In this document: positions 1-64,000 of the stretch, piece after piece | How the letters are laid out: the number at the start of each line of letters is the position of its first letter | Numbering within the stretch: position 1 is the first letter of the stretch | The notes under the pieces: model-generated | Seen by the model: only the letters and a program-made list of their open reading frames with translations | Databases searched by the model: none | Told to the model about the DNA's origin: nothing | Made by a program: the position numbers and the translations under genes | NCBI GenBank assembly: GCA_947488435.1 | Contig: CANKZG010000001.1 | Coordinates: forward strand, 2,038,308 to 2,102,307 | Source: an uncultured Flavobacteriaceae bacterium | GTDB taxonomy: Bacteria > Bacteroidota > Bacteroidia > Flavobacteriales > Flavobacteriaceae | Direction: 5' to 3' | Length of the DNA: 64,000 bases

Positions 1-1820
1 CTGCGGACGTGGCAACGCGAGAGCTTGCCATATATGTAGGCATAGCATGTATGGTTTTTGCAATGGTTCCGGCGATTTTTATAAAAAGTAAATCTACCGT
101 TGATGCAGACTATGCCCCACTAAATATAAAAACCATTGGAGGCAGTTTGAAAAAAATACTTGAGGGTTTTAAAGAAGCTTTTAAGTCAAGACCCTTTAGA
201 CAGTTGTGTATTGCTACCTTTTTTATATACAATACTTTTTACACCATTGCTAGTTTCTCTTTTTTTATTGTTGTTTACTACCTTTTTGGGGGTGATGCTG
301 GCGCTGCCGGAATTTGGCCTACCTTATTTGGAAGTGTGGGAGCTTTAGCAACAACCTTTATTGTTATTCCTATCATAGCGAATATGTCTAAAAAAATGGG
401 AAAAAAGAAGGCTTTCATTATTTCTCAGGCCATTTCCATTTTAGGTTATATTTTACTTTGGTTTCTTTTTATACCTGGAAAACCTTACATGTTCTTATTT
501 GCACTGCCTTTTTTCTCTTTTGGAATAGGAAGTTTATTTACGCTAATGATGTCTATGACCGCAGATGTTATCGATTTAGATGAATTGAATACGGGAGAAC
601 GACGAGAAGGTGTTTTCGGTGCTATTTATTGGTGGATGGTAAAGTTTGGATTCGCAATTGCAGGATTGTTAACAGGTACCATCATGTCTGTAGTAGGATT
701 TGATCCAAATGCAGCTGTGCAACCGGACGGAGCAATTTTTGGACTAAGAGCTTTTTACTCTGGTTTTCCCATTATTGGTACGTTAATCGCAATTTATGTA
801 ATGTGGAAGTATGATTTAACAGAAGAAAGAGCTAATGAAATAAGTGAAGCTTTAGAAAACAGAAAAATAAAAAAGAAAGTTACCGAAGTTTCTTCTGCCT
901 ATGGTGCGGGATACCTTAATTCAATCCCTGCAGATAAATTGAAACTTGGTAATTATACTGAAGTTAACCTCAGTGGAAAAAACTTATCAGAGTTAAAAGC
1001 TTTATTCATGGCAAAACTAGAGAATCAGGTGCATGGACTTAGCTTTAGCCCTTATGTTGAAGGCCAGGATACAACTGATATTTTATCAGAGTCACAAATT
1101 TGTAAGCGTATGGAGATTATTGCTCCTTATACCAAATGGGTAAGATCCTTTTCATGCACCGAAGGGAATGAAATTATACCAAGAGTAGCTCAGGAAAAAA
1201 AATTAAAATCTATTGTAGGTGCATGGATTAGTAGTGATAAAGACAGAAATGAAAAAGAAATTGAATCTCTAATTGCGCTTGCTAAAGCTGGAGAAGTTGG
1301 AATAGCAGCAGTCGGAAATGAAGTGTTACTTCGCGAGGAGATATCGGAAGCAGAACTTTTAACCTATATCAACAGAGTAAAAGAAGCGTTATCTGAATTT
1401 GATATTCCTGTTAGTTACGTAGATACCTATTACGAATATTATAGACGACCTAAACTGGTGGAGGCGTGTGATGTAATTTTAGCGAATTGCTATCCTTTTT
1501 GGGAAGGTTTTGATGTAGAAGATTCTTTGAAATACCTAAGACAAATGCATGCGATTACCAAGCAAGTTGCAAATGGTAAAAAAATAATAATATCAGAAAC
1601 AGGCTGGCCAAGTCAGGGGCAAGAAATTATGGATGCACATCCTTCTCAATTAAATGCGATGAAATATTTTATTCAAACACAAGAATGGGCAGATTCTGAA
1701 GGAGTGGAAATATTTCATTTCTCATCGTTTGATGAATCCTGGAAGGTTCGTTATGAAGGAGAGTTGGGAGCACGTTGGGGAATTTGGGATAAAAACGAAA
1801 AATTAAAGTACAATTCATAA
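1..1820 (+). CDS. MFS (GPH-type) sugar transporter fused to C-terminal GH17 beta-1,3-glucanase domain (5' partial)
   Basis: The reading frame is open at the left window edge (codons in phase with base 3), so the N-terminus is missing. Bases up to about 850 encode hydrophobic helices typical of the glycoside-pentoside-hexuronide/MFS family. From about 960 to the stop is a GH17 domain closely similar to the next gene. GH17 catalytic residues are present: the acid/base Glu in GNEV (codon 1320-1322) and the nucleophile Glu in SETGWPSQG (codon 1596-1598). The GH domain follows the last membrane helix and no export signal is seen, so it should face the cytoplasm and cleave imported beta-1,3-glucan oligosaccharides; that is inference. 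The next two genes (GH17, GH16) share the strand and fit a laminarin-utilisation locus. Confidence 0.85.
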   Translation, partial: ADVATRELAIYVGIACMVFAMVPAIFIKSKSTVDADYAPLNIKTIGGSLKKILEGFKEAFKSRPFRQLCIATFFIYNTFYTIASFSFFIVVYYLFGGDAGAAGIWPTLFGSVGALATTFIVIPIIANMSKKMGKKKAFIISQAISILGYILLWFLFIPGKPYMFLFALPFFSFGIGSLFTLMMSMTADVIDLDELNTGERREGVFGAIYWWMVKFGFAIAGLLTGTIMSVVGFDPNAAVQPDGAIFGLRAFYSGFPIIGTLIAIYVMWKYDLTEERANEISEALENRKIKKKVTEVSSAYGAGYLNSIPADKLKLGNYTEVNLSGKNLSELKALFMAKLENQVHGLSFSPYVEGQDTTDILSESQICKRMEIIAPYTKWVRSFSCTEGNEIIPRVAQEKKLKSIVGAWISSDKDRNEKEIESLIALAKAGEVGIAAVGNEVLLREEISEAELLTYINRVKEALSEFDIPVSYVDTYYEYYRRPKLVEACDVILANCYPFWEGFDVEDSLKYLRQMHAITKQVANGKKIIISETGWPSQGQEIMDAHPSQLNAMKYFIQTQEWADSEGVEIFHFSSFDESWKVRYEGELGARWGIWDKNEKLKYNS

Positions 1821-1829
1821 GAAAGCACT

Positions 1830-2738
1830 ATGTCATACAGAGAAGGACGTCATTTTTCACAAGCAAAGAATAATTTTAAGGGACATGCCGGAGTAGATTT
1901 TGGTAAAGTTTCTGAAGATGAATTAAAAGAACTATGGTTAGAAACACTTCAGAGCGGAATGCATGGCCTTTGCTTTAGTATGTATGAAGATGGTCAAAAC
2001 CCCGGAGATATTATTACCGAAGAGCAGGTAGAAAGGAGAATACAAATTATCAAACCGTATACAAAATGGGTACGGTCATTTTCGTGTATTGAAGGTAATG
2101 AACATATTCCTAGAATAGCAAAACAAAATGGGCTTAAAACCATGGTAGGTGCTTGGTTGAGTGATGATCTGGAAATGAATGAAACAGAAATAGAAGCGTT
2201 AATAACTTTGGCAAAAGAAGGATGTGTTGATATAGCTGCGGTTGGTAATGAAGTTTTATACCGAAACGAGTTATCAAAAGAACAACTATTGCAGTACCTC
2301 AAACGCGTTAAAGAAGCCTTACCTGATGTTGAAGTTGGTTATGTAGATGCCTATTATGAGTTTTCAGTTCATCCTGAAATTGTAGAAATCTGTGATGTGG
2401 TTTTAGCCAATTGCTACCCCTATTGGGAGGGATGTCCTATGGAGTATTCCCTAAATCATATGCAACAAATGTTCGGTCAAGCTACTGCTGCAGCAAATGG
2501 TAAAAAGGTGATTATTACAGAAACAGGGTGGCCAAGTCAGGGGAGCAGTTTAAAGGGCGCAATATCCTCAGAGGTAAACGCCATGAAATATTTTATAAAC
2601 ACCCAAGTTTGGTCAGCAAAAGATGACATTGAGGTATTTTATTTCTCATCGTTTGATGAATCCTGGAAAGTTGGAGCGGAAGGAGATGTGGGCGCATATT
2701 GGGGGCTCTGGGATAAGCATGAAAATCTGAAGTATTAA
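1830..2738 (+). CDS. GH17 family glucan 1,3-beta-glucosidase/endoglucanase, cytoplasmic
   Basis: 302 aa, a complete GH17 TIM barrel. The acid/base Glu141 (AAVGNEV) and nucleophile Glu231 (ITETGWPSQG) are both present, and PYTKWVRSFSCIEGNE and YFSSFDESWK are shared almost word for word with the GH17 domain of the preceding fusion protein, so the two arose by duplication. There is no signal peptide or lipobox, so it should act in the cytoplasm on imported laminari-oligosaccharides. It starts 9 bp after the fusion gene's stop and is almost certainly co-transcribed. Exact specificity (exo, endo or transglycosylating) cannot be read from sequence. Confidence 0.9.
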   Translation: MSYREGRHFSQAKNNFKGHAGVDFGKVSEDELKELWLETLQSGMHGLCFSMYEDGQNPGDIITEEQVERRIQIIKPYTKWVRSFSCIEGNEHIPRIAKQNGLKTMVGAWLSDDLEMNETEIEALITLAKEGCVDIAAVGNEVLYRNELSKEQLLQYLKRVKEALPDVEVGYVDAYYEFSVHPEIVEICDVVLANCYPYWEGCPMEYSLNHMQQMFGQATAAANGKKVIITETGWPSQGSSLKGAISSEVNAMKYFINTQVWSAKDDIEVFYFSSFDESWKVGAEGDVGAYWGLWDKHENLKY

Positions 2739-2775
2739 ACCGTAATTTTGCTTTTTCTTTTTTCATTTAATCCTT

Positions 2776-2783
2776 TAACTTTG
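2776..2783 (+). promoter_or_regulatory. Candidate -7 element TAACTTTG upstream of GH16
   Basis: TAACTTTG matches the Bacteroidota -7 consensus TAnnTTTG. It ends only 5 bp before the GH16 start codon at 2789, so a transcript from here would be almost leaderless. No TTG is found at the ideal -33 spacing, so this is tentative; read-through from the GH17 gene is the alternative. Confidence 0.35.
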
Positions 2784-2788
2784 AGCAA

Positions 2789-3562
2789 ATGAAATATGTA
2801 ATCTACTTTCTCATCCTATTTTGTTATGCCGCCAATGGACAGAAACAAAATAATCAATGGAAAGAAATATGGGTAGAAGACTTCAGTGATATTGCCTTAA
2901 ATGAAGACTATTGGAATTATGAAGTAGGGGATGGTTGTCCAAATTTATGTGGATGGGGAAATAACGAACGCCAAATCTATACAAAAACCAATCATCAGCT
3001 TAAAGATGGTTTTCTGCATATTACGGCAAAAAAGAGCGGAGATAGATACACTTCTGCCAGAATTACAACAAAGCAAAAATTTGAATTTCAGTATGGCAAA
3101 ATTGAAATTCGCGCCCAACTTCCTAGGGGAAAAGGATTGTGGCCTGCGTTTTGGATGTTGGGATCTAATATTGAAGAAGTGGGGTGGCCTTTATGCGGAG
3201 AAATTGATGTTTTAGAATATGTGGGGAAATCTCCCGGAGAAATTTTTACTAGTTTACATACCATGGCCGGGTCTGGAAATAAAGCTAATACAAAAACAAC
3301 AAGTATCCCAGGTATCGAAGAAGGTTTTCATTTGTATTCCGCAATTTGGTCATCTCAAAAAATTGAATTTTTTGTAGATCGTATTCGAGTTTATAGTTTT
3401 GCACCTTCAAAACAAACGACAGAAACATGGCCTTTCGATCAATCTTTTTATTTTATTCTGAATTTAGCTGTAGGAGGATACTTTGGTGGACCAGAAGTAG
3501 ATGATACGATATTTCCGCAAGATTTTATTGTAGATTATATCAAAGTATATCAAAACAACTAG
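2789..3562 (+). CDS. GH16 family endo-beta-1,3-glucanase (laminarinase), secreted
   Basis: 257 aa. Residues 1-17 form a hydrophobic signal peptide (MKYVIYFLILFCYAANG). The catalytic motif GEIDVLEYVG at residues 137-146 has the ExDxxE beta-bulge form of laminarinases: nucleophile Glu138, Asp140 and acid/base Glu143. GLWPAFWMLG and NLAVGGYFGGPEVD are typical of the family. The whole protein is the catalytic domain, with no CBM or sorting domain, so it is probably periplasmic or outer-surface. It completes the glucan set: outside cleavage by GH16, then uptake and cytoplasmic GH17 trimming. Its 3' end overlaps the convergent 3559-3972 gene by 4 bp. Confidence 0.93.
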   Translation: MKYVIYFLILFCYAANGQKQNNQWKEIWVEDFSDIALNEDYWNYEVGDGCPNLCGWGNNERQIYTKTNHQLKDGFLHITAKKSGDRYTSARITTKQKFEFQYGKIEIRAQLPRGKGLWPAFWMLGSNIEEVGWPLCGEIDVLEYVGKSPGEIFTSLHTMAGSGNKANTKTTSIPGIEEGFHLYSAIWSSQKIEFFVDRIRVYSFAPSKQTTETWPFDQSFYFILNLAVGGYFGGPEVDDTIFPQDFIVDYIKVYQNN

Positions 3563-3972
3563 TGGGGTAATTTATCTTTTAGTAATCCATAAACAAAAGT
3601 ACCCAATAAAGCTGCCCCAATTACAAGAATCATGCTCCAAACACCGGTCCCTAGCAAAACATACATAGGTCCTGGACAAGCCCCAGCAAGCGCCCAGCCT
3701 AAGCCAAAAATACTTCCACCCAGTAAATAACGAGTGATTCCTTTTTCTTTAGAAATCAGATCTATTGGGTTTCCTTTGATGTTCTTTATTTTTAGACGCT
3801 TAGTAAGCTGCAAAAAAAGTATCCCTATTCCTACGGCAGAGCATATAATTCCATACATATGAAACGATTGAAATTTGAACATTTCAAAAATCCGATACCA
3901 GGATACTGCTTCAGATTTTACCAAAACGATACCAAAAAAAACACCGACAATCAAAAACTTAAAATATTTCAT
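3559..3972 (-). CDS. YeeE/YedE family transporter subunit (DUF6691-like)
   Basis: 137 aa with about four membrane helices. The conserved cysteine motif GWALAGACPGPMYVLLGTG (Cys about residue 99) marks the YeeE/YedE (sulfur transport, DUF395) family, in which a pair of short proteins together equals one long TsuA-like protein. It lies 2 bp downstream of its partner (3975-4532) and is surely co-transcribed. The expected role is uptake of a reduced sulfur compound such as thiosulfate across the inner membrane; the substrate is not shown by sequence. Confidence 0.85.
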   Translation of the reverse strand: MKYFKFLIVGVFFGIVLVKSEAVSWYRIFEMFKFQSFHMYGIICSAVGIGILFLQLTKRLKIKNIKGNPIDLISKEKGITRYLLGGSIFGLGWALAGACPGPMYVLLGTGVWSMILVIGAALLGTFVYGLLKDKLPH

Positions 3973-3974
3973 AT

Positions 3975-4532
3975 TTAGAATAGTAATGGGAGAATAAAAT
4001 GTGTCATTAACAGTCCTCCAATAAAGAAACCGATTACCGCTATAAGTGAGGGGATTTGAAGGTTACTCAATCCAGTAATAGCATGCCCTGAAGTACAACC
4101 TCCAGCATATCTTGTACCAAAACCTACAAGAAAACCTCCTCCTATTAATAACCCTAGTTTTTTTAAAGACCCTAGATTTTCAGCTGCAAAAAGTTCTGCA
4201 GGTAAAAGAGCTTCCCCGATATTGGAAAAACCTAGACTTTCAAGATCAGATATCGTTGCAGGGCTTAATGCCATTACACTGCCATCAGACAAGTAGTGTG
4301 AAGCCAAAAAACCACCCAAAATTGCACCCAAAACAACGGTTAAATTCCAACGCTGTGCTTTCCAATCAAATTTAAAAAAAGAGGCATATCGATCAGCGCC
4401 ACCAATTGCACATAATGTTCTCAAATTCGATGACATGCCAAAAGTCTTACCAAAATAAACCAACAGGATAAGTACGGTGGCAATAAGTGGCCCTGAAATA
4501 TACCACGGCCAAGGTTGCAGTAACCAGTTCAT
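3975..4532 (-). CDS. YeeE/YedE family sulfur-compound transporter subunit
   Basis: 185 aa with about five membrane helices. The motif GFGTRYAGGCTSGHAITG carries the conserved cysteine thought to relay sulfur in TsuA-type transporters. It is the first gene of a two-gene minus-strand unit with the DUF6691-like half downstream. The two proteins probably assemble as complementary halves of one channel. The region upstream (4533-4623) is short and holds no recognised operator. Confidence 0.87.
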   Translation of the reverse strand: MNWLLQPWPWYISGPLIATVLILLVYFGKTFGMSSNLRTLCAIGGADRYASFFKFDWKAQRWNLTVVLGAILGGFLASHYLSDGSVMALSPATISDLESLGFSNIGEALLPAELFAAENLGSLKKLGLLIGGGFLVGFGTRYAGGCTSGHAITGLSNLQIPSLIAVIGFFIGGLLMTHFILPLLF

Positions 4533-4623
4533 AATAACGCTTTTTTCAAAGATATTACGAATCTGTCAATTGTTATGTAATTAATGTTGCAAAGAAACTA
4601 TAGGGAAAGCTCTTAAGATTCAT

Positions 4624-5106
4624 TTACCTTCTTTGGTATACTACACTTTGAAATTCAGGTAAATTTAATCCGATATCTGCAATTAATCGATCTCCGCTAA
4701 TGCGCAAGGTGGCAGGACCGGTATTTGTTGCACTGGTTAAAAGTACCTGTAATTCATCCGAAAACCAAGTGCCAGTTTGAATCGGGGTATCTATACAATC
4801 TATATTAAATTGATCTCCAGTGATAGATGTTACTTCTAAATTAGGCTGGGAAAGAACCCAAGTCAAGTCCCCATTGATGAGTAAAGTACTTTCTGCTAAA
4901 CATGCCAATTCGTCTACAATATTAAGAGAGGAAGTACCGTCGTTATTTAAATCCAAGGGGGCACTAACATTAATTTCAACTAGATCATAAAGCGCAACTA
5001 CATCAAAATTTGGAGGAGCAATGGCATCTTCATCGCCGTCTAGGCCACAGGATACTAATACCATAAATACGAATGCGAAGGGGAACAATTTTTTAAACGA
5101 TTTCAT
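4624..5106 (-). CDS. Putative lipoprotein, lipocalin-like (DUF5004 type)
   Basis: 160 aa. The N-terminus KSFKKLFPFAFVFMVLVSC ends in a lipobox (LVSC, Cys20), followed by an acidic linker, so it should be a lipid-anchored envelope protein. The remaining 120 residues are a beta-rich, Asp/Asn-rich fold with alternating hydrophobics, resembling the small lipocalin-like lipoproteins common in Flavobacteriaceae. No catalytic residues are seen. It is monocistronic; the divergent DUF5916 gene starts 277 bp upstream. Function unknown. Confidence 0.7.
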   Translation of the reverse strand: MKSFKKLFPFAFVFMVLVSCGLDGDEDAIAPPNFDVVALYDLVEINVSAPLDLNNDGTSSLNIVDELACLAESTLLINGDLTWVLSQPNLEVTSITGDQFNIDCIDTPIQTGTWFSDELQVLLTSATNTGPATLRISGDRLIADIGLNLPEFQSVVYQRR

Positions 5107-5383
5107 AACAGTAAATTTTATACGAATATTATGCTTTTTTTGGTAGAAGTAAAAATAATTGACGCGTAAATTTATAGCTAAGCCTCTATTTTAGTAAAAA
5201 ATTGCCGCTTTTTAATTCCCTTATATTTAAATATTGAAGCGTATATTTCTAAATAAAATCACAAAATTTAATCTCCTAAAATAGGAGCTCTCTTTTTTAA
5301 CAATTAATTGTGAGCAATATCTTTTGGGGACTTTTACCTTCGACCGGCTTAATATAGTGACTACAAAAAATACGTTTTTATTG

Positions 5384-7813
5384 ATGTTTCGGAGTTTTTT
5401 TCTATTACTTATTTTTAGTATTTCATATTCCCTGACGGCTCAGATTAAACAGAAAGAAATTAGAGCTACTCGTATTAACACAACCCCTAAAATTGATGGT
5501 GTCTTAGATGATGAGGTTTGGAAAAACCTTCCGGTTTATGGTGATTTTTTAATGTTACAACCGAATAATAATGGTGAAAAAGAACGGATTACACATAAAA
5601 CAGAGGTTAAAATGGCATATGATAATAAGGCCGTTTATTTTGCCGTATATCTGTATGATGATGATCCTGATAAGATATTAAAACAGTTTAGCCAACGTGA
5701 TCAAATATTTGTGCAAGCTGATTGGTTTTCCATAAATATCAATACCTTAAATGATAAGATTAACGAAACCAATTTTTATGTGACGAGTGCTGGTACGATT
5801 GGGGATTCTAGAGGAGAGAGTGGAAATGAAGATTTTCAATTTGACGTAGTTTTTCAAAGTAATATTTCTTATGATGAAAAAGGATGGTATGCAGAATTTA
5901 AAATTCCGTACAACGCGCTTCGTTTTCCAGAGGTTGCAGTACAAGATTGGAGTATTAATTTCTTTAGACAAATAAGACATCTTAACGAAACATATTCCTG
6001 GAATTATGTTGATCGTCAGGTAGGAGATCGTACACTATACAGTGGTCTTGTGACTGGACTGAGTGATATTGATGCCCCTTTAAGATTAATATTATTTCCT
6101 TTTGCTCAAGGAACAATTTCTACTTTTGATGGAGATACCGAAAGTGATTTTAATGCAGGTTTGGATTTAAAGTATGGGCTTACCGATAATTTTACTTTAG
6201 ATGCAACGCTAATACCGGACTTTGGGCAGGCAGCGTTTGACGCAGTAGAATTAAATCTGGGACCTTTTGAGCAAGTTTTTGATGAAAACAGGCAATTCTT
6301 TATCGAGGGTACCGATTTGTTTGATACCAATGGATTGTTTTTTAGCAGAAGAATAGGAAGTGCGCCAACACGGAGTGGAGATGTTTCGGAGCAACTCGAA
6401 GCCAATGAGGAGATTGTTGAAAACCCAGACAATGTTGATGTAATTAACGCCATAAAAATATCTGGACGTACAAAAAATAAATTAGGGATCTCATTTTTAA
6501 ATGCTATTACAGCGCAAACAGAGGCTGTAATAAGAGATTCAATTACCGGAGAAACTAGAGAAGTTGTAACGGAATCCTTTAGCAATTACAACGCAATTGC
6601 CTTAGACCAACAATTTGGTCAAAACTCCTCCATAACTCTTATTAATACAAACGTTACGCGATCAGGAGATTTTAGAGACGCCAATGTAACAGCTTTGCTA
6701 ACCGATTTGGTCAATAAAAAGAATTCGTATAATGCTTCTGGAGGAGTGTTAGTCAGTCGAGTTCGGGAAAATGGAAATACAACCTCAGGATTGCGTACCC
6801 GTTTTGATTTAAGAAAAATACAAGGAAACTTTAGGTGGCGGTTAAGTCATTTCTTAGCAGATGATAATTATGATAGTAATGATCTTGGCTTACAATTTAG
6901 AAATAACTTCAATAATTTTATAGGAGAGGTATCTTATGAAATTTTTGAACCTACCAAAAAATTTAATCGCTATCGAATAGCGTTAAGGCATCGGCATCGC
7001 CGCTTGTTTACTCCAAGTGTTTTAACCGAGAATAGAACGTCAATCAATTCTTTTTTCTTTACCCCAAAGCGTTTTGCTTTTGGAGTAGATTTGGAATATA
7101 GCGGAGATCGAGATGATTATTTTGAACCGCGTATCGATGGTCGTTTTGTAACCTTTAGTTCGAATGCAGGGGGTGGGTTTTTTATCTCAACAGATTTTAG
7201 AAAGAAGTTTGCATTGGATCTAAGAGCAAATTATCGCAGATTTTTTGAAGATCCGGAAGAAAACTTAACCGTTTTCTTTTCACCTCGCTACCGTTTTTCG
7301 GATAAATTTCTCGTGATTTTAAGTTCCGAATTTTCGGAACGCAATGATGATTTCGGTTTTATAGCGGAAGATGGTGTAGATGTTTTTTTGGGGCAAAGAG
7401 ATGTAACCAGTATTGAAAATAGTGTTCAGGCGAGTTATAATTTTGATCCTTATAAAGCGATAAACCTCCGTTTTCGTAATTTTTGGAGCACGGCAGATTA
7501 TAGTGATGATATCTTTTTTATCCTGAATCAAGATGGTACGCGATCTTCATTTGATTTTGATACTACTGCGGATGACCCAAACACAAATTTTAATATTTGG
7601 AATTTGGATCTAAGTTTCAATTGGCGTTTTGCCCCGGGAAGTCAAGCTACTTTTTTATACCGTAATTCAATTTTTAATGAAAGTACAGATTCCCAGCTAA
7701 ATTATGCGAATAGCCTTAGTAATCTTTTTGATCAACCAGTGCGGCATACCGTATCGTTGCGAGTGGTTTATTTTTTAGATGTAAATAATTTAAAATCTTC
7801 CTCAAAATCCTAA
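5384..7813 (+). CDS. DUF5916 family outer-membrane protein with N-terminal CBM9-like domain
   Basis: I take the ATG at 5384 because it directly precedes a signal peptide (MFRSFFLLLIFSISYSLTAQ); the same frame is open upstream to a TTG at 5324 without sense. The mature protein (about 790 aa) begins with a CBM9-like beta-sandwich (KIDGVLDDEVWKNLP, then WYAEFKIPYNALRFP) over about 200 residues. A long beta-barrel-like region follows, rich in alternating aromatic strands (FRWRLSHF, INLRFRNFW, LSFNWRF). This is the DUF5916 layout, frequent in Bacteroidota and usually assigned to the outer membrane; its function is unproven. The carbohydrate link comes only from the CBM9 resemblance and the neighbouring glucanases and GH113 gene. 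Confidence 0.85.
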   Translation: MFRSFFLLLIFSISYSLTAQIKQKEIRATRINTTPKIDGVLDDEVWKNLPVYGDFLMLQPNNNGEKERITHKTEVKMAYDNKAVYFAVYLYDDDPDKILKQFSQRDQIFVQADWFSININTLNDKINETNFYVTSAGTIGDSRGESGNEDFQFDVVFQSNISYDEKGWYAEFKIPYNALRFPEVAVQDWSINFFRQIRHLNETYSWNYVDRQVGDRTLYSGLVTGLSDIDAPLRLILFPFAQGTISTFDGDTESDFNAGLDLKYGLTDNFTLDATLIPDFGQAAFDAVELNLGPFEQVFDENRQFFIEGTDLFDTNGLFFSRRIGSAPTRSGDVSEQLEANEEIVENPDNVDVINAIKISGRTKNKLGISFLNAITAQTEAVIRDSITGETREVVTESFSNYNAIALDQQFGQNSSITLINTNVTRSGDFRDANVTALLTDLVNKKNSYNASGGVLVSRVRENGNTTSGLRTRFDLRKIQGNFRWRLSHFLADDNYDSNDLGLQFRNNFNNFIGEVSYEIFEPTKKFNRYRIALRHRHRRLFTPSVLTENRTSINSFFFTPKRFAFGVDLEYSGDRDDYFEPRIDGRFVTFSSNAGGGFFISTDFRKKFALDLRANYRRFFEDPEENLTVFFSPRYRFSDKFLVILSSEFSERNDDFGFIAEDGVDVFLGQRDVTSIENSVQASYNFDPYKAINLRFRNFWSTADYSDDIFFILNQDGTRSSFDFDTTADDPNTNFNIWNLDLSFNWRFAPGSQATFLYRNSIFNESTDSQLNYANSLSNLFDQPVRHTVSLRVVYFLDVNNLKSSSKS

Positions 7814-10098
7814 TGGGCAAACCATTTTTTTACTGTCTCTTCGGTAATTTTGTTGTTTGGTGTAAAAGCACTGTTTTCTGTACCGCGATATTCTAAATAC
7901 GTAGGAAACTTCCACCAAAGGATTCCGTGACACCAGGGTTCATTTTCAATACCTCTAAAAATAACTTCGTAACAACGCTGTTGATGTACTGCATTAAAAC
8001 TATCATCACCTTCGGCATGCGGATTTTTCCAAGGTTTATCGATACTGCGAAATCCAATTTCTGTAAACACTATAGGTTTTTGAAACTTTCGATATACTTT
8101 TTCAATTTTACCCTTAACTACCTCAAAATTGGCTGCAAGTTCTTCATCTGTTGGGTTTTCATTTTTACTTAATGGATAATACGAGTTTAGACCAATAAAA
8201 TCGAGCTCATCCCAAAAAGCAAGTTGTTCAAACTCCTTACCCCAATTTGCAGCATAAGTAAGTTTGCCTTGATAGAAACCTCTAATTTTTCGAATCATTT
8301 TTCGCCATTCTTCTTCATGCGTAAGCGTTGCTATGGCAAATTCAACACCAATACATAGCGCGTCCATTTGATGAATTTCGGCCAGAAAGGCATAATGTCT
8401 AATCCAACGGTAATAATAATTAAAAAAAGCAGCCCAATCCTCATCAGTACCCATATCCAATGCCCCAGGCCAGCTGTTACCAATAAAAATTTGAGGTTTC
8501 AGGACGGTTTGCATCCCTAATTGACGCGCTTCATATGCCGAGTGAACCACGCCTTGGTCGTTTTCTGATCCTGCATTATAACTAATGGGCAAATAACTTG
8601 GAGCTGCACCTTCACGAATATAACTGTAAGGCACAATGGCTGTGGCATTTACACCCATTTCCTTTTGTTTTACCAAAGCTTCTGTTGCTTTTCTAGAAAG
8701 GTACCCATTGTAAATGCTATAACCTTCATGCGCAAAATTAAATCCCTTGAGATAGCTTAAAGGTTTAGTTTCCCTTACTTTTTTGGGATTCGCCAAAATC
8801 TGTTCGGATAAATAAGTCTCCCAAGATGCTTGAAGTTGACTTAGTTCCGTTTTGGATGGAGACCAATGCCGATAGCGTTTAAGAAAGTCGTCTTTCCCAA
8901 AGGTTTCAATTAAAAAAGTAACTAATGCTCCTGCCATACAATCTGTGATCAATGGGGAGTCTTGTTGCATTAACGTTGTATCAAAAAGTTCTGATAGCGT
9001 AAGTGCATTTCCAGATTCTGCCAGACGCGCCGACCAATACAAGAAACCTTCACGTTGCCATTGTTTAGTAAAATACAGAGCTAAACCTCGTTCTAGAGCT
9101 ATGGATTTTGATTTTCCTAAGAGAAGGTTTATTACAAGCGCATTTTCTTTTTGGATATAATTATTGCTATACTTGGCGTTGATAATTGTATGTACAGTAT
9201 TATCTGAAAAGTCTAAATGAGCCTGATTAGAATTTTGGGTAATTAATCCCTTGTCTTCGGCTGTTTTGTATATATGATAACCAATTCGAGGGAATTTCTT
9301 TTGAGTATTGGTAAAAGCTATTATGCGGTTTTTTGTTTGTTCGATTTCGGTTGCCAGTTGCAACACCTCTGGTTTTGGAATGGCATTTTGATGATTAACA
9401 AAATCAAAAGAAGTGCTTGAATGAACAATTTCATTTCCATAAGAATAATCAAAAAATACAGTTTTATCTGGAAACCAATTGGCATCAAAATTTCCCATCT
9501 GAATTTTGGTTTCTCTTTCATAAATTTCAAAATCCATATTTTGAAATAAAAAACCTTCTCCAAATTGCTGTACTTTCTTTTTTACAAACTGCAATAGTTC
9601 ATATTCATCATTCCCAGTAAGAAAGCTAAAAGGTAACGCATGATTCTTTGGGTTTGGGAAAAATTGAAGGGTGAGAATATGTTCTTTTTGGGAAAGCAAT
9701 TTAGTATTAAAACGTATGCCTCCTTTTTCGAACTTTATGGGAATATGTTGTGTAAAATCCCTAAGACTGGGGTTGGCTGCTGGTGTGCCTATAAAAACTA
9801 TAATATTGGTATTTAACTCCGCGTCGGTTACAGCACTTGCTTCTTTAAATTTTATTTTAATATTACGGCGTCGATTGGTATTTTTTGCTGCTTGCACAGC
9901 AACACTATCCAAAAGCAATTGATATTCCTTTTGTACTGTTGAAACGGTACTCCCATAAACTACTAAAACTTCTCTTTTTTCAAAAAAACTACTTCGTAAT
10001 TGTCGTCGGGTTGGAATAGAATCTAGTGCTACACTTAGAGCATTAGTAACGGTCGCTCTTTCAGATATTTGAATGAAAGAAATCATGCCACCTACCAA
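7810..10098 (-). CDS. GH113-like (beta-mannanase-type TIM barrel) membrane-anchored protein
   Basis: 762 aa. The C-terminal 310 residues form a GH113-type barrel: KGFNFAHEGYSIYNGYLS, the probable acid/base Glu in LCIGVEFAIATL, the probable nucleophile Glu in IVFTEIGFRS, and GILWWKFPTYLEYRG. The N-terminal about 450 residues are unrecognised. The start is doubtful: codons upstream of the first TTG/ATG, back to the in-frame stop at 10159, encode a clear membrane anchor (KLKYLIPLVILLLVGGM) but contain no ATG, GTG or TTG, so the true start may be ATA/ATC/ATT. Its 3' end overlaps the convergent DUF5916 gene by 4 bp. Predicted role: envelope-bound glycosidase acting on a beta-mannan or related glycan. 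Confidence 0.78.
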   Translation of the reverse strand: MVGGMISFIQISERATVTNALSVALDSIPTRRQLRSSFFEKREVLVVYGSTVSTVQKEYQLLLDSVAVQAAKNTNRRRNIKIKFKEASAVTDAELNTNIIVFIGTPAANPSLRDFTQHIPIKFEKGGIRFNTKLLSQKEHILTLQFFPNPKNHALPFSFLTGNDEYELLQFVKKKVQQFGEGFLFQNMDFEIYERETKIQMGNFDANWFPDKTVFFDYSYGNEIVHSSTSFDFVNHQNAIPKPEVLQLATEIEQTKNRIIAFTNTQKKFPRIGYHIYKTAEDKGLITQNSNQAHLDFSDNTVHTIINAKYSNNYIQKENALVINLLLGKSKSIALERGLALYFTKQWQREGFLYWSARLAESGNALTLSELFDTTLMQQDSPLITDCMAGALVTFLIETFGKDDFLKRYRHWSPSKTELSQLQASWETYLSEQILANPKKVRETKPLSYLKGFNFAHEGYSIYNGYLSRKATEALVKQKEMGVNATAIVPYSYIREGAAPSYLPISYNAGSENDQGVVHSAYEARQLGMQTVLKPQIFIGNSWPGALDMGTDEDWAAFFNYYYRWIRHYAFLAEIHQMDALCIGVEFAIATLTHEEEWRKMIRKIRGFYQGKLTYAANWGKEFEQLAFWDELDFIGLNSYYPLSKNENPTDEELAANFEVVKGKIEKVYRKFQKPIVFTEIGFRSIDKPWKNPHAEGDDSFNAVHQQRCYEVIFRGIENEPWCHGILWWKFPTYLEYRGTENSAFTPNNKITEETVKKWFAH

Positions 10099-10295
10099 TA
10101 AAAGGATGACAAGGGGAATAAGATATTTTAATTTCGAGTTCGGTATGATGATTAGTTTTTATGAAAATACAGTTTATGTCTAAAATTGAATTCTACTTTA
10201 AGTCTTTTTTAAGGTTTAATTAACGTCAAAGAACCTTTGCCTTCTAGAATTTTCGCTTTTTAAGTTTTTGTATCTTAGATAGAAATACCACGATC

Positions 10296-10469
10296 ATGAA
10301 TTACGAATACGAAGTTAATGAGTATACAATACGTTATGCTAGCGATTTTTCAAGACAATTAAATGGTAAAGCTAAATTTGGCTGGAAAGTTATAAGTGTG
10401 TATGCGTTGCCTTCTTCAACTAAAGATTTTAAGGAATATACTGTGGTTTGGGAACGTCCTAAAGCTTGA
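10296..10469 (+). CDS. Small DUF4177-like protein
   Basis: 57 aa starting MNYEYEVNEYTIRYASDF. It has the GWKVISVYAL...YTVVWERP pattern of DUF4177-type beta-beta-alpha proteins, in which a GW(E/K)V(I/V)SV strand is followed by a final strand ending in an aromatic-basic pair. It stands alone between two minus-strand genes, with the -7-like TATCTTAG about 20 bp before the start. Function unknown. Confidence 0.55.
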   Translation: MNYEYEVNEYTIRYASDFSRQLNGKAKFGWKVISVYALPSSTKDFKEYTVVWERPKA

Positions 10470-10510
10470 AAATTTTGTAGCCAATAAACAGTAATTTTCA
10501 GAAAACAACC

Positions 10511-11521
10511 TTAGTTAACATTAGCATAATTATCAACAATAGCAAGCTTTTGAGCTTTTTCCTCAGCGGTTAACCAACTCGCTTTAAAACTATTTTTTAC
10601 GAGAATTACAATTTCTGCTTTGGATAAATTTAATGCGCGGGCTACCTGTACATAATTTTCGGTCATATAGCCACCGAAATACGCTGGATCATCTGAATTT
10701 AACGTAACTAAAAGATGATGTTCCATCATTTTCTTAAGGGGATAATCCTTTAAATTTTTTATGACCTGTAATTCCAAATTAGACAAAGGACAGAGGGTTA
10801 AAGGAATTTGACGCTTTGCTAATTCTGTCACCAAAGCGGTATCGTCCAAACAACGATTCCCATGATCAATACGAATAACGTTCAGTACATCTAACGCTTC
10901 CCAAATATATTCAGCAGGGCCTTCTTCCCCGGCGTGGGCTGTAAGTAAAAAACCTTCTTCCCTAGCTTTAGTAAATACATTTTTGAATTTGGAAGGCGGA
11001 TTTCCTAATTCTGAAGAATCTAAGCCTACCCCAACAATCCAATCTTTATAGGGCATTGCTTGCTCCAAAGTTTTAAAGGCTGAAGCCTCATCTAAATGTC
11101 TTAAAAAGGACATGATAAGTTTATAGCTTATACCTAGCTGCTCACTTCCATCTTCCAATGCACGATGTACTCCCCGTATCACCGTATCAAAAGAAACACC
11201 TCTATCGGTATGCGTTTGAGGATCGAAAAATATTTCGGTATGTATTACATGCTGCGCTTTTATTTTTTTGAGATATGCCCAGGTAAGATCATAAAAATCT
11301 TGTTCTTCTATGAGCACATTGGCTCCGGCATAATAGATATCTAAAAACTCCTGAAGGTTATTAAATTTATAAGCATTCTTAAGTTCTTGAACATTGGAAT
11401 AGTTGATTTTTTTTTCGTTGCGTTTGGCAATTTCAAACATTAATTCAGGTTCAAATGTTCCTTCAATGTGTAAATGAAGTTCGGCTTTAGGAATTCCTCT
11501 TATAAATTCTTCTAGTAGCAT
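10511..11521 (-). CDS. Adenine deaminase / adenosine deaminase family (amidohydrolase)
   Basis: 336 aa. All zinc-site residues are in place: His16 and His18 in ELHLHIEGT, His196 in LTAHAGEE with catalytic Glu199, His220 in IDHGNRC, and Asp277/Asp278 in LNSDDPAYFGG. FLDIYYAGANVL and HTEIFFDPQTHTDRGV resemble the bacterial/fungal adenine deaminase branch (Aah1/PA0148-like) more than true adenosine deaminases, so adenine to hypoxanthine plus ammonia is my preferred reaction; this is from memory of the family. Nucleoside hydrolase genes lie just upstream, which fits base salvage after nucleoside cleavage. Separate transcription is likely because a terminator follows the nucleoside hydrolase operon. 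Confidence 0.85.
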   Translation of the reverse strand: MLLEEFIRGIPKAELHLHIEGTFEPELMFEIAKRNEKKINYSNVQELKNAYKFNNLQEFLDIYYAGANVLIEEQDFYDLTWAYLKKIKAQHVIHTEIFFDPQTHTDRGVSFDTVIRGVHRALEDGSEQLGISYKLIMSFLRHLDEASAFKTLEQAMPYKDWIVGVGLDSSELGNPPSKFKNVFTKAREEGFLLTAHAGEEGPAEYIWEALDVLNVIRIDHGNRCLDDTALVTELAKRQIPLTLCPLSNLELQVIKNLKDYPLKKMMEHHLLVTLNSDDPAYFGGYMTENYVQVARALNLSKAEIVILVKNSFKASWLTAEEKAQKLAIVDNYANVN

Positions 11522-11829
11522 TACAAGCGTGGATTAGATTATTTTGTTAAAGATACCTAGAATCTTTAAATGCATAACTTTATTTCCATCTTTGGTTCTT
11601 ACGCCCTTATTAATTATTAAATCTAGAAAAAGTTCATTGCTTTGGAATAAATGATAGCTGGTCTTTGAGGGGATAGCCTCGGGAGTTTTACTTTTGAAAT
11701 AGTGCCGATAATTAGAATTCTATTGAAAACAAAAAATGGTACTGAACGTATGTTCAGTACCGTGTGGAAATGCCAGCTATAAAATGGATTTAGTACATGG
11801 AACTTTGGCAGTATTCATGGTTTGACTGT
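11522..11829. other. Intergenic region with terminator
   Basis: 308 bp without a credible gene. It carries the nucleoside hydrolase operon terminator (listed separately) and, presumably, the promoter of the deaminase gene. Nothing else is recognised. Confidence 0.6.
11731..11761 (-). terminator. Rho-independent terminator of nucleoside hydrolase operon
   Basis: Perfect 10-bp stem GGTACTGAAC / GTTCAGTACC (11738-11747 with 11752-11761), 4-nt loop, followed on the minus strand by ATTTTTTG. It lies 69 bp downstream of the 11830-13161 stop codon. Confidence 0.85.
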
Positions 11830-13161
11830 TTATTTTACGATTATGGTTAGCGGTTCGCTTTCTATACCATTAGTATTTACTGCCCTTACTTCATAAGATG
11901 CCTTTGGGTTAATTTTGGTTGTATATTTTGTCCCTAATGCCATGTTTACATATGATCCATTACGGTAAATGTTATATCCTACAACCCAACTGCCCTTAGT
12001 GGGATCAGTTGATGGGTTCCACTTTAGCACAACTTTATTTTTAAGAGGGGTATAGCTAAGGTTTTTCGGAGGATAAGGAGGGCTTACATCTGCAATAGGT
12101 GCGGTATCCATCATAAGACCCTCAATTTCTGCAGCTATTAAATCTTTATCCTTTTTTTTCTGAATATACCCCTGTTGTCTGTTGATTTTTGAATCCCACT
12201 TGCATAGGCCGCTTTTAGTTAATGTAATGTCTCCATTCCGATAAGCTGTATAATTATCTTGTTCTCCTCGAATAGCGAAATGCAGTGCACATTGGTCGTT
12301 ACTATGACGACTTATTTCGTCCGAACCTTCTCGATATTTAAAATGGTACTCATAACTACTGCGGACTATATGTGAATCCTCTAAGTTTCGTAGTCCCGCT
12401 CCCGTCATTACATTCCCATAGTTGGCATTGTGATAATCTCCACAGCCAACTTCCCATCCGGATGCCATAAATGGCGCAGGGCAATGATCGATAACATACC
12501 GGCACATGGCGTTTCGTTCTTCGTTTATGCAAGACCAATTGGTATACTCACATAAGGCATCGGCACCTCCCCAATTGGTTCTATCATAGCCTGTACCGTC
12601 AATAAAGTTTCCTCCCATAGTGGCTACAAGCTTTACTTTTTCTTTAACCAATTGAATTCCTGATTTGTTGCTGAAATCATCAGATGAAGATTTTAAAAGC
12701 CCATAAAAGTTATGCATCGTACCAATAATAACAATAGTAATACTAGTATCCTTAGCGCTGGCTAAAATTTCACGATATAAAGAGACTCCGTCTACTGCGT
12801 GTTTCCAATTTTTGAGTTCTTTGGGATAATTTTCAGCCAAATGATAGGCGTACATATCTTTAGGAGCATTTATTTTTTTTTCATACCCGCTATAATCCCC
12901 AACAGGAATTGCTTTTCTATTGTAAAAGTAATTAATAGCACTAATGCTTTGTGAAGACTCTTTAAATTCTGTAGAGTTGATAATACCTAAAATCTCACAT
13001 TCACCTTGAGTGGCCATACTGTGCAACATTGCCATACATCCAACATCATCGGGATCATAACCTGGATCAGTATCTAAAATTACTTTCTGCTGTGCGATCC
13101 CTAATTGAAAAGTAAAACTTAAAATAAAGAGATAAATATAATTTGTGCTATTAGAATTCAT
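11830..13161 (-). CDS. Secreted inosine-uridine preferring nucleoside hydrolase-like protein with C-terminal Fn3-like domain
   Basis: 443 aa. A signal peptide (LFILSFTFQLGIAQ) precedes the nucleoside hydrolase calcium/substrate motif ILDTDPGYDPDDVGC. Later TMGGNFIDG and a conserved His/Asn/Asp region (SNDQCALHFAIRGE) fit the family. The last about 95 residues, after PPYPPKNLSYTPLKNKVVLKWNPS, are a fibronectin type III-like domain. The aspartate cluster is DTDPGYDPDD rather than the classical DTDxGxDDA, so the natural substrate could be a modified nucleoside or another N-riboside. It overlaps its upstream neighbour by 11 bp and is the last gene of the LacI-hydrolase-hydrolase unit. Confidence 0.85.
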   Translation of the reverse strand: MNSNSTNYIYLFILSFTFQLGIAQQKVILDTDPGYDPDDVGCMAMLHSMATQGECEILGIINSTEFKESSQSISAINYFYNRKAIPVGDYSGYEKKINAPKDMYAYHLAENYPKELKNWKHAVDGVSLYREILASAKDTSITIVIIGTMHNFYGLLKSSSDDFSNKSGIQLVKEKVKLVATMGGNFIDGTGYDRTNWGGADALCEYTNWSCINEERNAMCRYVIDHCPAPFMASGWEVGCGDYHNANYGNVMTGAGLRNLEDSHIVRSSYEYHFKYREGSDEISRHSNDQCALHFAIRGEQDNYTAYRNGDITLTKSGLCKWDSKINRQQGYIQKKKDKDLIAAEIEGLMMDTAPIADVSPPYPPKNLSYTPLKNKVVLKWNPSTDPTKGSWVVGYNIYRNGSYVNMALGTKYTTKINPKASYEVRAVNTNGIESEPLTIIVK

Positions 13162-14140
13162 TGATCATAAAATTTTCAATTTCTACTTCGATACTACTTT
13201 TTTTCATGGCCAAAATTAGATAGGTATGATTTCCTAAAGGATCTTTCTGCCATACATTTCCACCTTGTTCATCTGGAACACACCTTCCTTTTTCCGACCG
13301 ATGCCAATAAGTCCCTAATCCATTCCTGATGGCATATAAAACCGCTGTTTGGTCGTATGTGGCATTATCAAAAATTTTGCCTTTGAAATTTTGCTTTAGC
13401 CAAGGAGCATTTTTACTAAAATGAAAGAAACCCAGATATAAGGGGGAATCTTTAGGTAATTCGTTAAAAATTTCCCCGGTTTTAATATTTAGTCCAATCT
13501 CATAACCTAAAAAAGTTATGGGACATTCAATTTTTTCTAATACATATTGTGTAATTCCTTTCATCCCACCATCAAAGTTCCATTCCTTGGAACCTTGCGG
13601 AAACTGCCCCCCCATAATAACAAATTCTTTTACTTTAGCATGGACGAGATCCATACCGCTTAATGGAGAATAGTGATCCGGTTGAGATTCCAATAAGTTT
13701 TTAATATTCATTAGAGGTCCCACGGTTACAATAACAATGCTTTCGTTTTCGCTTTCACTAAGTAATTTACGATACAATTGGGTTGCATTTGGCGCATTTG
13801 AAACGTTACTGTCGTGATCTAAATTATCGGCTATTACCTTACTATGATTCCAGTCTATTTGCGTAATTTCTCCTTTTCTCAGCCCAATTGGAATATCGGG
13901 ATTTCCATAGAAGGTATTTACAGCATCTATAGCACTTACCGCATATTTTTCGGTATTCCAGCACATAACAGCTAGCAGGTCACATTCCCCCTTATTTTGA
14001 AAATTATTGAGCATTGCCAGAGCACCCAAATCATCTGCATCCCCTCCAAAATCAGTATCAAAAATCAACTTTGTTTGGGCACTACCAAGCAAGGTATTCG
14101 CTAGAATTATGTAAAATATAAAGTTTCGAATTAGTTTCAT
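13151..14140 (-). CDS. Secreted nucleoside hydrolase-like protein
   Basis: 329 aa with a signal peptide (MKLIRNFIFYIILANTLLGSAQ). The N-terminal motif LIFDTDFGGDADDLGALAML holds the aspartate cluster of nucleoside hydrolases, and IVTVGPLMNIKNLL, EFVIMGGQFPQG and YDQTAVLYAIRNG match later parts of the fold. It would cleave nucleosides in the periplasm to base plus ribose, feeding the ribokinase and sugar porter on the opposite strand. It is paralogous to 11830-13161 but lacks the Fn3-like tail. It starts 10 bp after the LacI regulator gene and is co-transcribed with it. Confidence 0.87.
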   Translation of the reverse strand: MKLIRNFIFYIILANTLLGSAQTKLIFDTDFGGDADDLGALAMLNNFQNKGECDLLAVMCWNTEKYAVSAIDAVNTFYGNPDIPIGLRKGEITQIDWNHSKVIADNLDHDSNVSNAPNATQLYRKLLSESENESIVIVTVGPLMNIKNLLESQPDHYSPLSGMDLVHAKVKEFVIMGGQFPQGSKEWNFDGGMKGITQYVLEKIECPITFLGYEIGLNIKTGEIFNELPKDSPLYLGFFHFSKNAPWLKQNFKGKIFDNATYDQTAVLYAIRNGLGTYWHRSEKGRCVPDEQGGNVWQKDPLGNHTYLILAMKKSSIEVEIENFMINEF

Positions 14141-14150
14141 TGCGATGTTT

Positions 14151-15176
14151 TTACGGGTTGGTTAATTGTTTTACAGATGCTCGTTCTATAAATTCTGGTG
14201 CTAATAAATTGCTGGTCACTTTCTTGTTTTCCATGATTTGAAATAACATACGTACGGCTTCTTTTCCAATTTCTTCCATGGGTTGACGTATGGAAGTAAG
14301 GGGAGGAGACAATAATTCAAAGAAGGGTTGCTCATCAAATGATACCAAAGAGATGTCTTCAGGAATTTTTAGACCAGATTGTTTTAGTGCTTTCATGACA
14401 CCGATGGCTATTTGATTGTTAAGTGCAAATATGGCCGTTGGTCGCTGTGTGCTTTGTAACAATTTTAAGGTTTCAGTATACCCATTTTCAATACTATAGT
14501 CAGAACCTGACACGGAGATATTGGAAATAGGTAGATTATGATCTTTACTCGCCTCTCTAAATCCCAGAACTCTGTTTTTGTTGGAGGTGGTATGTGTTAA
14601 ACCTTGAATACATGCTATTTGTTTATGCCCCTTTTGGATAAGATAAGAAGTTGCTCTGTATGCACCCTCGAAGTTATTTGTGGCTACATATGGTGCCGTA
14701 TTCTCTTTAAAATAACGATCTATGAGAACCATGGGTACTTTTAGATCCTTGGAGAGGTGTTCCCATTTTTCGCCGATAGGTGCAATTAGGAGGCCATCAA
14801 CTTTTCTGGCAAGTAAAAGTGATAGTGTTTTTTCTTCGAGTGTAGTTTCATCGTTAGTGTCGCAGAGTAAGATCATTTTATCCTTTTTTCGCAACTCAAT
14901 TTCCACAGCTCTTGCCAGGTTAGCAAAAAAAGGATTGGAAATATCAGGAATCATAAGACCAATAGTATTGGTTTTTTGCAATCTTAAATTACGTGCAATT
15001 TGATTGGGTTCGAATTGGTATGTTTTTGCTTTTTCTTGAACCAGTAAGGCTGTCTTTTGACTAATACGATATTTTTCGGCCTGACCATTTAATACCCTAG
15101 AAACTGTTGTTGGAGACATGCTTAAGAGATCTGCTAGTTCTTTTATGGTCCTTGCCTTTTTTTCCATTTTATGCAT
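14151..15176 (-). CDS. LacI family transcriptional regulator
   Basis: About 340 aa. I use the ATG at 15176 (MHKMEKKARTIKELADLL; 15167 is equally possible). The frame is open further upstream to 15269, but that extension would cover the operator. The helix-turn-helix is IKELADLLSMSPTTVSRVLNG, followed by the hinge and a periplasmic-binding-protein-like effector domain (TNTIGLMIPDISNPFFANLARAVE, ending in LTSIRQPMEEIGKEAVRMLF). It probably binds ribose or a nucleoside-derived ligand and controls both its own operon (two nucleoside hydrolases) and the divergent ribokinase-porter pair through the palindrome at 15241. Confidence 0.92.
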   Translation of the reverse strand: MHKMEKKARTIKELADLLSMSPTTVSRVLNGQAEKYRISQKTALLVQEKAKTYQFEPNQIARNLRLQKTNTIGLMIPDISNPFFANLARAVEIELRKKDKMILLCDTNDETTLEEKTLSLLLARKVDGLLIAPIGEKWEHLSKDLKVPMVLIDRYFKENTAPYVATNNFEGAYRATSYLIQKGHKQIACIQGLTHTTSNKNRVLGFREASKDHNLPISNISVSGSDYSIENGYTETLKLLQSTQRPTAIFALNNQIAIGVMKALKQSGLKIPEDISLVSFDEQPFFELLSPPLTSIRQPMEEIGKEAVRMLFQIMENKKVTSNLLAPEFIERASVKQLTNP

Positions 15177-15240
15177 ATTTTTTATCGCAATCACAGGATT
15201 ATTAAACAAACTTTTTGGAATATCGAAATAGTTTAGTAAT

Positions 15241-15260
15241 TTGCGCAATCGATTGTGCAA
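15241..15260. promoter_or_regulatory. LacI-type operator
   Basis: TTGCGCAATCGATTGTGCAA is a 20-bp palindrome with one mismatched pair (position 5 and its mirror) and the central CG typical of LacI-family operators. It lies 65-75 bp upstream of the regulator start and 31 bp upstream of the ribokinase start, so one site can govern both divergent units. Confidence 0.8.
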
Positions 15261-15291
15261 TATTATCAATTTAATTTGAATTATTAAAATA

Positions 15292-16209
15292 ATGGCAAAA
15301 AAAATAATAGTTGTAGGGAGTAGTAATACTGATATGGTATTGAAATCCAGTAATTTACCATTACCTGGCGAAACCGTAATAGGGCATAGGTTTACAATGA
15401 ATTCGGGAGGTAAAGGAGCAAATCAGGCGGTTGCTGCAGCGCGATTGAATGGGAAAGTTATTTTTATAGCAAGAGTAGGTAACGACGTATTTGGAAAACA
15501 GGCGATCACTGAATTTAAGGAACATGGAATAGACACACAGTTTATAACAGTTGATTCAAATACAGCTTCTGGAGTTGCATTGATAATGGTTGATGAACGC
15601 GGCGAAAATAGTATTTCTGTGGCCTTAGGTGCTAATGCTAACCTGGATGTAGGTGCGCTAAAAGCTACAAAAGGAATATTCGAAGCAAGTAATTATGTCC
15701 TGACACAATTAGAAACTCCAATCCCTACCGTGTCTTATTTGGCAGAATTATCTCAAGAATTTAATTTTCGATTGATACTTAATCCGGCTCCGGCGCAACA
15801 TTTGCCTGATGCACTGTTGCGCTCCGTATATATGCTTACACCCAATACTATTGAGGCTGAATTATTGAGTGGCGTAAAGGTCCATGATGAAGCATCGGCT
15901 TATAATGCAGCCAAAATATTGCGACAGAAGGGAGTAAATATTGTAATTATCACTATGGGTGAGAAGGGGGCTTACGTACTTTCCAATGAAATGGCAGTAT
16001 TAATTCCGGGTATTCCGACCAAAGTTGTAGATACTACAGCTGCGGGAGACACTTTTAATGGAGCATTAGTCGTAGCGTTAAATGAGGGAAGTTCTTTAAA
16101 AGAAGCGGTGCTATTTGCGCATAAAGCTGCGGCCCATGCTGTTGGTATTTTAGGAGCACAAGTTTCAGCGCCCTTACGATCTGATATTGAAGCATACACC
16201 AAAAACTAA
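15292..16209 (+). CDS. rbsK: Ribokinase
   Basis: 305 aa, PfkB family. Signature 1 is GGKGANQAVAAARLNG (residues about 39-54). The C-terminal signature DTTAAGDTFNGALVVAL holds the catalytic Asp and the anion-hole GAGD equivalent (AAGD). ATP-dependent phosphorylation of D-ribose to ribose 5-phosphate fits the adjacent nucleoside hydrolases. It is the first gene of the plus-strand unit and is followed 6 bp later by the porter. Another pentose or deoxyribose cannot be excluded. Confidence 0.92.
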   Translation: MAKKIIVVGSSNTDMVLKSSNLPLPGETVIGHRFTMNSGGKGANQAVAAARLNGKVIFIARVGNDVFGKQAITEFKEHGIDTQFITVDSNTASGVALIMVDERGENSISVALGANANLDVGALKATKGIFEASNYVLTQLETPIPTVSYLAELSQEFNFRLILNPAPAQHLPDALLRSVYMLTPNTIEAELLSGVKVHDEASAYNAAKILRQKGVNIVIITMGEKGAYVLSNEMAVLIPGIPTKVVDTTAAGDTFNGALVVALNEGSSLKEAVLFAHKAAAHAVGILGAQVSAPLRSDIEAYTKN

Positions 16210-16215
16210 TCAATT

Positions 16216-17217
16216 ATGTTTATACCATCTACTTATTTCGTTGCAGTTATTCTATGTGTAATCACAATGTTTTGTTGGGGATCTTGGGCTAATACTCAAA
16301 AACTTACCTCCAAATCTTGGGCTTTTCCACTTTTTTATTGGGATTATACTATTGGTATTTTGCTTCTTTCACTGGTTTTTGGTCTTACTTTGGGAAGTAC
16401 CGGAGCGTCGGGAAGGGGGTTTATTACGGATTTAGTCCAGGGAAGTCAAAGCGCATATCTATCAGCGTTTATTGGCGGTATCATTTTTAATATTGCAAAC
16501 TTATTAATTGTAGCAGCAATTTCGGTCGCTGGCATGGCGGTCGCTTTTCCGGTTGGCATTGGTATTGCTTTGGTATTAGGAGTAATTGTGAATTATACTG
16601 CAAACCCCGTAGGGAACCCGCTATGGTTGTTTTTAGGAGTAGCGCTGGTAACCCTTGCTATTATTCTTGATGCACTTATTTACAAGAGACTTCCAAAAGC
16701 GAAAACTTCCTCTTTGCGCAAAGGGTTGTTGCTATCAATAGCAGGAGGAGTATTAATGGGTTTTTTCTTTCGTTTTGTAGCAGCTTCCGTTTCTATAGAT
16801 TTTGTATCTCCCGAAGCAGGATTGTTTACGCCGTATAGTGCAGTATTCGTTTTTGCAATCGGAATTTTTGGTTCAAATTTTCTGTGGAACACCATTTTTA
16901 TGTACAAACCCATAGAGGGAAAGAAAGTACAGTATGGCGATTACTTTGAAAAAGGTACTCCCAAATTACATCTTATTGGAGTTGTAGGGGGAGTCATTTG
17001 GGGTATTGGTATGGCTTTAAGTATGATTGCCTCTGAGAAAGCTGGTTTTGCGATATCCTATGGTTTAGGGCAGGGAGCGACGATGGTGGCAGCTGCTTGG
17101 GGTGTATTTATCTGGAAAGAATTTAAAGAGGCTCCTAAGGGTACAAATCCTATGATTGTTTTCATGTTTTTGTCTTTCATTACCGGATTAGCACTTATCA
17201 TTATATCTCGTTTTTAA
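16216..17217 (+). CDS. GRP-family sugar (ribose/glucose) transporter, DMT superfamily
   Basis: 333 aa with ten predicted membrane helices. The family features include FCWGSWANTQKL near the N-terminus, GGIIFNIANLLIVAAISVAGMAVAFPVGIGIALVLG in the first half, and GVVGGVIWGIGMALSMIA in the second. This is the glucose/ribose porter (GRP) group that includes Gram-positive RbsU/GlcU. Immediate linkage to ribokinase and the LacI operator points to ribose uptake across the inner membrane. Confidence 0.87.
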   Translation: MFIPSTYFVAVILCVITMFCWGSWANTQKLTSKSWAFPLFYWDYTIGILLLSLVFGLTLGSTGASGRGFITDLVQGSQSAYLSAFIGGIIFNIANLLIVAAISVAGMAVAFPVGIGIALVLGVIVNYTANPVGNPLWLFLGVALVTLAIILDALIYKRLPKAKTSSLRKGLLLSIAGGVLMGFFFRFVAASVSIDFVSPEAGLFTPYSAVFVFAIGIFGSNFLWNTIFMYKPIEGKKVQYGDYFEKGTPKLHLIGVVGGVIWGIGMALSMIASEKAGFAISYGLGQGATMVAAAWGVFIWKEFKEAPKGTNPMIVFMFLSFITGLALIIISRF

Positions 17218-17336
17218 TAGGCGTATTTTAGAAGTTTAACCGCAACATTTCCAAGACATTCCTGATTTACGTTTTGCTTATAGATGTATTTAGATTAAGC
17301 CGACCTAAATACTTGGTTTATTAAACAAAAGTTAAT

Positions 17337-17360
17337 TATTTACCGAACGTTTGGTAAATA
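17337..17360. promoter_or_regulatory. 24-bp operator-like palindrome overlapping a promoter
   Basis: A 24-bp inverted repeat centred on AACGTT, with halves TATTTACCGAAC and GTTTGGTAAATA and only one mismatched pair. The -33 element of the promoter at 17351-17380 lies inside it, the layout expected for a repressor site. Size and symmetry suggest a TetR-type regulator, which is not encoded nearby. Confidence 0.65.
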
Positions 17361-17380
17361 ATTATAAATAAATATATTTG
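17351..17380 (+). promoter_or_regulatory. Bacteroidota promoter of alpha/beta hydrolase gene
   Basis: TTG at 17351-17353, a 19-bp spacer, then TATATTTG at 17373-17380: a full match to the -33/-7 consensus. The start codon at 17437 lies about 52 bp beyond the predicted transcription start. Confidence 0.75.
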
Positions 17381-17436
17381 CAGCATAAAACTAAAGTCAG
17401 TGAACAGAATGTTCGTTGATTAAAATATAAAATGAC

Positions 17437-18420
17437 ATGAAAACTAATCTTTTTTTATCACTATTGCTGGTGCTCCTAGCTAATACCGAAATTACGTATA
17501 GTCAGTACCAACCCAAACCGGCTATTTTCTCCGAAGCGCAAACTATTCAAAAGAAATATGCTACAACCTATCATACTGTTAAAGTAGATGGTCTTGATAT
17601 TTTTTATCGCGAAGCAGGACCTAAAAATGCACCTACACTGTTACTATTGCATGGATACCCAACCTCTTCACATATGTTTAGAAACTTGATCAATGATCTT
17701 TCTTCGAGCTACCACTTGATAGCGCCAGATTACCCTGGTTTCGGCAGAAGTTCACAGCCTTTAATGAAGAATTTCGATTATACTTTTGATAATCTTGCTA
17801 ATGTTATTGAGGGATTACTGGATGTGTTGGATATTAAACAATATAGCATGTATGTTATGGACTACGGTGCTCCTGTGGGCTATCGCATTTTTGCAAAGCA
17901 TCCTGAGAGACTACAGACTTTAATTGTTCAAAATGGAAATGCATATGAAGAAGGATTGGATGAGTTCTGGGATACCCTGCGTCCATTTTGGAAGAATAGA
18001 ACAGAAGAAAACACAAAACCTTTAGAGGAGTTTCATAAAATAGGAGGACTTAAATGGCAATATCTTTTTGGAGTTCAGGACAGTACTAAAGTGAGTCCAG
18101 ATAATTGGAATATTGATTTAAAGCACCTTACTAGACCGGAGAATAACGAAATTCAATTGGCTTTGTTTTATGACTATCAAAATAATGTAAAGCGCTATCC
18201 GATATGGCAGAAACTTTTAAAAGAACATCAGCCTCCAACCTTAATTGTATGGGGTAAGAATGATTATATTTTTCCACCACTAGGGGCTTATCCGTATAAG
18301 CGTGATTTGAAAAATGTAGAATTACATTTATTAAATACAGGACACTTTGCTTTAGAAGAAAAAGGAGCCGAGATAGCCGATTATATTTTGAAATTTTTAA
18401 AGAAAAATAATGTTCGGTAA
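17437..18420 (+). CDS. Secreted alpha/beta hydrolase (haloalkane dehalogenase/epoxide hydrolase-like)
   Basis: 327 aa with a signal peptide (LFLSLLLVLLANTEITYSQ). The oxyanion motif is LLHGYPTSS (residues 71-79). The nucleophile elbow YVMDYGAPVGYR places Asp142 where haloalkane dehalogenases and epoxide hydrolases carry Asp. The base is His303 in NTGHFALEE. The Asp nucleophile argues against an esterase. A cap domain of about 90 residues (EGLDEFWDTLRPFW onward) is present. It stands alone behind a strong promoter overlapped by a palindromic operator, so expression is probably induced by a specific compound. Confidence 0.83.
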   Translation: MKTNLFLSLLLVLLANTEITYSQYQPKPAIFSEAQTIQKKYATTYHTVKVDGLDIFYREAGPKNAPTLLLLHGYPTSSHMFRNLINDLSSSYHLIAPDYPGFGRSSQPLMKNFDYTFDNLANVIEGLLDVLDIKQYSMYVMDYGAPVGYRIFAKHPERLQTLIVQNGNAYEEGLDEFWDTLRPFWKNRTEENTKPLEEFHKIGGLKWQYLFGVQDSTKVSPDNWNIDLKHLTRPENNEIQLALFYDYQNNVKRYPIWQKLLKEHQPPTLIVWGKNDYIFPPLGAYPYKRDLKNVELHLLNTGHFALEEKGAEIADYILKFLKKNNVR

Positions 18421-18453
18421 ACTGCCTAGTGAAGCTAAAGAATATACAAACCA

Positions 18454-18487
18454 AAAGAGCCTTGTATGTATATACAGGGCTCTTTTT
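18454..18487. terminator. Bidirectional terminator between convergent genes
   Basis: AAAGAGCC...GGCTCTTT stem of about 13 bp (one G-U pair) with a T run on the plus strand and an A run on its other side. It sits between the alpha/beta hydrolase stop (18420) and the ABC permease stop (18502). Confidence 0.85.
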
Positions 18488-18501
18488 TACTTCAATTTTA
18501 T

Positions 18502-21500
18502 TTAATCGTGTTCTACAAAATAAGCACTGTTGTTTTCAAAATCTCGGTCCATAAGCAGGTTATGTGGATCAATACTAGCATTTGTGGGTTGCTGATCTAC
18601 CTCAATTTCTAATAACGTTTGTTTCTTATTTATGTAATGTTTTTGTAGATAAATAAGGTTTTTATTTCCATCAACATCCTTGCCATATATACCAATATCA
18701 ATCCAATCATTTATGGGGACAGAAATTTCGTTTCCTTGATCATCGATACGATATTTTGAAGTCTCTATTTCTAAATATACGTTGTATTGACTAGAAGCTA
18801 CTTTTTCATAAGAGGCCGCTGTAGTTCTGTTTTTATATAGGGTTACTGTTTCAAATAAGTCTTTAATTACATGTTGCAAACTATCTGGTGTAACTTCCTT
18901 AAAGTAACGTAACAAATCTCCGGAAGTAGCGTAATTACGGGTTTTCACTTTTTTAGGACCCTTAAAAGAATTCCAATCATTAAGAAATCGTTTTAAGGCT
19001 AAGTTTACCTTTGCTTCGCCAATAAGCTCTTGCAGGACGTACATATTAATTACTCCCTTGGCATAGTATACATAATCCTGATTTTCTACCAATGCTAATG
19101 CGGGTTCTTGCAAAGCTTCTCTAAGCTGTCCTTCGAGATAGGTTTCTTTCTGTAATGCTAAGAATTGTTTCACTTTATCTTCAGGATAATTTTGTTTTAA
19201 AACCATTATTGCTGCATATTGAGCTAAGGTTTCCAAAATAAAATGTTGCCCTTGTACATTTGCTGCTTCTATCTGCATCCCAAACCATTGATGTGCCAAT
19301 TCGTGAGCAGTGATATAAAAAGCCATATCTACATCTTTTTCATCATCAATATCCAAAACAAATCCAATGGCTTCGGAAAATGGTACGGTACCTGGAAAAG
19401 ATTGTGCAAATGCTGCATATCGCGGAAATTCCATAATTCGGAAATGTTGGTATTGATAGGGGCTAAAATTGGCACTGAAATAATTCAAAGATTTTTTCAT
19501 AGCCTGCATCATGCGATTTAAGTTATAGTCATGACCTTTATGGTAATAAATTTGCAACGCCACAGCTTGCTTTATGGTATCTGATTGTGGAAACCATATA
19601 TCTTCTTTCAGTTCATATCGTGCTGAAACAATAGCATAAAAATCAACAATGGGTTGGCTGGTTTTGTAATGAAAATAATTGCGGTCCTCTTTTTTCCATT
19701 GATTTATGAGTTTTCCTGGGGCTATGGCCGTTTGATCTAAGGTTGTACCGATGATCATTTCAAGTTGAATTCCTTCAGAATCGCTTCCTGAGCGCGCATT
19801 TTGCAATGCAAATGTATCCTTCAATGATGCCTTGCTTGATCTTATTGGTAATTTGTACGCAGCTCGTTTGTCTTTATCACTAAGCTCATATTTTCTATTA
19901 TAACCTAATGTTGGAAAATTTTTATTCGTAAAAAAACTTCCATTTTCTACAATATTTGGGTTGGAGTCTGATACTTCAAAGCCTTTAGTAGTGAAACTTT
20001 GTTTAAAACGCATTTTAATCGTATCTCCCGGCTGTAGCGCTTTTTTTAATTTATAAATGAAATAATCATATTTATCATATTGTCTATCCTCGGCTGCACC
20101 TCCCTCAAAAGTAACGTAGTCTAAAGTAACATTGGATTCTATTAATTTTTGAACGTGTACCTCCTTGATAATAACATTGCTTGTATTTTTAAGGATGTAA
20201 TATCCTTCTGAGGTATATGCTCTAGTATTAGGGTATAGTTCTATGTTTAAATTAACAGCTCTTATTTTTGGTTGTGGGAGATGTTCGAATTTCTTAAGCG
20301 TTTGTTCGTAACCCAGTTGGTATTCTTGCTCCTCTGCATTGGTCCAATAGGTGTTTAAGATGTTGGTGTTGTAATAAACATAGCTCCCAGTTAATAGAAA
20401 TAATATTAGAATTAACATCGAGGCACTTTGCAATCGTTTGGTGAAATTGTACTTGCTTAATTTCCACCTTTTTTTTAAACTGGTTTCTGTCCCTCTAACC
20501 GAAAAAACAACGGTTGCTATATATATGATAACGCAAAACAAGAACCAATATGCTTTTACCCATAGATAGGGACGTAAAAAGTGTCCATAACCGTTCATGT
20601 CTGAATAGAAGGTTAGTGTACTTCCGCCAAAACTGAGCAGATCGTGCTCAACTCCCATAAACCCTAAAATCACATTTCCAATAAGAAAAAATAGGATCGC
20701 AATAACTCCGATAAACTTTTGGTTCAGCAATACTTGAAAGAAAAAAGCCATAAAAGTATATAGTACAAGAATGGGAAGTAATTCTAAAATGAAACCGTTA
20801 AAATAAACTTGCAGCTCATAATTATAGTATCCGTTTGCGGTTTGAAAAAGAACGCCTGCTGCGACAAGCGTTAGCATTAATACAAAATAGATTAGTATAA
20901 GCCCTATAAACTTGCCTGATAAGTTTATAAAACTAGTTATTGGAGTAGCATCGTAAATAAGGTTTAATTTTGTGGTTCGTTCCTTCCAAATGAGTTCTCC
21001 AGAATAAAAAACTAGGATAATAACAAAGAAAAAACCAGACATTTCTTGCAGTTCTTTAACGATGAAATACGTTTTAGGGTAACTGTCAACATCGTAAACT
21101 GTTCCTAAGCTAATAGAATTGATAATAATGATAACTATACCGCATAGTACAATGGTCCAAAACGAAGTTTCTTTAAGTATGGACTTAAAGTAGAACATGG
21201 TATGCTGTGCCAGTTGAATGCTTTGTGTTTTAAAATTTTGTTGCCTTGTGAAAACAGGCACTTTGCTTTTGAAATTCGCTAGAGAATCAGATTTATTGGA
21301 TAGCTTTTGTTGCCTTTTTTTTGAGGTTTTATCACCTACCACATTAAAATTGAATTTAGAATAACCAATCATAGAAACTACAATACCGATGGCAATCCAA
21401 AACAATTTATTATATAATAAAACACCATTAAAGGGGATGAACTGGAAATTACGTTCAGCAACTGACCAGCCCTCGGTCATATCGGTCAATGTTGTTAACG

Positions 21501-22116
21501 AAAAAGGATCTAAAATTGCTTGTAGAAATTCGTTTTCAATAGACTTGGTAAGCACAAATAACACAAAAATAAAAATAGCCTGCGTATAGACTACGATTAG
21601 CTTTCTACTTAAAAAACCACTAACAAAAAAAACTGTCGCTCCAAAAAAAACAATGGGTAAAGCAATCAATACAAAAGGTTCTAAATATCTTAAAAAACTG
21701 AAGGGTAATAGATGATTGGGGTTGTGCCAGGGCATAAATTCTCCTACGGTAAACCCTAATAGCATACCGCTAAATGCAAAAAGTAAAACCGCGTAAGAGC
21801 CTAAAAAACGACCTAATAAATAATCTCGTTTCCGAATGGGGTTGACAAACATTAGCGCTTCTATGTTGTATTCAAAATCTCGTAAAATTGGAACTCCCAT
21901 AATCATGGAGGCAATTGCTAAGGAAATACCAGTAATGGCAGCCATGGATTTTGCTATGGTTATAGGTGCATTTCTTTTGATGATCTCAAAATCCATTCCT
22001 TGAAAAATGAAGTCAACACCTATAAAGGCAAATAGAAAAAGAAAAACAAAGAAGATGTAGGTGTCCGGACGTTTTATTCTGTATTTAATTTCGAACTTAA
22101 ATATGTTATACCACAT
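18502..22116 (-). CDS. ABC transporter permease fused to M1-family (gluzincin) aminopeptidase domain
   Basis: 1204 aa. Residues 1-260 and about 320-570 hold two blocks of membrane helices of the ABC-2 type. The C-terminal half is an extracytoplasmic M1 peptidase-like region with the zinc motif HELAHQW at about residues 937-943 and a downstream Glu in FILETLAQYAAIM. It starts 2 bp after the ATPase gene, so the two form one transporter. M1-fused permeases occur widely in Bacteroidota, with substrates mostly unknown; peptide handling or efflux is an inference from the peptidase. The divergent LytS/LytTR pair may control it. Confidence 0.9.
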   Translation of the reverse strand: MWYNIFKFEIKYRIKRPDTYIFFVFLFLFAFIGVDFIFQGMDFEIIKRNAPITIAKSMAAITGISLAIASMIMGVPILRDFEYNIEALMFVNPIRKRDYLLGRFLGSYAVLLFAFSGMLLGFTVGEFMPWHNPNHLLPFSFLRYLEPFVLIALPIVFFGATVFFVSGFLSRKLIVVYTQAIFIFVLFVLTKSIENEFLQAILDPFSLTTLTDMTEGWSVAERNFQFIPFNGVLLYNKLFWIAIGIVVSMIGYSKFNFNVVGDKTSKKRQQKLSNKSDSLANFKSKVPVFTRQQNFKTQSIQLAQHTMFYFKSILKETSFWTIVLCGIVIIIINSISLGTVYDVDSYPKTYFIVKELQEMSGFFFVIILVFYSGELIWKERTTKLNLIYDATPITSFINLSGKFIGLILIYFVLMLTLVAAGVLFQTANGYYNYELQVYFNGFILELLPILVLYTFMAFFFQVLLNQKFIGVIAILFFLIGNVILGFMGVEHDLLSFGGSTLTFYSDMNGYGHFLRPYLWVKAYWFLFCVIIYIATVVFSVRGTETSLKKRWKLSKYNFTKRLQSASMLILILFLLTGSYVYYNTNILNTYWTNAEEQEYQLGYEQTLKKFEHLPQPKIRAVNLNIELYPNTRAYTSEGYYILKNTSNVIIKEVHVQKLIESNVTLDYVTFEGGAAEDRQYDKYDYFIYKLKKALQPGDTIKMRFKQSFTTKGFEVSDSNPNIVENGSFFTNKNFPTLGYNRKYELSDKDKRAAYKLPIRSSKASLKDTFALQNARSGSDSEGIQLEMIIGTTLDQTAIAPGKLINQWKKEDRNYFHYKTSQPIVDFYAIVSARYELKEDIWFPQSDTIKQAVALQIYYHKGHDYNLNRMMQAMKKSLNYFSANFSPYQYQHFRIMEFPRYAAFAQSFPGTVPFSEAIGFVLDIDDEKDVDMAFYITAHELAHQWFGMQIEAANVQGQHFILETLAQYAAIMVLKQNYPEDKVKQFLALQKETYLEGQLREALQEPALALVENQDYVYYAKGVINMYVLQELIGEAKVNLALKRFLNDWNSFKGPKKVKTRNYATSGDLLRYFKEVTPDSLQHVIKDLFETVTLYKNRTTAASYEKVASSQYNVYLEIETSKYRIDDQGNEISVPINDWIDIGIYGKDVDGNKNLIYLQKHYINKKQTLLEIEVDQQPTNASIDPHNLLMDRDFENNSAYFVEHD

Positions 22117-22118
22117 AA

Positions 22119-23009
22119 TTATGCGTTTATAGGATTAAGAGACTTGCCAAAAATTTCTGAGAAGTACCGATCTTCCAAACTAGCTTCAATTGGTTTAAAA
22201 CCGTTTCCAGGATTATTATCGCTGAGAATATGTAGAATGGGCTTTCCTAAGAAGAGCTTTTCACTTATTACATTATAGTTTTGTTTGTAATCTTCCAGTT
22301 CACTTTTTTGAACTGCCTTTTCATATACTTTACCTTCAATTTGCTGTATTACTGCCAATGGATTTCCTTTTAGCAGAACCTCTCCTTGATTTATAATGGC
22401 CATATTGGTGCATAATTCTTTTATGTCGTCAACAATATGTGTAGATAGAATTACCACAGTATTTTCTCCAAGCTCACTTAATAAGTTATAGAACCGATTT
22501 CTTTCTGCTGGATCTAAGCCGGCAGTTGGTTCATCTACAATGAGCAATTTTGGATTGCTAAGTAACGCTTGCGCTATACCAAATCGCTGTTTCATCCCCC
22601 CAGAAAACCCTTTTAAGTTTTGCGTTCTTGCCTGATATAAATTTGTTTTATGTAGCAGTGCCTTTACAATTTCTCTTCGTTCATTTCTCTTCGTGATACC
22701 CTTTAAAACAGCCAAATGATTCAATAGCATTTCAGCCGAAATTCTTGGATATAAACCAAACTCTTGCGGTAAATACCCCAAAACTTTTCGCACCTCATTT
22801 TTATGCGTAAGTACATTTAGGTTATCTAAGGTAATAGTTCCCTCATCGGCCTCTTGTAATGTGGCAAGAGTTCGCATTAAAGAAGATTTTCCTGCACCAT
22901 TGGGTCCCAATAATCCAAACATGCCCGTTGGTATATCCAAAGAAACTTTATTTAATGCTTTGACTCCATTTGCATAAGTTTTAGATAAATTACTGATGAT
23001 AAGTTTCAT
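22119..23009 (-). CDS. ABC transporter ATP-binding protein
   Basis: 296 aa. Walker A is GPNGAGKSS, the ABC signature GFSGGMKQR, Walker B LLIVDEPTAG, and the switch His lies in LSTHIVDD. The C-terminal about 80 residues after the nucleotide-binding domain resemble the extension of ABC-2 exporters. It is the first gene of a two-gene operon with the permease-aminopeptidase. The 212 bp upstream separate it from the divergent histidine kinase gene. Confidence 0.93.
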   Translation of the reverse strand: MKLIISNLSKTYANGVKALNKVSLDIPTGMFGLLGPNGAGKSSLMRTLATLQEADEGTITLDNLNVLTHKNEVRKVLGYLPQEFGLYPRISAEMLLNHLAVLKGITKRNERREIVKALLHKTNLYQARTQNLKGFSGGMKQRFGIAQALLSNPKLLIVDEPTAGLDPAERNRFYNLLSELGENTVVILSTHIVDDIKELCTNMAIINQGEVLLKGNPLAVIQQIEGKVYEKAVQKSELEDYKQNYNVISEKLFLGKPILHILSDNNPGNGFKPIEASLEDRYFSEIFGKSLNPINA

Positions 23010-23221
23010 ACTGCTTTTATTTGTTTGTTACTTTTTGGACAAACCTATGGGTAAGAACAATATGATTTCAATAAATGTGATTACAGTTATTGCGGCTGGG
23101 ATGTAAAGACGTAAGAGCAGTACTAAGTGACTTTATCCCATTTTCTATTACTTTTAAATGTTATAGAAAGCTATTCAACAACTTATTTGCAGGGGAGATT
23201 TTATCTAATTATTATTGCGTT

Positions 23222-24637
23222 ATGATGTTGTTTATAGCAAACTATAGAAAGGTATTAATCGCTCAGGCGCTCGCATTATTTTTTCTGATAAACGGAATGT
23301 TTATCCTAACTCTGGATGTCACTTTTACAGGAATACTGTTCATTGCTGCTTCCTGTATTATTTTTGGATATGTAGTACTTTTTTTATTCAGGAATAAAAA
23401 AAAGGATGTGAATGTTTTCTTATGGAAACGCAAGCAGGATTGGTATGTATTTGGTTTAATAGGAGTATTATATCTCATAGGAGCTATAGAGTGTTTTTTT
23501 AGAAATGAGACCTTGGCTCTTATCCTAGCCGCCTCTTTAGCTTTTACATTTTTAATGGGGTACGTGCATTACCGAAATCGGAATGAAGTTAGCGAACGTA
23601 AACCAATTTTTTTTAATACTGTACTTTGGGTTTTTAGCGGTATTTTACTGGCCATTTCTTTAATGTCTATTGTTGTCTATACCATTGAAGTTAAATTAAA
23701 CGGAAAGAAGGAAGTTGTTTTATTTGAGAATAATGAAGACTTCCTAATCCAAATTGTAGGCTATCTTTTTGTAGTTGAATTGCTGATTTTTGTACTTATA
23801 AATGCCTACATACATTTTAGAACTAAGCTTACGAATCAAAAGGAAGCCGGGTTTATTGTAAAATTGAGAATTTTTGGACTAGGTTTTTTTTGGTTGTCGG
23901 GCATTGCGATCATAATAACGGTGCTCATTGCAGATGCCTATCGATTAAAAATTGAGTATATTGAATACATAGTACCTATTTTTTTTATGATGCTATGCTT
24001 TCTTGGAGTTTATTGGTTATTTGGGCAAATAAAATCAATTATCAAATTAAAGAATGAACAAGCAAAAATAGAGTTAATGCATTTGCAAAGTCAGGTTAAT
24101 CCTCATTTCTTTTTCAATATGCTTAATAACTTATATGGATGGGTAGCTAAGGATTCTAAAAAAGCGCAAGAACTCATATTAAAATTATCAGATATGATGC
24201 GTTATAGTATTTATGACGGTCAAAAGAATGAGGTAACACTAGGGGAGGAGGTGGAATATCTAAAGAATTACATTGAATTGCATAAAATGCGATATCACAA
24301 AGAAATAGATATTAAATTTAATACAGTAATTGAAAATGATGGCATAAAATTAATGCCCTTATTGTTTATTATTTTACTTGAAAACGCTTTTAAGCATGGC
24401 GTTGAAAACTTAAGAGAGAATGCCTATGTTATTGTTACAATCACAGCAGCAAAGAAAGGAATTCAGTTTATGGTTGAGAATAATTTTGATACTACAATCA
24501 AAGCTATTGATCAAGGTGGTATTGGTTTAAAAAATCTAAGACGAAGATTAGAATTGGTATATCCAAAGCAGCATTCACTATCTTTTTCAATCATTAAAAA
24601 CATATATAAAACAACATTAACCTTAGAATTAGAATGA
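23222..24637 (+). CDS. LytS/YehU-type sensor histidine kinase
   Basis: 471 aa from the ATG at 23222. The frame is open further upstream to a TTG at 23090, but those residues are polar and unlike the family. The N-terminal half holds about eight membrane helices. The kinase core begins at LMHLQSQVNPHFFFNMLNNLYG, with the phospho-acceptor His near residue 295 (His_kinase, PF06580), followed by MRYSIYDGQ and an N-box (ILLENAFKHGVENL) of the ATPase domain. It overlaps the LytTR regulator gene by 4 bp. Divergence from the ABC exporter operon suggests it senses an envelope signal and controls that exporter. Confidence 0.88.
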   Translation: MMLFIANYRKVLIAQALALFFLINGMFILTLDVTFTGILFIAASCIIFGYVVLFLFRNKKKDVNVFLWKRKQDWYVFGLIGVLYLIGAIECFFRNETLALILAASLAFTFLMGYVHYRNRNEVSERKPIFFNTVLWVFSGILLAISLMSIVVYTIEVKLNGKKEVVLFENNEDFLIQIVGYLFVVELLIFVLINAYIHFRTKLTNQKEAGFIVKLRIFGLGFFWLSGIAIIITVLIADAYRLKIEYIEYIVPIFFMMLCFLGVYWLFGQIKSIIKLKNEQAKIELMHLQSQVNPHFFFNMLNNLYGWVAKDSKKAQELILKLSDMMRYSIYDGQKNEVTLGEEVEYLKNYIELHKMRYHKEIDIKFNTVIENDGIKLMPLLFIILLENAFKHGVENLRENAYVIVTITAAKKGIQFMVENNFDTTIKAIDQGGIGLKNLRRRLELVYPKQHSLSFSIIKNIYKTTLTLELE

Positions 24638-25332
24638 TTAAATACCTGATTGTTGATGATGAACATATTGCCCACGACATTATTAAAGGGTATTGCGATT
24701 TATTACCAAATTTAGAGCTAATGCAAAGTTGTTACGATGCTTTGGAAGCGCTAGATTACCTAAATAAAAATCAAGTAGATTTGATTTTTTTGGATCTGAA
24801 TATGCCTAAATTAAAAGGCTTTGAATTCCTTAAAACCTTAACATCACCGCCTAAGATTATTGTTACAACGGCTTATCAGGAGTATGCTTTGGAAGGCTAT
24901 GAATTAAATATAGTAGATTATTTATTAAAACCCTTTAGCTTTGAACGTTTGTTAAAGGCAGTAAACAAAGCCGCAAGTACAACTACAAAAGCGCAAGCTT
25001 CTGGCTCAAAATCAAACGAAATCCATACCCAACATATTTTTCTTCGCGAAAACAAGAAATATATTCAGGTTGCTATTGATACCATTCGCTATATGGAAGC
25101 TGCAGGGAATTATACCAAGGTAATTACCTCCATAGAGACCATAACGGTGCGTGAGAAAATATCAGATTTATTAAGTTTACTGCCAAGTGAAGATTTCATG
25201 CAGGTGCATAAATCTTTTGCCGTTGCTATGAAACATATTAGTAGCATTGAAGGAAATAGAATTGCCATTGCCAATTACATCATACCTATTGGAAAAATGT
25301 ATAAAATGCAGATTAAACATTTATTAGAATAA
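24634..25332 (+). CDS. LytTR-family response regulator
   Basis: 232 aa. The receiver domain has the acidic pair DDE at residues 8-10, phospho-acceptor Asp54 (LIFLDLNMP), Thr78/79 and Lys99 (LLKPFSF). A LytTR DNA-binding domain occupies about residues 130-232 (HIFLRENKKYIQVAIDTI, then FMQVHKSFAVAM). It is translationally coupled to the sensor kinase (4-bp overlap). Confidence 0.93.
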   Translation: MIKYLIVDDEHIAHDIIKGYCDLLPNLELMQSCYDALEALDYLNKNQVDLIFLDLNMPKLKGFEFLKTLTSPPKIIVTTAYQEYALEGYELNIVDYLLKPFSFERLLKAVNKAASTTTKAQASGSKSNEIHTQHIFLRENKKYIQVAIDTIRYMEAAGNYTKVITSIETITVREKISDLLSLLPSEDFMQVHKSFAVAMKHISSIEGNRIAIANYIIPIGKMYKMQIKHLLE

Positions 25333-25347
25333 TTCAAACAAATAAAG

Positions 25348-26586
25348 ATGAGGTTTGTTATAGTATTTTTTTTTCTTATTTCCTATATCGGCTGTTCGCA
25401 AAGCTTAAAAGAAATTTATGATAAAAGCATTGAAGCTTATGCGCAACAAAACTATACGCAGTTTAAGGAATTAAATATAGAAGCGCTTAAAATACATCCC
25501 TCGCAACCCACATTTTTACTGAACCTTGCAAGAGCACATGCGCTCACCAACGAACCTCAGGAAGCCTATAAACTACTTCATAAGTTAATTTCATGGAATG
25601 TTGGTATTGATCTGAATAAAGAAAAGGACTTAGAGGAAATTTGGAATGACAAAAAATCCGCCACAAGACTTCGAGCAAGTATTACCACTTATACAGCCCC
25701 AGTAGCGCAAAGTAACCCTTATTTTGAAGTTTCTTCAGCGTATCATTTGGAAGACCTTGCCTTACTAGGGAATAACTTCTTTCTAACCGATATTCGAAAA
25801 GGAAAGGTATTGCGTTACAATATTCAAAAAAATCATGTTGAAGAATGGTGTGATTTATCGGCTGCAGCTATGGCAATTCTGGTAGATGAATCTCAAAAAA
25901 GATTATGGGTATCATCGGCAATGTTACCACAGTATTACAAATACAAGTCAGAAGAAGATAATAAAGGAAAAATCTATGAAATTGATGCGGTAACAGGTAA
26001 TGTAATTACCGAGATTATTCTTAGCGAAAAAGCTGTTGTAGGAAGTATGGTTATGCATAAAAATGAAAAAATATATGCCACCAACTCATTAAGCCCGGAA
26101 ATTTTAATTGTAAACACTAAAAGTAAAAAAGAAGAAGCGCGTATCGAGGTAAAAGGAGCGTTTAATTTACAGGGAATAACTATGGATTCTAATACAGACA
26201 AGATATATATTGCCGACTATATTAAAGGTATTGTTCAAGTTGATTTGTTAAACCTCCAAGATCAAGTATGGTTAACATCTAATGATTACTTATTAAAAGG
26301 AATTGATGGTTTAAACTTCGTAAATGCAAATACATTAATCGCCATTCAAAACAATACAACTCCTAAAAAAGTGATTCAAATTAGACATTCTTCAGGAAAT
26401 GTAAATGAAATTAAACTTTTGGACAATGCCTTAGATCATAAAGGGGAACCTACCAATGGCAAATACTACAAAAATTTAGGGCTCTTTTATATTGCAAATA
26501 GTGCGTGGCCGGCTTATGACAAAGCGTTTATATTGATGCCTAATGAAACAGAGAATCAGGTAATACGCTTGATAAAGGATTTCTAA
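25348..26586 (+). CDS. Secreted TPR/beta-propeller (SMP-30-like) protein
   Basis: 412 aa. The short signal peptide FVIVFFFLISYIGCSQS could also be read as a lipobox (YIGC). Residues 20-100 form helical TPR-like repeats (ALKIHPSQPTFLLNLARAHALTNEPQEAYKLLHKL). The rest has repeated propeller blades of the SMP-30/NHL kind (GNNFFLTDIRKGKVLRYNI, KIYEIDAVTGNVITEI, DKIYIADYIKGIVQVDL). It starts 15 bp after the LytTR gene, so it probably belongs to the same transcript. No enzymatic residues can be named. Confidence 0.72.
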   Translation: MRFVIVFFFLISYIGCSQSLKEIYDKSIEAYAQQNYTQFKELNIEALKIHPSQPTFLLNLARAHALTNEPQEAYKLLHKLISWNVGIDLNKEKDLEEIWNDKKSATRLRASITTYTAPVAQSNPYFEVSSAYHLEDLALLGNNFFLTDIRKGKVLRYNIQKNHVEEWCDLSAAAMAILVDESQKRLWVSSAMLPQYYKYKSEEDNKGKIYEIDAVTGNVITEIILSEKAVVGSMVMHKNEKIYATNSLSPEILIVNTKSKKEEARIEVKGAFNLQGITMDSNTDKIYIADYIKGIVQVDLLNLQDQVWLTSNDYLLKGIDGLNFVNANTLIAIQNNTTPKKVIQIRHSSGNVNEIKLLDNALDHKGEPTNGKYYKNLGLFYIANSAWPAYDKAFILMPNETENQVIRLIKDF

Positions 26587-26608
26587 TAGCATATATGGTA
26601 GCGCTTTA

Positions 26609-26622
26609 TTAACTTAAGTCAA
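26609..26622. promoter_or_regulatory. FNR/CRP-type dyad upstream of DUF4386 gene
   Basis: TTAACTTAAGTCAA; its reverse complement TTGACTTAAGTTAA equals the site at 28692 base for base. The centre is 30.5 bp upstream of the -7 element TAATTTTG (26646-26653), which places it near -42, the class II activator position. Confidence 0.7.
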
Positions 26623-26676
26623 CCATTTCTGAGTTCAACTTCACTTAATTTTGTGGTATCTATCAAATCGTTGAAA

Positions 26677-27378
26677 ATGGATTCTCAGACAAAAACTGCA
26701 CGAAAAGCTGGATTGTTGTACCTAATTGTAGCAATATTTGGAGGTTTTGCACACTTTGCGTCACGTTTACAACTTATTATTCCAAATAATAGCAGTGCAA
26801 CAGTACAAAACATTCGTGCTTCAGAATCTCTATTCCGTATAGGGTTTATTGCAGATCTTGTTCAGCTTAGCTGTTTTGTATTTTTAGTACTTATCCTATA
26901 TAAACTTTTAAAATCTGTTCAAAAGGATTATGCCAGGACGATGCTGGTTATAGCTCTTATAGGAGTGCCTATTGCGGCGATTAATATGGTGCATCAATTT
27001 GCTGTTTTATTACTGCTAAATAATCCAGAATATATGGTATTGTTAGAAGAGAACCAGTTAAACGCTCTAGCGGGTCTTTTTCTTGAATTTCATAACATTG
27101 GATATGCCATCGCACATATTTTCTTCGGATTATGGCTGTTTCCATTGGGTTATTTGGTTTATCAGTCTGGCTTTTTACCTCGGTTTTTAGGGATTTTATT
27201 GATGTTAGCAACCTTTGGATACACAATTCATATGCTTACAGGGTTTTTATGGCCGAATTACGATGCTATCACCTCATGGGGAGCCCTATTTTCAGGATTT
27301 ATAGAAATACTATTTTGCCTTTGGCTGTTGGTAAAAGGAGTTAGGTTTTCGCCGAAAATTAATAACAAAAGTACATAG
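26677..27378 (+). CDS. DUF4386 family membrane protein
   Basis: 233 aa from the ATG at 26677 (MDSQTKTARKAGLLYLIVAIFGG). A GTG 24 bp upstream falls on the -7 element and is unlikely. Six to seven membrane helices are predicted, with the DUF4386 signature regions KAGLLYLIVAIFGGFAHF and FHNIGYAIAHIFFGLWLFPLGYLVYQSGFLPRFLG. No function is established for the family. It converges on the Crp/Fnr gene at 27387, and an FNR-like site and -7 box precede it. Confidence 0.85.
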   Translation: MDSQTKTARKAGLLYLIVAIFGGFAHFASRLQLIIPNNSSATVQNIRASESLFRIGFIADLVQLSCFVFLVLILYKLLKSVQKDYARTMLVIALIGVPIAAINMVHQFAVLLLLNNPEYMVLLEENQLNALAGLFLEFHNIGYAIAHIFFGLWLFPLGYLVYQSGFLPRFLGILLMLATFGYTIHMLTGFLWPNYDAITSWGALFSGFIEILFCLWLLVKGVRFSPKINNKST

Positions 27379-27386
27379 CAAAGAAA

Positions 27387-27971
27387 CTATCGTTTCACTA
27401 AGATTCGTTTTCGTATCCGGCTCAATGATTCTGGTTTGATACCGAGATAACTTGCCAATTGATATTGGGGAACACGTTCAGGAAGATTAGGTCGGTTCAT
27501 TAATAAATCTAGGTAACGCTCTTCAGGAGATTTAATTATATAAGAGGTTAATAGCTCCTGATAAGTGCTCATATACGCATTTGTTAAAATACGACACAGC
27601 GTTTCGAATTTAGGAAATCTATTAAAGAAATCATCTTGGGCCTCATAATTTCCAATAGTTAAAGTGGTATCCTCTTCACAAATTAGGTAATAAGTACTTG
27701 GTACTTTTTTATCAATGTCATCAGGAGAAGCGATCCCTTGTTCTTCCGCATAAAAAAAGGTAGTTTTTTCTTCTCCGTCAATAATATGATATTGGCGAAC
27801 CAATCCTTTTAAATTAAAATAGCAAGCAGTAGAAAACTCCCCGGCTTTCAGAAGGATTGTTCCTTTTTTAAAAGTACGTATGGGAATCTCATCAATTACA
27901 GCTTGAGTTTCTTCTTCATTTAAAGTAATGTATTTAGAAATATAAGTTACCAATTCATTCTCGTGCTTCAT
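27387..27971 (-). CDS. Crp/Fnr family transcriptional regulator
   Basis: 194 aa. An N-terminal cyclic-nucleotide-binding-like barrel (FKKGTILLKAGEFSTACYFNLKGLVRQY, then EGEEKTTFFY-type strands) is followed by a C-terminal winged helix (PQYQLASYLGIKPESLSRIRKR). There are no Fnr-type cysteine clusters, so it is not an oxygen-sensing Fnr. It overlaps the upstream DUF4386 gene by 17 bp in the same operon. The dyads TTGAC-N4-GTTAA found before three nearby genes are plausible targets of this protein or its paralogue at 30471. Confidence 0.9.
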   Translation of the reverse strand: MKHENELVTYISKYITLNEEETQAVIDEIPIRTFKKGTILLKAGEFSTACYFNLKGLVRQYHIIDGEEKTTFFYAEEQGIASPDDIDKKVPSTYYLICEEDTTLTIGNYEAQDDFFNRFPKFETLCRILTNAYMSTYQELLTSYIIKSPEERYLDLLMNRPNLPERVPQYQLASYLGIKPESLSRIRKRILVKR

Positions 27972-28644
27972 AGATTACTTTTTGGATTGCAGTTAAATTA
28001 AATCCCTTAAATATAAGCCATATTCCAAGAAATAATTCATTTAAACCCATTGGGATATAAAGTATAATTTGAGCGCCATATCCTAATGCATCTAAAAGTA
28101 ATCCAATAATCATAAGTATCACTGCAACAATTCCCCAAACCGAGAGAAACCTAGGGACAAGCTTTGATAAGAATAACAGTGAATAAAAAACGAAAGCCCC
28201 AAAACTCAAGACAAGTGATAAGATTAAAAAAGCAGCATGATATTCGGCCAAAAAGGAGGTACCTAAAATGGGGTAGTTTGTTGTGCTTACATCAGCACTC
28301 ATCGCTGCATTTTTCCCTAAACTTAATAGCGATAAAAGACTAATACCACTTACGGCAATAATAGTACATTCCATAAGTCTATTGCCAATATACAGCAGTG
28401 CTAATTTTTCATTATAAGGTTTAAATAAAGGATACATTAGAACTGCAATGCCTACAACACCAAATCCACATAATAACTGAAGAACAATAGCAGCAACAAA
28501 TTTGGAAGAAGCAGTGGAAACTTCGATTAAGAAGCTTGTTTTGGTAAAAATCTCCTGTAAAATGCCATCCCCAATGCTATAGGTTAATGTTGTAACTATA
28601 AATAATGCTCCTACCTGTATTCCTGTTTTTCTATGAGCTTCCAT
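27955..28644 (-). CDS. DUF4386 family membrane protein
   Basis: 229 aa from the ATG at 28644 (MEAHRKTGIQVGALFIVTTLTYSIGDGIL); an upstream ATG at 28692 lies inside the FNR-like dyad. Six to seven membrane helices, with FLAEYHAAFLILSLVLSFGAFVFYSLLFLSKLVPRFLSVWG matching the family's second half. It is the first gene of a two-gene unit with the Crp/Fnr regulator. It is paralogous to 26677-27378, and the two share an identical upstream 14-bp site. Confidence 0.85.
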   Translation of the reverse strand: MEAHRKTGIQVGALFIVTTLTYSIGDGILQEIFTKTSFLIEVSTASSKFVAAIVLQLLCGFGVVGIAVLMYPLFKPYNEKLALLYIGNRLMECTIIAVSGISLLSLLSLGKNAAMSADVSTTNYPILGTSFLAEYHAAFLILSLVLSFGAFVFYSLLFLSKLVPRFLSVWGIVAVILMIIGLLLDALGYGAQIILYIPMGLNELFLGIWLIFKGFNLTAIQKVIYEARE

Positions 28645-28661
28645 GCATTTAATGTTTGTAA

Positions 28662-28669
28662 CAAAACTA
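28662..28669 (-). promoter_or_regulatory. -7 element of DUF4386-crp promoter
   Basis: On the minus strand the bases read TAGTTTTG (TAnnTTTG), 17 bp upstream of the chosen start and 29.5 bp from the centre of the dyad at 28692-28705. Confidence 0.6.
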
Positions 28670-28691
28670 ATGGATGCCCTTTTTGTATGCA

Positions 28692-28705
28692 TTGACTTAA
28701 GTTAA
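28692..28705. promoter_or_regulatory. FNR/CRP-type dyad upstream of DUF4386-crp operon
   Basis: TTGACTTAAGTTAA (TTGAC-N4-GTTAA), the exact reverse complement of the site at 26609-26622, in the same orientation relative to its gene and at the same distance from the -7 element. Confidence 0.7.
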
Positions 28706-28749
28706 GAAAGAAAGCCCGTTATTAAAGGTATCATGGCTTTGGTATTGCA

Positions 28750-29220
28750 TTAATCCCAAACAATGGGTCTTGCAATGCCGGCTGTACGCAAATAATCCAG
28801 TAATTGTCCGGTATGTACCGCTTCATGATAAGCCGTTCGCATTAGGTAATCCCCCAGTTGTTTTTTTTGATTTACTTCGGTACGGTTGATAATGATATTG
28901 GTAAGATCTTCAGTTTTCAGTGCCGCTATCATCTCAAGAAAGGAGTTGCGATACGGTTCCGCAAACTTCAATTCGGCCGCCAATGATGTATAAGGTTGGT
29001 CAAGCCAAGGAGATTGATAGGCATTCAGATTTCCTCTTCGTTGCATAATAATATGATAGAAGTGTTCTGTTTCCAATACGTGGCGAATGGTTTCTATAAG
29101 AGACATCGCATCTTTATCCGGTTTCCAATGATAGTGTTCCTTAGGAATTCCGGTCCATAATTTAATGCTTCTTCGGCGTGTTTCGGAAAAGTTTAAGGTG
29201 ATTAATTGAATAGCGTTCAT
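28750..29220 (-). CDS. DinB family protein (metal-binding four-helix bundle)
   Basis: 156 aa. The DinB metal-binding histidines are visible in LIETIRHVLETEHFYH and in YHEAVHTGQLLDYLR near the C-terminus. The DinB/YfiT-like superfamily contains thiol transferases and many proteins of unknown role in Bacteroidota. It lies 12 bp downstream of the 29233 gene and is co-transcribed with it. Confidence 0.85.
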   Translation of the reverse strand: MNAIQLITLNFSETRRRSIKLWTGIPKEHYHWKPDKDAMSLIETIRHVLETEHFYHIIMQRRGNLNAYQSPWLDQPYTSLAAELKFAEPYRNSFLEMIAALKTEDLTNIIINRTEVNQKKQLGDYLMRTAYHEAVHTGQLLDYLRTAGIARPIVWD

Positions 29221-29232
29221 GTGCGTTTGTTT

Positions 29233-29721
29233 TTATTCTGGAAAAGATAATTCTAAAAATTCTCCTTCATCTAAGGAATTCCATTGCTGAAGCAAATTTG
29301 AAAAAAGCGTCCTTATTGATTTTAATGTTTTCGAATTCAGGTTTTCTGGGAATGGAATATGGTTTTCACTAAGAATAGTGGTTAATTCAGCGATGAAATC
29401 TTGATTTTCTCCACTATTGAAAAATTCAACCTGCAATAAATTCACAATATGTTCGGTTTGAAGTGCAGATGCATCCAGTTGCGAAGGCTTTAATGCCTCA
29501 GGACGTTCATTTTTTGGAAGTTCAAAGTCATCAATATTAAAACCACTCGCTATAATGCTATAAAATGCTTTTGTAAACCCTAAAACGGTTTCTACAGCAT
29601 AATGGGCAATATCATGCGAGACTGTCCCCTGGTGTAACTTTGACCATGTGCTAGATCCATCTTCCCTAATACACTCAAGTACCGTAGGCTTAACAATACC
29701 TTTTTTTAGCTGTATTATCAT
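29233..29721 (-). CDS. Conserved-looking hypothetical protein
   Basis: 162 aa, soluble and acidic, without signal peptide. I do not recognise the family. The segment GTVSHDIAHYAVETVLGFTKAFYSIIASGF has a His-x3-His spacing that could bind metal, and the C-terminus is helical (LFSNLLQQWNSLDEGEFLEL). It precedes DinB by 12 bp, so a role alongside DinB is likely. On the minus strand a -7-like TATGTTTG is present at 29750-29757. Confidence 0.7.
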   Translation of the reverse strand: MIIQLKKGIVKPTVLECIREDGSSTWSKLHQGTVSHDIAHYAVETVLGFTKAFYSIIASGFNIDDFELPKNERPEALKPSQLDASALQTEHIVNLLQVEFFNSGENQDFIAELTTILSENHIPFPENLNSKTLKSIRTLFSNLLQQWNSLDEGEFLELSFPE

Positions 29722-29765
29722 TGCAATGATTTTGATTATGTGACCATTTCAAACATACTATTTCT

Positions 29766-30407
29766 TCAATTAGAAATCGGAGTTGACAACTGAAAATACG
29801 CAATAATTAGTACCCAAGAAACAAAACCAAAAATAAAAACGCGAAACCCAAAAACATCTAGGAAAAAGAAACCCGAAGAGATCAAAAGAATGGCGATAAT
29901 ACTTAATATTATTCCATAATACCCCAACCATTTTGGAAACACCCGAGTTTGCAAAATAGCAATAGACCAGCTGGACACCGATAGCAACGTAAACCCAATG
30001 AAAATATAATCAAAGGTTTGATTGATAGCAAAATTATAGCTTAGTATAGGTCGTATGGTATCAATTACTTCAGAAGTAGCCATTTGGTAATCTTGAATAA
30101 AAAGAGGTAATACCAGTCCATTTATCGCTGCTGCGATTAGCACTGCAAACAAACTGCTTATGGTGAAGACGAACCCAACCCTAGAAAAAATACTTTTAGA
30201 CTCTATTTGCTTTAGCAAACCCCAATATCCAAATGCGCTTATAGGAATGGATAAAATTCCTATCGAATGCACTATAATACCCATAGATGCTATTTGTAAT
30301 AAATGTTCAAAATCTCCTCCTACCGGGTGTAAAACCATGGTTAAAATCATAAGAATTGCACCTAAAACTAATGCTATTCCGCTACTTTTTTTGAATTGTT
30401 TTTTCAT
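29766..30407 (-). CDS. Small DUF4386-like polytopic membrane protein
   Basis: 213 aa with about six membrane helices. The pattern SSGIALVLGAILMILTMVLHPVGGDFEHLLQIASMGIIVHSIGILSIPISAFGYWGL resembles the DUF4386 proteins at 26677 and 27955, though more distant. It lies downstream of the second Crp/Fnr gene on the same strand but has its own promoter (minus-strand TAATTTTG at 30431-30438) and a perfect FNR-type box. Function unknown. Confidence 0.75.
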   Translation of the reverse strand: MKKQFKKSSGIALVLGAILMILTMVLHPVGGDFEHLLQIASMGIIVHSIGILSIPISAFGYWGLLKQIESKSIFSRVGFVFTISSLFAVLIAAAINGLVLPLFIQDYQMATSEVIDTIRPILSYNFAINQTFDYIFIGFTLLSVSSWSIAILQTRVFPKWLGYYGIILSIIAILLISSGFFFLDVFGFRVFIFGFVSWVLIIAYFQLSTPISN

Positions 30408-30430
30408 CGTTGCGTTTTTAATTGCAACTA

Positions 30431-30438
30431 CAAAATTA
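30431..30438 (-). promoter_or_regulatory. -7 element of 29766-30407 gene
   Basis: Minus-strand TAATTTTG (TAnnTTTG), 24 bp upstream of the start codon and 29.5 bp from the centre of the FNR-type box. Confidence 0.6.
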
Positions 30439-30460
30439 CTTTAGACGATCGGGGATACAC

Positions 30461-30474
30461 TTGATTCCAATCAA
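30461..30474. promoter_or_regulatory. Perfect FNR-type box TTGAT-N4-ATCAA
   Basis: TTGATTCCAATCAA is an exact match to the FNR consensus half-sites. It overlaps the last codons of the crp-like gene at 30471 and lies at the class II activator distance from the promoter of the downstream membrane gene. Confidence 0.7.
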
Positions 30475-31040
30475 TTAATTCGTTTGCGTACCCTGCTTAA
30501 AGTCTCAGGAGTAATCCCTAAATAAGAGGCAATAAATTTTAAAGGAAATTTTAAAATTAAAGCAGGTTTTTTTTGCAATAAGGATTTGTATTTTTCTTCT
30601 GGTGTTCCTTGAGGATTGAAGAGGTTTTCGCTAGCATTTAACTCCAATATCTTTCCTAAGGCAAAGAACTGCTGAGATTGGGTAATGAGTTCGTGAACTG
30701 ATTCCATATGTATACCTATAACCGAACTGTTTTCAGTAGCTTGGATAAAGTTTCTGGAAGGTTTTTGTGAAGTGAAACTTTGCATGTCAAATACCCAATC
30801 TTTGCCTATAAATAAACCCGTTGTATTTTCTTCATTTTCTTTATTCAGAAAATAGGATCTGAAAGTTCCATTTTCGATAAAATATACGGTTTGGGAAACT
30901 TGGTTCTCTTCAAGTAAGAAATCGTTTTTCTGTAATTGGAGATCAAAACATTTATTTTGGAAAGCGTGTAATTCATCATTAGAAAAATTTCCAAACTGTT
31001 GAATAGCATTTAGGATTGAACTCCGGTTTTTAAGTGACAT
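30471..31040 (-). CDS. Crp/Fnr family transcriptional regulator
   Basis: 189 aa. A cNMP-binding-like barrel (LQLQKNDFLLEENQVSQTVYFIENGTFRSYFL) is followed by a C-terminal helix-turn-helix (LKFIASYLGITPETLSRVRKR), nearly the same recognition helix as the paralogue at 27387 (YLGIKPESLSRIRKR), so the two may bind the same sites. There are no cysteine cluster residues. A -7 element TACTTTTG lies at 31048-31055 on the minus strand. Confidence 0.9.
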   Translation of the reverse strand: MSLKNRSSILNAIQQFGNFSNDELHAFQNKCFDLQLQKNDFLLEENQVSQTVYFIENGTFRSYFLNKENEENTTGLFIGKDWVFDMQSFTSQKPSRNFIQATENSSVIGIHMESVHELITQSQQFFALGKILELNASENLFNPQGTPEEKYKSLLQKKPALILKFPLKFIASYLGITPETLSRVRKRIN

Positions 31041-31190
31041 ATCAAAACAAAAGTATGATGCGTATAGTGGTGCTTGTTAAAGAAGAGATTGGGGGAAAGA
31101 TAGCAAACTTTTATCTAATGAAAAGAATCCTTTTCCATCTTTATCGTAATTTATGATTTGTTTTTAAGACTATGTAACTAGACAACTATC

Positions 31191-32006
31191 ATGATGAATA
31201 AAATATACACTTATCTGTCGATCATAGGTATACTTTTCCTATTTATTACCTCCTGTAAATTAGCAGATATTAGGACTAATGAAGCAAAGGTTATAGAAAC
31301 CCCTGACGAGAAAGGGAAAAGACTTTTGGAAGCTGCTCATCGTGCTATGGGTATGGATCTATTGACAAATTATAAAACCTACACCTTAGCATATGAAGAA
31401 CAGTATTATGGACTTGGAAAGTGGATTAATAAATTTAATGTAAACCCAGTTGCATTGACTATAGATTTTGTACCTCGCAAGTTCATTGGAAAAGTAATAG
31501 TGAATAATGGAAGGAAGAAGGGGAATCAGTATTTTTATGATGAAGGGAAAACCTATTATAAGTCAGCCAGTGGAAAGGAAAAGGAGCATCATAAGATTGC
31601 AGATAGATGGATTAAAACGCACCAGTATTTTTTAGAGTTTCCTTTGCGTATACAGGAAGCTTCGGTTATTGCTTACGCAGGAGATACTATAGTAGCTGGT
31701 AAAGCATATCATTTGGTAATGGCTTCTTGGAAAACGATAGCCCCTCAAAAAGATATTGATCAGTATCGTATTGCAATCAATAAAGACACTAATTTTATCG
31801 AATTTATTCAATTTACGGTAAGGGACTTTGCTAAGTTTGCTGTTGGTACAGCAAAGTATAATTCTTTTATTAAAAAAAATGGAATTTCTTTTCCCTCCAA
31901 TATTTCAGTGCATGGAAAGCAATACGATTCGAATAAAATTTATGAAATGCGGGTTAAGGAGTTAGATTTCGAGAAGGTGGAAAAAAAGACAATTGTCGCG
32001 TTTTAA
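31191..32006 (+). CDS. Putative lipoprotein, DUF6503-like / outer-membrane sorting-like fold
   Basis: 271 aa. The N-terminal signal IGILFLFITSC carries a lipobox (ITSC, Cys22). The mature part begins GKRLLEAAHRAMGMDLLTNYKTYTLAYEEQYYG and continues as beta-strands (KVIVNNGRKKGNQYFYDEGKTYYKS, YRIAINKDTNFIEFIQFTVRD), like small LolA-like lipoproteins of Bacteroidota. Family assignment is from general resemblance only. It is monocistronic and converges on DoxX. Confidence 0.6.
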   Translation: MMNKIYTYLSIIGILFLFITSCKLADIRTNEAKVIETPDEKGKRLLEAAHRAMGMDLLTNYKTYTLAYEEQYYGLGKWINKFNVNPVALTIDFVPRKFIGKVIVNNGRKKGNQYFYDEGKTYYKSASGKEKEHHKIADRWIKTHQYFLEFPLRIQEASVIAYAGDTIVAGKAYHLVMASWKTIAPQKDIDQYRIAINKDTNFIEFIQFTVRDFAKFAVGTAKYNSFIKKNGISFPSNISVHGKQYDSNKIYEMRVKELDFEKVEKKTIVAF

Positions 32007-32071
32007 AATTTGCATGATAATTACCTTCTACCTCTAGTATAATTAAAGGACAATTTATAAAATTTCAAAAC

Positions 32072-32101
32072 ACAAAACCTGTTTAATCAAACAGGTTTTG
32101 T
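32072..32101. terminator. Bidirectional terminator between lipoprotein and DoxX genes
   Basis: Perfect 12-bp stem CAAAACCTGTTT / AAACAGGTTTTG with loop AATC, centrally placed between convergent stop codons. Confidence 0.88.
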
Positions 32102-32111
32102 ATCGTATTTT

Positions 32112-32513
32112 TTAAGATTTTCTACTGCTTAAAGTCAAGCCTGCTAAAGTTAATAGTAAACCAATATGAGTTATTAAAGTAACCCAGGTTACATTGTTAT
32201 TACCACTCATGTCTTTAAAGCCCGCGGGTAGCCATACCATTATCACAGCCACAAGTAGAATTACAGTTAATACAGCATAGGCTTCAAATAATTTTTTACC
32301 CATAATTACTAAAATACCAGCAGCTAATTCTGCAATCGCTAAACCTACGGTTAATATGGTAGCAATAACTCCAGTTACTCCAAAAACGCTTCCTACAAAG
32401 CCAGTAGCTCCTTCAAGACCAGGACCACCTAAAAAACCTGGTATAAATTTTTCAAGCCCTCCCCAAACGAAGATAAGTCCAATACCAATTCTAATTAATA
32501 CATTTCCATTCAT
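32112..32513 (-). CDS. DoxX family membrane protein
   Basis: 133 aa with four membrane helices. RIGIGLIFVWGGLEKFIPGFLGGPG at the N-terminus and LAELAAGILVIMG in the centre match DoxX. Such small proteins are associated with redox homeostasis or terminal-oxidase complexes; no partner gene is adjacent. Monocistronic. Confidence 0.88.
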   Translation of the reverse strand: MNGNVLIRIGIGLIFVWGGLEKFIPGFLGGPGLEGATGFVGSVFGVTGVIATILTVGLAIAELAAGILVIMGKKLFEAYAVLTVILLVAVIMVWLPAGFKDMSGNNNVTWVTLITHIGLLLTLAGLTLSSRKS

Positions 32514-33150
32514 AATAGTTATAAGTTAGTTATTGTTTAATACAATAGTAGTGATTTTATAACTAACTTACAATCAGTACATTGAGAGATGTTCATTGTT
32601 TGGTTAAAAACTAATAAAGTTTTATATAAATAATTTTCTGTCACAAAACCTTACCAATAATAGTATATATAGGACTTTAGGGATTTAGCAATTTAGGTAT
32701 ATCATCTTCCAAATACTGTTAAGTTGGTTTCTAATAAAGTTTCTAGTTTAACAGGAAATAATCTATTAAAAAGGACAAATTTTATGATTTTATCTGCGAA
32801 GTATTCATCTTTTTGTTAGTTTACTTGCATCTTCGGCAGGATTGGCTTCAAACCTCCTTGGTGTTCCCTGCTGAAAATGTAAACCTACATTGCTAGCACA
32901 ATGTGGTTTCCTATTTCTTATTCCCTTATGAAAGCAAGGCTTTCAGCGTTCATTAGAAATTCAAAACCCTGCATTTTCGTAAAGGATTCGCGCTTTATGA
33001 TGTACCTCGGCAAGGACAGAACGGTTTTAAAAGGTCTTGTAGATCTTTTATAGTGATGGGTCAGACGGTGCGTTGGCATCCCGTTGAGCAGGATTGTTTC
33101 GCGTTGCTTCTCAACCTGACAAAGCTCCGCTTTGAAAATAGTCCAAACAA
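32514..33150. other. Long non-coding stretch left of the mobile element
   Basis: About 640 bp without a credible reading frame. It contains small hairpins: CATTG-N6-CAATG in the area 32890-32910, and GAAAGC-N3-GCTTTC near 32931. No similarity to a tRNA or rRNA is seen. It could be decayed genes or a dispersed intergenic repeat. Confidence 0.5.
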
Positions 33151-33178
33151 AAAAACGCTCAAGTAAACTTGGCGTTTT
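33151..33178 (-). terminator. Terminator hairpin, probable original terminator of tRNA-Arg
   Basis: Stem AAAAACGC-T-CAAG / CTTG-GCGTTTTT with loop TAAA, flanked by A and T runs. It sits 22 bp outside the left element end, the same distance that separates the other hairpin (48887-48921) from the tRNA 3' end. It is therefore read as the terminator that followed the tRNA before insertion. Confidence 0.65.
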
Positions 33179-33199
33179 TCCGTATTGAACTATCTATCC

Positions 33200-33213
33200 G
33201 TGACCTCGACAGG
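33200..33213. repeat. Candidate attL: copy of tRNA-Arg 3' end
   Basis: GTGACCTCGACAGG matches 13 of 14 bases of GTGACCTCGGCAGG at 48943-48956 (3' end of tRNA-Arg, same orientation). The first nine bases are identical and could be the crossover core. It defines the left end of a 15.7-kb element. Confidence 0.6.
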
Positions 33214-33273
33214 GTCAGAACTTTTGATTTATTCACTTGATATTCAAAAAGTTAGAGTTATGTTCTTTTAAGT

Positions 33274-33292
33274 ACTCACCGATTCACTCACC
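33274..33292. repeat. Left arm-type integrase site motif
   Basis: ACTCACCGATTCACTCACC: two ACTCACC copies 12 bp apart. It matches 17 of 19 bases with the copy at 48823-48841, in the same orientation. Two copies just inside the proposed ends suggest integrase or excisionase arm sites. Confidence 0.6.
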
Positions 33293-33536
33293 TGATTATT
33301 GTTTAATTTTAAAGGAACACAATTAGATTTAAAAGTAGTCAAAAAAATATCTTTATTTTAATTCAAATAATTAAAAAGGTAAAAAATAAGCGTACCCTCA
33401 ACTTTTTTGGAAAACTACAAAAAGACAAAACTATAAAGATGAAAATGATATTTAGACTTAAAGAGTTTAAGTGTAGTTCCGTAAAACCTTCTTTTTTTTC
33501 AAGACCTTATTTTGAAAAATAAATCAGTTATTTAAA

Positions 33537-35780
33537 CTAAGTCATTCCTCCAATAAATGGTTGATTGTAATATCGCTTACCAGTAGCTTTGTACATTGCA
33601 TTTGCTAATGCAGCGAAAACTGGAGGAAAAGTCGGCTCTCCTAAACCAGTTGGGTCAATATCATTTTTTACAAAGTGGACATCGATTTCCTTAGGCGATT
33701 CACTTATTCGAATCATTCGGTAGCTGTCAAAATTGCTTTTTTGTGGAACACCATACATAAAAGTCAATTCTCCATATAGAGCATTCCCAATTCCATCTAC
33801 GATGCCACCCTCACAAAGATTGCTTGCAGCATCAGGATTGATAACAATACCACAATCTATTGCACAGGTCACTTTCTGAATTTTTGGTTGGTCATTTTCC
33901 CAAGTCATATCCACCACTTGAGCGGCATATGAATTATGACAGAAATAGGCTGCTACGCCTTGTTTGCTATTCGAATTGTTGTTGTTCCAATTTGATTTTT
34001 CTTTGACCAATTTTAATACTCCAGCATAGCGTTCGGCATCATAATCATTCTTTTCTCCAACCGGGTTTTTTGCCGCGCGGTCTAAAAGCTCCAGTCTAAA
34101 ATCGATAGGGTCTTTTCCAACGGCTTCCGCAATTTCGTCTAGAAAAGACTGTTCGGCACTTGCCATAAAATTGGAGCGCGGTGCTCGAAATGAACCTATG
34201 GTAATATTGGTAGGTATCGTCCAACTTTCTGCTTGGTAGTTGTCAATTGCCCCAGCAGGAAAACGGTTTGCATATAGCGGACTTTCAGGAATGCCACCTG
34301 CATTTACCAAAAGTGCAGTTAAGTTATTTTTTGCATCTAAAGCAGCTTTATAACGCACTTGATACATAGGCCGGTATACTCCACCTGTCATATCATCTTC
34401 ACGTGTGTACACCAATTTGACAGGAGCTTTCATTTTTTGGGAAATTACAGCTGCCTCCAAGGCCCAATGGGCATAGGAGCGTCGGCCATAACCGCCACCA
34501 AGGCGGGTCAATTCGATATCTATTTTTTCTACGGGCATTCCCAACCGAGTTGAAACAGCCTTTTCAGTAAGTTCTGCTTTTTGAAGCGGACCTGATAGTT
34601 GGGCGCTGTCATTTTTTACGTCAGCAAAAAAGTTCATCGGCTCCATACAATTATGGGCTAAAAAAGGAGCGGTATAAGTGCGTTCAATTATTTTAGTGGC
34701 ACTACGAAAGGCTTTTTCTGGGTTGCCATCCTTCCTAACTATTGTAGCTTTTTTGGTGGCCATTTCAGCCATTTTTGCACTATGATCTTTACTACTTTCC
34801 AATCCCGACGGAATGGTTAGTGTTTGTTGCGGTCCACGATAGGGTTTGCGTTCTTCGGTATAGGTTTCAAAAGGTTCCCATGCAACAGCGATGGCTTTTT
34901 TCGCATTCATAACTTCCCATGTAGAATCTCCTACGATAGTTACAACTTCTAGAAAAGTACAAGTGTCAAAATGTTGTCTCGTATACGTATCATCAAGCAC
35001 TTTTGTAGAAAAAACAGCTTGAATTCCCGGCATGGTCTTGACTACTGAATCATCAAATGATTTGAGTTTCATGCCAAATGCGGGTGGGTGTACAATCATA
35101 GCAGTTAGCATACCTTCACTTTGCGTGTCAATCCCAAATAAAGGTTTTCCGGTTACGATTTTGAGTCCGTCTACATTTTTCTTGGATGTACCGATGATTT
35201 TAAAATCTGACTTTTCCTTTAATACTACTTCTTCAGGAACAGAAATTTTTGCCGCAGCTGATGCCATCGCGCCATAAGAAATCGATTTATCACTTGCTGT
35301 ATGTTTTATTTTTCCCGATTCGGTGCTAATTTCTTTTAGGGGTACTTGCCAAGCTTCTGCTGCCGCCATTAGTAGCATGTGTCTTGCTGAAGCACCTGCC
35401 ATACGAAGGCCTTCCCAACTGGTTCGGATGGCTTGACTACCGCCGATAAATTGACGACTGTATAAATCGGTATTTAAAGGGGCTTGCTCTACAATGACCA
35501 CATTCCAATCAATGTCTAATTCTTCAGCAACTAGCATCGGCATGGCCGTCTTAACATTTTGACCCCCTTCGGGATTTGGAGACATGATGGTCACTTTACC
35601 ATTATCTGCAATCTTTAAATATCCGTTGATTTCAAACCATTCCTTGGGTAAATTTTGTACTTCTTCTGGCGTCATTTTACAAGAAGCCAGCCAATTAAAT
35701 CCGAGCATCAATCCGCCACCAGCTAATGCCGAACTTTTTATAAAAGAACGTCTGCCTATTGCTGTTTTTACAAGAGTCAT
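33537..35780 (-). CDS. Molybdopterin-binding hydroxylase large subunit, Tat-exported (paralogue 2)
   Basis: 747 aa, xanthine dehydrogenase/aldehyde oxidase family, closest in layout to isoquinoline 1-oxidoreductase beta subunit (IorB). The N-terminus RRSFIKSSALAGGGLMLGFNWLASC is a twin-arginine signal that also ends in a lipobox-like LASC. Family blocks include PNPEGGQNVKTAMPMLVAEELD, GSFRAPRSNFMASAEQSFLDEIA and GLGEPTFPP, the last holding the active-site Glu region. It follows its paralogue by 20 bp. It would need molybdenum cofactor and the [2Fe-2S] subunit encoded at 38083; no cytochrome subunit is adjacent. Substrate unknown. Confidence 0.88.
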   Translation of the reverse strand: MTLVKTAIGRRSFIKSSALAGGGLMLGFNWLASCKMTPEEVQNLPKEWFEINGYLKIADNGKVTIMSPNPEGGQNVKTAMPMLVAEELDIDWNVVIVEQAPLNTDLYSRQFIGGSQAIRTSWEGLRMAGASARHMLLMAAAEAWQVPLKEISTESGKIKHTASDKSISYGAMASAAAKISVPEEVVLKEKSDFKIIGTSKKNVDGLKIVTGKPLFGIDTQSEGMLTAMIVHPPAFGMKLKSFDDSVVKTMPGIQAVFSTKVLDDTYTRQHFDTCTFLEVVTIVGDSTWEVMNAKKAIAVAWEPFETYTEERKPYRGPQQTLTIPSGLESSKDHSAKMAEMATKKATIVRKDGNPEKAFRSATKIIERTYTAPFLAHNCMEPMNFFADVKNDSAQLSGPLQKAELTEKAVSTRLGMPVEKIDIELTRLGGGYGRRSYAHWALEAAVISQKMKAPVKLVYTREDDMTGGVYRPMYQVRYKAALDAKNNLTALLVNAGGIPESPLYANRFPAGAIDNYQAESWTIPTNITIGSFRAPRSNFMASAEQSFLDEIAEAVGKDPIDFRLELLDRAAKNPVGEKNDYDAERYAGVLKLVKEKSNWNNNNSNSKQGVAAYFCHNSYAAQVVDMTWENDQPKIQKVTCAIDCGIVINPDAASNLCEGGIVDGIGNALYGELTFMYGVPQKSNFDSYRMIRISESPKEIDVHFVKNDIDPTGLGEPTFPPVFAALANAMYKATGKRYYNQPFIGGMT

Positions 35781-35800
35781 GCTCGAATTTGTTTTATCAA

Positions 35801-38053
35801 TTACCCAACAATTTGTTTTTCAGTTACAAAAGGCTGTCGGTAATGCCGTTGCCCCGTTGCTTTGTACAATGCATTGGCAATAGCTCCAAAAATAGGAGGG
35901 AACGGTGGTTCACCCATACCTGTTGGTGCAATTTCATTTTCAACAAAATGTACTTCTATTTCTTTAGGGGCATCGCTCATGCGTATCATCTGATATTCAT
36001 GAAAATTCGTTTTCTGAGGCATCCCATCTTTAAAAGGAAGTTCTCCGAAAAAGGCATTTCCAATCCCATCTGTAATTGCTCCTTCGGCCATATTTACTGC
36101 AGCATCTGGATTCACTACAATACCGCAATCGATAGCGCAAACTACTTTTTCAACCACAGGTTTTCCTTCATCCATTCGAATATCTAAAACATGTGCAGCA
36201 TAAGAATTATGACAAAAATAGGCTGATATTCCTCGGTTTATATTCGCCGGAGTTGCACTCCAACCTGATTTTTCACGAAGTAATTCTAAAACTCCTGCAT
36301 AGCGTTCGGCATCGTAATCATTTCTTTCTCCCACAGGATTTTCCTTCGCACGTTTTAGTAAATCCAAACGAAATTGAATAGGGTCTTTGCCAGAAGCTTC
36401 AGCAATTTCATCTAAAAATGATTGCTCGGCACCCGCCATAAAATTAGAACGTGGTGCGCGAAAAGCTCCAATAGTAATGTTAGAATCAATAGCCCATTCT
36501 TCCGCCATATAATTATCGATGGCACCCGCAGGAAAACGATTTGCGAATAAGGGACTCTCTGGTATACCTCCAGCTTTTACATGCAAGGCAGTTAAATTAT
36601 TATTTTTATCTAGAGCAGCACGATAGGTGGCATGATAACTAGGACGATAAATTCCATTAGTCATATCATCTTCACGAGTGTACACCAACTTCACTGGGGC
36701 ATTTACTTTTTGCGAAATCATAGCTGCTTCTACGACATAATGTGCATAAGCCTTGCGACCAAATCCACCACCCATACGAGGCATTTCCATGGCAATATTT
36801 TCTGCAGGAATGCCCAAACTTGAAGCCAACGTTGGTAGTATTAAACTCGGAATCTGAACAGGTGCTGCAATTTGCGCTTTATCTCCTTCTACATGAGCAA
36901 AGGCGTTCAAAGGCTCCATGCAATTATGCGCTAGAAAAGGAGCTGAATACGAACGTTCTATAATTTTTGCGGCATTTTTAAATGCTGCTTTTGGGTTACC
37001 GTCTGTACGGACAATCTTTCCGGGTTTTGCAGCAAGTTCTGCCATTTTCGCGGCATGACTTGTAGAGGATTCGAGGCCGGCAGGAACGTTTTTGGTTTGC
37101 GTACCTCTAAACCCATTGATGGTCTCTGTGTACGAATCAAATGGTTGCCATTCTACGTTTAATTTCTTTTTGGCTTGTAATACTTCCCAAGTGGAATTTC
37201 CTACAACCGCAACTATTTCGGGGAATGCATTGACATCAAAACCACCTTTCTTATAATCATCTTTAAAACTATTAATCGCTACAACATCCTTAATACCAGA
37301 CATGGCTTTGGCGGCTTCAGCATCCATAGATTTTAATGTCATTCCGAATGCTGGTGGATGTACAATCATAGCAATCAACATACCTTCTTTTTGGTAATCC
37401 ATTCCAAACATGGGTTCTCCAGTAACGATACTTTTCGCATCAACATTTTTGTGCGATGTGCCAATTATTTTAAAGTCTTTGACTTCTTTTAAGCTAATAT
37501 CTTCAGGGATGGTAATTTGAGCTGCAGCGGATGCCATTTCTCCATAGCCAGCAGATTTTTCAGTTGCTTTATGATACAACACTCCATCTTCAGTAGTAAT
37601 TTCATTTGCAGGAACTTGCCATGCTTGGGCAGCTGCTGCAATCAAAACATGGCGTGCAGAAGCACCTGCCATTCGAAGCGGTTCCCATCGGGTCATGATA
37701 CCACGGCTACCTCCTGTAAATTGCATACCGTATTTTTCAGCATGGTAAGGTGCTTGGTCAACGACAACATTTTTCCAATCAACACCCAATTCTTCTGCAA
37801 CAATCATTGGCATTGAAGTTCGAATGTTTTGACCAAATTCGGGATTCGGTGTGGTAATCGTAACCACGCCATTATCTCCGATTTTTAAATATGAATTCAT
37901 TTCAAACCATTCCTTAGGCATGGCTAAAATTTCTTCTTCTGTTTTGTTTTTGCAAGAGGCTAGCCAATTAAAGCCTAACACTAATCCGCCACTTGCTAAA
38001 GTGGATGTTCGAATGAATGAGCGTCTACCTATTTTTGTTTTTATGAGTGTCAT
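35801..38053 (-). CDS. Molybdopterin-binding hydroxylase large subunit, Tat-exported (paralogue 1)
   Basis: 750 aa, well over half identical by eye to the downstream paralogue. The Tat motif RRSFIRTSTLASGGLVLGFNWLASC again includes an LASC lipobox-like end. TPNPEFGQNIRTSMPMIVAEELG, GGGFGRKAYAHYVVEAAMIS, GAFRAPRSNFMAGAEQSFLDEIAEA and GMGEPPFPP match the IorB/xanthine dehydrogenase family. Gene order on the minus strand is 2Fe-2S subunit, this subunit, second subunit, with 20-30 bp gaps: one operon. Either the two large subunits share one small subunit or they form a mixed complex; sequence does not decide. Confidence 0.88.
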   Translation of the reverse strand: MTLIKTKIGRRSFIRTSTLASGGLVLGFNWLASCKNKTEEEILAMPKEWFEMNSYLKIGDNGVVTITTPNPEFGQNIRTSMPMIVAEELGVDWKNVVVDQAPYHAEKYGMQFTGGSRGIMTRWEPLRMAGASARHVLIAAAAQAWQVPANEITTEDGVLYHKATEKSAGYGEMASAAAQITIPEDISLKEVKDFKIIGTSHKNVDAKSIVTGEPMFGMDYQKEGMLIAMIVHPPAFGMTLKSMDAEAAKAMSGIKDVVAINSFKDDYKKGGFDVNAFPEIVAVVGNSTWEVLQAKKKLNVEWQPFDSYTETINGFRGTQTKNVPAGLESSTSHAAKMAELAAKPGKIVRTDGNPKAAFKNAAKIIERSYSAPFLAHNCMEPLNAFAHVEGDKAQIAAPVQIPSLILPTLASSLGIPAENIAMEMPRMGGGFGRKAYAHYVVEAAMISQKVNAPVKLVYTREDDMTNGIYRPSYHATYRAALDKNNNLTALHVKAGGIPESPLFANRFPAGAIDNYMAEEWAIDSNITIGAFRAPRSNFMAGAEQSFLDEIAEASGKDPIQFRLDLLKRAKENPVGERNDYDAERYAGVLELLREKSGWSATPANINRGISAYFCHNSYAAHVLDIRMDEGKPVVEKVVCAIDCGIVVNPDAAVNMAEGAITDGIGNAFFGELPFKDGMPQKTNFHEYQMIRMSDAPKEIEVHFVENEIAPTGMGEPPFPPIFGAIANALYKATGQRHYRQPFVTEKQIVG

Positions 38054-38082
38054 AGTATCAGGTTTTTAGGAATGCTCAGTAC

Positions 38083-38547
38083 TTAAGCGTTGATTGAATT
38101 TGCAGCAATTTTAACCGCTTTTTTGATACGGGTATACGTTCCACAACGGCAGATGTTTCCGTTCATGGCCGTCTCGATTTCTTCATCTGAAGGATTCGGA
38201 TTTTTTTCTAATAAAGCAGAAGCAGTCATAATTTGTCCTGCTTGACAATAGCCGCATTGCGGAACATCAACTTCTAGCCATGCTTGTTGAACCGGGTGGT
38301 CTCCTTTTTCAGATAAACCTTCGATGGTTGTGATTTCTTTGTCACCAACTGAAGATATTGGTAGTTGACAAGAACGAACTGCATTGCCATCTAAGTGTAC
38401 GGTGCATGCCCCACATTGGGCAATACCACATCCATACTTAGTACCGACTAGTTTGATGTGGTCTCTTAAAACCCATAACATAGGTGTTGTAGGGTCAACA
38501 TCTAGTTCACGTTCTTTTCCGTTAATATTCAGATTAAATTTCGCCAT
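38083..38547 (-). CDS. [2Fe-2S]-binding subunit of molybdenum hydroxylase (IorA-like)
   Basis: 154 aa. The plant-ferredoxin-type cluster is [26 protein letters not shown] (four Cys), and the C-terminal cluster is [12 protein letters not shown] with [13 protein letters not shown] (four Cys), the standard two-cluster arrangement of this family. No signal peptide is present, so it should be exported folded with the Tat-signal-bearing large subunit. It is the first gene of the operon. Confidence 0.93.
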
Positions 38548-38622
38548 GATTATTGTATAAGTATATGAATGCTATGAAGTTAGGAAATTTTAAAACACGA
38601 ATTTCCCTCTAGTTATTAAACT

Positions 38623-39075
38623 TTAGTGTGCAATCTCATGCGTGTCTCTTACTTTGCTAAAAGTCAGGTCTAATAATTTCCAATCTTCTCCTTCTTTATG
38701 GTAAAACTCGGTCACGGTAAATTCATTAGCCACATCATTACCACGAACATGAGCAGTTAGCGTAATTCGATTCCAAAGTAATACGGTGTCATCGGCAATA
38801 ACTTCAACGACCACATCATGAACTTCGGCTTTTTTGTACCAAATGCTTCCCGATTTGATGATTTCTAATTCTCGGTCTTTTTTCCAAGAGCCGCTCATGT
38901 GTACAAATCTTGATTTGTCATGAAACAAGGTGCTAAGTTTATCAACATCCTTATCAGCCATCCATTCCCATTTTGCTTTAGAAAGCTCCGTAATTTCTTG
39001 TTTAAGTGTGGTGTCTTGTGCGAAGGAATTCGCACTAAATGCGATTAATAATAATGCGATGTATATTGTTCTCAT
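38623..39075 (-). CDS. Secreted SnoaL/NTF2-like protein
   Basis: 150 aa with a signal peptide (IYIALLLIAFSANSFAQ). The mature part has the NTF2-like cone fold pattern: helix with WEWMADKDVDKLSTLFHDKSRFVHMSG, then strands DVVVEVIADDTVLLWNRITLTAHV and EFTVTEFYHKEGEDWKLLDLTFSKV. Such proteins are small ligand-binding or isomerase-like domains. It lies upstream of the hydroxylase operon on the same strand, 75 bp from the 2Fe-2S gene, and is divergent from the AraC regulator, so co-regulation is likely. Confidence 0.8.
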   Translation of the reverse strand: MRTIYIALLLIAFSANSFAQDTTLKQEITELSKAKWEWMADKDVDKLSTLFHDKSRFVHMSGSWKKDRELEIIKSGSIWYKKAEVHDVVVEVIADDTVLLWNRITLTAHVRGNDVANEFTVTEFYHKEGEDWKLLDLTFSKVRDTHEIAH

Positions 39076-39285
39076 GGTTTTGCTTTTAGATATATGAAGT
39101 TAAATTAAACTATTTTGTTTTGCCGTTCCCATTCAAGAGTTTTCTTTTGATTCAAAAATAGAGGTTAATAGGGCTGTTAGCCATACCTAAATTACGGTTG
39201 CTTATACCATTTTTACGGATATTGATGTGTAAGCTTGAAAGCTTGGTAATCAATATCCTATCTTTAGTTCAAACTTAGTGAGGTA

Positions 39286-40197
39286 ATGACAAATATCTAT
39301 ACCATCAATGCTGTAGGAGACTACTTGAATATGCGAATGCAAGAGGTGTTACACCCTTTGGTAGGTGTCGTTGATTTTGAGAAGGTTGATGAATCAGCAA
39401 AAACCATTTCTGACTATGACGCGCTGCAATTTAATTGCTATGCCATTTTCTTGAAAGATGCTAAGGGATGTAAATTGAAATACGGCGGTAAATCATACGA
39501 TTATGATGAAGGAACCTTGGTATTTGTCAGTCCTGAACAAGTTGTCGGTTTGACCTACAATGAACCTAATTTTCGCCCAAAGGGATATGCGCTCTTGTTT
39601 CACCCGGACTTGCTTATAGGTACAGATTTACTAAGAAAGATGAAGCGCTATAGCTTTTTCTCATATGCCACGTATGAGGCTTTGCACTTATCAGCAAAAG
39701 AACGCAGGGTAATTATAAGTCTGTTAGAAAAAATCCTTTTTGAATTAGAACAGAATATCGATAAGCATAGCAGAAAGTTGATTCTTGCCAATATTGAATT
39801 GTTTTTAGATTATTCCTTGCGATTTTATGACCGTCAGTTCTTGACCCGTGAAACTGCGCATCAACATTCATTAGAGAAATTTGATGCATTGCTGAATGAC
39901 TATTTTCTATCGGATAAGCCTAAAACTCTTGGAACACCTACAGTAGGGTATTTTGCAAATGAATTGCATTTATCGTCTAATTACTTTGGCGACCTCGTCA
40001 AAAAAGAAACAGGAAAATCTGCTCAAGATTATATACAAGCGAAATTAATTGCCGTGGCAAAAGAAAAAGTTTTTGACCTGAATAAATCGGTTAGTGAGAT
40101 AGCGTACGAGCTTGGGTTTAGATATCCGCAGCATTTCAGCAGACTATTTAAGAAAAAAGTTGGGCATTCGCCCAAGGAGTTTCGTATGTTGAATTGA
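39286..40197 (+). CDS. AraC family transcriptional regulator
   Basis: 303 aa. The N-terminal about 190 residues form a cupin-like sensor (YGGKSYDYDEGTLVFVSPEQVVGL). The C-terminal AraC double helix-turn-helix covers about 205-300 (TVGYFANELHLSSNYFGDLVKKETGKSAQDYI; VSEIAYELGFRYPQHFSRLFKKKVGHSPKEF). It is divergent from the NTF2-like/molybdenum hydroxylase genes (210-bp shared upstream region), so it probably activates them in response to a small molecule. Confidence 0.92.
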   Translation: MTNIYTINAVGDYLNMRMQEVLHPLVGVVDFEKVDESAKTISDYDALQFNCYAIFLKDAKGCKLKYGGKSYDYDEGTLVFVSPEQVVGLTYNEPNFRPKGYALLFHPDLLIGTDLLRKMKRYSFFSYATYEALHLSAKERRVIISLLEKILFELEQNIDKHSRKLILANIELFLDYSLRFYDRQFLTRETAHQHSLEKFDALLNDYFLSDKPKTLGTPTVGYFANELHLSSNYFGDLVKKETGKSAQDYIQAKLIAVAKEKVFDLNKSVSEIAYELGFRYPQHFSRLFKKKVGHSPKEFRMLN

Positions 40198-40761
40198 ATC
40201 TGTTATTACTACCTCAAATTCTGATTGCGGTACCTTAGGTGCTGAAAAAAAGGCCAATTGAAGGAACAAAACTAAAATGAATTTCCGAAAATCATTCGTT
40301 TTTTAAGACTATCTTTCATTTAAGCGATTCGCTTAACCGGAGTCCCCATTTTGTGTAGAGTACTATTTTAGAAAGTTTAATTGACCTCCAAGTTAGAATT
40401 GGTTTTATAGGTGATTAAGGAAAAAACAGAAATTTTTTCCAAAAAATAATCTCAATCCAAATTTTTAGTACATTTATTCTATAATGAGTTCGTAAGATGA
40501 ACGCATTGCCATAACAACAATGAAATCTTTTTTCATGTTCGGGCTTAGGAAGATAAAGAAGTCTACTCCAAAAGCTGCCCTAGGGATAGGGAACCGAATG
40601 CTCAGGCTGACTTCTGAAACGCTTACTACTATACTTCGATTGGAGCACAATCATTTTGTGCCCTCGAACACTTTTATTTTCCGTATTTGATGTATTAGAA
40701 ATTTAATCTCTCCTGCTCCTTGGAGCAAATCTTACATTTTCTAATTTTTTACATCATACGA
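40198..40761. other. 564-bp gap between araC-like and arginine decarboxylase genes
   Basis: It holds a 15-bp inverted repeat TAAGCGATTCGCTTA at 40321-40335, a small doubtful reading frame (40520-40690), a GCACAA-N5-TTGTGC repeat near 40647, and the hairpin TGCTCC-TT-GGAGCA at 40714-40727 in the presumed leader of the decarboxylase operon. No larger gene is seen. Confidence 0.5.
40520..40690 (+). CDS. Doubtful small hypothetical protein
   Basis: 56 aa, basic, starting MKSFFMFGLRKIKKSTPKAA and ending FVPSNTFIFRI. No family is recognised, no good ribosome-binding or -7 site is seen, and codon use is not distinctive. It may be a remnant of a longer gene or simply an open frame in the gap. Confidence 0.2.
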   Translation: MKSFFMFGLRKIKKSTPKAALGIGNRMLRLTSETLTTILRLEHNHFVPSNTFIFRI

Positions 40762-42231
40762 ATGAAAACAAAATACGTCGACCTTATCGACCAAACTTTT
40801 GACTTTCCACAGGAAGAGTTCACGCTAAAAAACAACGAACTACATTTCCATGGAATAGACTTAATGGCCCTTGTTGAGCAATATGGAGCGCCACTTAAAT
40901 TCACTTACTTACCAAAAATATCTGATAATATCAACCGAGCTAAATCTTGGTTTACAGAGGCAATAAAAAAACACAAGTACGACGGCAGTTATAACTATTG
41001 CTATTGCACAAAGAGTTCTCACTTTAAACATGTATTAGATGAAGCTATAAAGAATGACATTCATATAGAAACTTCATCTGCCTTTGATATTGATATTATT
41101 GAAAACCTTAAAGCTCATGGTAAGATTAGCGATGATATTTATGTCATCAGTAATGGTTTTAAACGTGACCAATATGTTCAAAATATTGCTAGACTTATCA
41201 ATAATGGGCATAAAAACTGTATTACCATTATTGACAATTATGAAGAAATCAATCTGCTTAGCGAAGCTATCAATGATACCTATAACATTGGTATTCGCAT
41301 CGCTTCTGAAGAAGAACCAAAGTTTGAATTTTATACCTCCAGATTAGGTATTGGATACAAAAACATCTTACCCTTTTATAACAAAGAGATTAAAGATAAT
41401 TCGAAAGTTAATTTGAAGATGCTGCACTTCTTTATCAATACGGGTATCAATGACAATGCCTACTACTGGAATGAACTGCAAAAATGTATGAAGGTCTATA
41501 CAGACCTAAAAAAAATATGCCCTAGTCTTGACAGTCTAAATATAGGAGGAGGTTTCCCTATAAAAAACTCTTTGGCTTTTGATTACGACTATGCCTATAT
41601 GATAGATGAAATCATACAGCTCATCAAGCAAACTTGTGATGAAGCCAAGGTTGCGGTTCCAAATATTTTTACAGAATTCGGCAGCTTTACCGTAGGCGAA
41701 AGTGGCGGTAACATTTATGAAATCTTGTATCAGAAACAACAAAACGACCGTGAAAAATGGAACATGATTAATTCGTCTTTCATTACAACCATGCCAGATA
41801 CATGGGCAATCAATAAACGTTTTGTAATGCTTGCCATAAACGGTTGGAACAAAGAATACGAACGTGTACTTCTTGGCGGACTCACTTGTGATAGTGATGA
41901 CTATTATAACAGCGAGCAGCATATGAATGCTATTTATCTGCCAAAATTTAATAAAGAGAAGCCATTATACATCGGATTTTTCAATACTGGAGCATATCAA
42001 GAAAGTATAGGAGGTTATGGCGGCTTACAGCATTGTTTAATTCCGGCGCCAAAACATATTATAATAGACCGTAATGAACATGGGGAATTAACAACCTCAG
42101 TATTTGCAGAACAACAAACATCTGAACAATTACTGTCCATCTTAGGATATGATTACGAAGCGAATAAGTCACTTTCGAAATTTTCAGCTAATGCAACAGA
42201 AATTTCAGAATTACTAAAAACATCCTACTAA
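40762..42231 (+). CDS. speA: Arginine decarboxylase (PLP-dependent, fold III)
   Basis: 489 aa from the ATG at 40762 (MKTKYVDLIDQTFDFPQEEF); the frame is open upstream to 40720. Lys in YNYCYCTKSSHFKHV corresponds to the PLP-lysine strand of alanine-racemase-fold decarboxylases. GGGFPIKNS, FTEFGSFTVGESGG and YIGFFNTGAYQESIGGYGG are family blocks. It is shorter than the proteobacterial biosynthetic SpeA (about 630 aa), as usual in Bacteroidota. It makes agmatine, the substrate of the next gene (7 bp downstream), to start polyamine synthesis. Confidence 0.87.
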   Translation: MKTKYVDLIDQTFDFPQEEFTLKNNELHFHGIDLMALVEQYGAPLKFTYLPKISDNINRAKSWFTEAIKKHKYDGSYNYCYCTKSSHFKHVLDEAIKNDIHIETSSAFDIDIIENLKAHGKISDDIYVISNGFKRDQYVQNIARLINNGHKNCITIIDNYEEINLLSEAINDTYNIGIRIASEEEPKFEFYTSRLGIGYKNILPFYNKEIKDNSKVNLKMLHFFINTGINDNAYYWNELQKCMKVYTDLKKICPSLDSLNIGGGFPIKNSLAFDYDYAYMIDEIIQLIKQTCDEAKVAVPNIFTEFGSFTVGESGGNIYEILYQKQQNDREKWNMINSSFITTMPDTWAINKRFVMLAINGWNKEYERVLLGGLTCDSDDYYNSEQHMNAIYLPKFNKEKPLYIGFFNTGAYQESIGGYGGLQHCLIPAPKHIIIDRNEHGELTTSVFAEQQTSEQLLSILGYDYEANKSLSKFSANATEISELLKTSY

Positions 42232-42238
42232 AATTATT

Positions 42239-43180
42239 ATGAAAACTAATATAACATACGCCGGTATTCCTGAAAACTATGCCGCCTTAGAAACCTCAAA
42301 AATAGTTCTAATACCTGTCCCTTATGACGGAACAAGCACATGGGGCAAAGGAGCAGATAAAGGGCCTGAAGCCTTTTTGGAAGCTTCCGAGAATATGGAA
42401 CTATATGATATAGAAACAGATTCAGAAGTGTATAAAAATGGCGTTTTTTTATCCGAACCAGTTACCGTGAATGCTACACCAGAGGCTATGGTAGATGCTG
42501 TACATCAAGAAACAAAAAGGTTTATTAAAAAGAACAAATTTGTTACCATTTTTGGAGGAGAACATTCCATATCTATTGGGACTATTAGAGCTTTTAACGA
42601 AATGTTTCCCAATCTAACGGTATTGCATATAGATGCACATGCTGATTTACGAAAAAGCTATGAAGGCAGTGCGTGCAATCATGCTTGTGCAGTTTATGAA
42701 GCTAGTCAAAACACTAATTTAATTCAGTTGGGAATTCGCTCTATGGATGCCAAAGAAAAATCGGTAATGGATTTAGATAAAACCTTTTTTGCTCACGAGA
42801 TGGCAATAGATGATACTTGGATGGATGCTGCTATAGACCAAATGACGGAGAATGTATTTATAACATTCGATTTAGATGCTTTCGACCCTTCTATATTACC
42901 TAGTACTGGAACTCCTGAACCAGGAGGTTTGTTTTGGTATGAAACCTTAGATTTCTTAAAACAAGTTTTTACAGAAAAGAATGTGGTTGGGTTTGATATT
43001 GTTGAGTTATGTCCGAACAATGTAGATAGGTCCTCAGACTTTCTCGCCGCTAAGCTTTACTATAAAATGTTGAGTTATAAGTTCATGGGGCAAGATGCCG
43101 AGGAGAATTATGACAATACCTATGATATCACGTATCAACCGAGCTCGACAAGCTCAAAATTCGAAGAAGATGAATACTAA
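42239..43180 (+). CDS. speB: Agmatinase (ureohydrolase family)
   Basis: 313 aa. Binuclear manganese motifs: FGGEHSIS, LHIDAHADLR and ITFDLDAFDPSILP, with GTPEPGGLFWYE as the substrate-side loop. Converts agmatine to putrescine plus urea. It is preceded by arginine decarboxylase (7-bp gap) and its last 11 bp overlap the start of the deoxyhypusine synthase-like gene, so translation is coupled. Confidence 0.93.
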   Translation: MKTNITYAGIPENYAALETSKIVLIPVPYDGTSTWGKGADKGPEAFLEASENMELYDIETDSEVYKNGVFLSEPVTVNATPEAMVDAVHQETKRFIKKNKFVTIFGGEHSISIGTIRAFNEMFPNLTVLHIDAHADLRKSYEGSACNHACAVYEASQNTNLIQLGIRSMDAKEKSVMDLDKTFFAHEMAIDDTWMDAAIDQMTENVFITFDLDAFDPSILPSTGTPEPGGLFWYETLDFLKQVFTEKNVVGFDIVELCPNNVDRSSDFLAAKLYYKMLSYKFMGQDAEENYDNTYDITYQPSSTSSKFEEDEY

Positions 43181-44144
43181 AGGAAGCATTTCTAATTTTA
43201 TCGAGAAGTATTATTTGCATTTCAATGCTGCTACTTTAGTAGACGCTGCAAAAGGTTATGAGGCACAGCTTGATAATGGCGCCAAGATGCTGGTTTCCCT
43301 TGCAGGAGCTATGTCAACTGCAGAACTAGGTAAGATTTTTGCCGAAATGATACGGCAAGATAAAGTACACATCATTTCGTGTACAGGGGCAAACTTAGAG
43401 GAAGACATAATGAATTTAGTAGCGCATTCTCATTATAAGCGTATTCCTGAATATAGAGACCTGACCCCAGATGAAGAATGGTCTTTATTAGAACAGGGTT
43501 TAAATCGGGTTACGGACACCTGTATACCAGAAGAAGAAGCTTTTAGAAGGTTGCAAGAACATATCTATAGAATTTGGCAAGAGGCAGAGGATAAAGGAGA
43601 GCGCTATTTACCTCATGAATACATGTATAAAATGCTATTATCAGGGGTTTTAGAAAAATACTACGAGATAGATTTAAAAGACTCATGGATGTACGCGGCG
43701 GCTGAAAAGAATTTGCCCATTATCTGTCCAGGTTGGGAAGACAGTACCATGGGGAATATTTTTGCAAGCTATGTTCTTAAAGGACAGCTGCAAGCGAGCA
43801 CTATGAAATCTGGAATAGAATATATGACCTTCCTCGCAGATTGGTACTCCAACAATTCAAAAAATGGCATTGGTTTCTTTCAAATAGGGGGTGGTATTGC
43901 TGGTGATTTTCCTATTTGTGTAGTACCTATGTTATATCAAGATATGGATTATACTGATACGCCTTTCTGGAGTTATTTCTGTCAAATAAGTGATTCAACC
44001 ACAAGTTATGGGTCATATAGTGGGGCAGTACCTAATGAAAAAATTACATGGGGTAAACTAGATATTGGAACTCCAAAGTTTATTATTGAAAGTGACGCTA
44101 CCATTGTAGCTCCATTACTATTTGCCTATGTATTAGATATGTAA
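43170..44144 (+). CDS. Deoxyhypusine synthase family protein (probable polyamine enzyme)
   Basis: 324 aa from the ATG at 43170; the frame is open upstream to 43095 inside speB, but the initial segment MNTKGSISNFIEKYYLHFNAAT fits the family. The NAD-binding and active-site blocks include GAMSTAELGKIFAEMIR, SCTGANLEEDIMNL and PNEKITWGKLD, where Lys corresponds to the essential lysine of eukaryotic deoxyhypusine synthase. Bacteria lack hypusine, and bacterial members are thought to make homospermidine or a related polyamine; that role is consistent with speA-speB upstream. Confidence 0.87.
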   Translation: MNTKGSISNFIEKYYLHFNAATLVDAAKGYEAQLDNGAKMLVSLAGAMSTAELGKIFAEMIRQDKVHIISCTGANLEEDIMNLVAHSHYKRIPEYRDLTPDEEWSLLEQGLNRVTDTCIPEEEAFRRLQEHIYRIWQEAEDKGERYLPHEYMYKMLLSGVLEKYYEIDLKDSWMYAAAEKNLPIICPGWEDSTMGNIFASYVLKGQLQASTMKSGIEYMTFLADWYSNNSKNGIGFFQIGGGIAGDFPICVVPMLYQDMDYTDTPFWSYFCQISDSTTSYGSYSGAVPNEKITWGKLDIGTPKFIIESDATIVAPLLFAYVLDM

Positions 44145-44146
44145 TT

Positions 44147-44437
44147 ATGAAAAAATCTAACAGTCAAAATTTGAAAAAAGTCATTGTTGATTATAAAAAA
44201 TTAAACAATGAAATCTTAGATTTCTTAGTCTTAAAATATCCAGACGGATTCGGTGATACTGATATCATTTCGTTTAAGAATCAACACAATGAAACCATTG
44301 AATGTGTAGAGGTAAGAACTGAAGACACTATTTACTTGGTAAAAGTAAGTAAACGTCTTGCAGTCGCTATGGAAGATTATGATGGTGATGACGTAAGTTA
44401 TGATGATGAAATTGATAACCCTTTATCTGAAGAATAG
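44147..44437 (+). CDS. Hypothetical acidic small protein
   Basis: 96 aa beginning 2 bp after the deoxyhypusine synthase-like stop, so it belongs to the polyamine operon. KKVIVDYKKLNNEILDFLVLKYPDGFGDTDIISFKNQHNETIECVEVRTED is followed by an acidic tail (DYDGDDVSYDDEIDNPLSEE). I have the impression of a protein often found beside this cluster in Flavobacteriaceae but cannot name a function. Confidence 0.75.
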   Translation: MKKSNSQNLKKVIVDYKKLNNEILDFLVLKYPDGFGDTDIISFKNQHNETIECVEVRTEDTIYLVKVSKRLAVAMEDYDGDDVSYDDEIDNPLSEE

Positions 44438-44447
44438 TACTTTTAAT

Positions 44448-44861
44448 ATGAAAGTGATACATAAAACACGTTTGTTAGCCGTAAACGGAAAGCAATTGCT
44501 CGTCATTGAAAAAATAGGTGAATCTAGAAGATACACTTTGCCGGGTGGAGTTAAAAAGAAAAAGGAAACCTTGATTGAAAGTCTAGTAAGAGAAACGGCA
44601 GAAGAGATTGGATTGATTGTAATTCCCGAACGAACCAGGCATATGTTATCATCGTCTTTACAAGGTAAAGCTGCAATTACAAAGCATTATTTTTTATTGA
44701 AAGATAAAACCAATGATTTTAGCGTTTTAGAAACTCAAAAGTTTAAAGATGTGTATTGGACGCATTGGAAAAAAACGCTTGACTATTTAGATGGAGAAGA
44801 TAGAAAAGCAGTTAAAAAATATTTCAAGCACCTGAAAAAGAAAACAAAAACAATAGTATAA
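44448..44861 (+). CDS. NUDIX hydrolase
   Basis: 137 aa from the ATG at 44448; the frame is open upstream into the previous gene. The NUDIX box reads GGVKKKKETLIESLVRETAEEIGL, with the REtaEE core intact. Small single-domain NUDIX proteins hydrolyse nucleoside-diphosphate derivatives; the substrate cannot be told. It follows the acidic protein by 10 bp and overlaps the VOC gene by 1 bp (ATGA-type), so it is part of the same transcript. Confidence 0.9.
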   Translation: MKVIHKTRLLAVNGKQLLVIEKIGESRRYTLPGGVKKKKETLIESLVRETAEEIGLIVIPERTRHMLSSSLQGKAAITKHYFLLKDKTNDFSVLETQKFKDVYWTHWKKTLDYLDGEDRKAVKKYFKHLKKKTKTIV

Positions 44862-45274
44862 TGAAAGCACAATTTCATTTGGCATTACCTTGTGAGAACA
44901 TAGAGACCACAAGAAATTTTTATGTGGATATTCTAGGGGCTTCAAAAGGTAGGCAAGCAGATAAATGGTCTGATATTAATCTCTACAATCACCAATTAAC
45001 ATTCACCGAAGCTGGTGATTTCAACTTTGACTTTAAGAGTTATAAGCTCGGTGATTCCATTTTACCATCCTTTCACTTTGGGGTTATAATAACTGTTGAA
45101 GAATGGGGGAAACTCTATAGCAAATTGTTTCAATCTAATCAAGAAGTGACTACTGAAGTAACTTTTATGGAAGATAAGATTGGCGAACATCTTTCTTTTT
45201 TTATCACCGACCCTAATGACTATATGATTGAGTTTAAAAGTTTTAAGAACAATCATGAAGTTTTTGCGTCATGA
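44861..45274 (+). CDS. VOC family (glyoxalase/bleomycin-resistance-like) protein
   Basis: 137 aa. Two beta-alpha-beta-beta-beta modules: FHLALPCENIETTRNFYVDILGA (His3/His5-type metal ligand region) and SFHFGVIITVEEWGKLYSKL, ending in FITDPNDYMIEFKSF with the usual metal-ligand Glu. Members are glyoxalases, dioxygenases or resistance proteins; no specific function is evident. Last gene of the polyamine operon. Confidence 0.85.
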   Translation: MKAQFHLALPCENIETTRNFYVDILGASKGRQADKWSDINLYNHQLTFTEAGDFNFDFKSYKLGDSILPSFHFGVIITVEEWGKLYSKLFQSNQEVTTEVTFMEDKIGEHLSFFITDPNDYMIEFKSFKNNHEVFAS

Positions 45275-45282
45275 GGTAACTA

Positions 45283-45372
45283 GATTCGTATTCAAAATTA
45301 TCATAAAGAAGAGAAAAAGTACCGTTGGCCAGAGTATTCCATCTCAGGTATTTTTGGTGGTCTTCATAATTG
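45283..45372 (+). pseudogene. Possible gene remnant
   Basis: Behind a stop codon, one frame reads NYHKEEKKYRWPEYSISGIF and ends in a stop. This looks more like a protein C-terminus than random sequence, but it has no start and no recognised family. It lies just outside the inverted repeat that opens the mob module. Confidence 0.2.
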
Positions 45373-45413
45373 ATTTACAACACTGTTCTAGTGCATTAAG
45401 ACTTTTATCTTAT

Positions 45414-45507
45414 CCCCAAATCTTACCATAACTTGACCGCGCCGGAACCTGTTTCGATTTTATAGTGTCCAGATAGGTAAGCGTGAATTAAAATCGAAAT
45501 AGGGCGC
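45414..45507. repeat. Left inverted repeat of mob module (structured hairpin)
   Basis: Outer end CCCCAAATCTTACC (45414-45427), then GCGCC...GGCGC (45439-45507) enclosing a perfect 11-bp stem TTTCGATTTTA / TAAAATCGAAA (45452-45462, 45489-45499) and a 26-nt loop. Its reverse complement aligns with 47388-47481: outer end, flanks and loop agree, while the stem differs in sequence yet stays fully paired. Confidence 0.8.
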
Positions 45508-45671
45508 ATTTACTTACCTTTCTTGTATTAGTTAGAATCTACTTCATATAATCCTAATGATTCAAGTAAAATATTAGATTTTCTTCAAAACAACCTCAAT
45601 TCCAAAGTTAAAATTAAAGTACTTCCAGTTCCTGTATTGCCTAACAGTTAATTTGAAGTTGAGCGGCAATT

Positions 45672-45700
45672 CAAGATGTGTCATTGTCATGACAATCTTG
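45672..45700 (+). repeat. Hairpin at mobC start: candidate oriT or autoregulatory site
   Basis: CAAGAT-G-TGTCAT (45672-45684) pairs with ATGACA-ATCTTG with loop TGTC: a 12-bp stem with a single bulged G, followed by CTTTTTCT. It overlaps the first codons of the annotated mobC frame. Inverted repeats immediately upstream of mob genes are typical of oriT; a terminator or attenuator is the alternative. Confidence 0.5.
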
Positions 45701-46035
45701 CTTTTTCTCCCGAAGGTCGCAAAAGAAAAAAGAAAAAGGTGAAGCGAGAGTTCATACAGTTTCGTTGCAGCATTTATGAGAAAAAAATGCTCAAGCTAAA
45801 GGCCAAAAAGGCAGGGCTCTCCCTATCCGAATATTGCAGGAGTGCGGCTTTTGAAAACGACATCGTAGAAAGGCTTACTTCGGAGCAACTTGAAAACTAT
45901 TCGATGCTGGTCAAGTACAAGAACAACTTTACAAGGATCGGCAATATGTTCAAAAAGCGGAAGCCTCATTTGGCAAAGGAAGTGCGACAGCTCGCCAATG
46001 AAATAAGAATGCATCTGTACAATTTCAAAAAATGA
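45676..46035 (+). CDS. mobC: MobC-like plasmid mobilization (relaxosome) protein
   Basis: 119 aa as drawn; the true start may be downstream (EGRKRKKKKVKREF; a GTG lies at 45739) because the first codons overlap a strong hairpin. A basic N-terminus is followed by FRCSIYEKKMLKLKAKKAGLSLSEYCRSAAF, a ribbon-helix-helix of MobC type, then NNFTRIGNMFKKRKPHLAKEVRQLANEIR. It should bind oriT and recruit the relaxase. It overlaps the relaxase gene by 4 bp. Confidence 0.85.
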   Translation: MCHCHDNLAFSPEGRKRKKKKVKREFIQFRCSIYEKKMLKLKAKKAGLSLSEYCRSAAFENDIVERLTSEQLENYSMLVKYKNNFTRIGNMFKKRKPHLAKEVRQLANEIRMHLYNFKK

Positions 46036-46898
46036 TAGGAAAGGGAAAATCAATATCGCATACCGGTGCATCTTTGGGCTATGGATGGAACCAAGAGAAG
46101 AATGCAGAGGTTGTCTACAAGCAACATCTAGCAGGGGATAACCCAAGGGAGATTACCGATGAGTTCAAGATAATCCAAGAGCAGAACATAAGGACCAAGA
46201 ACAATACATTGAGTTTTGTACTAAGTCCGACCATTGAAGATGGGAAGGATTTATCTAGCGAACGGGTTCGAGAACTTACCCAAAGATTCATTGCCGAAAT
46301 GAAGCTCACGGAACATCAAGGAGTCGGTTTTGTACATAGGGACAAACAGCATACCCATGTACATGTTTATGTCAATAGGATCAATTTCGATGGTACGGCC
46401 TATAAAGACAACTTTATCGGAAAGAGAAGCCAATACGCAGCCGAAAAAGTTGCCAAGGAAATGGGACTTACCACGGCAAGAGAAGTACAACAGGAAAAAC
46501 TCAGTGAACTGAAAAGGATAAGGAGGGAAATCAAACAGACCCATGAAAAGGTAATGACGGAAAAGAGGCCCAAGGATTTTGACCAGTATATCAAATACAT
46601 GAAACAAAACAGGATAAAGGTCATACCAAGTATCAATAGGCAAAACCAGTTACAGGGGTTTCGCTTTGAATATAAAGGACAAAACCTAAAAGGAAGCGAA
46701 GTACACCGTTCGATGTCGGGAAGCAAATTGGCCATTCAGATTGGTGACAATTCAAGAAAAGGGATTCTCAAAAAAGGGAACACTATTACACTCTTGGGAA
46801 GAACTTTAGGACTCAGTACGAACCTAGCCACAAGTATTGCAAAACGAGTATTGAAAAAGGTCATTAAAAGAACGCTGGACCGAGGTATTGGAATATAA
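46032..46898 (+). CDS. mobA: MobP-type relaxase/mobilization nuclease
   Basis: 288 aa. The metal-binding motif III is HTHVHVYVNR (His107, His109, His111), preceded by GVGFVHRDKQ. The catalytic tyrosine is probably one of those in LGYGWNQEKNAEVVY. FIGKRSQYAAEKVAKEMG and KRPKDFDQYIKYMKQNRIKVIP are typical of Bacteroidota relaxases (PF03432). It is short, with no helicase or primase domain. It nicks oriT and pilots single-stranded DNA, so the element can be mobilised by a co-resident conjugative system. Confidence 0.9.
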   Translation: MIGKGKSISHTGASLGYGWNQEKNAEVVYKQHLAGDNPREITDEFKIIQEQNIRTKNNTLSFVLSPTIEDGKDLSSERVRELTQRFIAEMKLTEHQGVGFVHRDKQHTHVHVYVNRINFDGTAYKDNFIGKRSQYAAEKVAKEMGLTTAREVQQEKLSELKRIRREIKQTHEKVMTEKRPKDFDQYIKYMKQNRIKVIPSINRQNQLQGFRFEYKGQNLKGSEVHRSMSGSKLAIQIGDNSRKGILKKGNTITLLGRTLGLSTNLATSIAKRVLKKVIKRTLDRGIGI

Positions 46899-46915
46899 AC
46901 GTAAAGAATAGAAGC

Positions 46916-47383
46916 ATGAAAAAGATGGAAGAGATGATGGAACTTTTGACAGATGAAATCGAAGGGTTCCATAAATCGATTAATAAGTTGGAAGCCTTGT
47001 CAAAGAATTTCAAGGACTTGAAAATAAAGGCGGACACTTCAAGTATCGAATACCAAATAAAAGACTTTACAAAAGAGCAAAGGAAAGTGATTGAGATATT
47101 CGAAGAGAAAACAACGGGAATAGAGCAAAAGATGAAATCAGCCAGAATAACCCCGAATTGGCTTGCAACCTTGTTCTGTATTACAATAACAATTCAAGTT
47201 CTTTCAATGAGTTATTTTGGCTATCACTTCATCCACTTTGAGAATAGGAACAAAGCGGCTTTCAAAAGAGGTCAAAAACAAAGCAATGAAATTGCAAGAC
47301 GATATTTTGAAGACCATCCTATTATTTATGAAGATTATAAAAAATGGACTAAGAAGAAAGACAGTGTTCCAAATCAAAAGTAG
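46916..47383 (+). CDS. Coiled-coil membrane protein of mob operon
   Basis: 155 aa. Residues 1-75 are a coiled coil (MEEMMELLTDEIEGFHKSINKLEALSKNF). One membrane helix (LATLFCITITIQVLSMSYFGYHF) lies at about 83-105, followed by a basic tail. I cannot name a function; its place as third gene of the mobC-relaxase operon suggests a membrane link between relaxosome and coupling machinery. Confidence 0.75.
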   Translation: MKKMEEMMELLTDEIEGFHKSINKLEALSKNFKDLKIKADTSSIEYQIKDFTKEQRKVIEIFEEKTTGIEQKMKSARITPNWLATLFCITITIQVLSMSYFGYHFIHFENRNKAAFKRGQKQSNEIARRYFEDHPIIYEDYKKWTKKKDSVPNQK

Positions 47384-47387
47384 GTAT

Positions 47388-47481
47388 GCGCCCTATCCTG
47401 TTTTTGCTTAACGCTTATCTACCGGAACACTACAAAAACAGGACAGGAACCTTGCGCAAAGTATTTAGGTAAGATTTGGGG
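47388..47481. repeat. Right inverted repeat of mob module (structured hairpin)
   Basis: GCGCCCTAT, then a perfect 10-bp stem CCTGTTTTTG / CAAAAACAGG (47397-47406, 47433-47442) enclosing a loop with ACGCTTATCTA and ACACTA, then ACAGG, GCGC (47454-47457) and the outer end GGTAAGATTTGGGG (47468-47481). It is the mirror copy of 45414-45507. It could also terminate the mob operon. Confidence 0.8.
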
Positions 47482-47507
47482 TTTGGATTTTATACTATAA
47501 TTTCCAC

Positions 47508-48716
47508 TTAATATTTACCCACTATCAGTTTCATATCATTCATTAATTTCCTGTCAATCACCTTGGCATAAATCTGAGTAGTCTTCAAAGACGAATGCCC
47601 TAGCATTTTACTCACCGATTCTATTGGCACTCCATTTGCCAAAGTCACGGTTGTCGCAAAAGTGTGCCTGGATAAATGAAATGTTAGCTTCTTGTCTATA
47701 TTGCAAATTGTAGCTATTTCTTTTAAGTAAGTATTTAATTTTTGATTACTGATTACAGGAAGTAACTTGTTTTGATTGTTTTCTAAATTAGTACGATACT
47801 TTTTAAGTATTTTCTCCGCTACTGGTAGCAAAGGAACACTGCTTTTTGTATCGGTTTTCGAACGATTGATTTTTATCCATTTTTCACCGTTCATGTTGAG
47901 AACGATGTGGTTGCCGGATAGTTTTTCAACATCTATATAGGACAAACCGGTAAAACAACAGAATACAAAAATATCCCTGACCTGTTCTAATCTTTGTAAT
48001 GGCATTTCGGTATCCATCAAAATTTTTAGTTCTCTTTCATTTAAAATATCACGCTCAACTTTCTTCCATTTTGCCTTCCAATGGTAAAAGGGATCCTTAC
48101 TTATCCAATCGTTGGCATAGCATATGCGCATAATCTTTTTTAGGTTGGTTACATATTTAGTCACCGTATTCTGCCCACAGGCTTTTAAATTCGTTTTTAA
48201 AAAGTGTTCAAAACGGTTGATGAACTTCAAATCAACTTCCTTGACATATATATCCTCGTAGCTATACTCCTTATCGATAAAAGCTTTTAGGTGTCTGAGT
48301 GTTCGGAGATGTCTTTGGTAAGCTCCTGATGAGAATTCCCTGCCGACTATTTCGGATATTTCCTTGTTATGACCTTCATAGATGTTCAATAGTGTTATAT
48401 GTCTAGAGCTTTTTCCTTGAAAAGAGTTTTTTATCATTTGGGACGTGTATGGCCTGCCGTCCCCTTCGTATTTTCCTTGAATTCGATATAATCGGGCACG
48501 CAGATCTTCCAAATATTTGTTCAATTCACGATTGGAAGGCTTGGAGTTTTTGGCACGCCCGGAAGCACAGTTCCAGTCATCAACTTTCACTTTACGTTTT
48601 GCACTTATTTCGGAGCGTTTTCCACTTACCGTAATTCTGAGAAAGATGGGACACAGACCATTTCTATCAGGCATATTTTTCCTGATATAGAATAAAATAG
48701 AGAAGGAAGCATTCAT
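47508..48716 (-). CDS. int: Tyrosine recombinase (IntDOT-like integrase)
   Basis: 402 aa. The N-terminal arm-binding domain (residues 1-105, SFSILFYIRKNMPDRNGLCPIFLRITV) is followed by a SAM-like core-binding domain and a catalytic domain with Lys287, His347-x2-Arg350 (HLSRHTFAT), His374 (MLGHSSLKTT) and nucleophile Tyr383. The first catalytic Arg is replaced by Ser259 (FTGLSYIDVEKL) with an Arg at 247, the arrangement I recall for IntDOT of CTnDOT. It points away from the adjacent tRNA-Arg and should integrate and excise the 33.2-48.95 kb element. Confidence 0.93.
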   Translation of the reverse strand: MNASFSILFYIRKNMPDRNGLCPIFLRITVSGKRSEISAKRKVKVDDWNCASGRAKNSKPSNRELNKYLEDLRARLYRIQGKYEGDGRPYTSQMIKNSFQGKSSRHITLLNIYEGHNKEISEIVGREFSSGAYQRHLRTLRHLKAFIDKEYSYEDIYVKEVDLKFINRFEHFLKTNLKACGQNTVTKYVTNLKKIMRICYANDWISKDPFYHWKAKWKKVERDILNERELKILMDTEMPLQRLEQVRDIFVFCCFTGLSYIDVEKLSGNHIVLNMNGEKWIKINRSKTDTKSSVPLLPVAEKILKKYRTNLENNQNKLLPVISNQKLNTYLKEIATICNIDKKLTFHLSRHTFATTVTLANGVPIESVSKMLGHSSLKTTQIYAKVIDRKLMNDMKLIVGKY

Positions 48717-48822
48717 TTTTTTAAGCTTTTAAGTTGTTCAATTTCAATTAACTTTTTGCTTAAAAAACTGACTATCAATTTTTTAACATATTATTATCGG
48801 TGTTTTTGCGAATATGAAAACT

Positions 48823-48841
48823 ACTCACCGAATTACTCACC
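48823..48841. repeat. Right arm-type integrase site motif
   Basis: ACTCACCGAATTACTCACC, two ACTCACC copies 12 bp apart, about 107 bp upstream of the integrase start and 102 bp from the tRNA 3' end. Twin of 33274-33292. Confidence 0.6.
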
Positions 48842-48886
48842 AGATAGGGTGATTTTATATGATATCAAACGATATTTGTTAAAATG

Positions 48887-48921
48887 AAAAAGTCCGTAAA
48901 TCATTGATTTACAGACTTTTT
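48887..48921 (-). terminator. Terminator downstream of tRNA-Arg, carried by the element
   Basis: Stem AAAAAGTC-C-GTAAATCA / TGATTTAC-A-GACTTTTT. It lies 22 bp beyond the tRNA 3' end, the same spacing as the hairpin outside attL, and appears to replace the displaced original terminator. Confidence 0.8.
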
Positions 48922-48942
48922 GAATTTAATTGATAAATCTCA

Positions 48943-48956
48943 GTGACCTCGGCAGG
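48943..48956. repeat. attR: tRNA-Arg 3' end
   Basis: GTGACCTCGGCAGG, the (reverse-complemented) acceptor and T-stem of tRNA-Arg, repeated at 33200-33213 with one mismatch. Confidence 0.6.
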
Positions 48957-49017
48957 ATTCAAACCTGCAACCTTCTGAGCCGTAATCAGATGCGCTATTC
49001 AGTTGCGCCACGAGGCC
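48944..49017 (-). tRNA. tRNA-Arg (anticodon ACG)
   Basis: On the minus strand a full cloverleaf: acceptor GGCCTCG / CGAGGTC with discriminator A, D-arm with GCGC stem, anticodon stem TCTGA / TCAGA around loop TTACGGC (anticodon ACG, read as ICG), T-arm GCAGG-TTTGAAT-CCTGC. CCA is not encoded. The 3' end serves as attachment site of the neighbouring element and stays intact. Confidence 0.96.
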
Positions 49018-49042
49018 GTTAATTTTTCCTTTAAAAGGGCTG

Positions 49043-49072
49043 CAAATATATTTCTTTTTAAATTTAACACAA
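49043..49072 (-). promoter_or_regulatory. tRNA-Arg promoter
   Basis: On the minus strand: TTG (49072-49070), 19-bp spacer, TATATTTG (49050-49043), the exact Bacteroidota -33/-7 arrangement, 25 bp before the mature tRNA 5' end. Confidence 0.75.
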
Positions 49073-49092
49073 AATAACCTGTGCCAAAATAT

Positions 49093-49605
49093 ATGGATTT
49101 TAAAAATTATATCCGAGATATTCAAGATTTTCCAGAAAAAGGAATCTTATTTAAAGACATAACCCCCTTGTTACAAGACCCAATTGCGTTAAAAAAAGCT
49201 TCGGAGGCACTGTTAGAACTACTAAACGGATTGGACATTCAAAAAGTAGTAGGCATGGAAAGTAGAGGCTTCTTTTTTGCTCCTATTCTTGCTACCGAGC
49301 TTCAGGCCGGTTTTGTTCCAGTGCGCAAAGCTGGGAAATTACCAGCCGAAACCATAAACAGACATTATGGACTTGAGTATGGATCGGATACGTTAGAAAT
49401 ACATACCGATAGTATTCAAGCAGGAGAACAGGTGTTAATTCATGATGATGTACTTGCTACCGGGGGCACGGCTAAAGCAGTTTGCGAATTGGTGGAATCA
49501 CTGGGCGGAGTTATTGTGCAATGTAATTTTTTAATTGAACTTGACTTTTTAAAAGGAAGGGACAAATTGACCAACTATTCCATAAAATCAGTAATACATT
49601 ACTAA
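49093..49605 (+). CDS. apt: Adenine phosphoribosyltransferase
   Basis: 170 aa from the ATG at 49093 (MDFKNYIRDIQDFPEKGILFKDITPLL); a GTG at 49081 is possible but adds four residues not typical of Apt. The PRPP-binding motif is VLIHDDVLATGGTAKA, and the substrate hood contains VVGMESRGFFFAP. It converts adenine plus PRPP to AMP. Divergent from tRNA-Arg. Confidence 0.95.
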   Translation: MDFKNYIRDIQDFPEKGILFKDITPLLQDPIALKKASEALLELLNGLDIQKVVGMESRGFFFAPILATELQAGFVPVRKAGKLPAETINRHYGLEYGSDTLEIHTDSIQAGEQVLIHDDVLATGGTAKAVCELVESLGGVIVQCNFLIELDFLKGRDKLTNYSIKSVIHY

Positions 49606-49651
49606 TGGGGTAATTTTAGCTCCAGATCATAAAAGTTTGCATGGTTTGCCT

Positions 49652-50911
49652 TTATGTTGAAGAACGATTTACGATTGGGTTCTGAGGTTTCAGATCCGAT
49701 TTTTTCTTTAATTTCCCCTTGATCCATTTTATGGAAAGTTTAAAAAACAGCAAATAAAACAGCAAGGGCAATGCAAATTGCTCTAATAACTCGGTAATAC
49801 TAAATAAGGCGAAACCTTGATGTGTTATTTCCTTTATTTCATTCCATACATTTATTGGAAAATATAGAATGGAAGAGGGATTAGATAAAACAATAAGTCC
49901 TAAGAAAAGGAATGCAAAAGATATGGCTAGCAGTCCATAACTCAATAAGAAATGATTTTTTTGATATGGTGTCCCTTTATAAATTGCTTTTGCGGCATGT
50001 AGTACATATTGTATGGCATCTTTCTGCAAATTGGGCATATTAATGGCATCGGACAATACCCAATAGCCGTCTCTGCGCAAAAAGGGATTTAAATTAGCGA
50101 TAAATCGAAATAAAATTATCGTGTTTAACCAAATAAAAAAAGGATTATAGGTTGCAAAATAAAGAACTAAAAAAAGTATACCTACCAGCGTTTCGAAATA
50201 TAATCCACCGAGGTTCACCATCATGCGTCTTTTTTTAGAAAGCAACCATGTTTCCGAAACATCACAATAAAAAACGGGATACATTAAATAAAAACCAACT
50301 CCAATTTCTCCAGCTTTGCGTTTGGAAAATGCCAAGGCTGATGTATGTCCTATTTCATGGAATAGGCAGATCACGAAACCAAATAGAAAGATGAATAGTC
50401 CATGGGTTTTGGTTATCAATAAGGTGTTAAAAATATCTTGACTAATTAAAGTTTGTAGTGTGGTGCTAAAAAGAACAATGAATAGAGCTCCAAAAACATA
50501 AAAAAAAGCGACAGGTTGCGTAAAGAAGTTTTTAAATATCTGACTTAAAATTGCTACCAGCGACTTCGGAATCATTGGAAACCGAAGATTGAGATAGTTA
50601 GCTCCTTTTCTTGCAATAGCTTCATGGTTATTATCAATTATTCCTAAAGGATATAGTTTTTCATAGAGAAGGTCGTGCACCGTCTTTTCATCAATTAGAT
50701 CTGTGGCAAGGTCAGTATTTAATTCAGTGGTGATTTCTCCGATTGTTTTTTTTCCATCCAACTTTTTTAGAAGCGCATGTGTAAGCTTATTAATCCGAAT
50801 TTGGTGTTTTAGTTTCGTCTGTTGCACCACAAACTGATCTGAAGAAATTGTTACCAGTTCAACATCAGCATTAAGAAAAGGAGTTATATGATTAGGATCT
50901 AACATTTTCAT
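49652..50911 (-). CDS. PqqD-like domain plus M50 (site-2-protease-type) membrane metallopeptidase
   Basis: 419 aa. Residues 1-95 resemble a PqqD/RiPP-recognition winged fold (QFVVQQTKLKHQIRINKLTHALLKKLDGKKTIGEITTEL). About eight membrane helices follow, with zinc motif HEIGH (185-189, CLFHEIGHTSAL) and the third ligand region NPFLRRDGYW (Asp281). This layout recalls YydH-type 'peptide zinc metalloproteases' found with modified-peptide genes. Its start overlaps the end of the upstream cyclase-like gene by 20 bp (ATG at 50905 also possible). Predicted job: binding and cleaving the precursor peptide leader in the membrane. This is inference. Confidence 0.8.
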   Translation of the reverse strand: MKMLDPNHITPFLNADVELVTISSDQFVVQQTKLKHQIRINKLTHALLKKLDGKKTIGEITTELNTDLATDLIDEKTVHDLLYEKLYPLGIIDNNHEAIARKGANYLNLRFPMIPKSLVAILSQIFKNFFTQPVAFFYVFGALFIVLFSTTLQTLISQDIFNTLLITKTHGLFIFLFGFVICLFHEIGHTSALAFSKRKAGEIGVGFYLMYPVFYCDVSETWLLSKKRRMMVNLGGLYFETLVGILFLVLYFATYNPFFIWLNTIILFRFIANLNPFLRRDGYWVLSDAINMPNLQKDAIQYVLHAAKAIYKGTPYQKNHFLLSYGLLAISFAFLFLGLIVLSNPSSILYFPINVWNEIKEITHQGFALFSITELLEQFALPLLFYLLFFKLSIKWIKGKLKKKSDLKPQNPIVNRSST

Positions 50912-52889
50912 ATGTATGAATTGCGTTTAATGCTGTGGAAGTACTGAACAATCGATTAAATTCTACCGCTCTCACTTTTATTCCCATCCGACGTATAGGC
51001 CATTCTTGCAGATGTGTTTTTGTGGTAGGTTTAAAATTAAATTCAGGAAGCCGCATGGCATGGGTAGCTTCCCACGATCCATCGTCGAATTGGTTTAGTA
51101 GTAACCAATCAATCGACTTTTTTATACTTTCCTTAAAGTTGGTAAAAAGGGTTTCAGATGAACATAATGCCGTAACCGCAAGACCGGTATAAAAAGCACT
51201 TTTATTTTCTTTGGTATCTCCATACGCCCCATTCTTTTGTTGCTGTGCTATAATGTTGTTTGCCACAGGCATTAAAAGCGTATTGAGTCGTTCATCATTG
51301 AGCAGCACAATAGCTTTTAAAAGATAAGAATACGTATAAATTGAGCTAGTCCACCAATAGGCAGTAAGTGGTCCTTCTTTGTGGGCATCTAAAAAATAAG
51401 TAATAAGCGCTTCCAACGATGTATCTACTGGGTAATCATCTCGGATGAGTGCAAAAGTATACAGTGCGGCTGCACTTACACAATGTTGTGGTTCTTCCCA
51501 AGTACCATAGTCGGTACGTCCTATTTTCATCAACATTTCCAATTCATTTCTGTCTTCTTGAATATAGGTAGAAAAACCTCCATTTTTATGAATGTATTTT
51601 AACCAATCCTTTAGGGGAGCGTTCATCGTATTTCCCAACAGATGTGAGGCTGTCATAAAAAAGCTTAGCGAGTCTCCATCGCGCGGCGATATCTCATTGT
51701 AAGAAATTCTGTCCTTTTTACGTTGTTCCAAAAAGCTTAGAATCTTATGCTTTACCTTTTTGGTTGCCCACGTTTCATCCATAGCATGTATTTGACTATA
51801 TATGAATGATGTAGCCCAGGTAGAGCTAGCACCTGCACTATTTAAATATTCCTCCCAATACCCTTCTGGTTGTAGCTTATTCATCACAAAACGTACGCCG
51901 GAAGCAATAGAACTTTCATAAGAGGCATCCATATACGATTGGTTTTTTTTAGTTGCTGAATGGGATAAAGTAGCAGTAATTTCTTTTAAGTATGAGGATT
52001 GCTTTAATTGCAATGTTTTACAAATCTCCTTGAATTTACGAATTGTTGCAATCCACAGGGCGTCTGATGCCAGTTGCTTTTCTGCTAAGTGTATGGCTTT
52101 ATCAAAATGGGTTATTGCTTCACTCAAGATGTCTTCTGCTACCTCAAGCACATATAGGTATTTCTCTAAACTCTCAACGGATAATTTGTCAAAATCGATT
52201 CCCGCTTTAATACAGGAAATCTTTAATTTTTTAAGGGCGTAATTGGCTTGATTATTGACAAAGTCCTCCTGCACATCTATGATATCATCATAGAATTGCC
52301 TTCCAATAGAAAAATGACGATGCGATTGCAACAGTGTTTCTGTTTTTTGATCAGATGATAGTGTCGGATTGACCTTCTCTTCTAAAAGCGAAAGGGAATC
52401 AATCGCAACTTTCCCGAATGCCGCTTTTTGATCTGAGATTTCATGATATTCAGAGGTATTTAAATCAGCAAAGTGTTTTTTCTCTTTTTTTTGGGCCCAA
52501 AGATACTCTCCTCTTCGTAAGTTCCAGAACTTCCAGAATTTTGAATCTATTGGAAAGAGCGTGGTTAAAATTTTAATTGCTTCCTCTTGGCACAACAAGC
52601 TGAGTTGTAAAAACTGTGATCGCTCCTGGGGTTTAACTTGGTTGTCGGTGATTTTATCGAGATAATTAATGGAAGAAAAAGTAAGGTATCCCGCAATACT
52701 TAGTAAGCTTATTTTTTTGGTATCTGTAATTGTATAGCAACTTTCAAAAAGATACGGATAAATCAAATAAACATGACTTTCTGTATGTTTAGGGTTTACC
52801 TTTAATAATTCCTTGAATTGACCCGGAACGGCGAGTTTAGAAATATAGGTATTATAACTTGTGATTTGTGCTGCTATACGTGCTTTCAT
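50892..52889 (-). CDS. Two-domain protein: class I isoprenoid-synthase-like plus squalene-cyclase/prenyltransferase-repeat
   Basis: 665 aa, no signal peptide. Residues about 40-300 follow the all-helical isoprenyl diphosphate synthase pattern: a degenerate first Asp-rich motif (Asp78-x3-Asp82 in NYLDKITDN), SDQKAAFGKVAID, and a canonical second motif in FSIGRQFYDDIIDVQED (Asp201, Asp202, Asp205). From about 325 it has alpha/alpha-toroid repeats (LQPEGYWEEY, WLLLNQFDDGSWEATHAMRLP) with RDGDS at 403-407 where class II cyclases carry DxDD. It lies 72 bp after a short peptide gene. ComQ, which prenylates Trp of ComX, uses this same class I fold, so peptide prenylation is my leading guess; a terpene synthase is the alternative. 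Confidence 0.75.
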   Translation of the reverse strand: MKARIAAQITSYNTYISKLAVPGQFKELLKVNPKHTESHVYLIYPYLFESCYTITDTKKISLLSIAGYLTFSSINYLDKITDNQVKPQERSQFLQLSLLCQEEAIKILTTLFPIDSKFWKFWNLRRGEYLWAQKKEKKHFADLNTSEYHEISDQKAAFGKVAIDSLSLLEEKVNPTLSSDQKTETLLQSHRHFSIGRQFYDDIIDVQEDFVNNQANYALKKLKISCIKAGIDFDKLSVESLEKYLYVLEVAEDILSEAITHFDKAIHLAEKQLASDALWIATIRKFKEICKTLQLKQSSYLKEITATLSHSATKKNQSYMDASYESSIASGVRFVMNKLQPEGYWEEYLNSAGASSTWATSFIYSQIHAMDETWATKKVKHKILSFLEQRKKDRISYNEISPRDGDSLSFFMTASHLLGNTMNAPLKDWLKYIHKNGGFSTYIQEDRNELEMLMKIGRTDYGTWEEPQHCVSAAALYTFALIRDDYPVDTSLEALITYFLDAHKEGPLTAYWWTSSIYTYSYLLKAIVLLNDERLNTLLMPVANNIIAQQQKNGAYGDTKENKSAFYTGLAVTALCSSETLFTNFKESIKKSIDWLLLNQFDDGSWEATHAMRLPEFNFKPTTKTHLQEWPIRRMGIKVRAVEFNRLFSTSTALNAIHTYENVRS

Positions 52890-52917
52890 AATCTAAAGTA
52901 TTGGTGTCTTTTAAAAT

Positions 52918-52949
52918 GTAGAAAGTGATGCAACCACATCACTTTCTAC
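52918..52949 (-). terminator. Hairpin between peptide gene and cyclase gene (terminator or attenuator)
   Basis: Perfect 13-bp stem GTAGAAAGTGATG / CATCACTTTCTAC with a 6-nt loop, followed on the minus strand by ATTTTAAAAG. It lies 11 bp after the 52-aa peptide stop and 28 bp before the biosynthetic gene, so partial read-through would make much more peptide mRNA than enzyme mRNA. Confidence 0.75.
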
Positions 52950-52960
52950 ATAAACTAATT

Positions 52961-53119
52961 TTATCCTCCCCATTCGTAAGTGATGGTTGCCTCTCCATAA
53001 GCTCCTCGACCTTCAGATTCGTATCCTCCAGATGCAGAAGCTGACCAGCCTCCAAATTCTAAACGCTCTTGTAATTCTTCCACTTGAAAAAGCTCCGCTT
53101 TCTTTTCAATGTTTTTCAT
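52961..53119 (-). CDS. Short precursor-like peptide (52 aa)
   Basis: MKNIEKKAELFQVEELQERL is an amphipathic acidic leader-like helix. Then FGGW, and a Gly/Ser/Tyr-rich tail with aromatic residues at fixed spacing (Trp25, Tyr33, Tyr41, Tyr48, Trp50) ending EWGG. Gly23-Gly24 directly before Trp25 is a plausible cleavage site. It has no Cys and is not lanthipeptide-like. It is flanked by strong hairpins on both sides, as expected of a highly expressed peptide gene, and precedes the isoprenoid-synthase/cyclase and M50 genes. I infer a RiPP precursor; no family is recognised. Confidence 0.7.
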   Translation of the reverse strand: MKNIEKKAELFQVEELQERLEFGGWSASASGGYESEGRGAYGEATITYEWGG

Positions 53120-53215
53120 AAAATAAAGTATTAGTTGTAATGCCTACTCTAAATAGCTTTTCGGCTTCCGCTAAATTCTACTTAAAACTAGAAGTTATCC
53201 AGGGCTTAAAAAAAA

Positions 53216-53251
53216 CAAGCCATCCCATATTTATAAATATGGGATGGCTTG
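53216..53251 (-). terminator. 36-bp perfect palindrome with T-tract: terminator of 46-aa peptide gene
   Basis: The 18-bp half CAAGCCATCCCATATTTA is followed directly by its exact reverse complement, without loop. On the minus strand it runs into nine consecutive T. It lies 55 bp downstream of the 46-aa peptide stop. Confidence 0.85.
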
Positions 53252-53305
53252 AACGTAAATTAGAATGGATTATAAGGTTACCTAAAGCTCTTTAAAATTT
53301 GGATT

Positions 53306-53446
53306 TCAGGGACCTGTTTTTGATTTACCAGTTCTCCAACCAATTTGATCGTTTTTTCGCTTACCTCCTCTAATACCTTCGATATTGGCTAGATTTGTGA
53401 TTCTTGACTTTTTTAATTGAAGCAAGGTGGATTTTTTCTTCTTCAT
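53306..53446 (-). CDS. Short precursor-like peptide with GG leader (46 aa)
   Basis: MKKKKSTLLQLKKSRITNLA, then NIEGIRGG, has the form of a double-glycine leader as used by C39-type exporters in Bacteroidota peptides. The C-terminal core KRKNDQIGWRTGKSKTGP is basic and contains one Trp (38). No Cys. It is followed by a very strong terminator and preceded (minus strand) by the TPR-AraC regulator gene. I infer a second peptide product of the same system; no peptidase-containing ABC transporter lies in the window. Confidence 0.65.
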   Translation of the reverse strand: MKKKKSTLLQLKKSRITNLANIEGIRGGKRKNDQIGWRTGKSKTGP

Positions 53447-53546
53447 GGGATGTTTTTAATGGTTAATTAATGTACTTGTCTAAATGTAATCAAAGTAAAA
53501 AGGCTTTTATAAATCAGATACCCTATTTTTATAAATTTAGGGCGAT

Positions 53547-55235
53547 TTAACTGCTTTTTTCAATACTATTAATACTTTTAATAAAATTGGAAGGGAATAA
53601 ATTGGTCTTCATTTTAAAATATTTGGCGAAGGAATCGGCACTTTTATAACCTAGTTCCAAAGCCATAGATTTTACGGAGTAGGCTCTAAATTTTTTGTCG
53701 TTTTTAATTTTGTCGATAGCATAATTAATACGAAGATCATTAATGTAGGCGTTGAACTTTTTTTTCTTGTAAGTATTTATAATTTTAGACAGATAGGTAG
53801 TATTGGTATTTAACTGTTGCGAAACAGTATATAGGTTGCAATCTTTATTTAGGTAAAAGAAATCCAATTCTAATTCGTGCAAACGGTTCATGATTTCTTC
53901 AATTTTACGGTCTTTAATAATTATGGGTGTCTTAAGCGTATTTGCACTTTTTTGCTCATTTTCGAATTGATCTAAAAGTTGATTTGTTATGTTCTTATCT
54001 TTGAAATGCTTTTTACGCACCACCTTAATGTATACCAATAAAACGATTACCAATAATACAATCAAAGAGAAACTGATCGCAATATAGGTCTGTTGTTTGG
54101 AGGTTAGTTTGGAGAAATTGCTCAATTCGTTTTCCAAACCTTGAATATCGTTCTCATAAATTTTTTCAATAAACTTTAATTTCTGGTCCTGATTGTCTGT
54201 GGTTTCCGTAACATACTTTTCATAGTACACTATTGAATTTTCTGCATCTCCAGTTTCTTTAAAAATAATAGCCAATTGTTTACAGGTGTCTGCATAAAAA
54301 AGCGGTTTTGAAGCCGAATTCTGATCTATAATTTCAATTGCTTGGAGATAGTATGTCGTGCTTGCTTTAGGTTTTTGTTGTTGTTGATAACACTGCCCTA
54401 TGCGGTAATAGATTTCTGCCTTAATCAACTCATTGCCTAGTGTATTAAATTTTTTTTCCGCTTCAAATAAGTTTTCCAATGCGATATTATAATTGGTATT
54501 ATAATAGTGTACGATACCTATAAATTTCAAAAAATTACCCGTAGTTTCTAAATCATTGCTGGTTAGGCTATTTTGTAGACCGAGTTCATGATAAAATAGT
54601 GCTGAATCTAATTTTTGTTCTAATAAATAGACTTCCCCAATAGACATTAGAGTTTGTGAAATGAGGTTTGCTTGTATCACCTTATTTTTCTCCGGATTTT
54701 CTTGATGAAAAGCTAAATTTTCCTTGTATAACTCAATAGCTTCTTCGTATTTTCCAGATCGTTGTTTCAAGAGGGCAATGTTAGATCTAATGATCTCAAT
54801 GTAAGCTTTGAATTGATTTGTTTTTGAAATGTCAAGTGCTTTTAAATAATTGGTTAATGCCTGTTCGTCTTCGTTTAAATTTAAATAAGCATTCCCCATG
54901 ACGGTTAGCAGTTCCACATGGTATTCCGTATAATTGATTCCCCTGGCAATATTAAGGCCGTTGTTATAATACTGTAAGGACGCTCTATGTTCCCCCATGA
55001 TCCCCTTGATTTTACCTAGCTGATGGTAGGCTTCGCATACTACTTTCTGATCAGAATTTTTAATCCCAAAGTCCAGTAGCGCTTGAGCAAGTTCAAATGC
55101 CTTTTCAGGGTTGCTATATCTGATGTCAACAATAGCACTTTTCAGCTCCTCGGGAGAGGCATATACTTCCTGTGCAACGAGATTTGAAGTGAAAAATAAT
55201 AGGAAGAGGAAACTAAAAATCGTTTGATGCAACAT
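53547..55235 (-). CDS. TPR-containing membrane regulator with C-terminal AraC helix-turn-helix
   Basis: 562 aa. A signal peptide (FSFLFLLFFTSNLVAQ) is followed by about seven TPR repeats over residues 25-370 (KAFELAQALLDFG, RASLQYYNNGLNIARG, EQALTNYLKALDISK, PKASTTYYLQAIEIID). One membrane helix lies near 383-406 (YIAISFSLIVLLVIVLLVYI), and a C-terminal AraC domain near 460-560 (TYLSKIINTYKKKKFNAYINDLRINYAI; MALELGYKSADSFAKYFKMKTNLFPSNF). Such one-component transmembrane regulators sense a periplasmic signal and act directly on DNA. Position before the peptide genes suggests it controls them, possibly in response to the peptide. Confidence 0.85.
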   Translation of the reverse strand: MLHQTIFSFLFLLFFTSNLVAQEVYASPEELKSAIVDIRYSNPEKAFELAQALLDFGIKNSDQKVVCEAYHQLGKIKGIMGEHRASLQYYNNGLNIARGINYTEYHVELLTVMGNAYLNLNEDEQALTNYLKALDISKTNQFKAYIEIIRSNIALLKQRSGKYEEAIELYKENLAFHQENPEKNKVIQANLISQTLMSIGEVYLLEQKLDSALFYHELGLQNSLTSNDLETTGNFLKFIGIVHYYNTNYNIALENLFEAEKKFNTLGNELIKAEIYYRIGQCYQQQQKPKASTTYYLQAIEIIDQNSASKPLFYADTCKQLAIIFKETGDAENSIVYYEKYVTETTDNQDQKLKFIEKIYENDIQGLENELSNFSKLTSKQQTYIAISFSLIVLLVIVLLVYIKVVRKKHFKDKNITNQLLDQFENEQKSANTLKTPIIIKDRKIEEIMNRLHELELDFFYLNKDCNLYTVSQQLNTNTTYLSKIINTYKKKKFNAYINDLRINYAIDKIKNDKKFRAYSVKSMALELGYKSADSFAKYFKMKTNLFPSNFIKSINSIEKSS

Positions 55236-55647
55236 GTTGGAGCTAATATCGGGGGATGTAAGGTACTAAATGATATTTAAATTGATTTAAAATCCTAAAG
55301 ATAAAACTATTAAATAGGGAGTATGTCGTAATAGTTATTTTAAAATTAGGATAGAGCATTGGCGGTGACATAATATCGCCATCCAATAATAGCCAACTGT
55401 AGTTTTGACGCTTTGGATAAATCCAATCTTTTTTTAGAATAGGAAGGAAATATGGCCTTATTAATTCGTGCTAGAAGAAGAAAAAACACCTGTTTCATGC
55501 TGCAGTTTTAACAAATATAAGGAACTTACAGAAGTTCCCTAATTGTGTAGGTGTCTTCACTCATTGAAGGCAATGGTTTACGTAGTCCTCGTTTTTAAAA
55601 TAGATTCCTGGTGGTAGTTTCGAAGTAACATCTTAAAAATAATAGAT
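55236..55647. other. 412-bp divergent intergenic region
   Basis: Shared upstream region of the TPR-AraC regulator (minus) and the secreted cyclase-fold protein (plus). It has A/T-rich stretches, and a TAGTTTCG about 30 bp before the plus-strand start is a weak -7 candidate. No gene or clear palindrome is seen. Confidence 0.5.
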
Positions 55648-56967
55648 ATGAAAACGAAGTTGATAGCAACAGGAACATTACTAGTACTCTTAGCAATAGT
55701 ATGGGGAATAACTCCCTCAGCAAAATTAGCGCCTACAGATCGTGATCTGGCGTTAGAGCGAAACTTAATTCCTGAAAATGGTTGTGTTTTTATGACCATG
55801 GCAGGAGAACAATCTTCTGAAAATTTTAATAAGTACAAAACAGATGATAATATTATCCTAGCAGTAAATGATGGATTGCAATGGATGGCGAAAGCTCAAT
55901 TGCCGAATGGGGGTTATGGTGCAGGATCGCATAGCGCACAGCATATTCGTGATCCTCATGCAGTAAAGGCAGACCCCGCAACTTCAGCCATGGTAGGGAT
56001 GGCTTTTTTAAGAAGTGGTACCACTTTAGAAGAGGGGATATATGCCAAACAACTAAAAAGTGTACTGAATTACCTTCTTGAAACAGTAGAAAGTACTCAA
56101 ACGGATGATCCTTATATTACTGAGGTTCGCAACACCCAGATTCAATCAAAACTAGGAGAAAATATTGATGTAGTGCTTACAGCACAATTCTTGACTAATA
56201 TTTTGGATCGCAATTTTAAAGCAACAGATCGAAAGCGTGTTGCACGATGTTTAGATATTTGCGTTGCTCGTATCCAAAAAGCAACAGATGAAACCGGGAA
56301 ACAACAGGGTGCGGGCTGGGCCGGTGTTTTGCAAAGTGGTTTAGCCAATAGCGCATTGGAGTCTGCGAAAGTAGTAGGTGCAACGGTAGATGAAGTGGTG
56401 ATGGATCGATCTCGTAACTACCAGAAAGATAACTACAACCAAAATACTGGCGCTGTAGATGCTAAAGACGGTGCAGGTGTATTATTGTATGCAGTTAGTG
56501 GAAGTGTCCGTGCAAGTGCTAAAGAAGCACGAAAAGCGAAAGAAAGTGTGGCAAAGGCAAAGCAAGAAGGAAAACTAGAAAAAAACGCTAAAGTCACTAT
56601 TCAAAATTTACAAGAGATTGGCTTCTCAGAAGAAGAAGCAGTATCCTATACTACTTCATATGAGATTTATGAATCTGCTAAACAAACGGCACAACAAGAT
56701 GAGGTTATGGATGGTTTTGGAAATAATGGAGGTGAAGAGTTTTTAAGCTTTTTACAGACAGGAGAATCCTTAGTGGTGAATCAAGATTCGGATTGGAAAA
56801 AATGGTATGATGATATGAGTGGCCGAATTGTAAAGATCCAAAATAAAGACGGTAGTTGGAACGGTCATCACTGCATTACCAGTCCTGTGTTCTGTACCGC
56901 AACCAGTTTGCTGCTATTAACAGTAGAAAATGACATTCAGTTTTTACAGAAGGTAGGGGAAGAATAG
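55648..56967 (+). CDS. Secreted prenyltransferase/squalene-cyclase-fold protein
   Basis: 439 aa. An N-terminal signal/anchor (IATGTLLVLLAIVWGITPSA) precedes alpha/alpha-toroid repeats: ILAVNDGLQWMAKAQLPNGGYGAGS at about 72-96 and IVKIQNKDGSWNGHHCITSPVFCTATSLLLLTVE at the C-terminus, both with the Q-x-DG-(S/G)-(W/Y) signature. A Lys/Ala-rich coiled segment at about 290-325 separates them. No DxDD motif is seen, so it may be a binding rather than catalytic protein, or use the toroid as a protease-inhibitor/complement-like scaffold. It is divergent from the regulator of the peptide locus and may act on or bind its product outside the cell; function is not established. Confidence 0.7.
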   Translation: MKTKLIATGTLLVLLAIVWGITPSAKLAPTDRDLALERNLIPENGCVFMTMAGEQSSENFNKYKTDDNIILAVNDGLQWMAKAQLPNGGYGAGSHSAQHIRDPHAVKADPATSAMVGMAFLRSGTTLEEGIYAKQLKSVLNYLLETVESTQTDDPYITEVRNTQIQSKLGENIDVVLTAQFLTNILDRNFKATDRKRVARCLDICVARIQKATDETGKQQGAGWAGVLQSGLANSALESAKVVGATVDEVVMDRSRNYQKDNYNQNTGAVDAKDGAGVLLYAVSGSVRASAKEARKAKESVAKAKQEGKLEKNAKVTIQNLQEIGFSEEEAVSYTTSYEIYESAKQTAQQDEVMDGFGNNGGEEFLSFLQTGESLVVNQDSDWKKWYDDMSGRIVKIQNKDGSWNGHHCITSPVFCTATSLLLLTVENDIQFLQKVGEE

Positions 56968-56979
56968 AACAATATCTTC

Positions 56980-57025
56980 AAAAAAAAGATACGGATCGTG
57001 ATAAAAGATCCGTATCAGCTTTTCA
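56980..57025. terminator. Bidirectional terminator
   Basis: Perfect 10-bp stem GATACGGATC / GATCCGTATC (56988-56997, 57007-57016) with 9-nt loop, A7 before it and AGCTTTTC after it. It terminates the 55648 gene and could also end a minus-strand transcript. Confidence 0.85.
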
Positions 57026-57041
57026 TTAACATATGATTACC

Positions 57042-57104
57042 CTACATCATTATTGAAATAAGAGATAATATAAGCGTCAATAGGAGTTTTGCAAGCGTAA
57101 TCAT
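57042..57104 (-). CDS. Possible hydrophobic micropeptide (20 aa)
   Basis: MITLAKLLLTLILSLISIMM, an almost purely hydrophobic helix with one Lys, ends 17 bp before the bidirectional terminator. Size and composition resemble small membrane peptides or type I toxins, but no antisense RNA or promoter could be identified, so this is speculative. Confidence 0.25.
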   Translation of the reverse strand: MITLAKLLLTLILSLISIMM

Positions 57105-57493
57105 AATTTAAAATTTAAAGGTTAGTACTTCGTTTGTTTGATTAATATTTTTTGAAGATAAGGCGGTACTAATTGTATTTCCAAACGATTTCAATAAAAT
57201 TAATGTAATTACGTACGATAATGTAAGTAAAAAAATATATTAAATAACATTATTTGAATTGATCTCTTCAATGAAGTTAATTTTTGTAATATAAATTATT
57301 ATTTATAGTTATGATATATAACTTTTGTAGGGGTGTTTTGGCGATATTTTTTTATTCCAAGGCATTTTTTTTGTCAAAACCGATCCTTTTTAAGGTTTTC
57401 ATCTTTTTTCAACGATAGAAACTTATAAAAAGTCAAAATCTTAGAATACGATTTAAGTTAATTTCTTGACTTATATTTACCCAAAAATTGATC

Positions 57494-58432
57494 ATGCAAA
57501 ACATACTTTTTATAATAGCTGGCTTAGTGCTTCTAATCTTAGGAGGTAATTGGCTTTTGAAAGCAGCTGTTGCATTATCAATTAGACTTGAAATCCCTAA
57601 AATTGTTATTGGGATGACGGTTGTTTCTTTTGCTACTTCAGCTCCTGAATTGATTGTAAGTGTAAATGCGGCTTTAGATGGCTTTCCAGATTTGGCTTTG
57701 GGAAATGTAGTAGGATCTAATATTGCCAATTTAGGTCTGGTATTGGCCATTACCTTATTGTGTGGGGTCATGGAAATCAAAAGAAGTTTTTATGTTACCG
57801 ATTGGCCGGTTATGATGATAGCCTCCGCATTGTTTTTTGGATTTGTCTATTTTGATGGCACCATTCAGCGATATGAAGGAGTTATCATGTTTGTCTTTCT
57901 ATTCCTCTTTTTGGTGTATTTGCTGAGGTTTCAAAAACCTGCAGTTGTCGATGATTTCGAAGCTGATGACCTTCCTTTACCTTTATACAAGTCGATTTTG
58001 TTTTTAGGAATTGGGGGTGTGGCCTTATGGGGAGGTTCGGAATTATTAATTAAAGGTGCTGTAGGTTTGGCTACAACCTATGGCGTTAGCGAACGGATTA
58101 TTGGTGTCACAGTTGTCTCCATAGGTACGAGTATTCCGGAATTAGCGGCTTCACTTATTGCAGTAATCAAAAAGGAGAAGGCCATTTCGTTGGGAAATTT
58201 AATTGGATCTAACATATTTAATATTCTCGCGGTTTTGGGTATTACGGCAATGATCACCCCTATAAATGTGAATGATGAAGGATTATTAAGTAATGATATT
58301 TTCTGGATGTTAGGAATTTCATTTTTAATACTTCCTTTGGTCTTTATTCCCAAGGGACTGCGATTGGGGTGGCGTGATGGTATAGTGCTTATAGGCGTAT
58401 ATCTTGCTTTTTTATACGTTACCTTAGGTTAA
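57494..58432 (+). CDS. Calcium/sodium antiporter (CaCA family, YrbG-like)
   Basis: 312 aa from the ATG at 57494 (a TTG two codons earlier is unlikely). Ten membrane helices and both alpha repeats are seen: VVSFATSAPELIVSVNAALDG with GNVVGSNIANLGLVL, and VVSIGTSIPELAASLIAVIKKEK with GNLIGSNIFNILAVLG. These G(S/T)S-x-PE and GSN-x-x-N motifs hold the cation-binding Glu and Asn residues. It exchanges Na+ for Ca2+ across the inner membrane. Monocistronic. Confidence 0.93.
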   Translation: MQNILFIIAGLVLLILGGNWLLKAAVALSIRLEIPKIVIGMTVVSFATSAPELIVSVNAALDGFPDLALGNVVGSNIANLGLVLAITLLCGVMEIKRSFYVTDWPVMMIASALFFGFVYFDGTIQRYEGVIMFVFLFLFLVYLLRFQKPAVVDDFEADDLPLPLYKSILFLGIGGVALWGGSELLIKGAVGLATTYGVSERIIGVTVVSIGTSIPELAASLIAVIKKEKAISLGNLIGSNIFNILAVLGITAMITPINVNDEGLLSNDIFWMLGISFLILPLVFIPKGLRLGWRDGIVLIGVYLAFLYVTLG

Positions 58433-58520
58433 CGGATTCGGTAGAATCCTAATCTTAATTAATTCGGCTTATATTTCAACTTCTTGGTGGTTTTAGCTAT
58501 CTTACCTATCCCTTATAAAT

Positions 58521-58525
58521 GGAGG
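58521..58525 (+). promoter_or_regulatory. Shine-Dalgarno GGAGG deciding the start at 58529
   Basis: GGAGG with only 3 bp to ATG 58529. It is unusual here because most genes in the window lack a clear Shine-Dalgarno site; it favours this start over upstream in-frame codons. Confidence 0.5.
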
Positions 58526-58528
58526 TTA

Positions 58529-60136
58529 ATGCAGTTCATAACGAAAATTTCTCTTTTTGGGTTTTTAGCATTTGCAATGCTTCAAACGAATCTTGTTTTT
58601 GGTCAACAGCGATCGTTTGTTGAAGGAAAATTATTGGACTTAAAAACAAAAGGGCCTATCCCATTCGCAACGATTCGTATAAAAAATAAATCTAAAGGAG
58701 TTATTTCCAATTTTGATGGAGGATTTAAAATCCCTATCGAATTTCAAAAAATAGGCGATACTTTGGAAATATCTTCCCTCGGGTATTTTTCTAAAACGAT
58801 CGTAATGTCTGACCTCCTTGTGGATACTGTTAATCTTATCTATTTAAAGGAGGCTATTGAGGAGCTAAGTGAAGTAGTAGTTTCAGCTTCAAAAAATCGT
58901 GCAAAACGCTCGGCTAAAGAAATTGTTCGTTTAGCTCTTGAGAAAATACCCCAAAACTTCCCCTTCAAGCCGTTTTCATATGTAGGTTATTACAGAGATT
59001 ATCAATTAAAGGAAGGAACATATCTCAATTTAAACGAAGCAGTATTAGCGGTATTTGATAAGGGGTTTGGTTTCGAGGATCTTAAAAGTACGAAGGTGAG
59101 AATCTACAGGTATAAAGAAAATCCAGATTTTTTAAGAGATGCCTTAGCGGCTAAACCATACGATTATATAAATCGTAGCAAAATTATAACACATGCTACG
59201 CTAGATGGTCAAGGTGGAAATGAATATACGATATTGAGGCTTCATAATGCGATTCGTAATTACAATATAAATACTTATTCTTTTGTGAATCGTTTGGATC
59301 AGGATTTTATTAAAAATCATAAACTGAGTCTTCAAGAAGATACATATTTAAACGATAATCCAATTTATGTAATAAAGGCATCCTATGTACAAGATAATGC
59401 AACGGTAATTGGGAAAATGTACATTAATAAAGGCAACTTTGCATTGCATAAAATGGAATATGCGGTATATGAAAAAGGAAGTACTTCCAAATACCTAGAA
59501 GAACAACGTGCAAAACTTAACCTCTCTGAAAAGCCTAAAAAAAAATTGGGAAGACTACTTTACGAAATAATCGTAGAATATCAAGCTGTTGACGATAAAA
59601 TGTACCTTAACTACATATCTTTTAATAATGCGTTTGAGGTTCAAGAACCTCCAAAATTTAAACCCATAAGCGCAAAAACAAATATTGAGAAAAAGTGTTT
59701 TGAACTTGTCTTTAATAACCCTCCCTTAGCGGAAGACGCGATTAAAAAAGGGAAATATAAACTGTATTACCAAGAAAGAAAATTAAGATTGGATAGGGTA
59801 GAAGTTAAAAAGAATAAAGTACTATTATACCCATCAAACCAAAAAGTAATTTTCGACACCCAATTGATTCAACTTCTGAAAGAACGAACTACCAAAGGCG
59901 TTGCTATTGAAGTTAAGGATGTCAGGGATATATATGGTAATATGGTACATAAATCTGAAGCTGTTTCTCATAATCAATTTAGAGAGTTTTTTGTACAAGA
60001 ACTAAAATTAAATGATCATGGACCACAGGATCATTTATATATGATTAAGACTAGACCAATCTATAGTGGACAACCTATTGTAGCTCCGAAAAATACAACA
60101 GACTATTGGATGAATACACCGCTTAAACGAGAGTAA
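58529..60136 (+). CDS. Carboxypeptidase-regulatory-like domain protein (paralogue 1)
   Basis: 535 aa from ATG 58529. A signal peptide (FGFLAFAMLQTNLVFGQ) is followed by a CarboxypepD_reg-like Ig-fold domain (GPIPFATIRIKNKSKGVISNFDGGFKIP ... LEISSLGYFSKTIVM). A large unrecognised part with strands and the conserved segments SYVGYYRDYQLK, FDKGFGFEDLKS and YLNYISFNNAFEV completes it. This layout is common for Bacteroidota envelope proteins of unknown role. It is followed 25 bp later by a paralogue of the same length. Confidence 0.8.
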   Translation: MQFITKISLFGFLAFAMLQTNLVFGQQRSFVEGKLLDLKTKGPIPFATIRIKNKSKGVISNFDGGFKIPIEFQKIGDTLEISSLGYFSKTIVMSDLLVDTVNLIYLKEAIEELSEVVVSASKNRAKRSAKEIVRLALEKIPQNFPFKPFSYVGYYRDYQLKEGTYLNLNEAVLAVFDKGFGFEDLKSTKVRIYRYKENPDFLRDALAAKPYDYINRSKIITHATLDGQGGNEYTILRLHNAIRNYNINTYSFVNRLDQDFIKNHKLSLQEDTYLNDNPIYVIKASYVQDNATVIGKMYINKGNFALHKMEYAVYEKGSTSKYLEEQRAKLNLSEKPKKKLGRLLYEIIVEYQAVDDKMYLNYISFNNAFEVQEPPKFKPISAKTNIEKKCFELVFNNPPLAEDAIKKGKYKLYYQERKLRLDRVEVKKNKVLLYPSNQKVIFDTQLIQLLKERTTKGVAIEVKDVRDIYGNMVHKSEAVSHNQFREFFVQELKLNDHGPQDHLYMIKTRPIYSGQPIVAPKNTTDYWMNTPLKRE

Positions 60137-60161
60137 CATATAGGAGTTAATTAGAGTTGAA

Positions 60162-61823
60162 ATGAGAACAAACACATTTAGAGTTGAATTTCTTGCAATA
60201 ATTCAACAAAAGATAATAACGAGAGGTTTGCTACTATTTATTTTGTTGGGCTGGTCTCCTAGTTTTTCGCAACAGGAAGAGTTTATAACTGGAAAAATAA
60301 TTGATGGCGAAACGAGGAGCCCCGTCCCTTTTGCTACTATATATTTAAAGAATAAAGCAAAAGGGGTTGTATCTAATCAAGATGGTGGATTTAAAATTCC
60401 AATCCAGTTTAGGAGTAGTGGGGATACACTGGTAATATCTTCTCTAGGATATAAAACAAAACAAGTATTGCTTAAAACCTTGATAAATAATAAAATAAAC
60501 ACCATAGTATTAGCAAATCAATTAGAAAATTTGGATGAAGTTGTAGTAAAAGCTTCCCAAGGCAAAATCAGAAAAAAAACGGCCGAAGAAATCGTTACAT
60601 TGGCGATTAAGAATATCCGAAGAAACTATCCTATTAAACCTTATTCCTATGTGGGCTATTATCGGGATTATCAGCTTAAAAATGAAAACTATTTAAATCT
60701 TAATGAAGGTATTTTAGAAGTATTTGATCGAGGATTTAATTCTATTGATATAAACTCTAGTAAAACAAGAATCTATCGGTTTGAGAAGAACCTTAGTTTT
60801 CCTAGAGATGCAATAGCCGCAAAACCATATGACTATAGGAAAGGAACTAAGATTGTAGTGAATGCAACCCTTCAAAATGAGGGTGGAAATGAATTTATGT
60901 TGTTGCGTATTCATGATGCGATACGAAACTTTAAAATAAATACATTCTCTTTTGTATATACTTTGGAACGTGACTTTAAAGAACAGCATTATTTCTTGAG
61001 AAAACCCAATACATATTTAAATGATGATTTGCTTTATGTTATAGAATTTTTGAGAAAAGATAAACTTTCAGAAGTTGTCGGTAGCTTATATATAGATAGC
61101 ACCACTTATGCTATTCATAAAATGGAGTATGCTGTTTATCAAAATGAAGAATATACAGATTTTGAAAAAGAACGTCGCAGACAGGTTACCGTAACAACGG
61201 CAACTTCGGTTCCTAAGCGAGAAAAACTAATTTTTGATGTAAACGTATCGTACAATAAAGTAAATAACTTAATGTACCTCAATTACATTTCATTCAATAA
61301 TAGCTTTCAAATAAAAGATCCACCAAAATTTTATGTAGAAACCTTTGTAGTTAATGAAGGTAAGCAATGCTACGAAGTTCATTTTACGGAAAGCCCTGCA
61401 CCGAATAAAGCACTTAAAAGTTCGAAATATGCCATTACAAGGGATGGCGAAAAAATAAAAATAGATCGTGTTGAAATTAAAGGAAAAATTGCCTTTTTAT
61501 ACCCTAAAAATGTGGATGATCTTTTCAATTCAAGGAAGTTAGCCTTGGATAAGCGAATCGACTATAGTAACTATAAGGTGGCAGTAAAAAGCATGCAAGC
61601 CATTAGTGGAAATAAATTAAATGAGGAAAGTTCTTCCTTTGTGAGTCAATTTAGGGAATTCTTTGTGCAAGAAGTTAATCGCAGTAAATTGCCCCCTCAG
61701 GATAATTTATACATGATAAAAACGCTTCCGATATATAAAAACCAACCCATAGCTACTCCTGCTAACTTGGAAGATTATTGGATTAATACCCCACTTATAA
61801 AAAATAAGGAAGTTTATAATTAG
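60162..61823 (+). CDS. Carboxypeptidase-regulatory-like domain protein (paralogue 2)
   Basis: 553 aa, aligned along its entire length with the preceding gene (SPVPFATIYLKNKAKGVVSNQDGGFKIP, SYVGYYRDYQLKNENYLNLNEG, YLNYISFNNSFQIKDPPKF, and the same C-terminal YWINTPL). The N-terminus carries a hydrophobic signal (GLLLFILLGWSPSFSQ), preceded by about 25 extra residues, so the start may lie slightly downstream. Tandem duplication; probably one transcript. Function unknown. Confidence 0.8.
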   Translation: MRTNTFRVEFLAIIQQKIITRGLLLFILLGWSPSFSQQEEFITGKIIDGETRSPVPFATIYLKNKAKGVVSNQDGGFKIPIQFRSSGDTLVISSLGYKTKQVLLKTLINNKINTIVLANQLENLDEVVVKASQGKIRKKTAEEIVTLAIKNIRRNYPIKPYSYVGYYRDYQLKNENYLNLNEGILEVFDRGFNSIDINSSKTRIYRFEKNLSFPRDAIAAKPYDYRKGTKIVVNATLQNEGGNEFMLLRIHDAIRNFKINTFSFVYTLERDFKEQHYFLRKPNTYLNDDLLYVIEFLRKDKLSEVVGSLYIDSTTYAIHKMEYAVYQNEEYTDFEKERRRQVTVTTATSVPKREKLIFDVNVSYNKVNNLMYLNYISFNNSFQIKDPPKFYVETFVVNEGKQCYEVHFTESPAPNKALKSSKYAITRDGEKIKIDRVEIKGKIAFLYPKNVDDLFNSRKLALDKRIDYSNYKVAVKSMQAISGNKLNEESSSFVSQFREFFVQEVNRSKLPPQDNLYMIKTLPIYKNQPIATPANLEDYWINTPLIKNKEVYN

Positions 61824-61843
61824 AATTTTACAAATGATATCTA

Positions 61844-61879
61844 TAAAAAAACCGCCCTTAGATCTTTAAGGACGGTTTT
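61844..61879. terminator. Bidirectional terminator between convergent genes
   Basis: AAAAACCG-C-CCTTA / TTAAGG-A-CGGTTTT stem with flanking A and T runs, between the stops at 61823 (+) and 61912 (-). Confidence 0.87.
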
Positions 61880-61911
61880 CAGCTTTTGTAAATTATACTG
61901 ATTAACTTAAT

Positions 61912-62922
61912 TTAGATAACCGCAGACTTTACCGTTTTTATAATTCTACTTGCAATTTTATAAGGATCTCCATTTGAAGCTGGTCTTCTATCTTCTAACC
62001 ATCCTTTCCATCCTTTTTCCACGGTCATAATTGGAATTCGTATCGAAGCTCCACGATCAGAAACGCCATAGCTAAAATCATGAATCGAAGCAGTTTCGTG
62101 CAAACCTGTTAAACGTTGATCGTTAAACTCTCCATATACAGCAATATGCTCTTTAGCAACTGGTCGGAAAGCTTCACATATTTTTTCGTACACCTCTTGC
62201 GAACCACAGGTTCTTAAGGTAGTGTTAGAAAAATTAGCATGCATACCAGAACCATTCCAATCTCCTTTCACAGGTTTTGGATGTAGTTCAATATAATATC
62301 CATAACTTTCTGTAATTCTATTTAAAAGGTATCTCGCAACCCAAATTTCATCACCAGCTTTTTTGGCCCCTTTAGCGAATAATTGAAATTCCCATTGACC
62401 TGCTGCAACTTCCTGATTAATACCTTCAAAATTAAGTCCTGCGGCAATGCATTGATCCGCATGTTCTTCTACTAAATCTCGCCCCCAGGTGTTCTTTCCA
62501 CCTACAGAACAATAATAGAGCCCTTGTGGACCAGGATATCCACCTATAGGGAAACCAAGAGGTAACTGCGTTTCAACGTCCATGATGAAATACTCTTGCT
62601 CAAAACCAAACCAGAAATCATTATCCCCATCATCAATGGTTGCTCTTGCATTAGATGCATGAGGTGTTCCATCAGCATTTAAAACTTCAGTCATAACTAG
62701 AAAACCATCTTTTCGAGCTGGATCTGGATAAATAGCTACGGGTTTTAAAAGACAATCTGAAGATCCTCCTTCTGCTTGCTGTGTGGAACTACCATCAAAA
62801 GACCACATTGGACAGTCTTCCAATTTGCCACTAAAATCTTCTTCAATCTTTGTTTTACTTCTTAGGTTTGAAGTTGGTTTGTAACCATCTAACCAAATGT
62901 ATTCTAATTTCGATTTACTCAT
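61912..62922 (-). CDS. glnA: Glutamine synthetase, GSII-type (short, eukaryote-like)
   Basis: 336 aa, the length of GSII rather than GSI (about 470). The beta-grasp start LEYIWLDGYKPTSNLRSKTKI, the active-site block MWSFDGSSTQQAEGGSSDC, FWFGFEQEYFIM, GKNTWGRDLVEEH, and KGDWNGSGMHANFSN are typical. It catalyses ATP-dependent glutamate plus ammonia to glutamine. It is divergent from the GSIII gene with a 208-bp shared regulatory region; no NtcA- or GlnR-type site was recognised. Confidence 0.92.
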   Translation of the reverse strand: MSKSKLEYIWLDGYKPTSNLRSKTKIEEDFSGKLEDCPMWSFDGSSTQQAEGGSSDCLLKPVAIYPDPARKDGFLVMTEVLNADGTPHASNARATIDDGDNDFWFGFEQEYFIMDVETQLPLGFPIGGYPGPQGLYYCSVGGKNTWGRDLVEEHADQCIAAGLNFEGINQEVAAGQWEFQLFAKGAKKAGDEIWVARYLLNRITESYGYYIELHPKPVKGDWNGSGMHANFSNTTLRTCGSQEVYEKICEAFRPVAKEHIAVYGEFNDQRLTGLHETASIHDFSYGVSDRGASIRIPIMTVEKGWKGWLEDRRPASNGDPYKIASRIIKTVKSAVI

Positions 62923-63101
62923 AATCTTGGTAGTTAATTTTTTACAATTTTAAGACCCACAAAAATATGTTTTTTTAGTAAGCATATTAAATTTAATAGG
63001 GTTAAAAAATTAAAAAATCAATATTTTTTTTGTTACCCCTATTTTTTTAGGGGTTCTTCAATAGAAAATCTATTTTTTTTCACTTTAAATTATTAAATCC
63101 G

Positions 63102-63109
63102 TAATTTTG
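63102..63109 (+). promoter_or_regulatory. -7 element of GSIII gene
   Basis: TAATTTTG (TAnnTTTG), 21 bp before the start codon. Confidence 0.55.
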
Positions 63110-63130
63110 TGGCAACTGTTTAAGTATACG

Positions 63131-64000
63131 ATGATGTCTAAAGTAAGATTTGATGCAATTGCCAAAAGCCAGGAACGTAAATATGGCGGAATTGAGGAAA
63201 AGGGAAAACGCTCTGAACAATTTGCAACCCACGTTTTTAACGAGGAAAAAATGTTGCAATACTTAACAAGAGATGCCTTTGCTAGTGTTAAAAATGCCAT
63301 ATTTTCTGCATCAAAAATAGATCGAAAAATGGCAGATCAGATTGCCGAAGCTATTAAGGCATGGGCAATTTCTATGGGAGCCACACATTATACACATTGG
63401 TTTCAACCTTTAACTGGAGCCACTGCGGAAAAGCACGATGCTTTCTTTGATTTATTAGAGGACGGAAGAGCATTGGAGAAATTTGGAGGAAATCAACTTG
63501 TTCAGCAAGAACCCGATGCTTCTAGTTTTCCAAGCGGGGGTATTCGAAATACTTTTGAAGCCAGAGGGTATACGGCTTGGGATCCCACTTCTCCGGCATT
63601 TGTTTATGGGACTACCCTTTGTATACCCACGATATTTGTAGCATATACAGGAGAAGCTTTAGACAACAAAGCACCTCTCCTTAGAGCTCTTCAAGCAGTA
63701 GATCATGCTGCTACTGCAGTTGCTAAATATTTTGATAAAAATGTTGGAAAAGTTAATGCTACCTTGGGTTGGGAACAGGAATATTTTTTAATTGATAAAG
63801 CCTTGGCCTATTCGAGACCCGATCTCACAATGACCGGAAGAACGCTGGTGGGGGATGCCGCTGCAAAAGGACAACAATTAGATGATCATTATTTTGGAGT
63901 GATACCCAATCGAGTACTCAGTTTTATGAGTGATTTGGAGCAGGAATGTACGAAATTAGGAATACCTGTAAAGACAAGACATAACGAAGTAGCTCCTAAT
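63131..64000 (+). CDS. glnN: Glutamine synthetase type III (3' partial)
   Basis: 290 codons to the window edge; full-length GSIII is about 720-730 aa. It starts [20 protein letters not shown] (the second ATG at 63134 is also possible). Diagnostic GSIII sequence: [66 protein letters not shown] and [12 protein letters not shown]. The coexistence of GSII and GSIII back-to-back is known from Flavobacteriaceae. Confidence 0.95.

Follow-up and report, generated by a model that had tools for sequence, protein, structure and literature searches.

A candidate gene cluster for Trp-prenylated, cyclized peptides with its own leader type and M50 protease in an uncultured Flavobacteriaceae bacterium

Organization of the locus

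The window analyzed here, a whole stretch of 64,000 nucleotides from an uncultured Flavobacteriaceae bacterium, carries on its minus strand a candidate RiPP cluster whose core (positions 49652 to 53119) consists of the genes for peptide B, a 665-residue fusion protein, and a PqqD-M50 protease (Table 1). In the fusion, a domain related to isoprenoid synthases (P) is joined to a class II terpene cyclase domain (C). Transcription runs in the order TPR-AraC regulator, peptide A, peptide B, fusion, and PqqD-M50. The fusion gene shares 20 nt with the M50 gene, and an overlap of these two reading frames is also present in the homologues of loci L012, L014, and L015. All of the genes listed in the first-pass annotation of this region are present where it had placed them, and the strong hairpins that it saw behind the two peptide genes are both perfect inverted repeats.

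Table 1. Genes and features of the locus (window coordinates)
Feature	Coordinates	Strand	Description
Peptide B, precursor, 52 aa	52961-53119	-	Leader residues 1-23, leader motif FQVEELQERLEFG; core from about G24, without Cys; candidate acceptor Trp25
Candidate maturase fusion, 665 aa	50892-52889	-	P about 40-318, C about 319-665
PqqD-M50 protein, 419 aa	49652-50911	-	Probable leader peptidase
Peptide A, 46 aa	53306-53446	-	Lanthipeptide-like GG leader, short core without Cys
TPR-AraC regulator, 562 aa, membrane	53547-55235	-	Tentative cluster member
Toroid protein, 439 aa	55648-56967	+	Signal-like N terminus (by eye)
Hairpin after peptide B, 15-nt arms	52916-52951	-	Perfect inverted repeat
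Terminator-like hairpin after peptide A, 18-nt arms, T8 tail	53216-53251	-	Perfect inverted repeat

Distribution of related loci

We searched 299 genomes of the family, 395 of the order, and 395 of the phylum (overlapping samples), together with one contig collection and plasmids, and found matches in 10, 9, and 10 of these genomes, respectively, the window's own genome included. Two of the matches among the family genomes (L006 and L007) are to the C domain only and represent another type. The contig collection yielded a Flammeovirgaceae MAG with 44% identity (L011) and the plasmid search a Hymenobacter locus (L052), and the window and 24 relatives together make up a set of 25 P-gene loci. 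Among the 23 aligned P sequences, 14 are fused to a C domain (that of L048 with a broken frame) and 8 are P only, the latter standing for nine loci because L020 was omitted as a near copy of L019; in L039, P and C are encoded by two adjacent ORFs. The best P tree calls for four changes to account for the P-only state, two of which are forced by well-supported branches. Five P loci (L040, L046, L047, L049, and L051) also code for a radical SAM/SPASM peptide maturase.

The P and C domains of the fusion protein

The window P domain on its own has no Pfam or NCBIfam match for the isoprenoid-synthase superfamily, and the class I isoprenoid-synthase-like domain proposed at first pass is borne out through the family: a profile built from 23 P domains picks up polyprenyl synthases when run against the PDB, with a best E value of 9.1e-6. 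The Pfam polyprenyl_synt model matches 11 of the 23 members (best E value, 5.9e-5), the window's P domain lying outside these 11. Its motifs are D78xxxD82, Q198, DDIID (201 to 205), and D209. As first noted, DDIID is intact and the first Asp motif is degenerate; the latter reads DKITD and keeps its first and last Asp, and L011 also has the first and fifth Asp of this motif (FARM). All 23 rows of the P alignment have D78, D82, W119, D201, D202, D205, and D209, and 22 of them also have Q198. A Gln at this position occurs in ordinary polyprenyl synthases too, so that Gln198 is not diagnostic and is no proof of Trp binding. The AlphaFold model of the fusion (two sequences) has a mean pLDDT of 40.5.

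The C half (residues 324 to 659) aligns lengthwise with single-domain class II cyclases, including 6ij1 and MstE. A profile of 17 C domains matches 8paj at an E value of 2.7e-46 and MstE at 1e-44, and the single window sequence matches 6ij1 at 2.4e-12 and, over residues 324 to 657, the MstE chain 6sbf at 1.4e-9. The squalene-cyclase-like domain of the first-pass annotation is by this profile more exactly a terpene cyclase domain of MstE type; MstE (6sbb), 8paj, and 6ij1 share with it the DxD(S/T) motif. The motif in the window is DGDS (404 to 407), also found in L011, compared with DADT in 6sbf and DADS in 6ij1, and D404 and D406 are invariant in all 17 C rows. MstE itself acts on a small prenylated aromatic compound and is not known as a fusion with a prenyltransferase.

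A leader peptide and protease linked to the P gene

Co-occurrence of homologues with adjacent small peptides had been named at first pass as a test of the prenylated-peptide reading, and a short peptide with a conserved leader (consensus F-x-[V/I]-E-E-L-E-x-R-x-E) accompanies the P gene in 23 of the 25 loci, 7 of the 23 scoring weakly. The two exceptions are L018, whose P ORF spans only 142 aa, and L011, where the gene is cut by the start of the contig. Residues M1, F11, E14, E15, L16, R19, E21, G23, W25, and G39 are invariant in the first five aligned precursors. With a scoring matrix trained on four other loci (L012 to L015) and applied to 3623 ORFs, the leader of peptide B scores 45.5, compared with 30.2 for the highest-scoring ORF outside the precursor set, a match that is more than chance. 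Scores of at least 34.5, above all other ORFs, occur in 16 loci, 4 of which are the training set. The leaders of L019, L020, and L050 score 30.5 to 30.8, at the edge of the background (30.2), and those of L041 to L044 score 23.8 to 29.5 and are inseparable from background by score; we count these four as precursors because they share the motif in short ORFs at most 446 nt from the P gene. One genome has six precursors in a row (L037).

Of 390 phylum genomes, 10 gave a match to a precursor profile, and 9 of the 10 are P positive; those 9 had contributed rows to the profile, and the result therefore speaks to specificity rather than blind detection: the leader is seldom present in genomes that lack a P gene (one extra, G947). 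The profile missed one P-positive genome, G861, whose leader is among the divergent ones, and within the window's own genome it finds peptide B alone and no second precursor of this type. In G947 and at a second place in G997, the leader occurs with no P gene in the surrounding sequence analyzed. The G947 precursor (L072; profile E value, 1.3e-6) has no M50 gene or other recognized partner within 16 kb, and that of G997 (L073), a weak match (E value, 0.003), adjoins an M50 gene and a radical SAM/SPASM gene, the P locus of that genome being elsewhere (L051). Neither of these two P-less precursors, which were picked by hand, has Trp, Tyr, or Phe in its core.

An M50 gene is likewise part of the cluster in 23 of the 25 P loci, the exceptions being L018 and L048, the latter with its broken cyclase frame and a contig end nearby. 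The window M50 protein matches daptide_HExxH (NF041824) with 113.2 bits (E value, 1.5e-32; cutoff, 300) and YydH/LiaK (NF058609) with 63.6 bits (E value, 2.1e-17; cutoff, 225), in both cases well below the cutoff, and its PqqD-like N terminus reaches an E value of just 0.022. The HEIGH motif reported earlier is present, and H185, E186, G188, and H189 are invariant in all eight M50 rows. This membrane metalloprotease is probably the leader peptidase.

Position of the candidate acceptor residue

A Trp lies within five residues after the leader in 13 of the 14 P+C loci, compared with an average of 3.9 when each core is permuted, and none of 20000 permutations gave a count as high, although the loci are related and the figure is thus no strict probability. 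Trp25 of peptide B is therefore the best candidate for the acceptor. The P+C cores otherwise share little beyond this initial Trp, but all 14 contain Trp, which is alone in this among W, Y, C, F, H, S, T, and K (Tyr is present in 7, Cys in 8, and Ser in 11). L040, the sole P+C locus without an early Trp, is also the sole one whose P domain lacks Gln198, and it carries a radical SAM maturase. Among the nine P-only loci, four have Trp after the leader (L013, L019, L020, and L052) and five have Phe-Tyr or Cys-Tyr and keep Gln198, so that Trp is dispensable for P in general.

Other genes in the neighborhood

Both short peptides had been proposed as substrates, a view that can be kept for peptide B but lacks support for peptide A, whose leader differs from that of peptide B and for which none of the 24 other P loci offers a counterpart. 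There is also no second copy of peptide A in its own genome. It scores 11.7 bits against the class I lanthipeptide leader model NF038153 (E value, 0.23), below the cutoff of 22, and shows a leader-only likeness (E value, 0.005) to a peptide rich in Cys and Thr from a different genome; it is possibly unrelated to the maturase.

The architecture first described for the TPR-AraC protein is confirmed for its TPR (TPR_12, 1e-21) and HTH_18 (1.9e-10) domains, and its membrane segment is seen by eye. A similar gene is present in 1 of the 24 other P loci, L037 (E value, 1.6e-23, in the AraC part), where it lies upstream of the six precursors. The regulator may belong to the cluster, and might then sense the modified peptide, as proposed at first pass, or otherwise regulate the system.

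The divergent toroid protein, listed with the system at first pass, was rejected as a cluster member: it is a conserved backbone gene of the family and has no relative in the 24 other P loci. It is conserved at 64 to 70% in 15 of 198 other family genomes searched, and these 15 do not overlap with the nine other family genomes that gave P or C matches (the nine perhaps not all being in that sample). No cluster proteins were found by tblastn beside the toroid homologue in four relatives, over 18 kb each, and one relative, L081, has exchanger and glutamine-synthetase-like genes near its toroid homologue, as there are downstream of it in the window. In 10 of 24 loci, including the P-only L050, CarboxypepD_reg-like genes (two blast groups) lie at most 5.5 kb from the P gene, with Pfam scores slightly under the cutoff in L012 and L014. 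The two such genes of the window lie only at 58484 to 61823, beyond the backbone genes, and we therefore leave them out of the system.

Comparison with known systems

The closest description is that of ChrPC, in which, according to a 2026 review (PMC13290415, citing Hubrich et al. 2024, Chem 10:3224; the same work is cited in PMC12715784), a trans-IDS-like P domain puts C10 to C20 chains on an internal Trp and a C domain cyclizes them. The first-pass statement that no such system had been described is thus not supported, that account of ChrPC giving no phylum. As described there, ChrPC and the window share P and C in one protein, the P superfamily, the RiPP context, and an internal Trp; among the ChrPC-type features, the window has a trans-IDS-like P domain, an MstE-type C domain in the same protein, the Gln shortly before the SARM and the first SARM Asp, and an adjacent precursor with an internal Trp. 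It fits the ChrPC type by domains and precursor, a placement made by the features described in the review and not by sequence. NctPC, in the same account, also combines Trp prenylation with subsequent ring closure by a fused, MstE-like C domain, but its P domain is of another fold (ABBA).

ComQ/ComX of Bacillus shares the isoprenoid-synthase superfamily and the prenylation of a peptide Trp (PMC5331326). The first and fifth Asp of the FARM, reported there as essential in ComQ, are present in the window, whereas the pseudo-SARM of ComQ (IPR033965), NDxxx or GDxxx, is replaced by DDIID, whose D201, D202, and D205 recur in every one of the 23 rows. ComQ further differs in that it needs no obvious leader motif, and that account describes neither a fused C domain nor a dedicated M50 protease (PMC5331326). 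In PalQ/PalX of Paenibacillus, a RiPP cluster likewise encodes a Trp prenyltransferase from this superfamily, but the enzyme acts on a C-terminal Trp and the leader is of NHLP type, and its description mentions no C domain (PMC10853753). The daptide protein MpaP, reported to join an RRE/PqqD-like part to a membrane peptidase with HExxH that removes RiPP leaders (PMC10036551), resembles the window M50 protein, as do the YydH/LiaK proteases in their HExxH; the window protein differs in falling under both membership cutoffs and in its other tailoring genes. Besides papers on ComQ, PalQ, and daptides, the literature matches listed comprise for this kind PMC13290415 and PMC12715784, and no description of the leader-M50-prenyl system of this family is among them.

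Proposed pathway and alternatives

We interpret the cluster, with a probability of about 0.78, as a RiPP system of the ChrPC kind for a Trp-prenylated peptide whose chain is later cyclized. The original prenylated-peptide reading stands in its P domain, its C domain (now of MstE type), its leader protease, and its Trp-bearing precursor, and is not supported in taking both peptides as substrates. Beyond the gene content, the steps are modeled on ComQ, PalQ, ChrPC, NctPC, daptides, and MstE. Peptide B would be made with its leader (FQVEELQERLEFG), and in the P domain D78 and D82 with Mg2+ would ionize a prenyl diphosphate, plausibly of C10 to C20, the chain being moved to Trp25. In the C domain, D406 of the DxDS motif would then protonate the chain end, and rings would be closed on the chain as in MstE. 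The PqqD-like part of the protease would bind the leader, and cleavage may fall near G23-G24, presumably as the last step.

It is unlikely that P prenylates the peptide elsewhere (on Tyr, on Cys, or on several residues) and that the conserved Trp serves for recognition at the end of the leader. Such an arrangement would accommodate L041 to L044, which keep P and M50 with FTFY or FTCY in the place of the Trp, and L050, which has CYC there, as well as the Cys present in many cores (8 of 14 P+C and 6 of 9 P-only loci) and the Tyr and second Trp of peptide B. Against this, none of the eight residue types but Trp occurs in every one of the 14 P+C cores, Cys is absent from the core of the window peptide, that of L014 has a single Trp and neither Tyr nor Cys, and the characterized trans-IDS-like enzymes are described as Trp only (PMC13290415).

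Prenylation could also end with a linear prenyl-Trp if the window C domain were inactive or a mere peptide- or chain-binding part, which we consider improbable. The third Asp of DxDD is indeed Ser in the window, residue 405 is Gly and not Ala, and P-only relatives do without a C domain; however, 6sbf and 6ij1 equally lack the third Asp, MstE is an active cyclase according to a title cited in PMC13290415, and all 17 C rows retain the two other Asp, with DGDS shared by L011. A free terpene synthase, with a class I chain maker fused to a class II cyclase and the peptide genes as irrelevant neighbors, is very hard to reconcile with a precursor and an M50 gene each accompanying P in 23 of 25 loci, with the radical SAM/SPASM peptide maturases of five P loci, and with the finding that no carotenoid or hopanoid gene was recognized by eye among the neighbor genes listed. 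What speaks for it is the origin of both domains in terpene enzyme families and the two Asp motifs that P keeps, like a diphosphate synthase.

Implications

The chemistry of prenylation on Trp followed by cyclization is likely here but already known in kind, and what this locus adds is a recognizable cluster family with its own leader peptide and protease. In the literature found, there are two characterized fused prenylating-cyclizing peptide maturases, ChrPC and NctPC. The family offers a leader motif, a dedicated protease, precursors from 23 loci, and a clear acceptor prediction, together with natural split, P-only, and radical-SAM-combined variants, and the substrate rules and engineering of polycyclic lipopeptides thus become directly testable. 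More tentatively, and less likely than not, one leader and M50 system may feed interchangeable enzymes (P+C on Trp; P on Trp; P on Tyr or an adjacent Cys; radical SAM/SPASM with or without P), in which case L041 to L044 would be the first isoprenoid-synthase-type enzymes prenylating a non-Trp peptide residue. If true, the surprising parts of the family would be this P-only clade of the Tyr type and a leader-M50 chassis with interchangeable enzymes.

Genomic surroundings and related loci

Immediately left of the cluster in the window lies an apparent integrative element, where tRNA-Arg adjoins mobilization-like and tyrosine-integrase-like genes (both judged by eye). Secreted CarboxypepD_reg-like proteins are encoded at most 5.5 kb from the P (trans-isoprenyl-synthase-like) gene in 10 of the 24 other loci carrying it, and three loci (L015, L019, and L020) have short GG-leader peptides, a C39-like peptidase protein (by eye), and MacB-type ABC genes near the P-M50 protease pair.

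Coordinates of features in the window and in loci of other genomes (L numbers)
Feature	Location
Apparent integrative element (mobilization-like and tyrosine-integrase-like genes, by eye, and tRNA-Arg)	window 45676-49017
tRNA-Arg	window 48943-49017
CarboxypepD_reg-like	L012:10423-11610, L014:778-1956, L015:8533-9645, L038:9135-12134, L039:6559-7707, L045:8372-9544, L046:8855-9691, L047:8604-9434, L048:9507-10196, L050:965-3253
C39-like peptidase protein (by eye), GG-leader peptides, MacB-type ABC genes	L015:4390-5380, L019:8757-9475, L020:7187-7905
P-only clade	L041:6919-7507, L042:8441-9095, L043:7034-7201, L044:6754-6933
Stand-alone cyclase loci	L016:6418-10826, L017:6503-9096
P-less locus with similar leader	L073 (G997:C102) 659-4996; precursor peptide 2309-2452
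Six consecutive precursor genes	L037:6319-7364

Variation in substrates and enzymes

Precursors of the clade with P but no cyclase domain (L041 to L044) have leaders ending in EERKEFTFY or EERKEFTCY, with Trp absent there and cores rich in Cys, Pro, and Gly; Tyr or Cys prenylation is possible in this clade. L016 and L017 represent another type, coding for an MstE-like cyclase as its own protein adjoining a separate polyprenyl-synthase/DUF5685-like gene, together with a TPR protein and a conserved 117- to 123-aa protein with Trp close to its C terminus, and could be a further system prenylating a peptide or protein. The stretch of L073 that was read lacks a P gene and combines an M50 protease and a peptide whose leader resembles that of the P loci with radical SAM/SPASM maturase and acyltransferase-like (by eye) genes, a gene set suggesting that the leader-M50 chassis may serve other tailoring enzymes. 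The six precursors of L037 share one leader and differ in their cores, with a single P-C (synthase-cyclase) fusion downstream, and this array is a substrate library made by nature.
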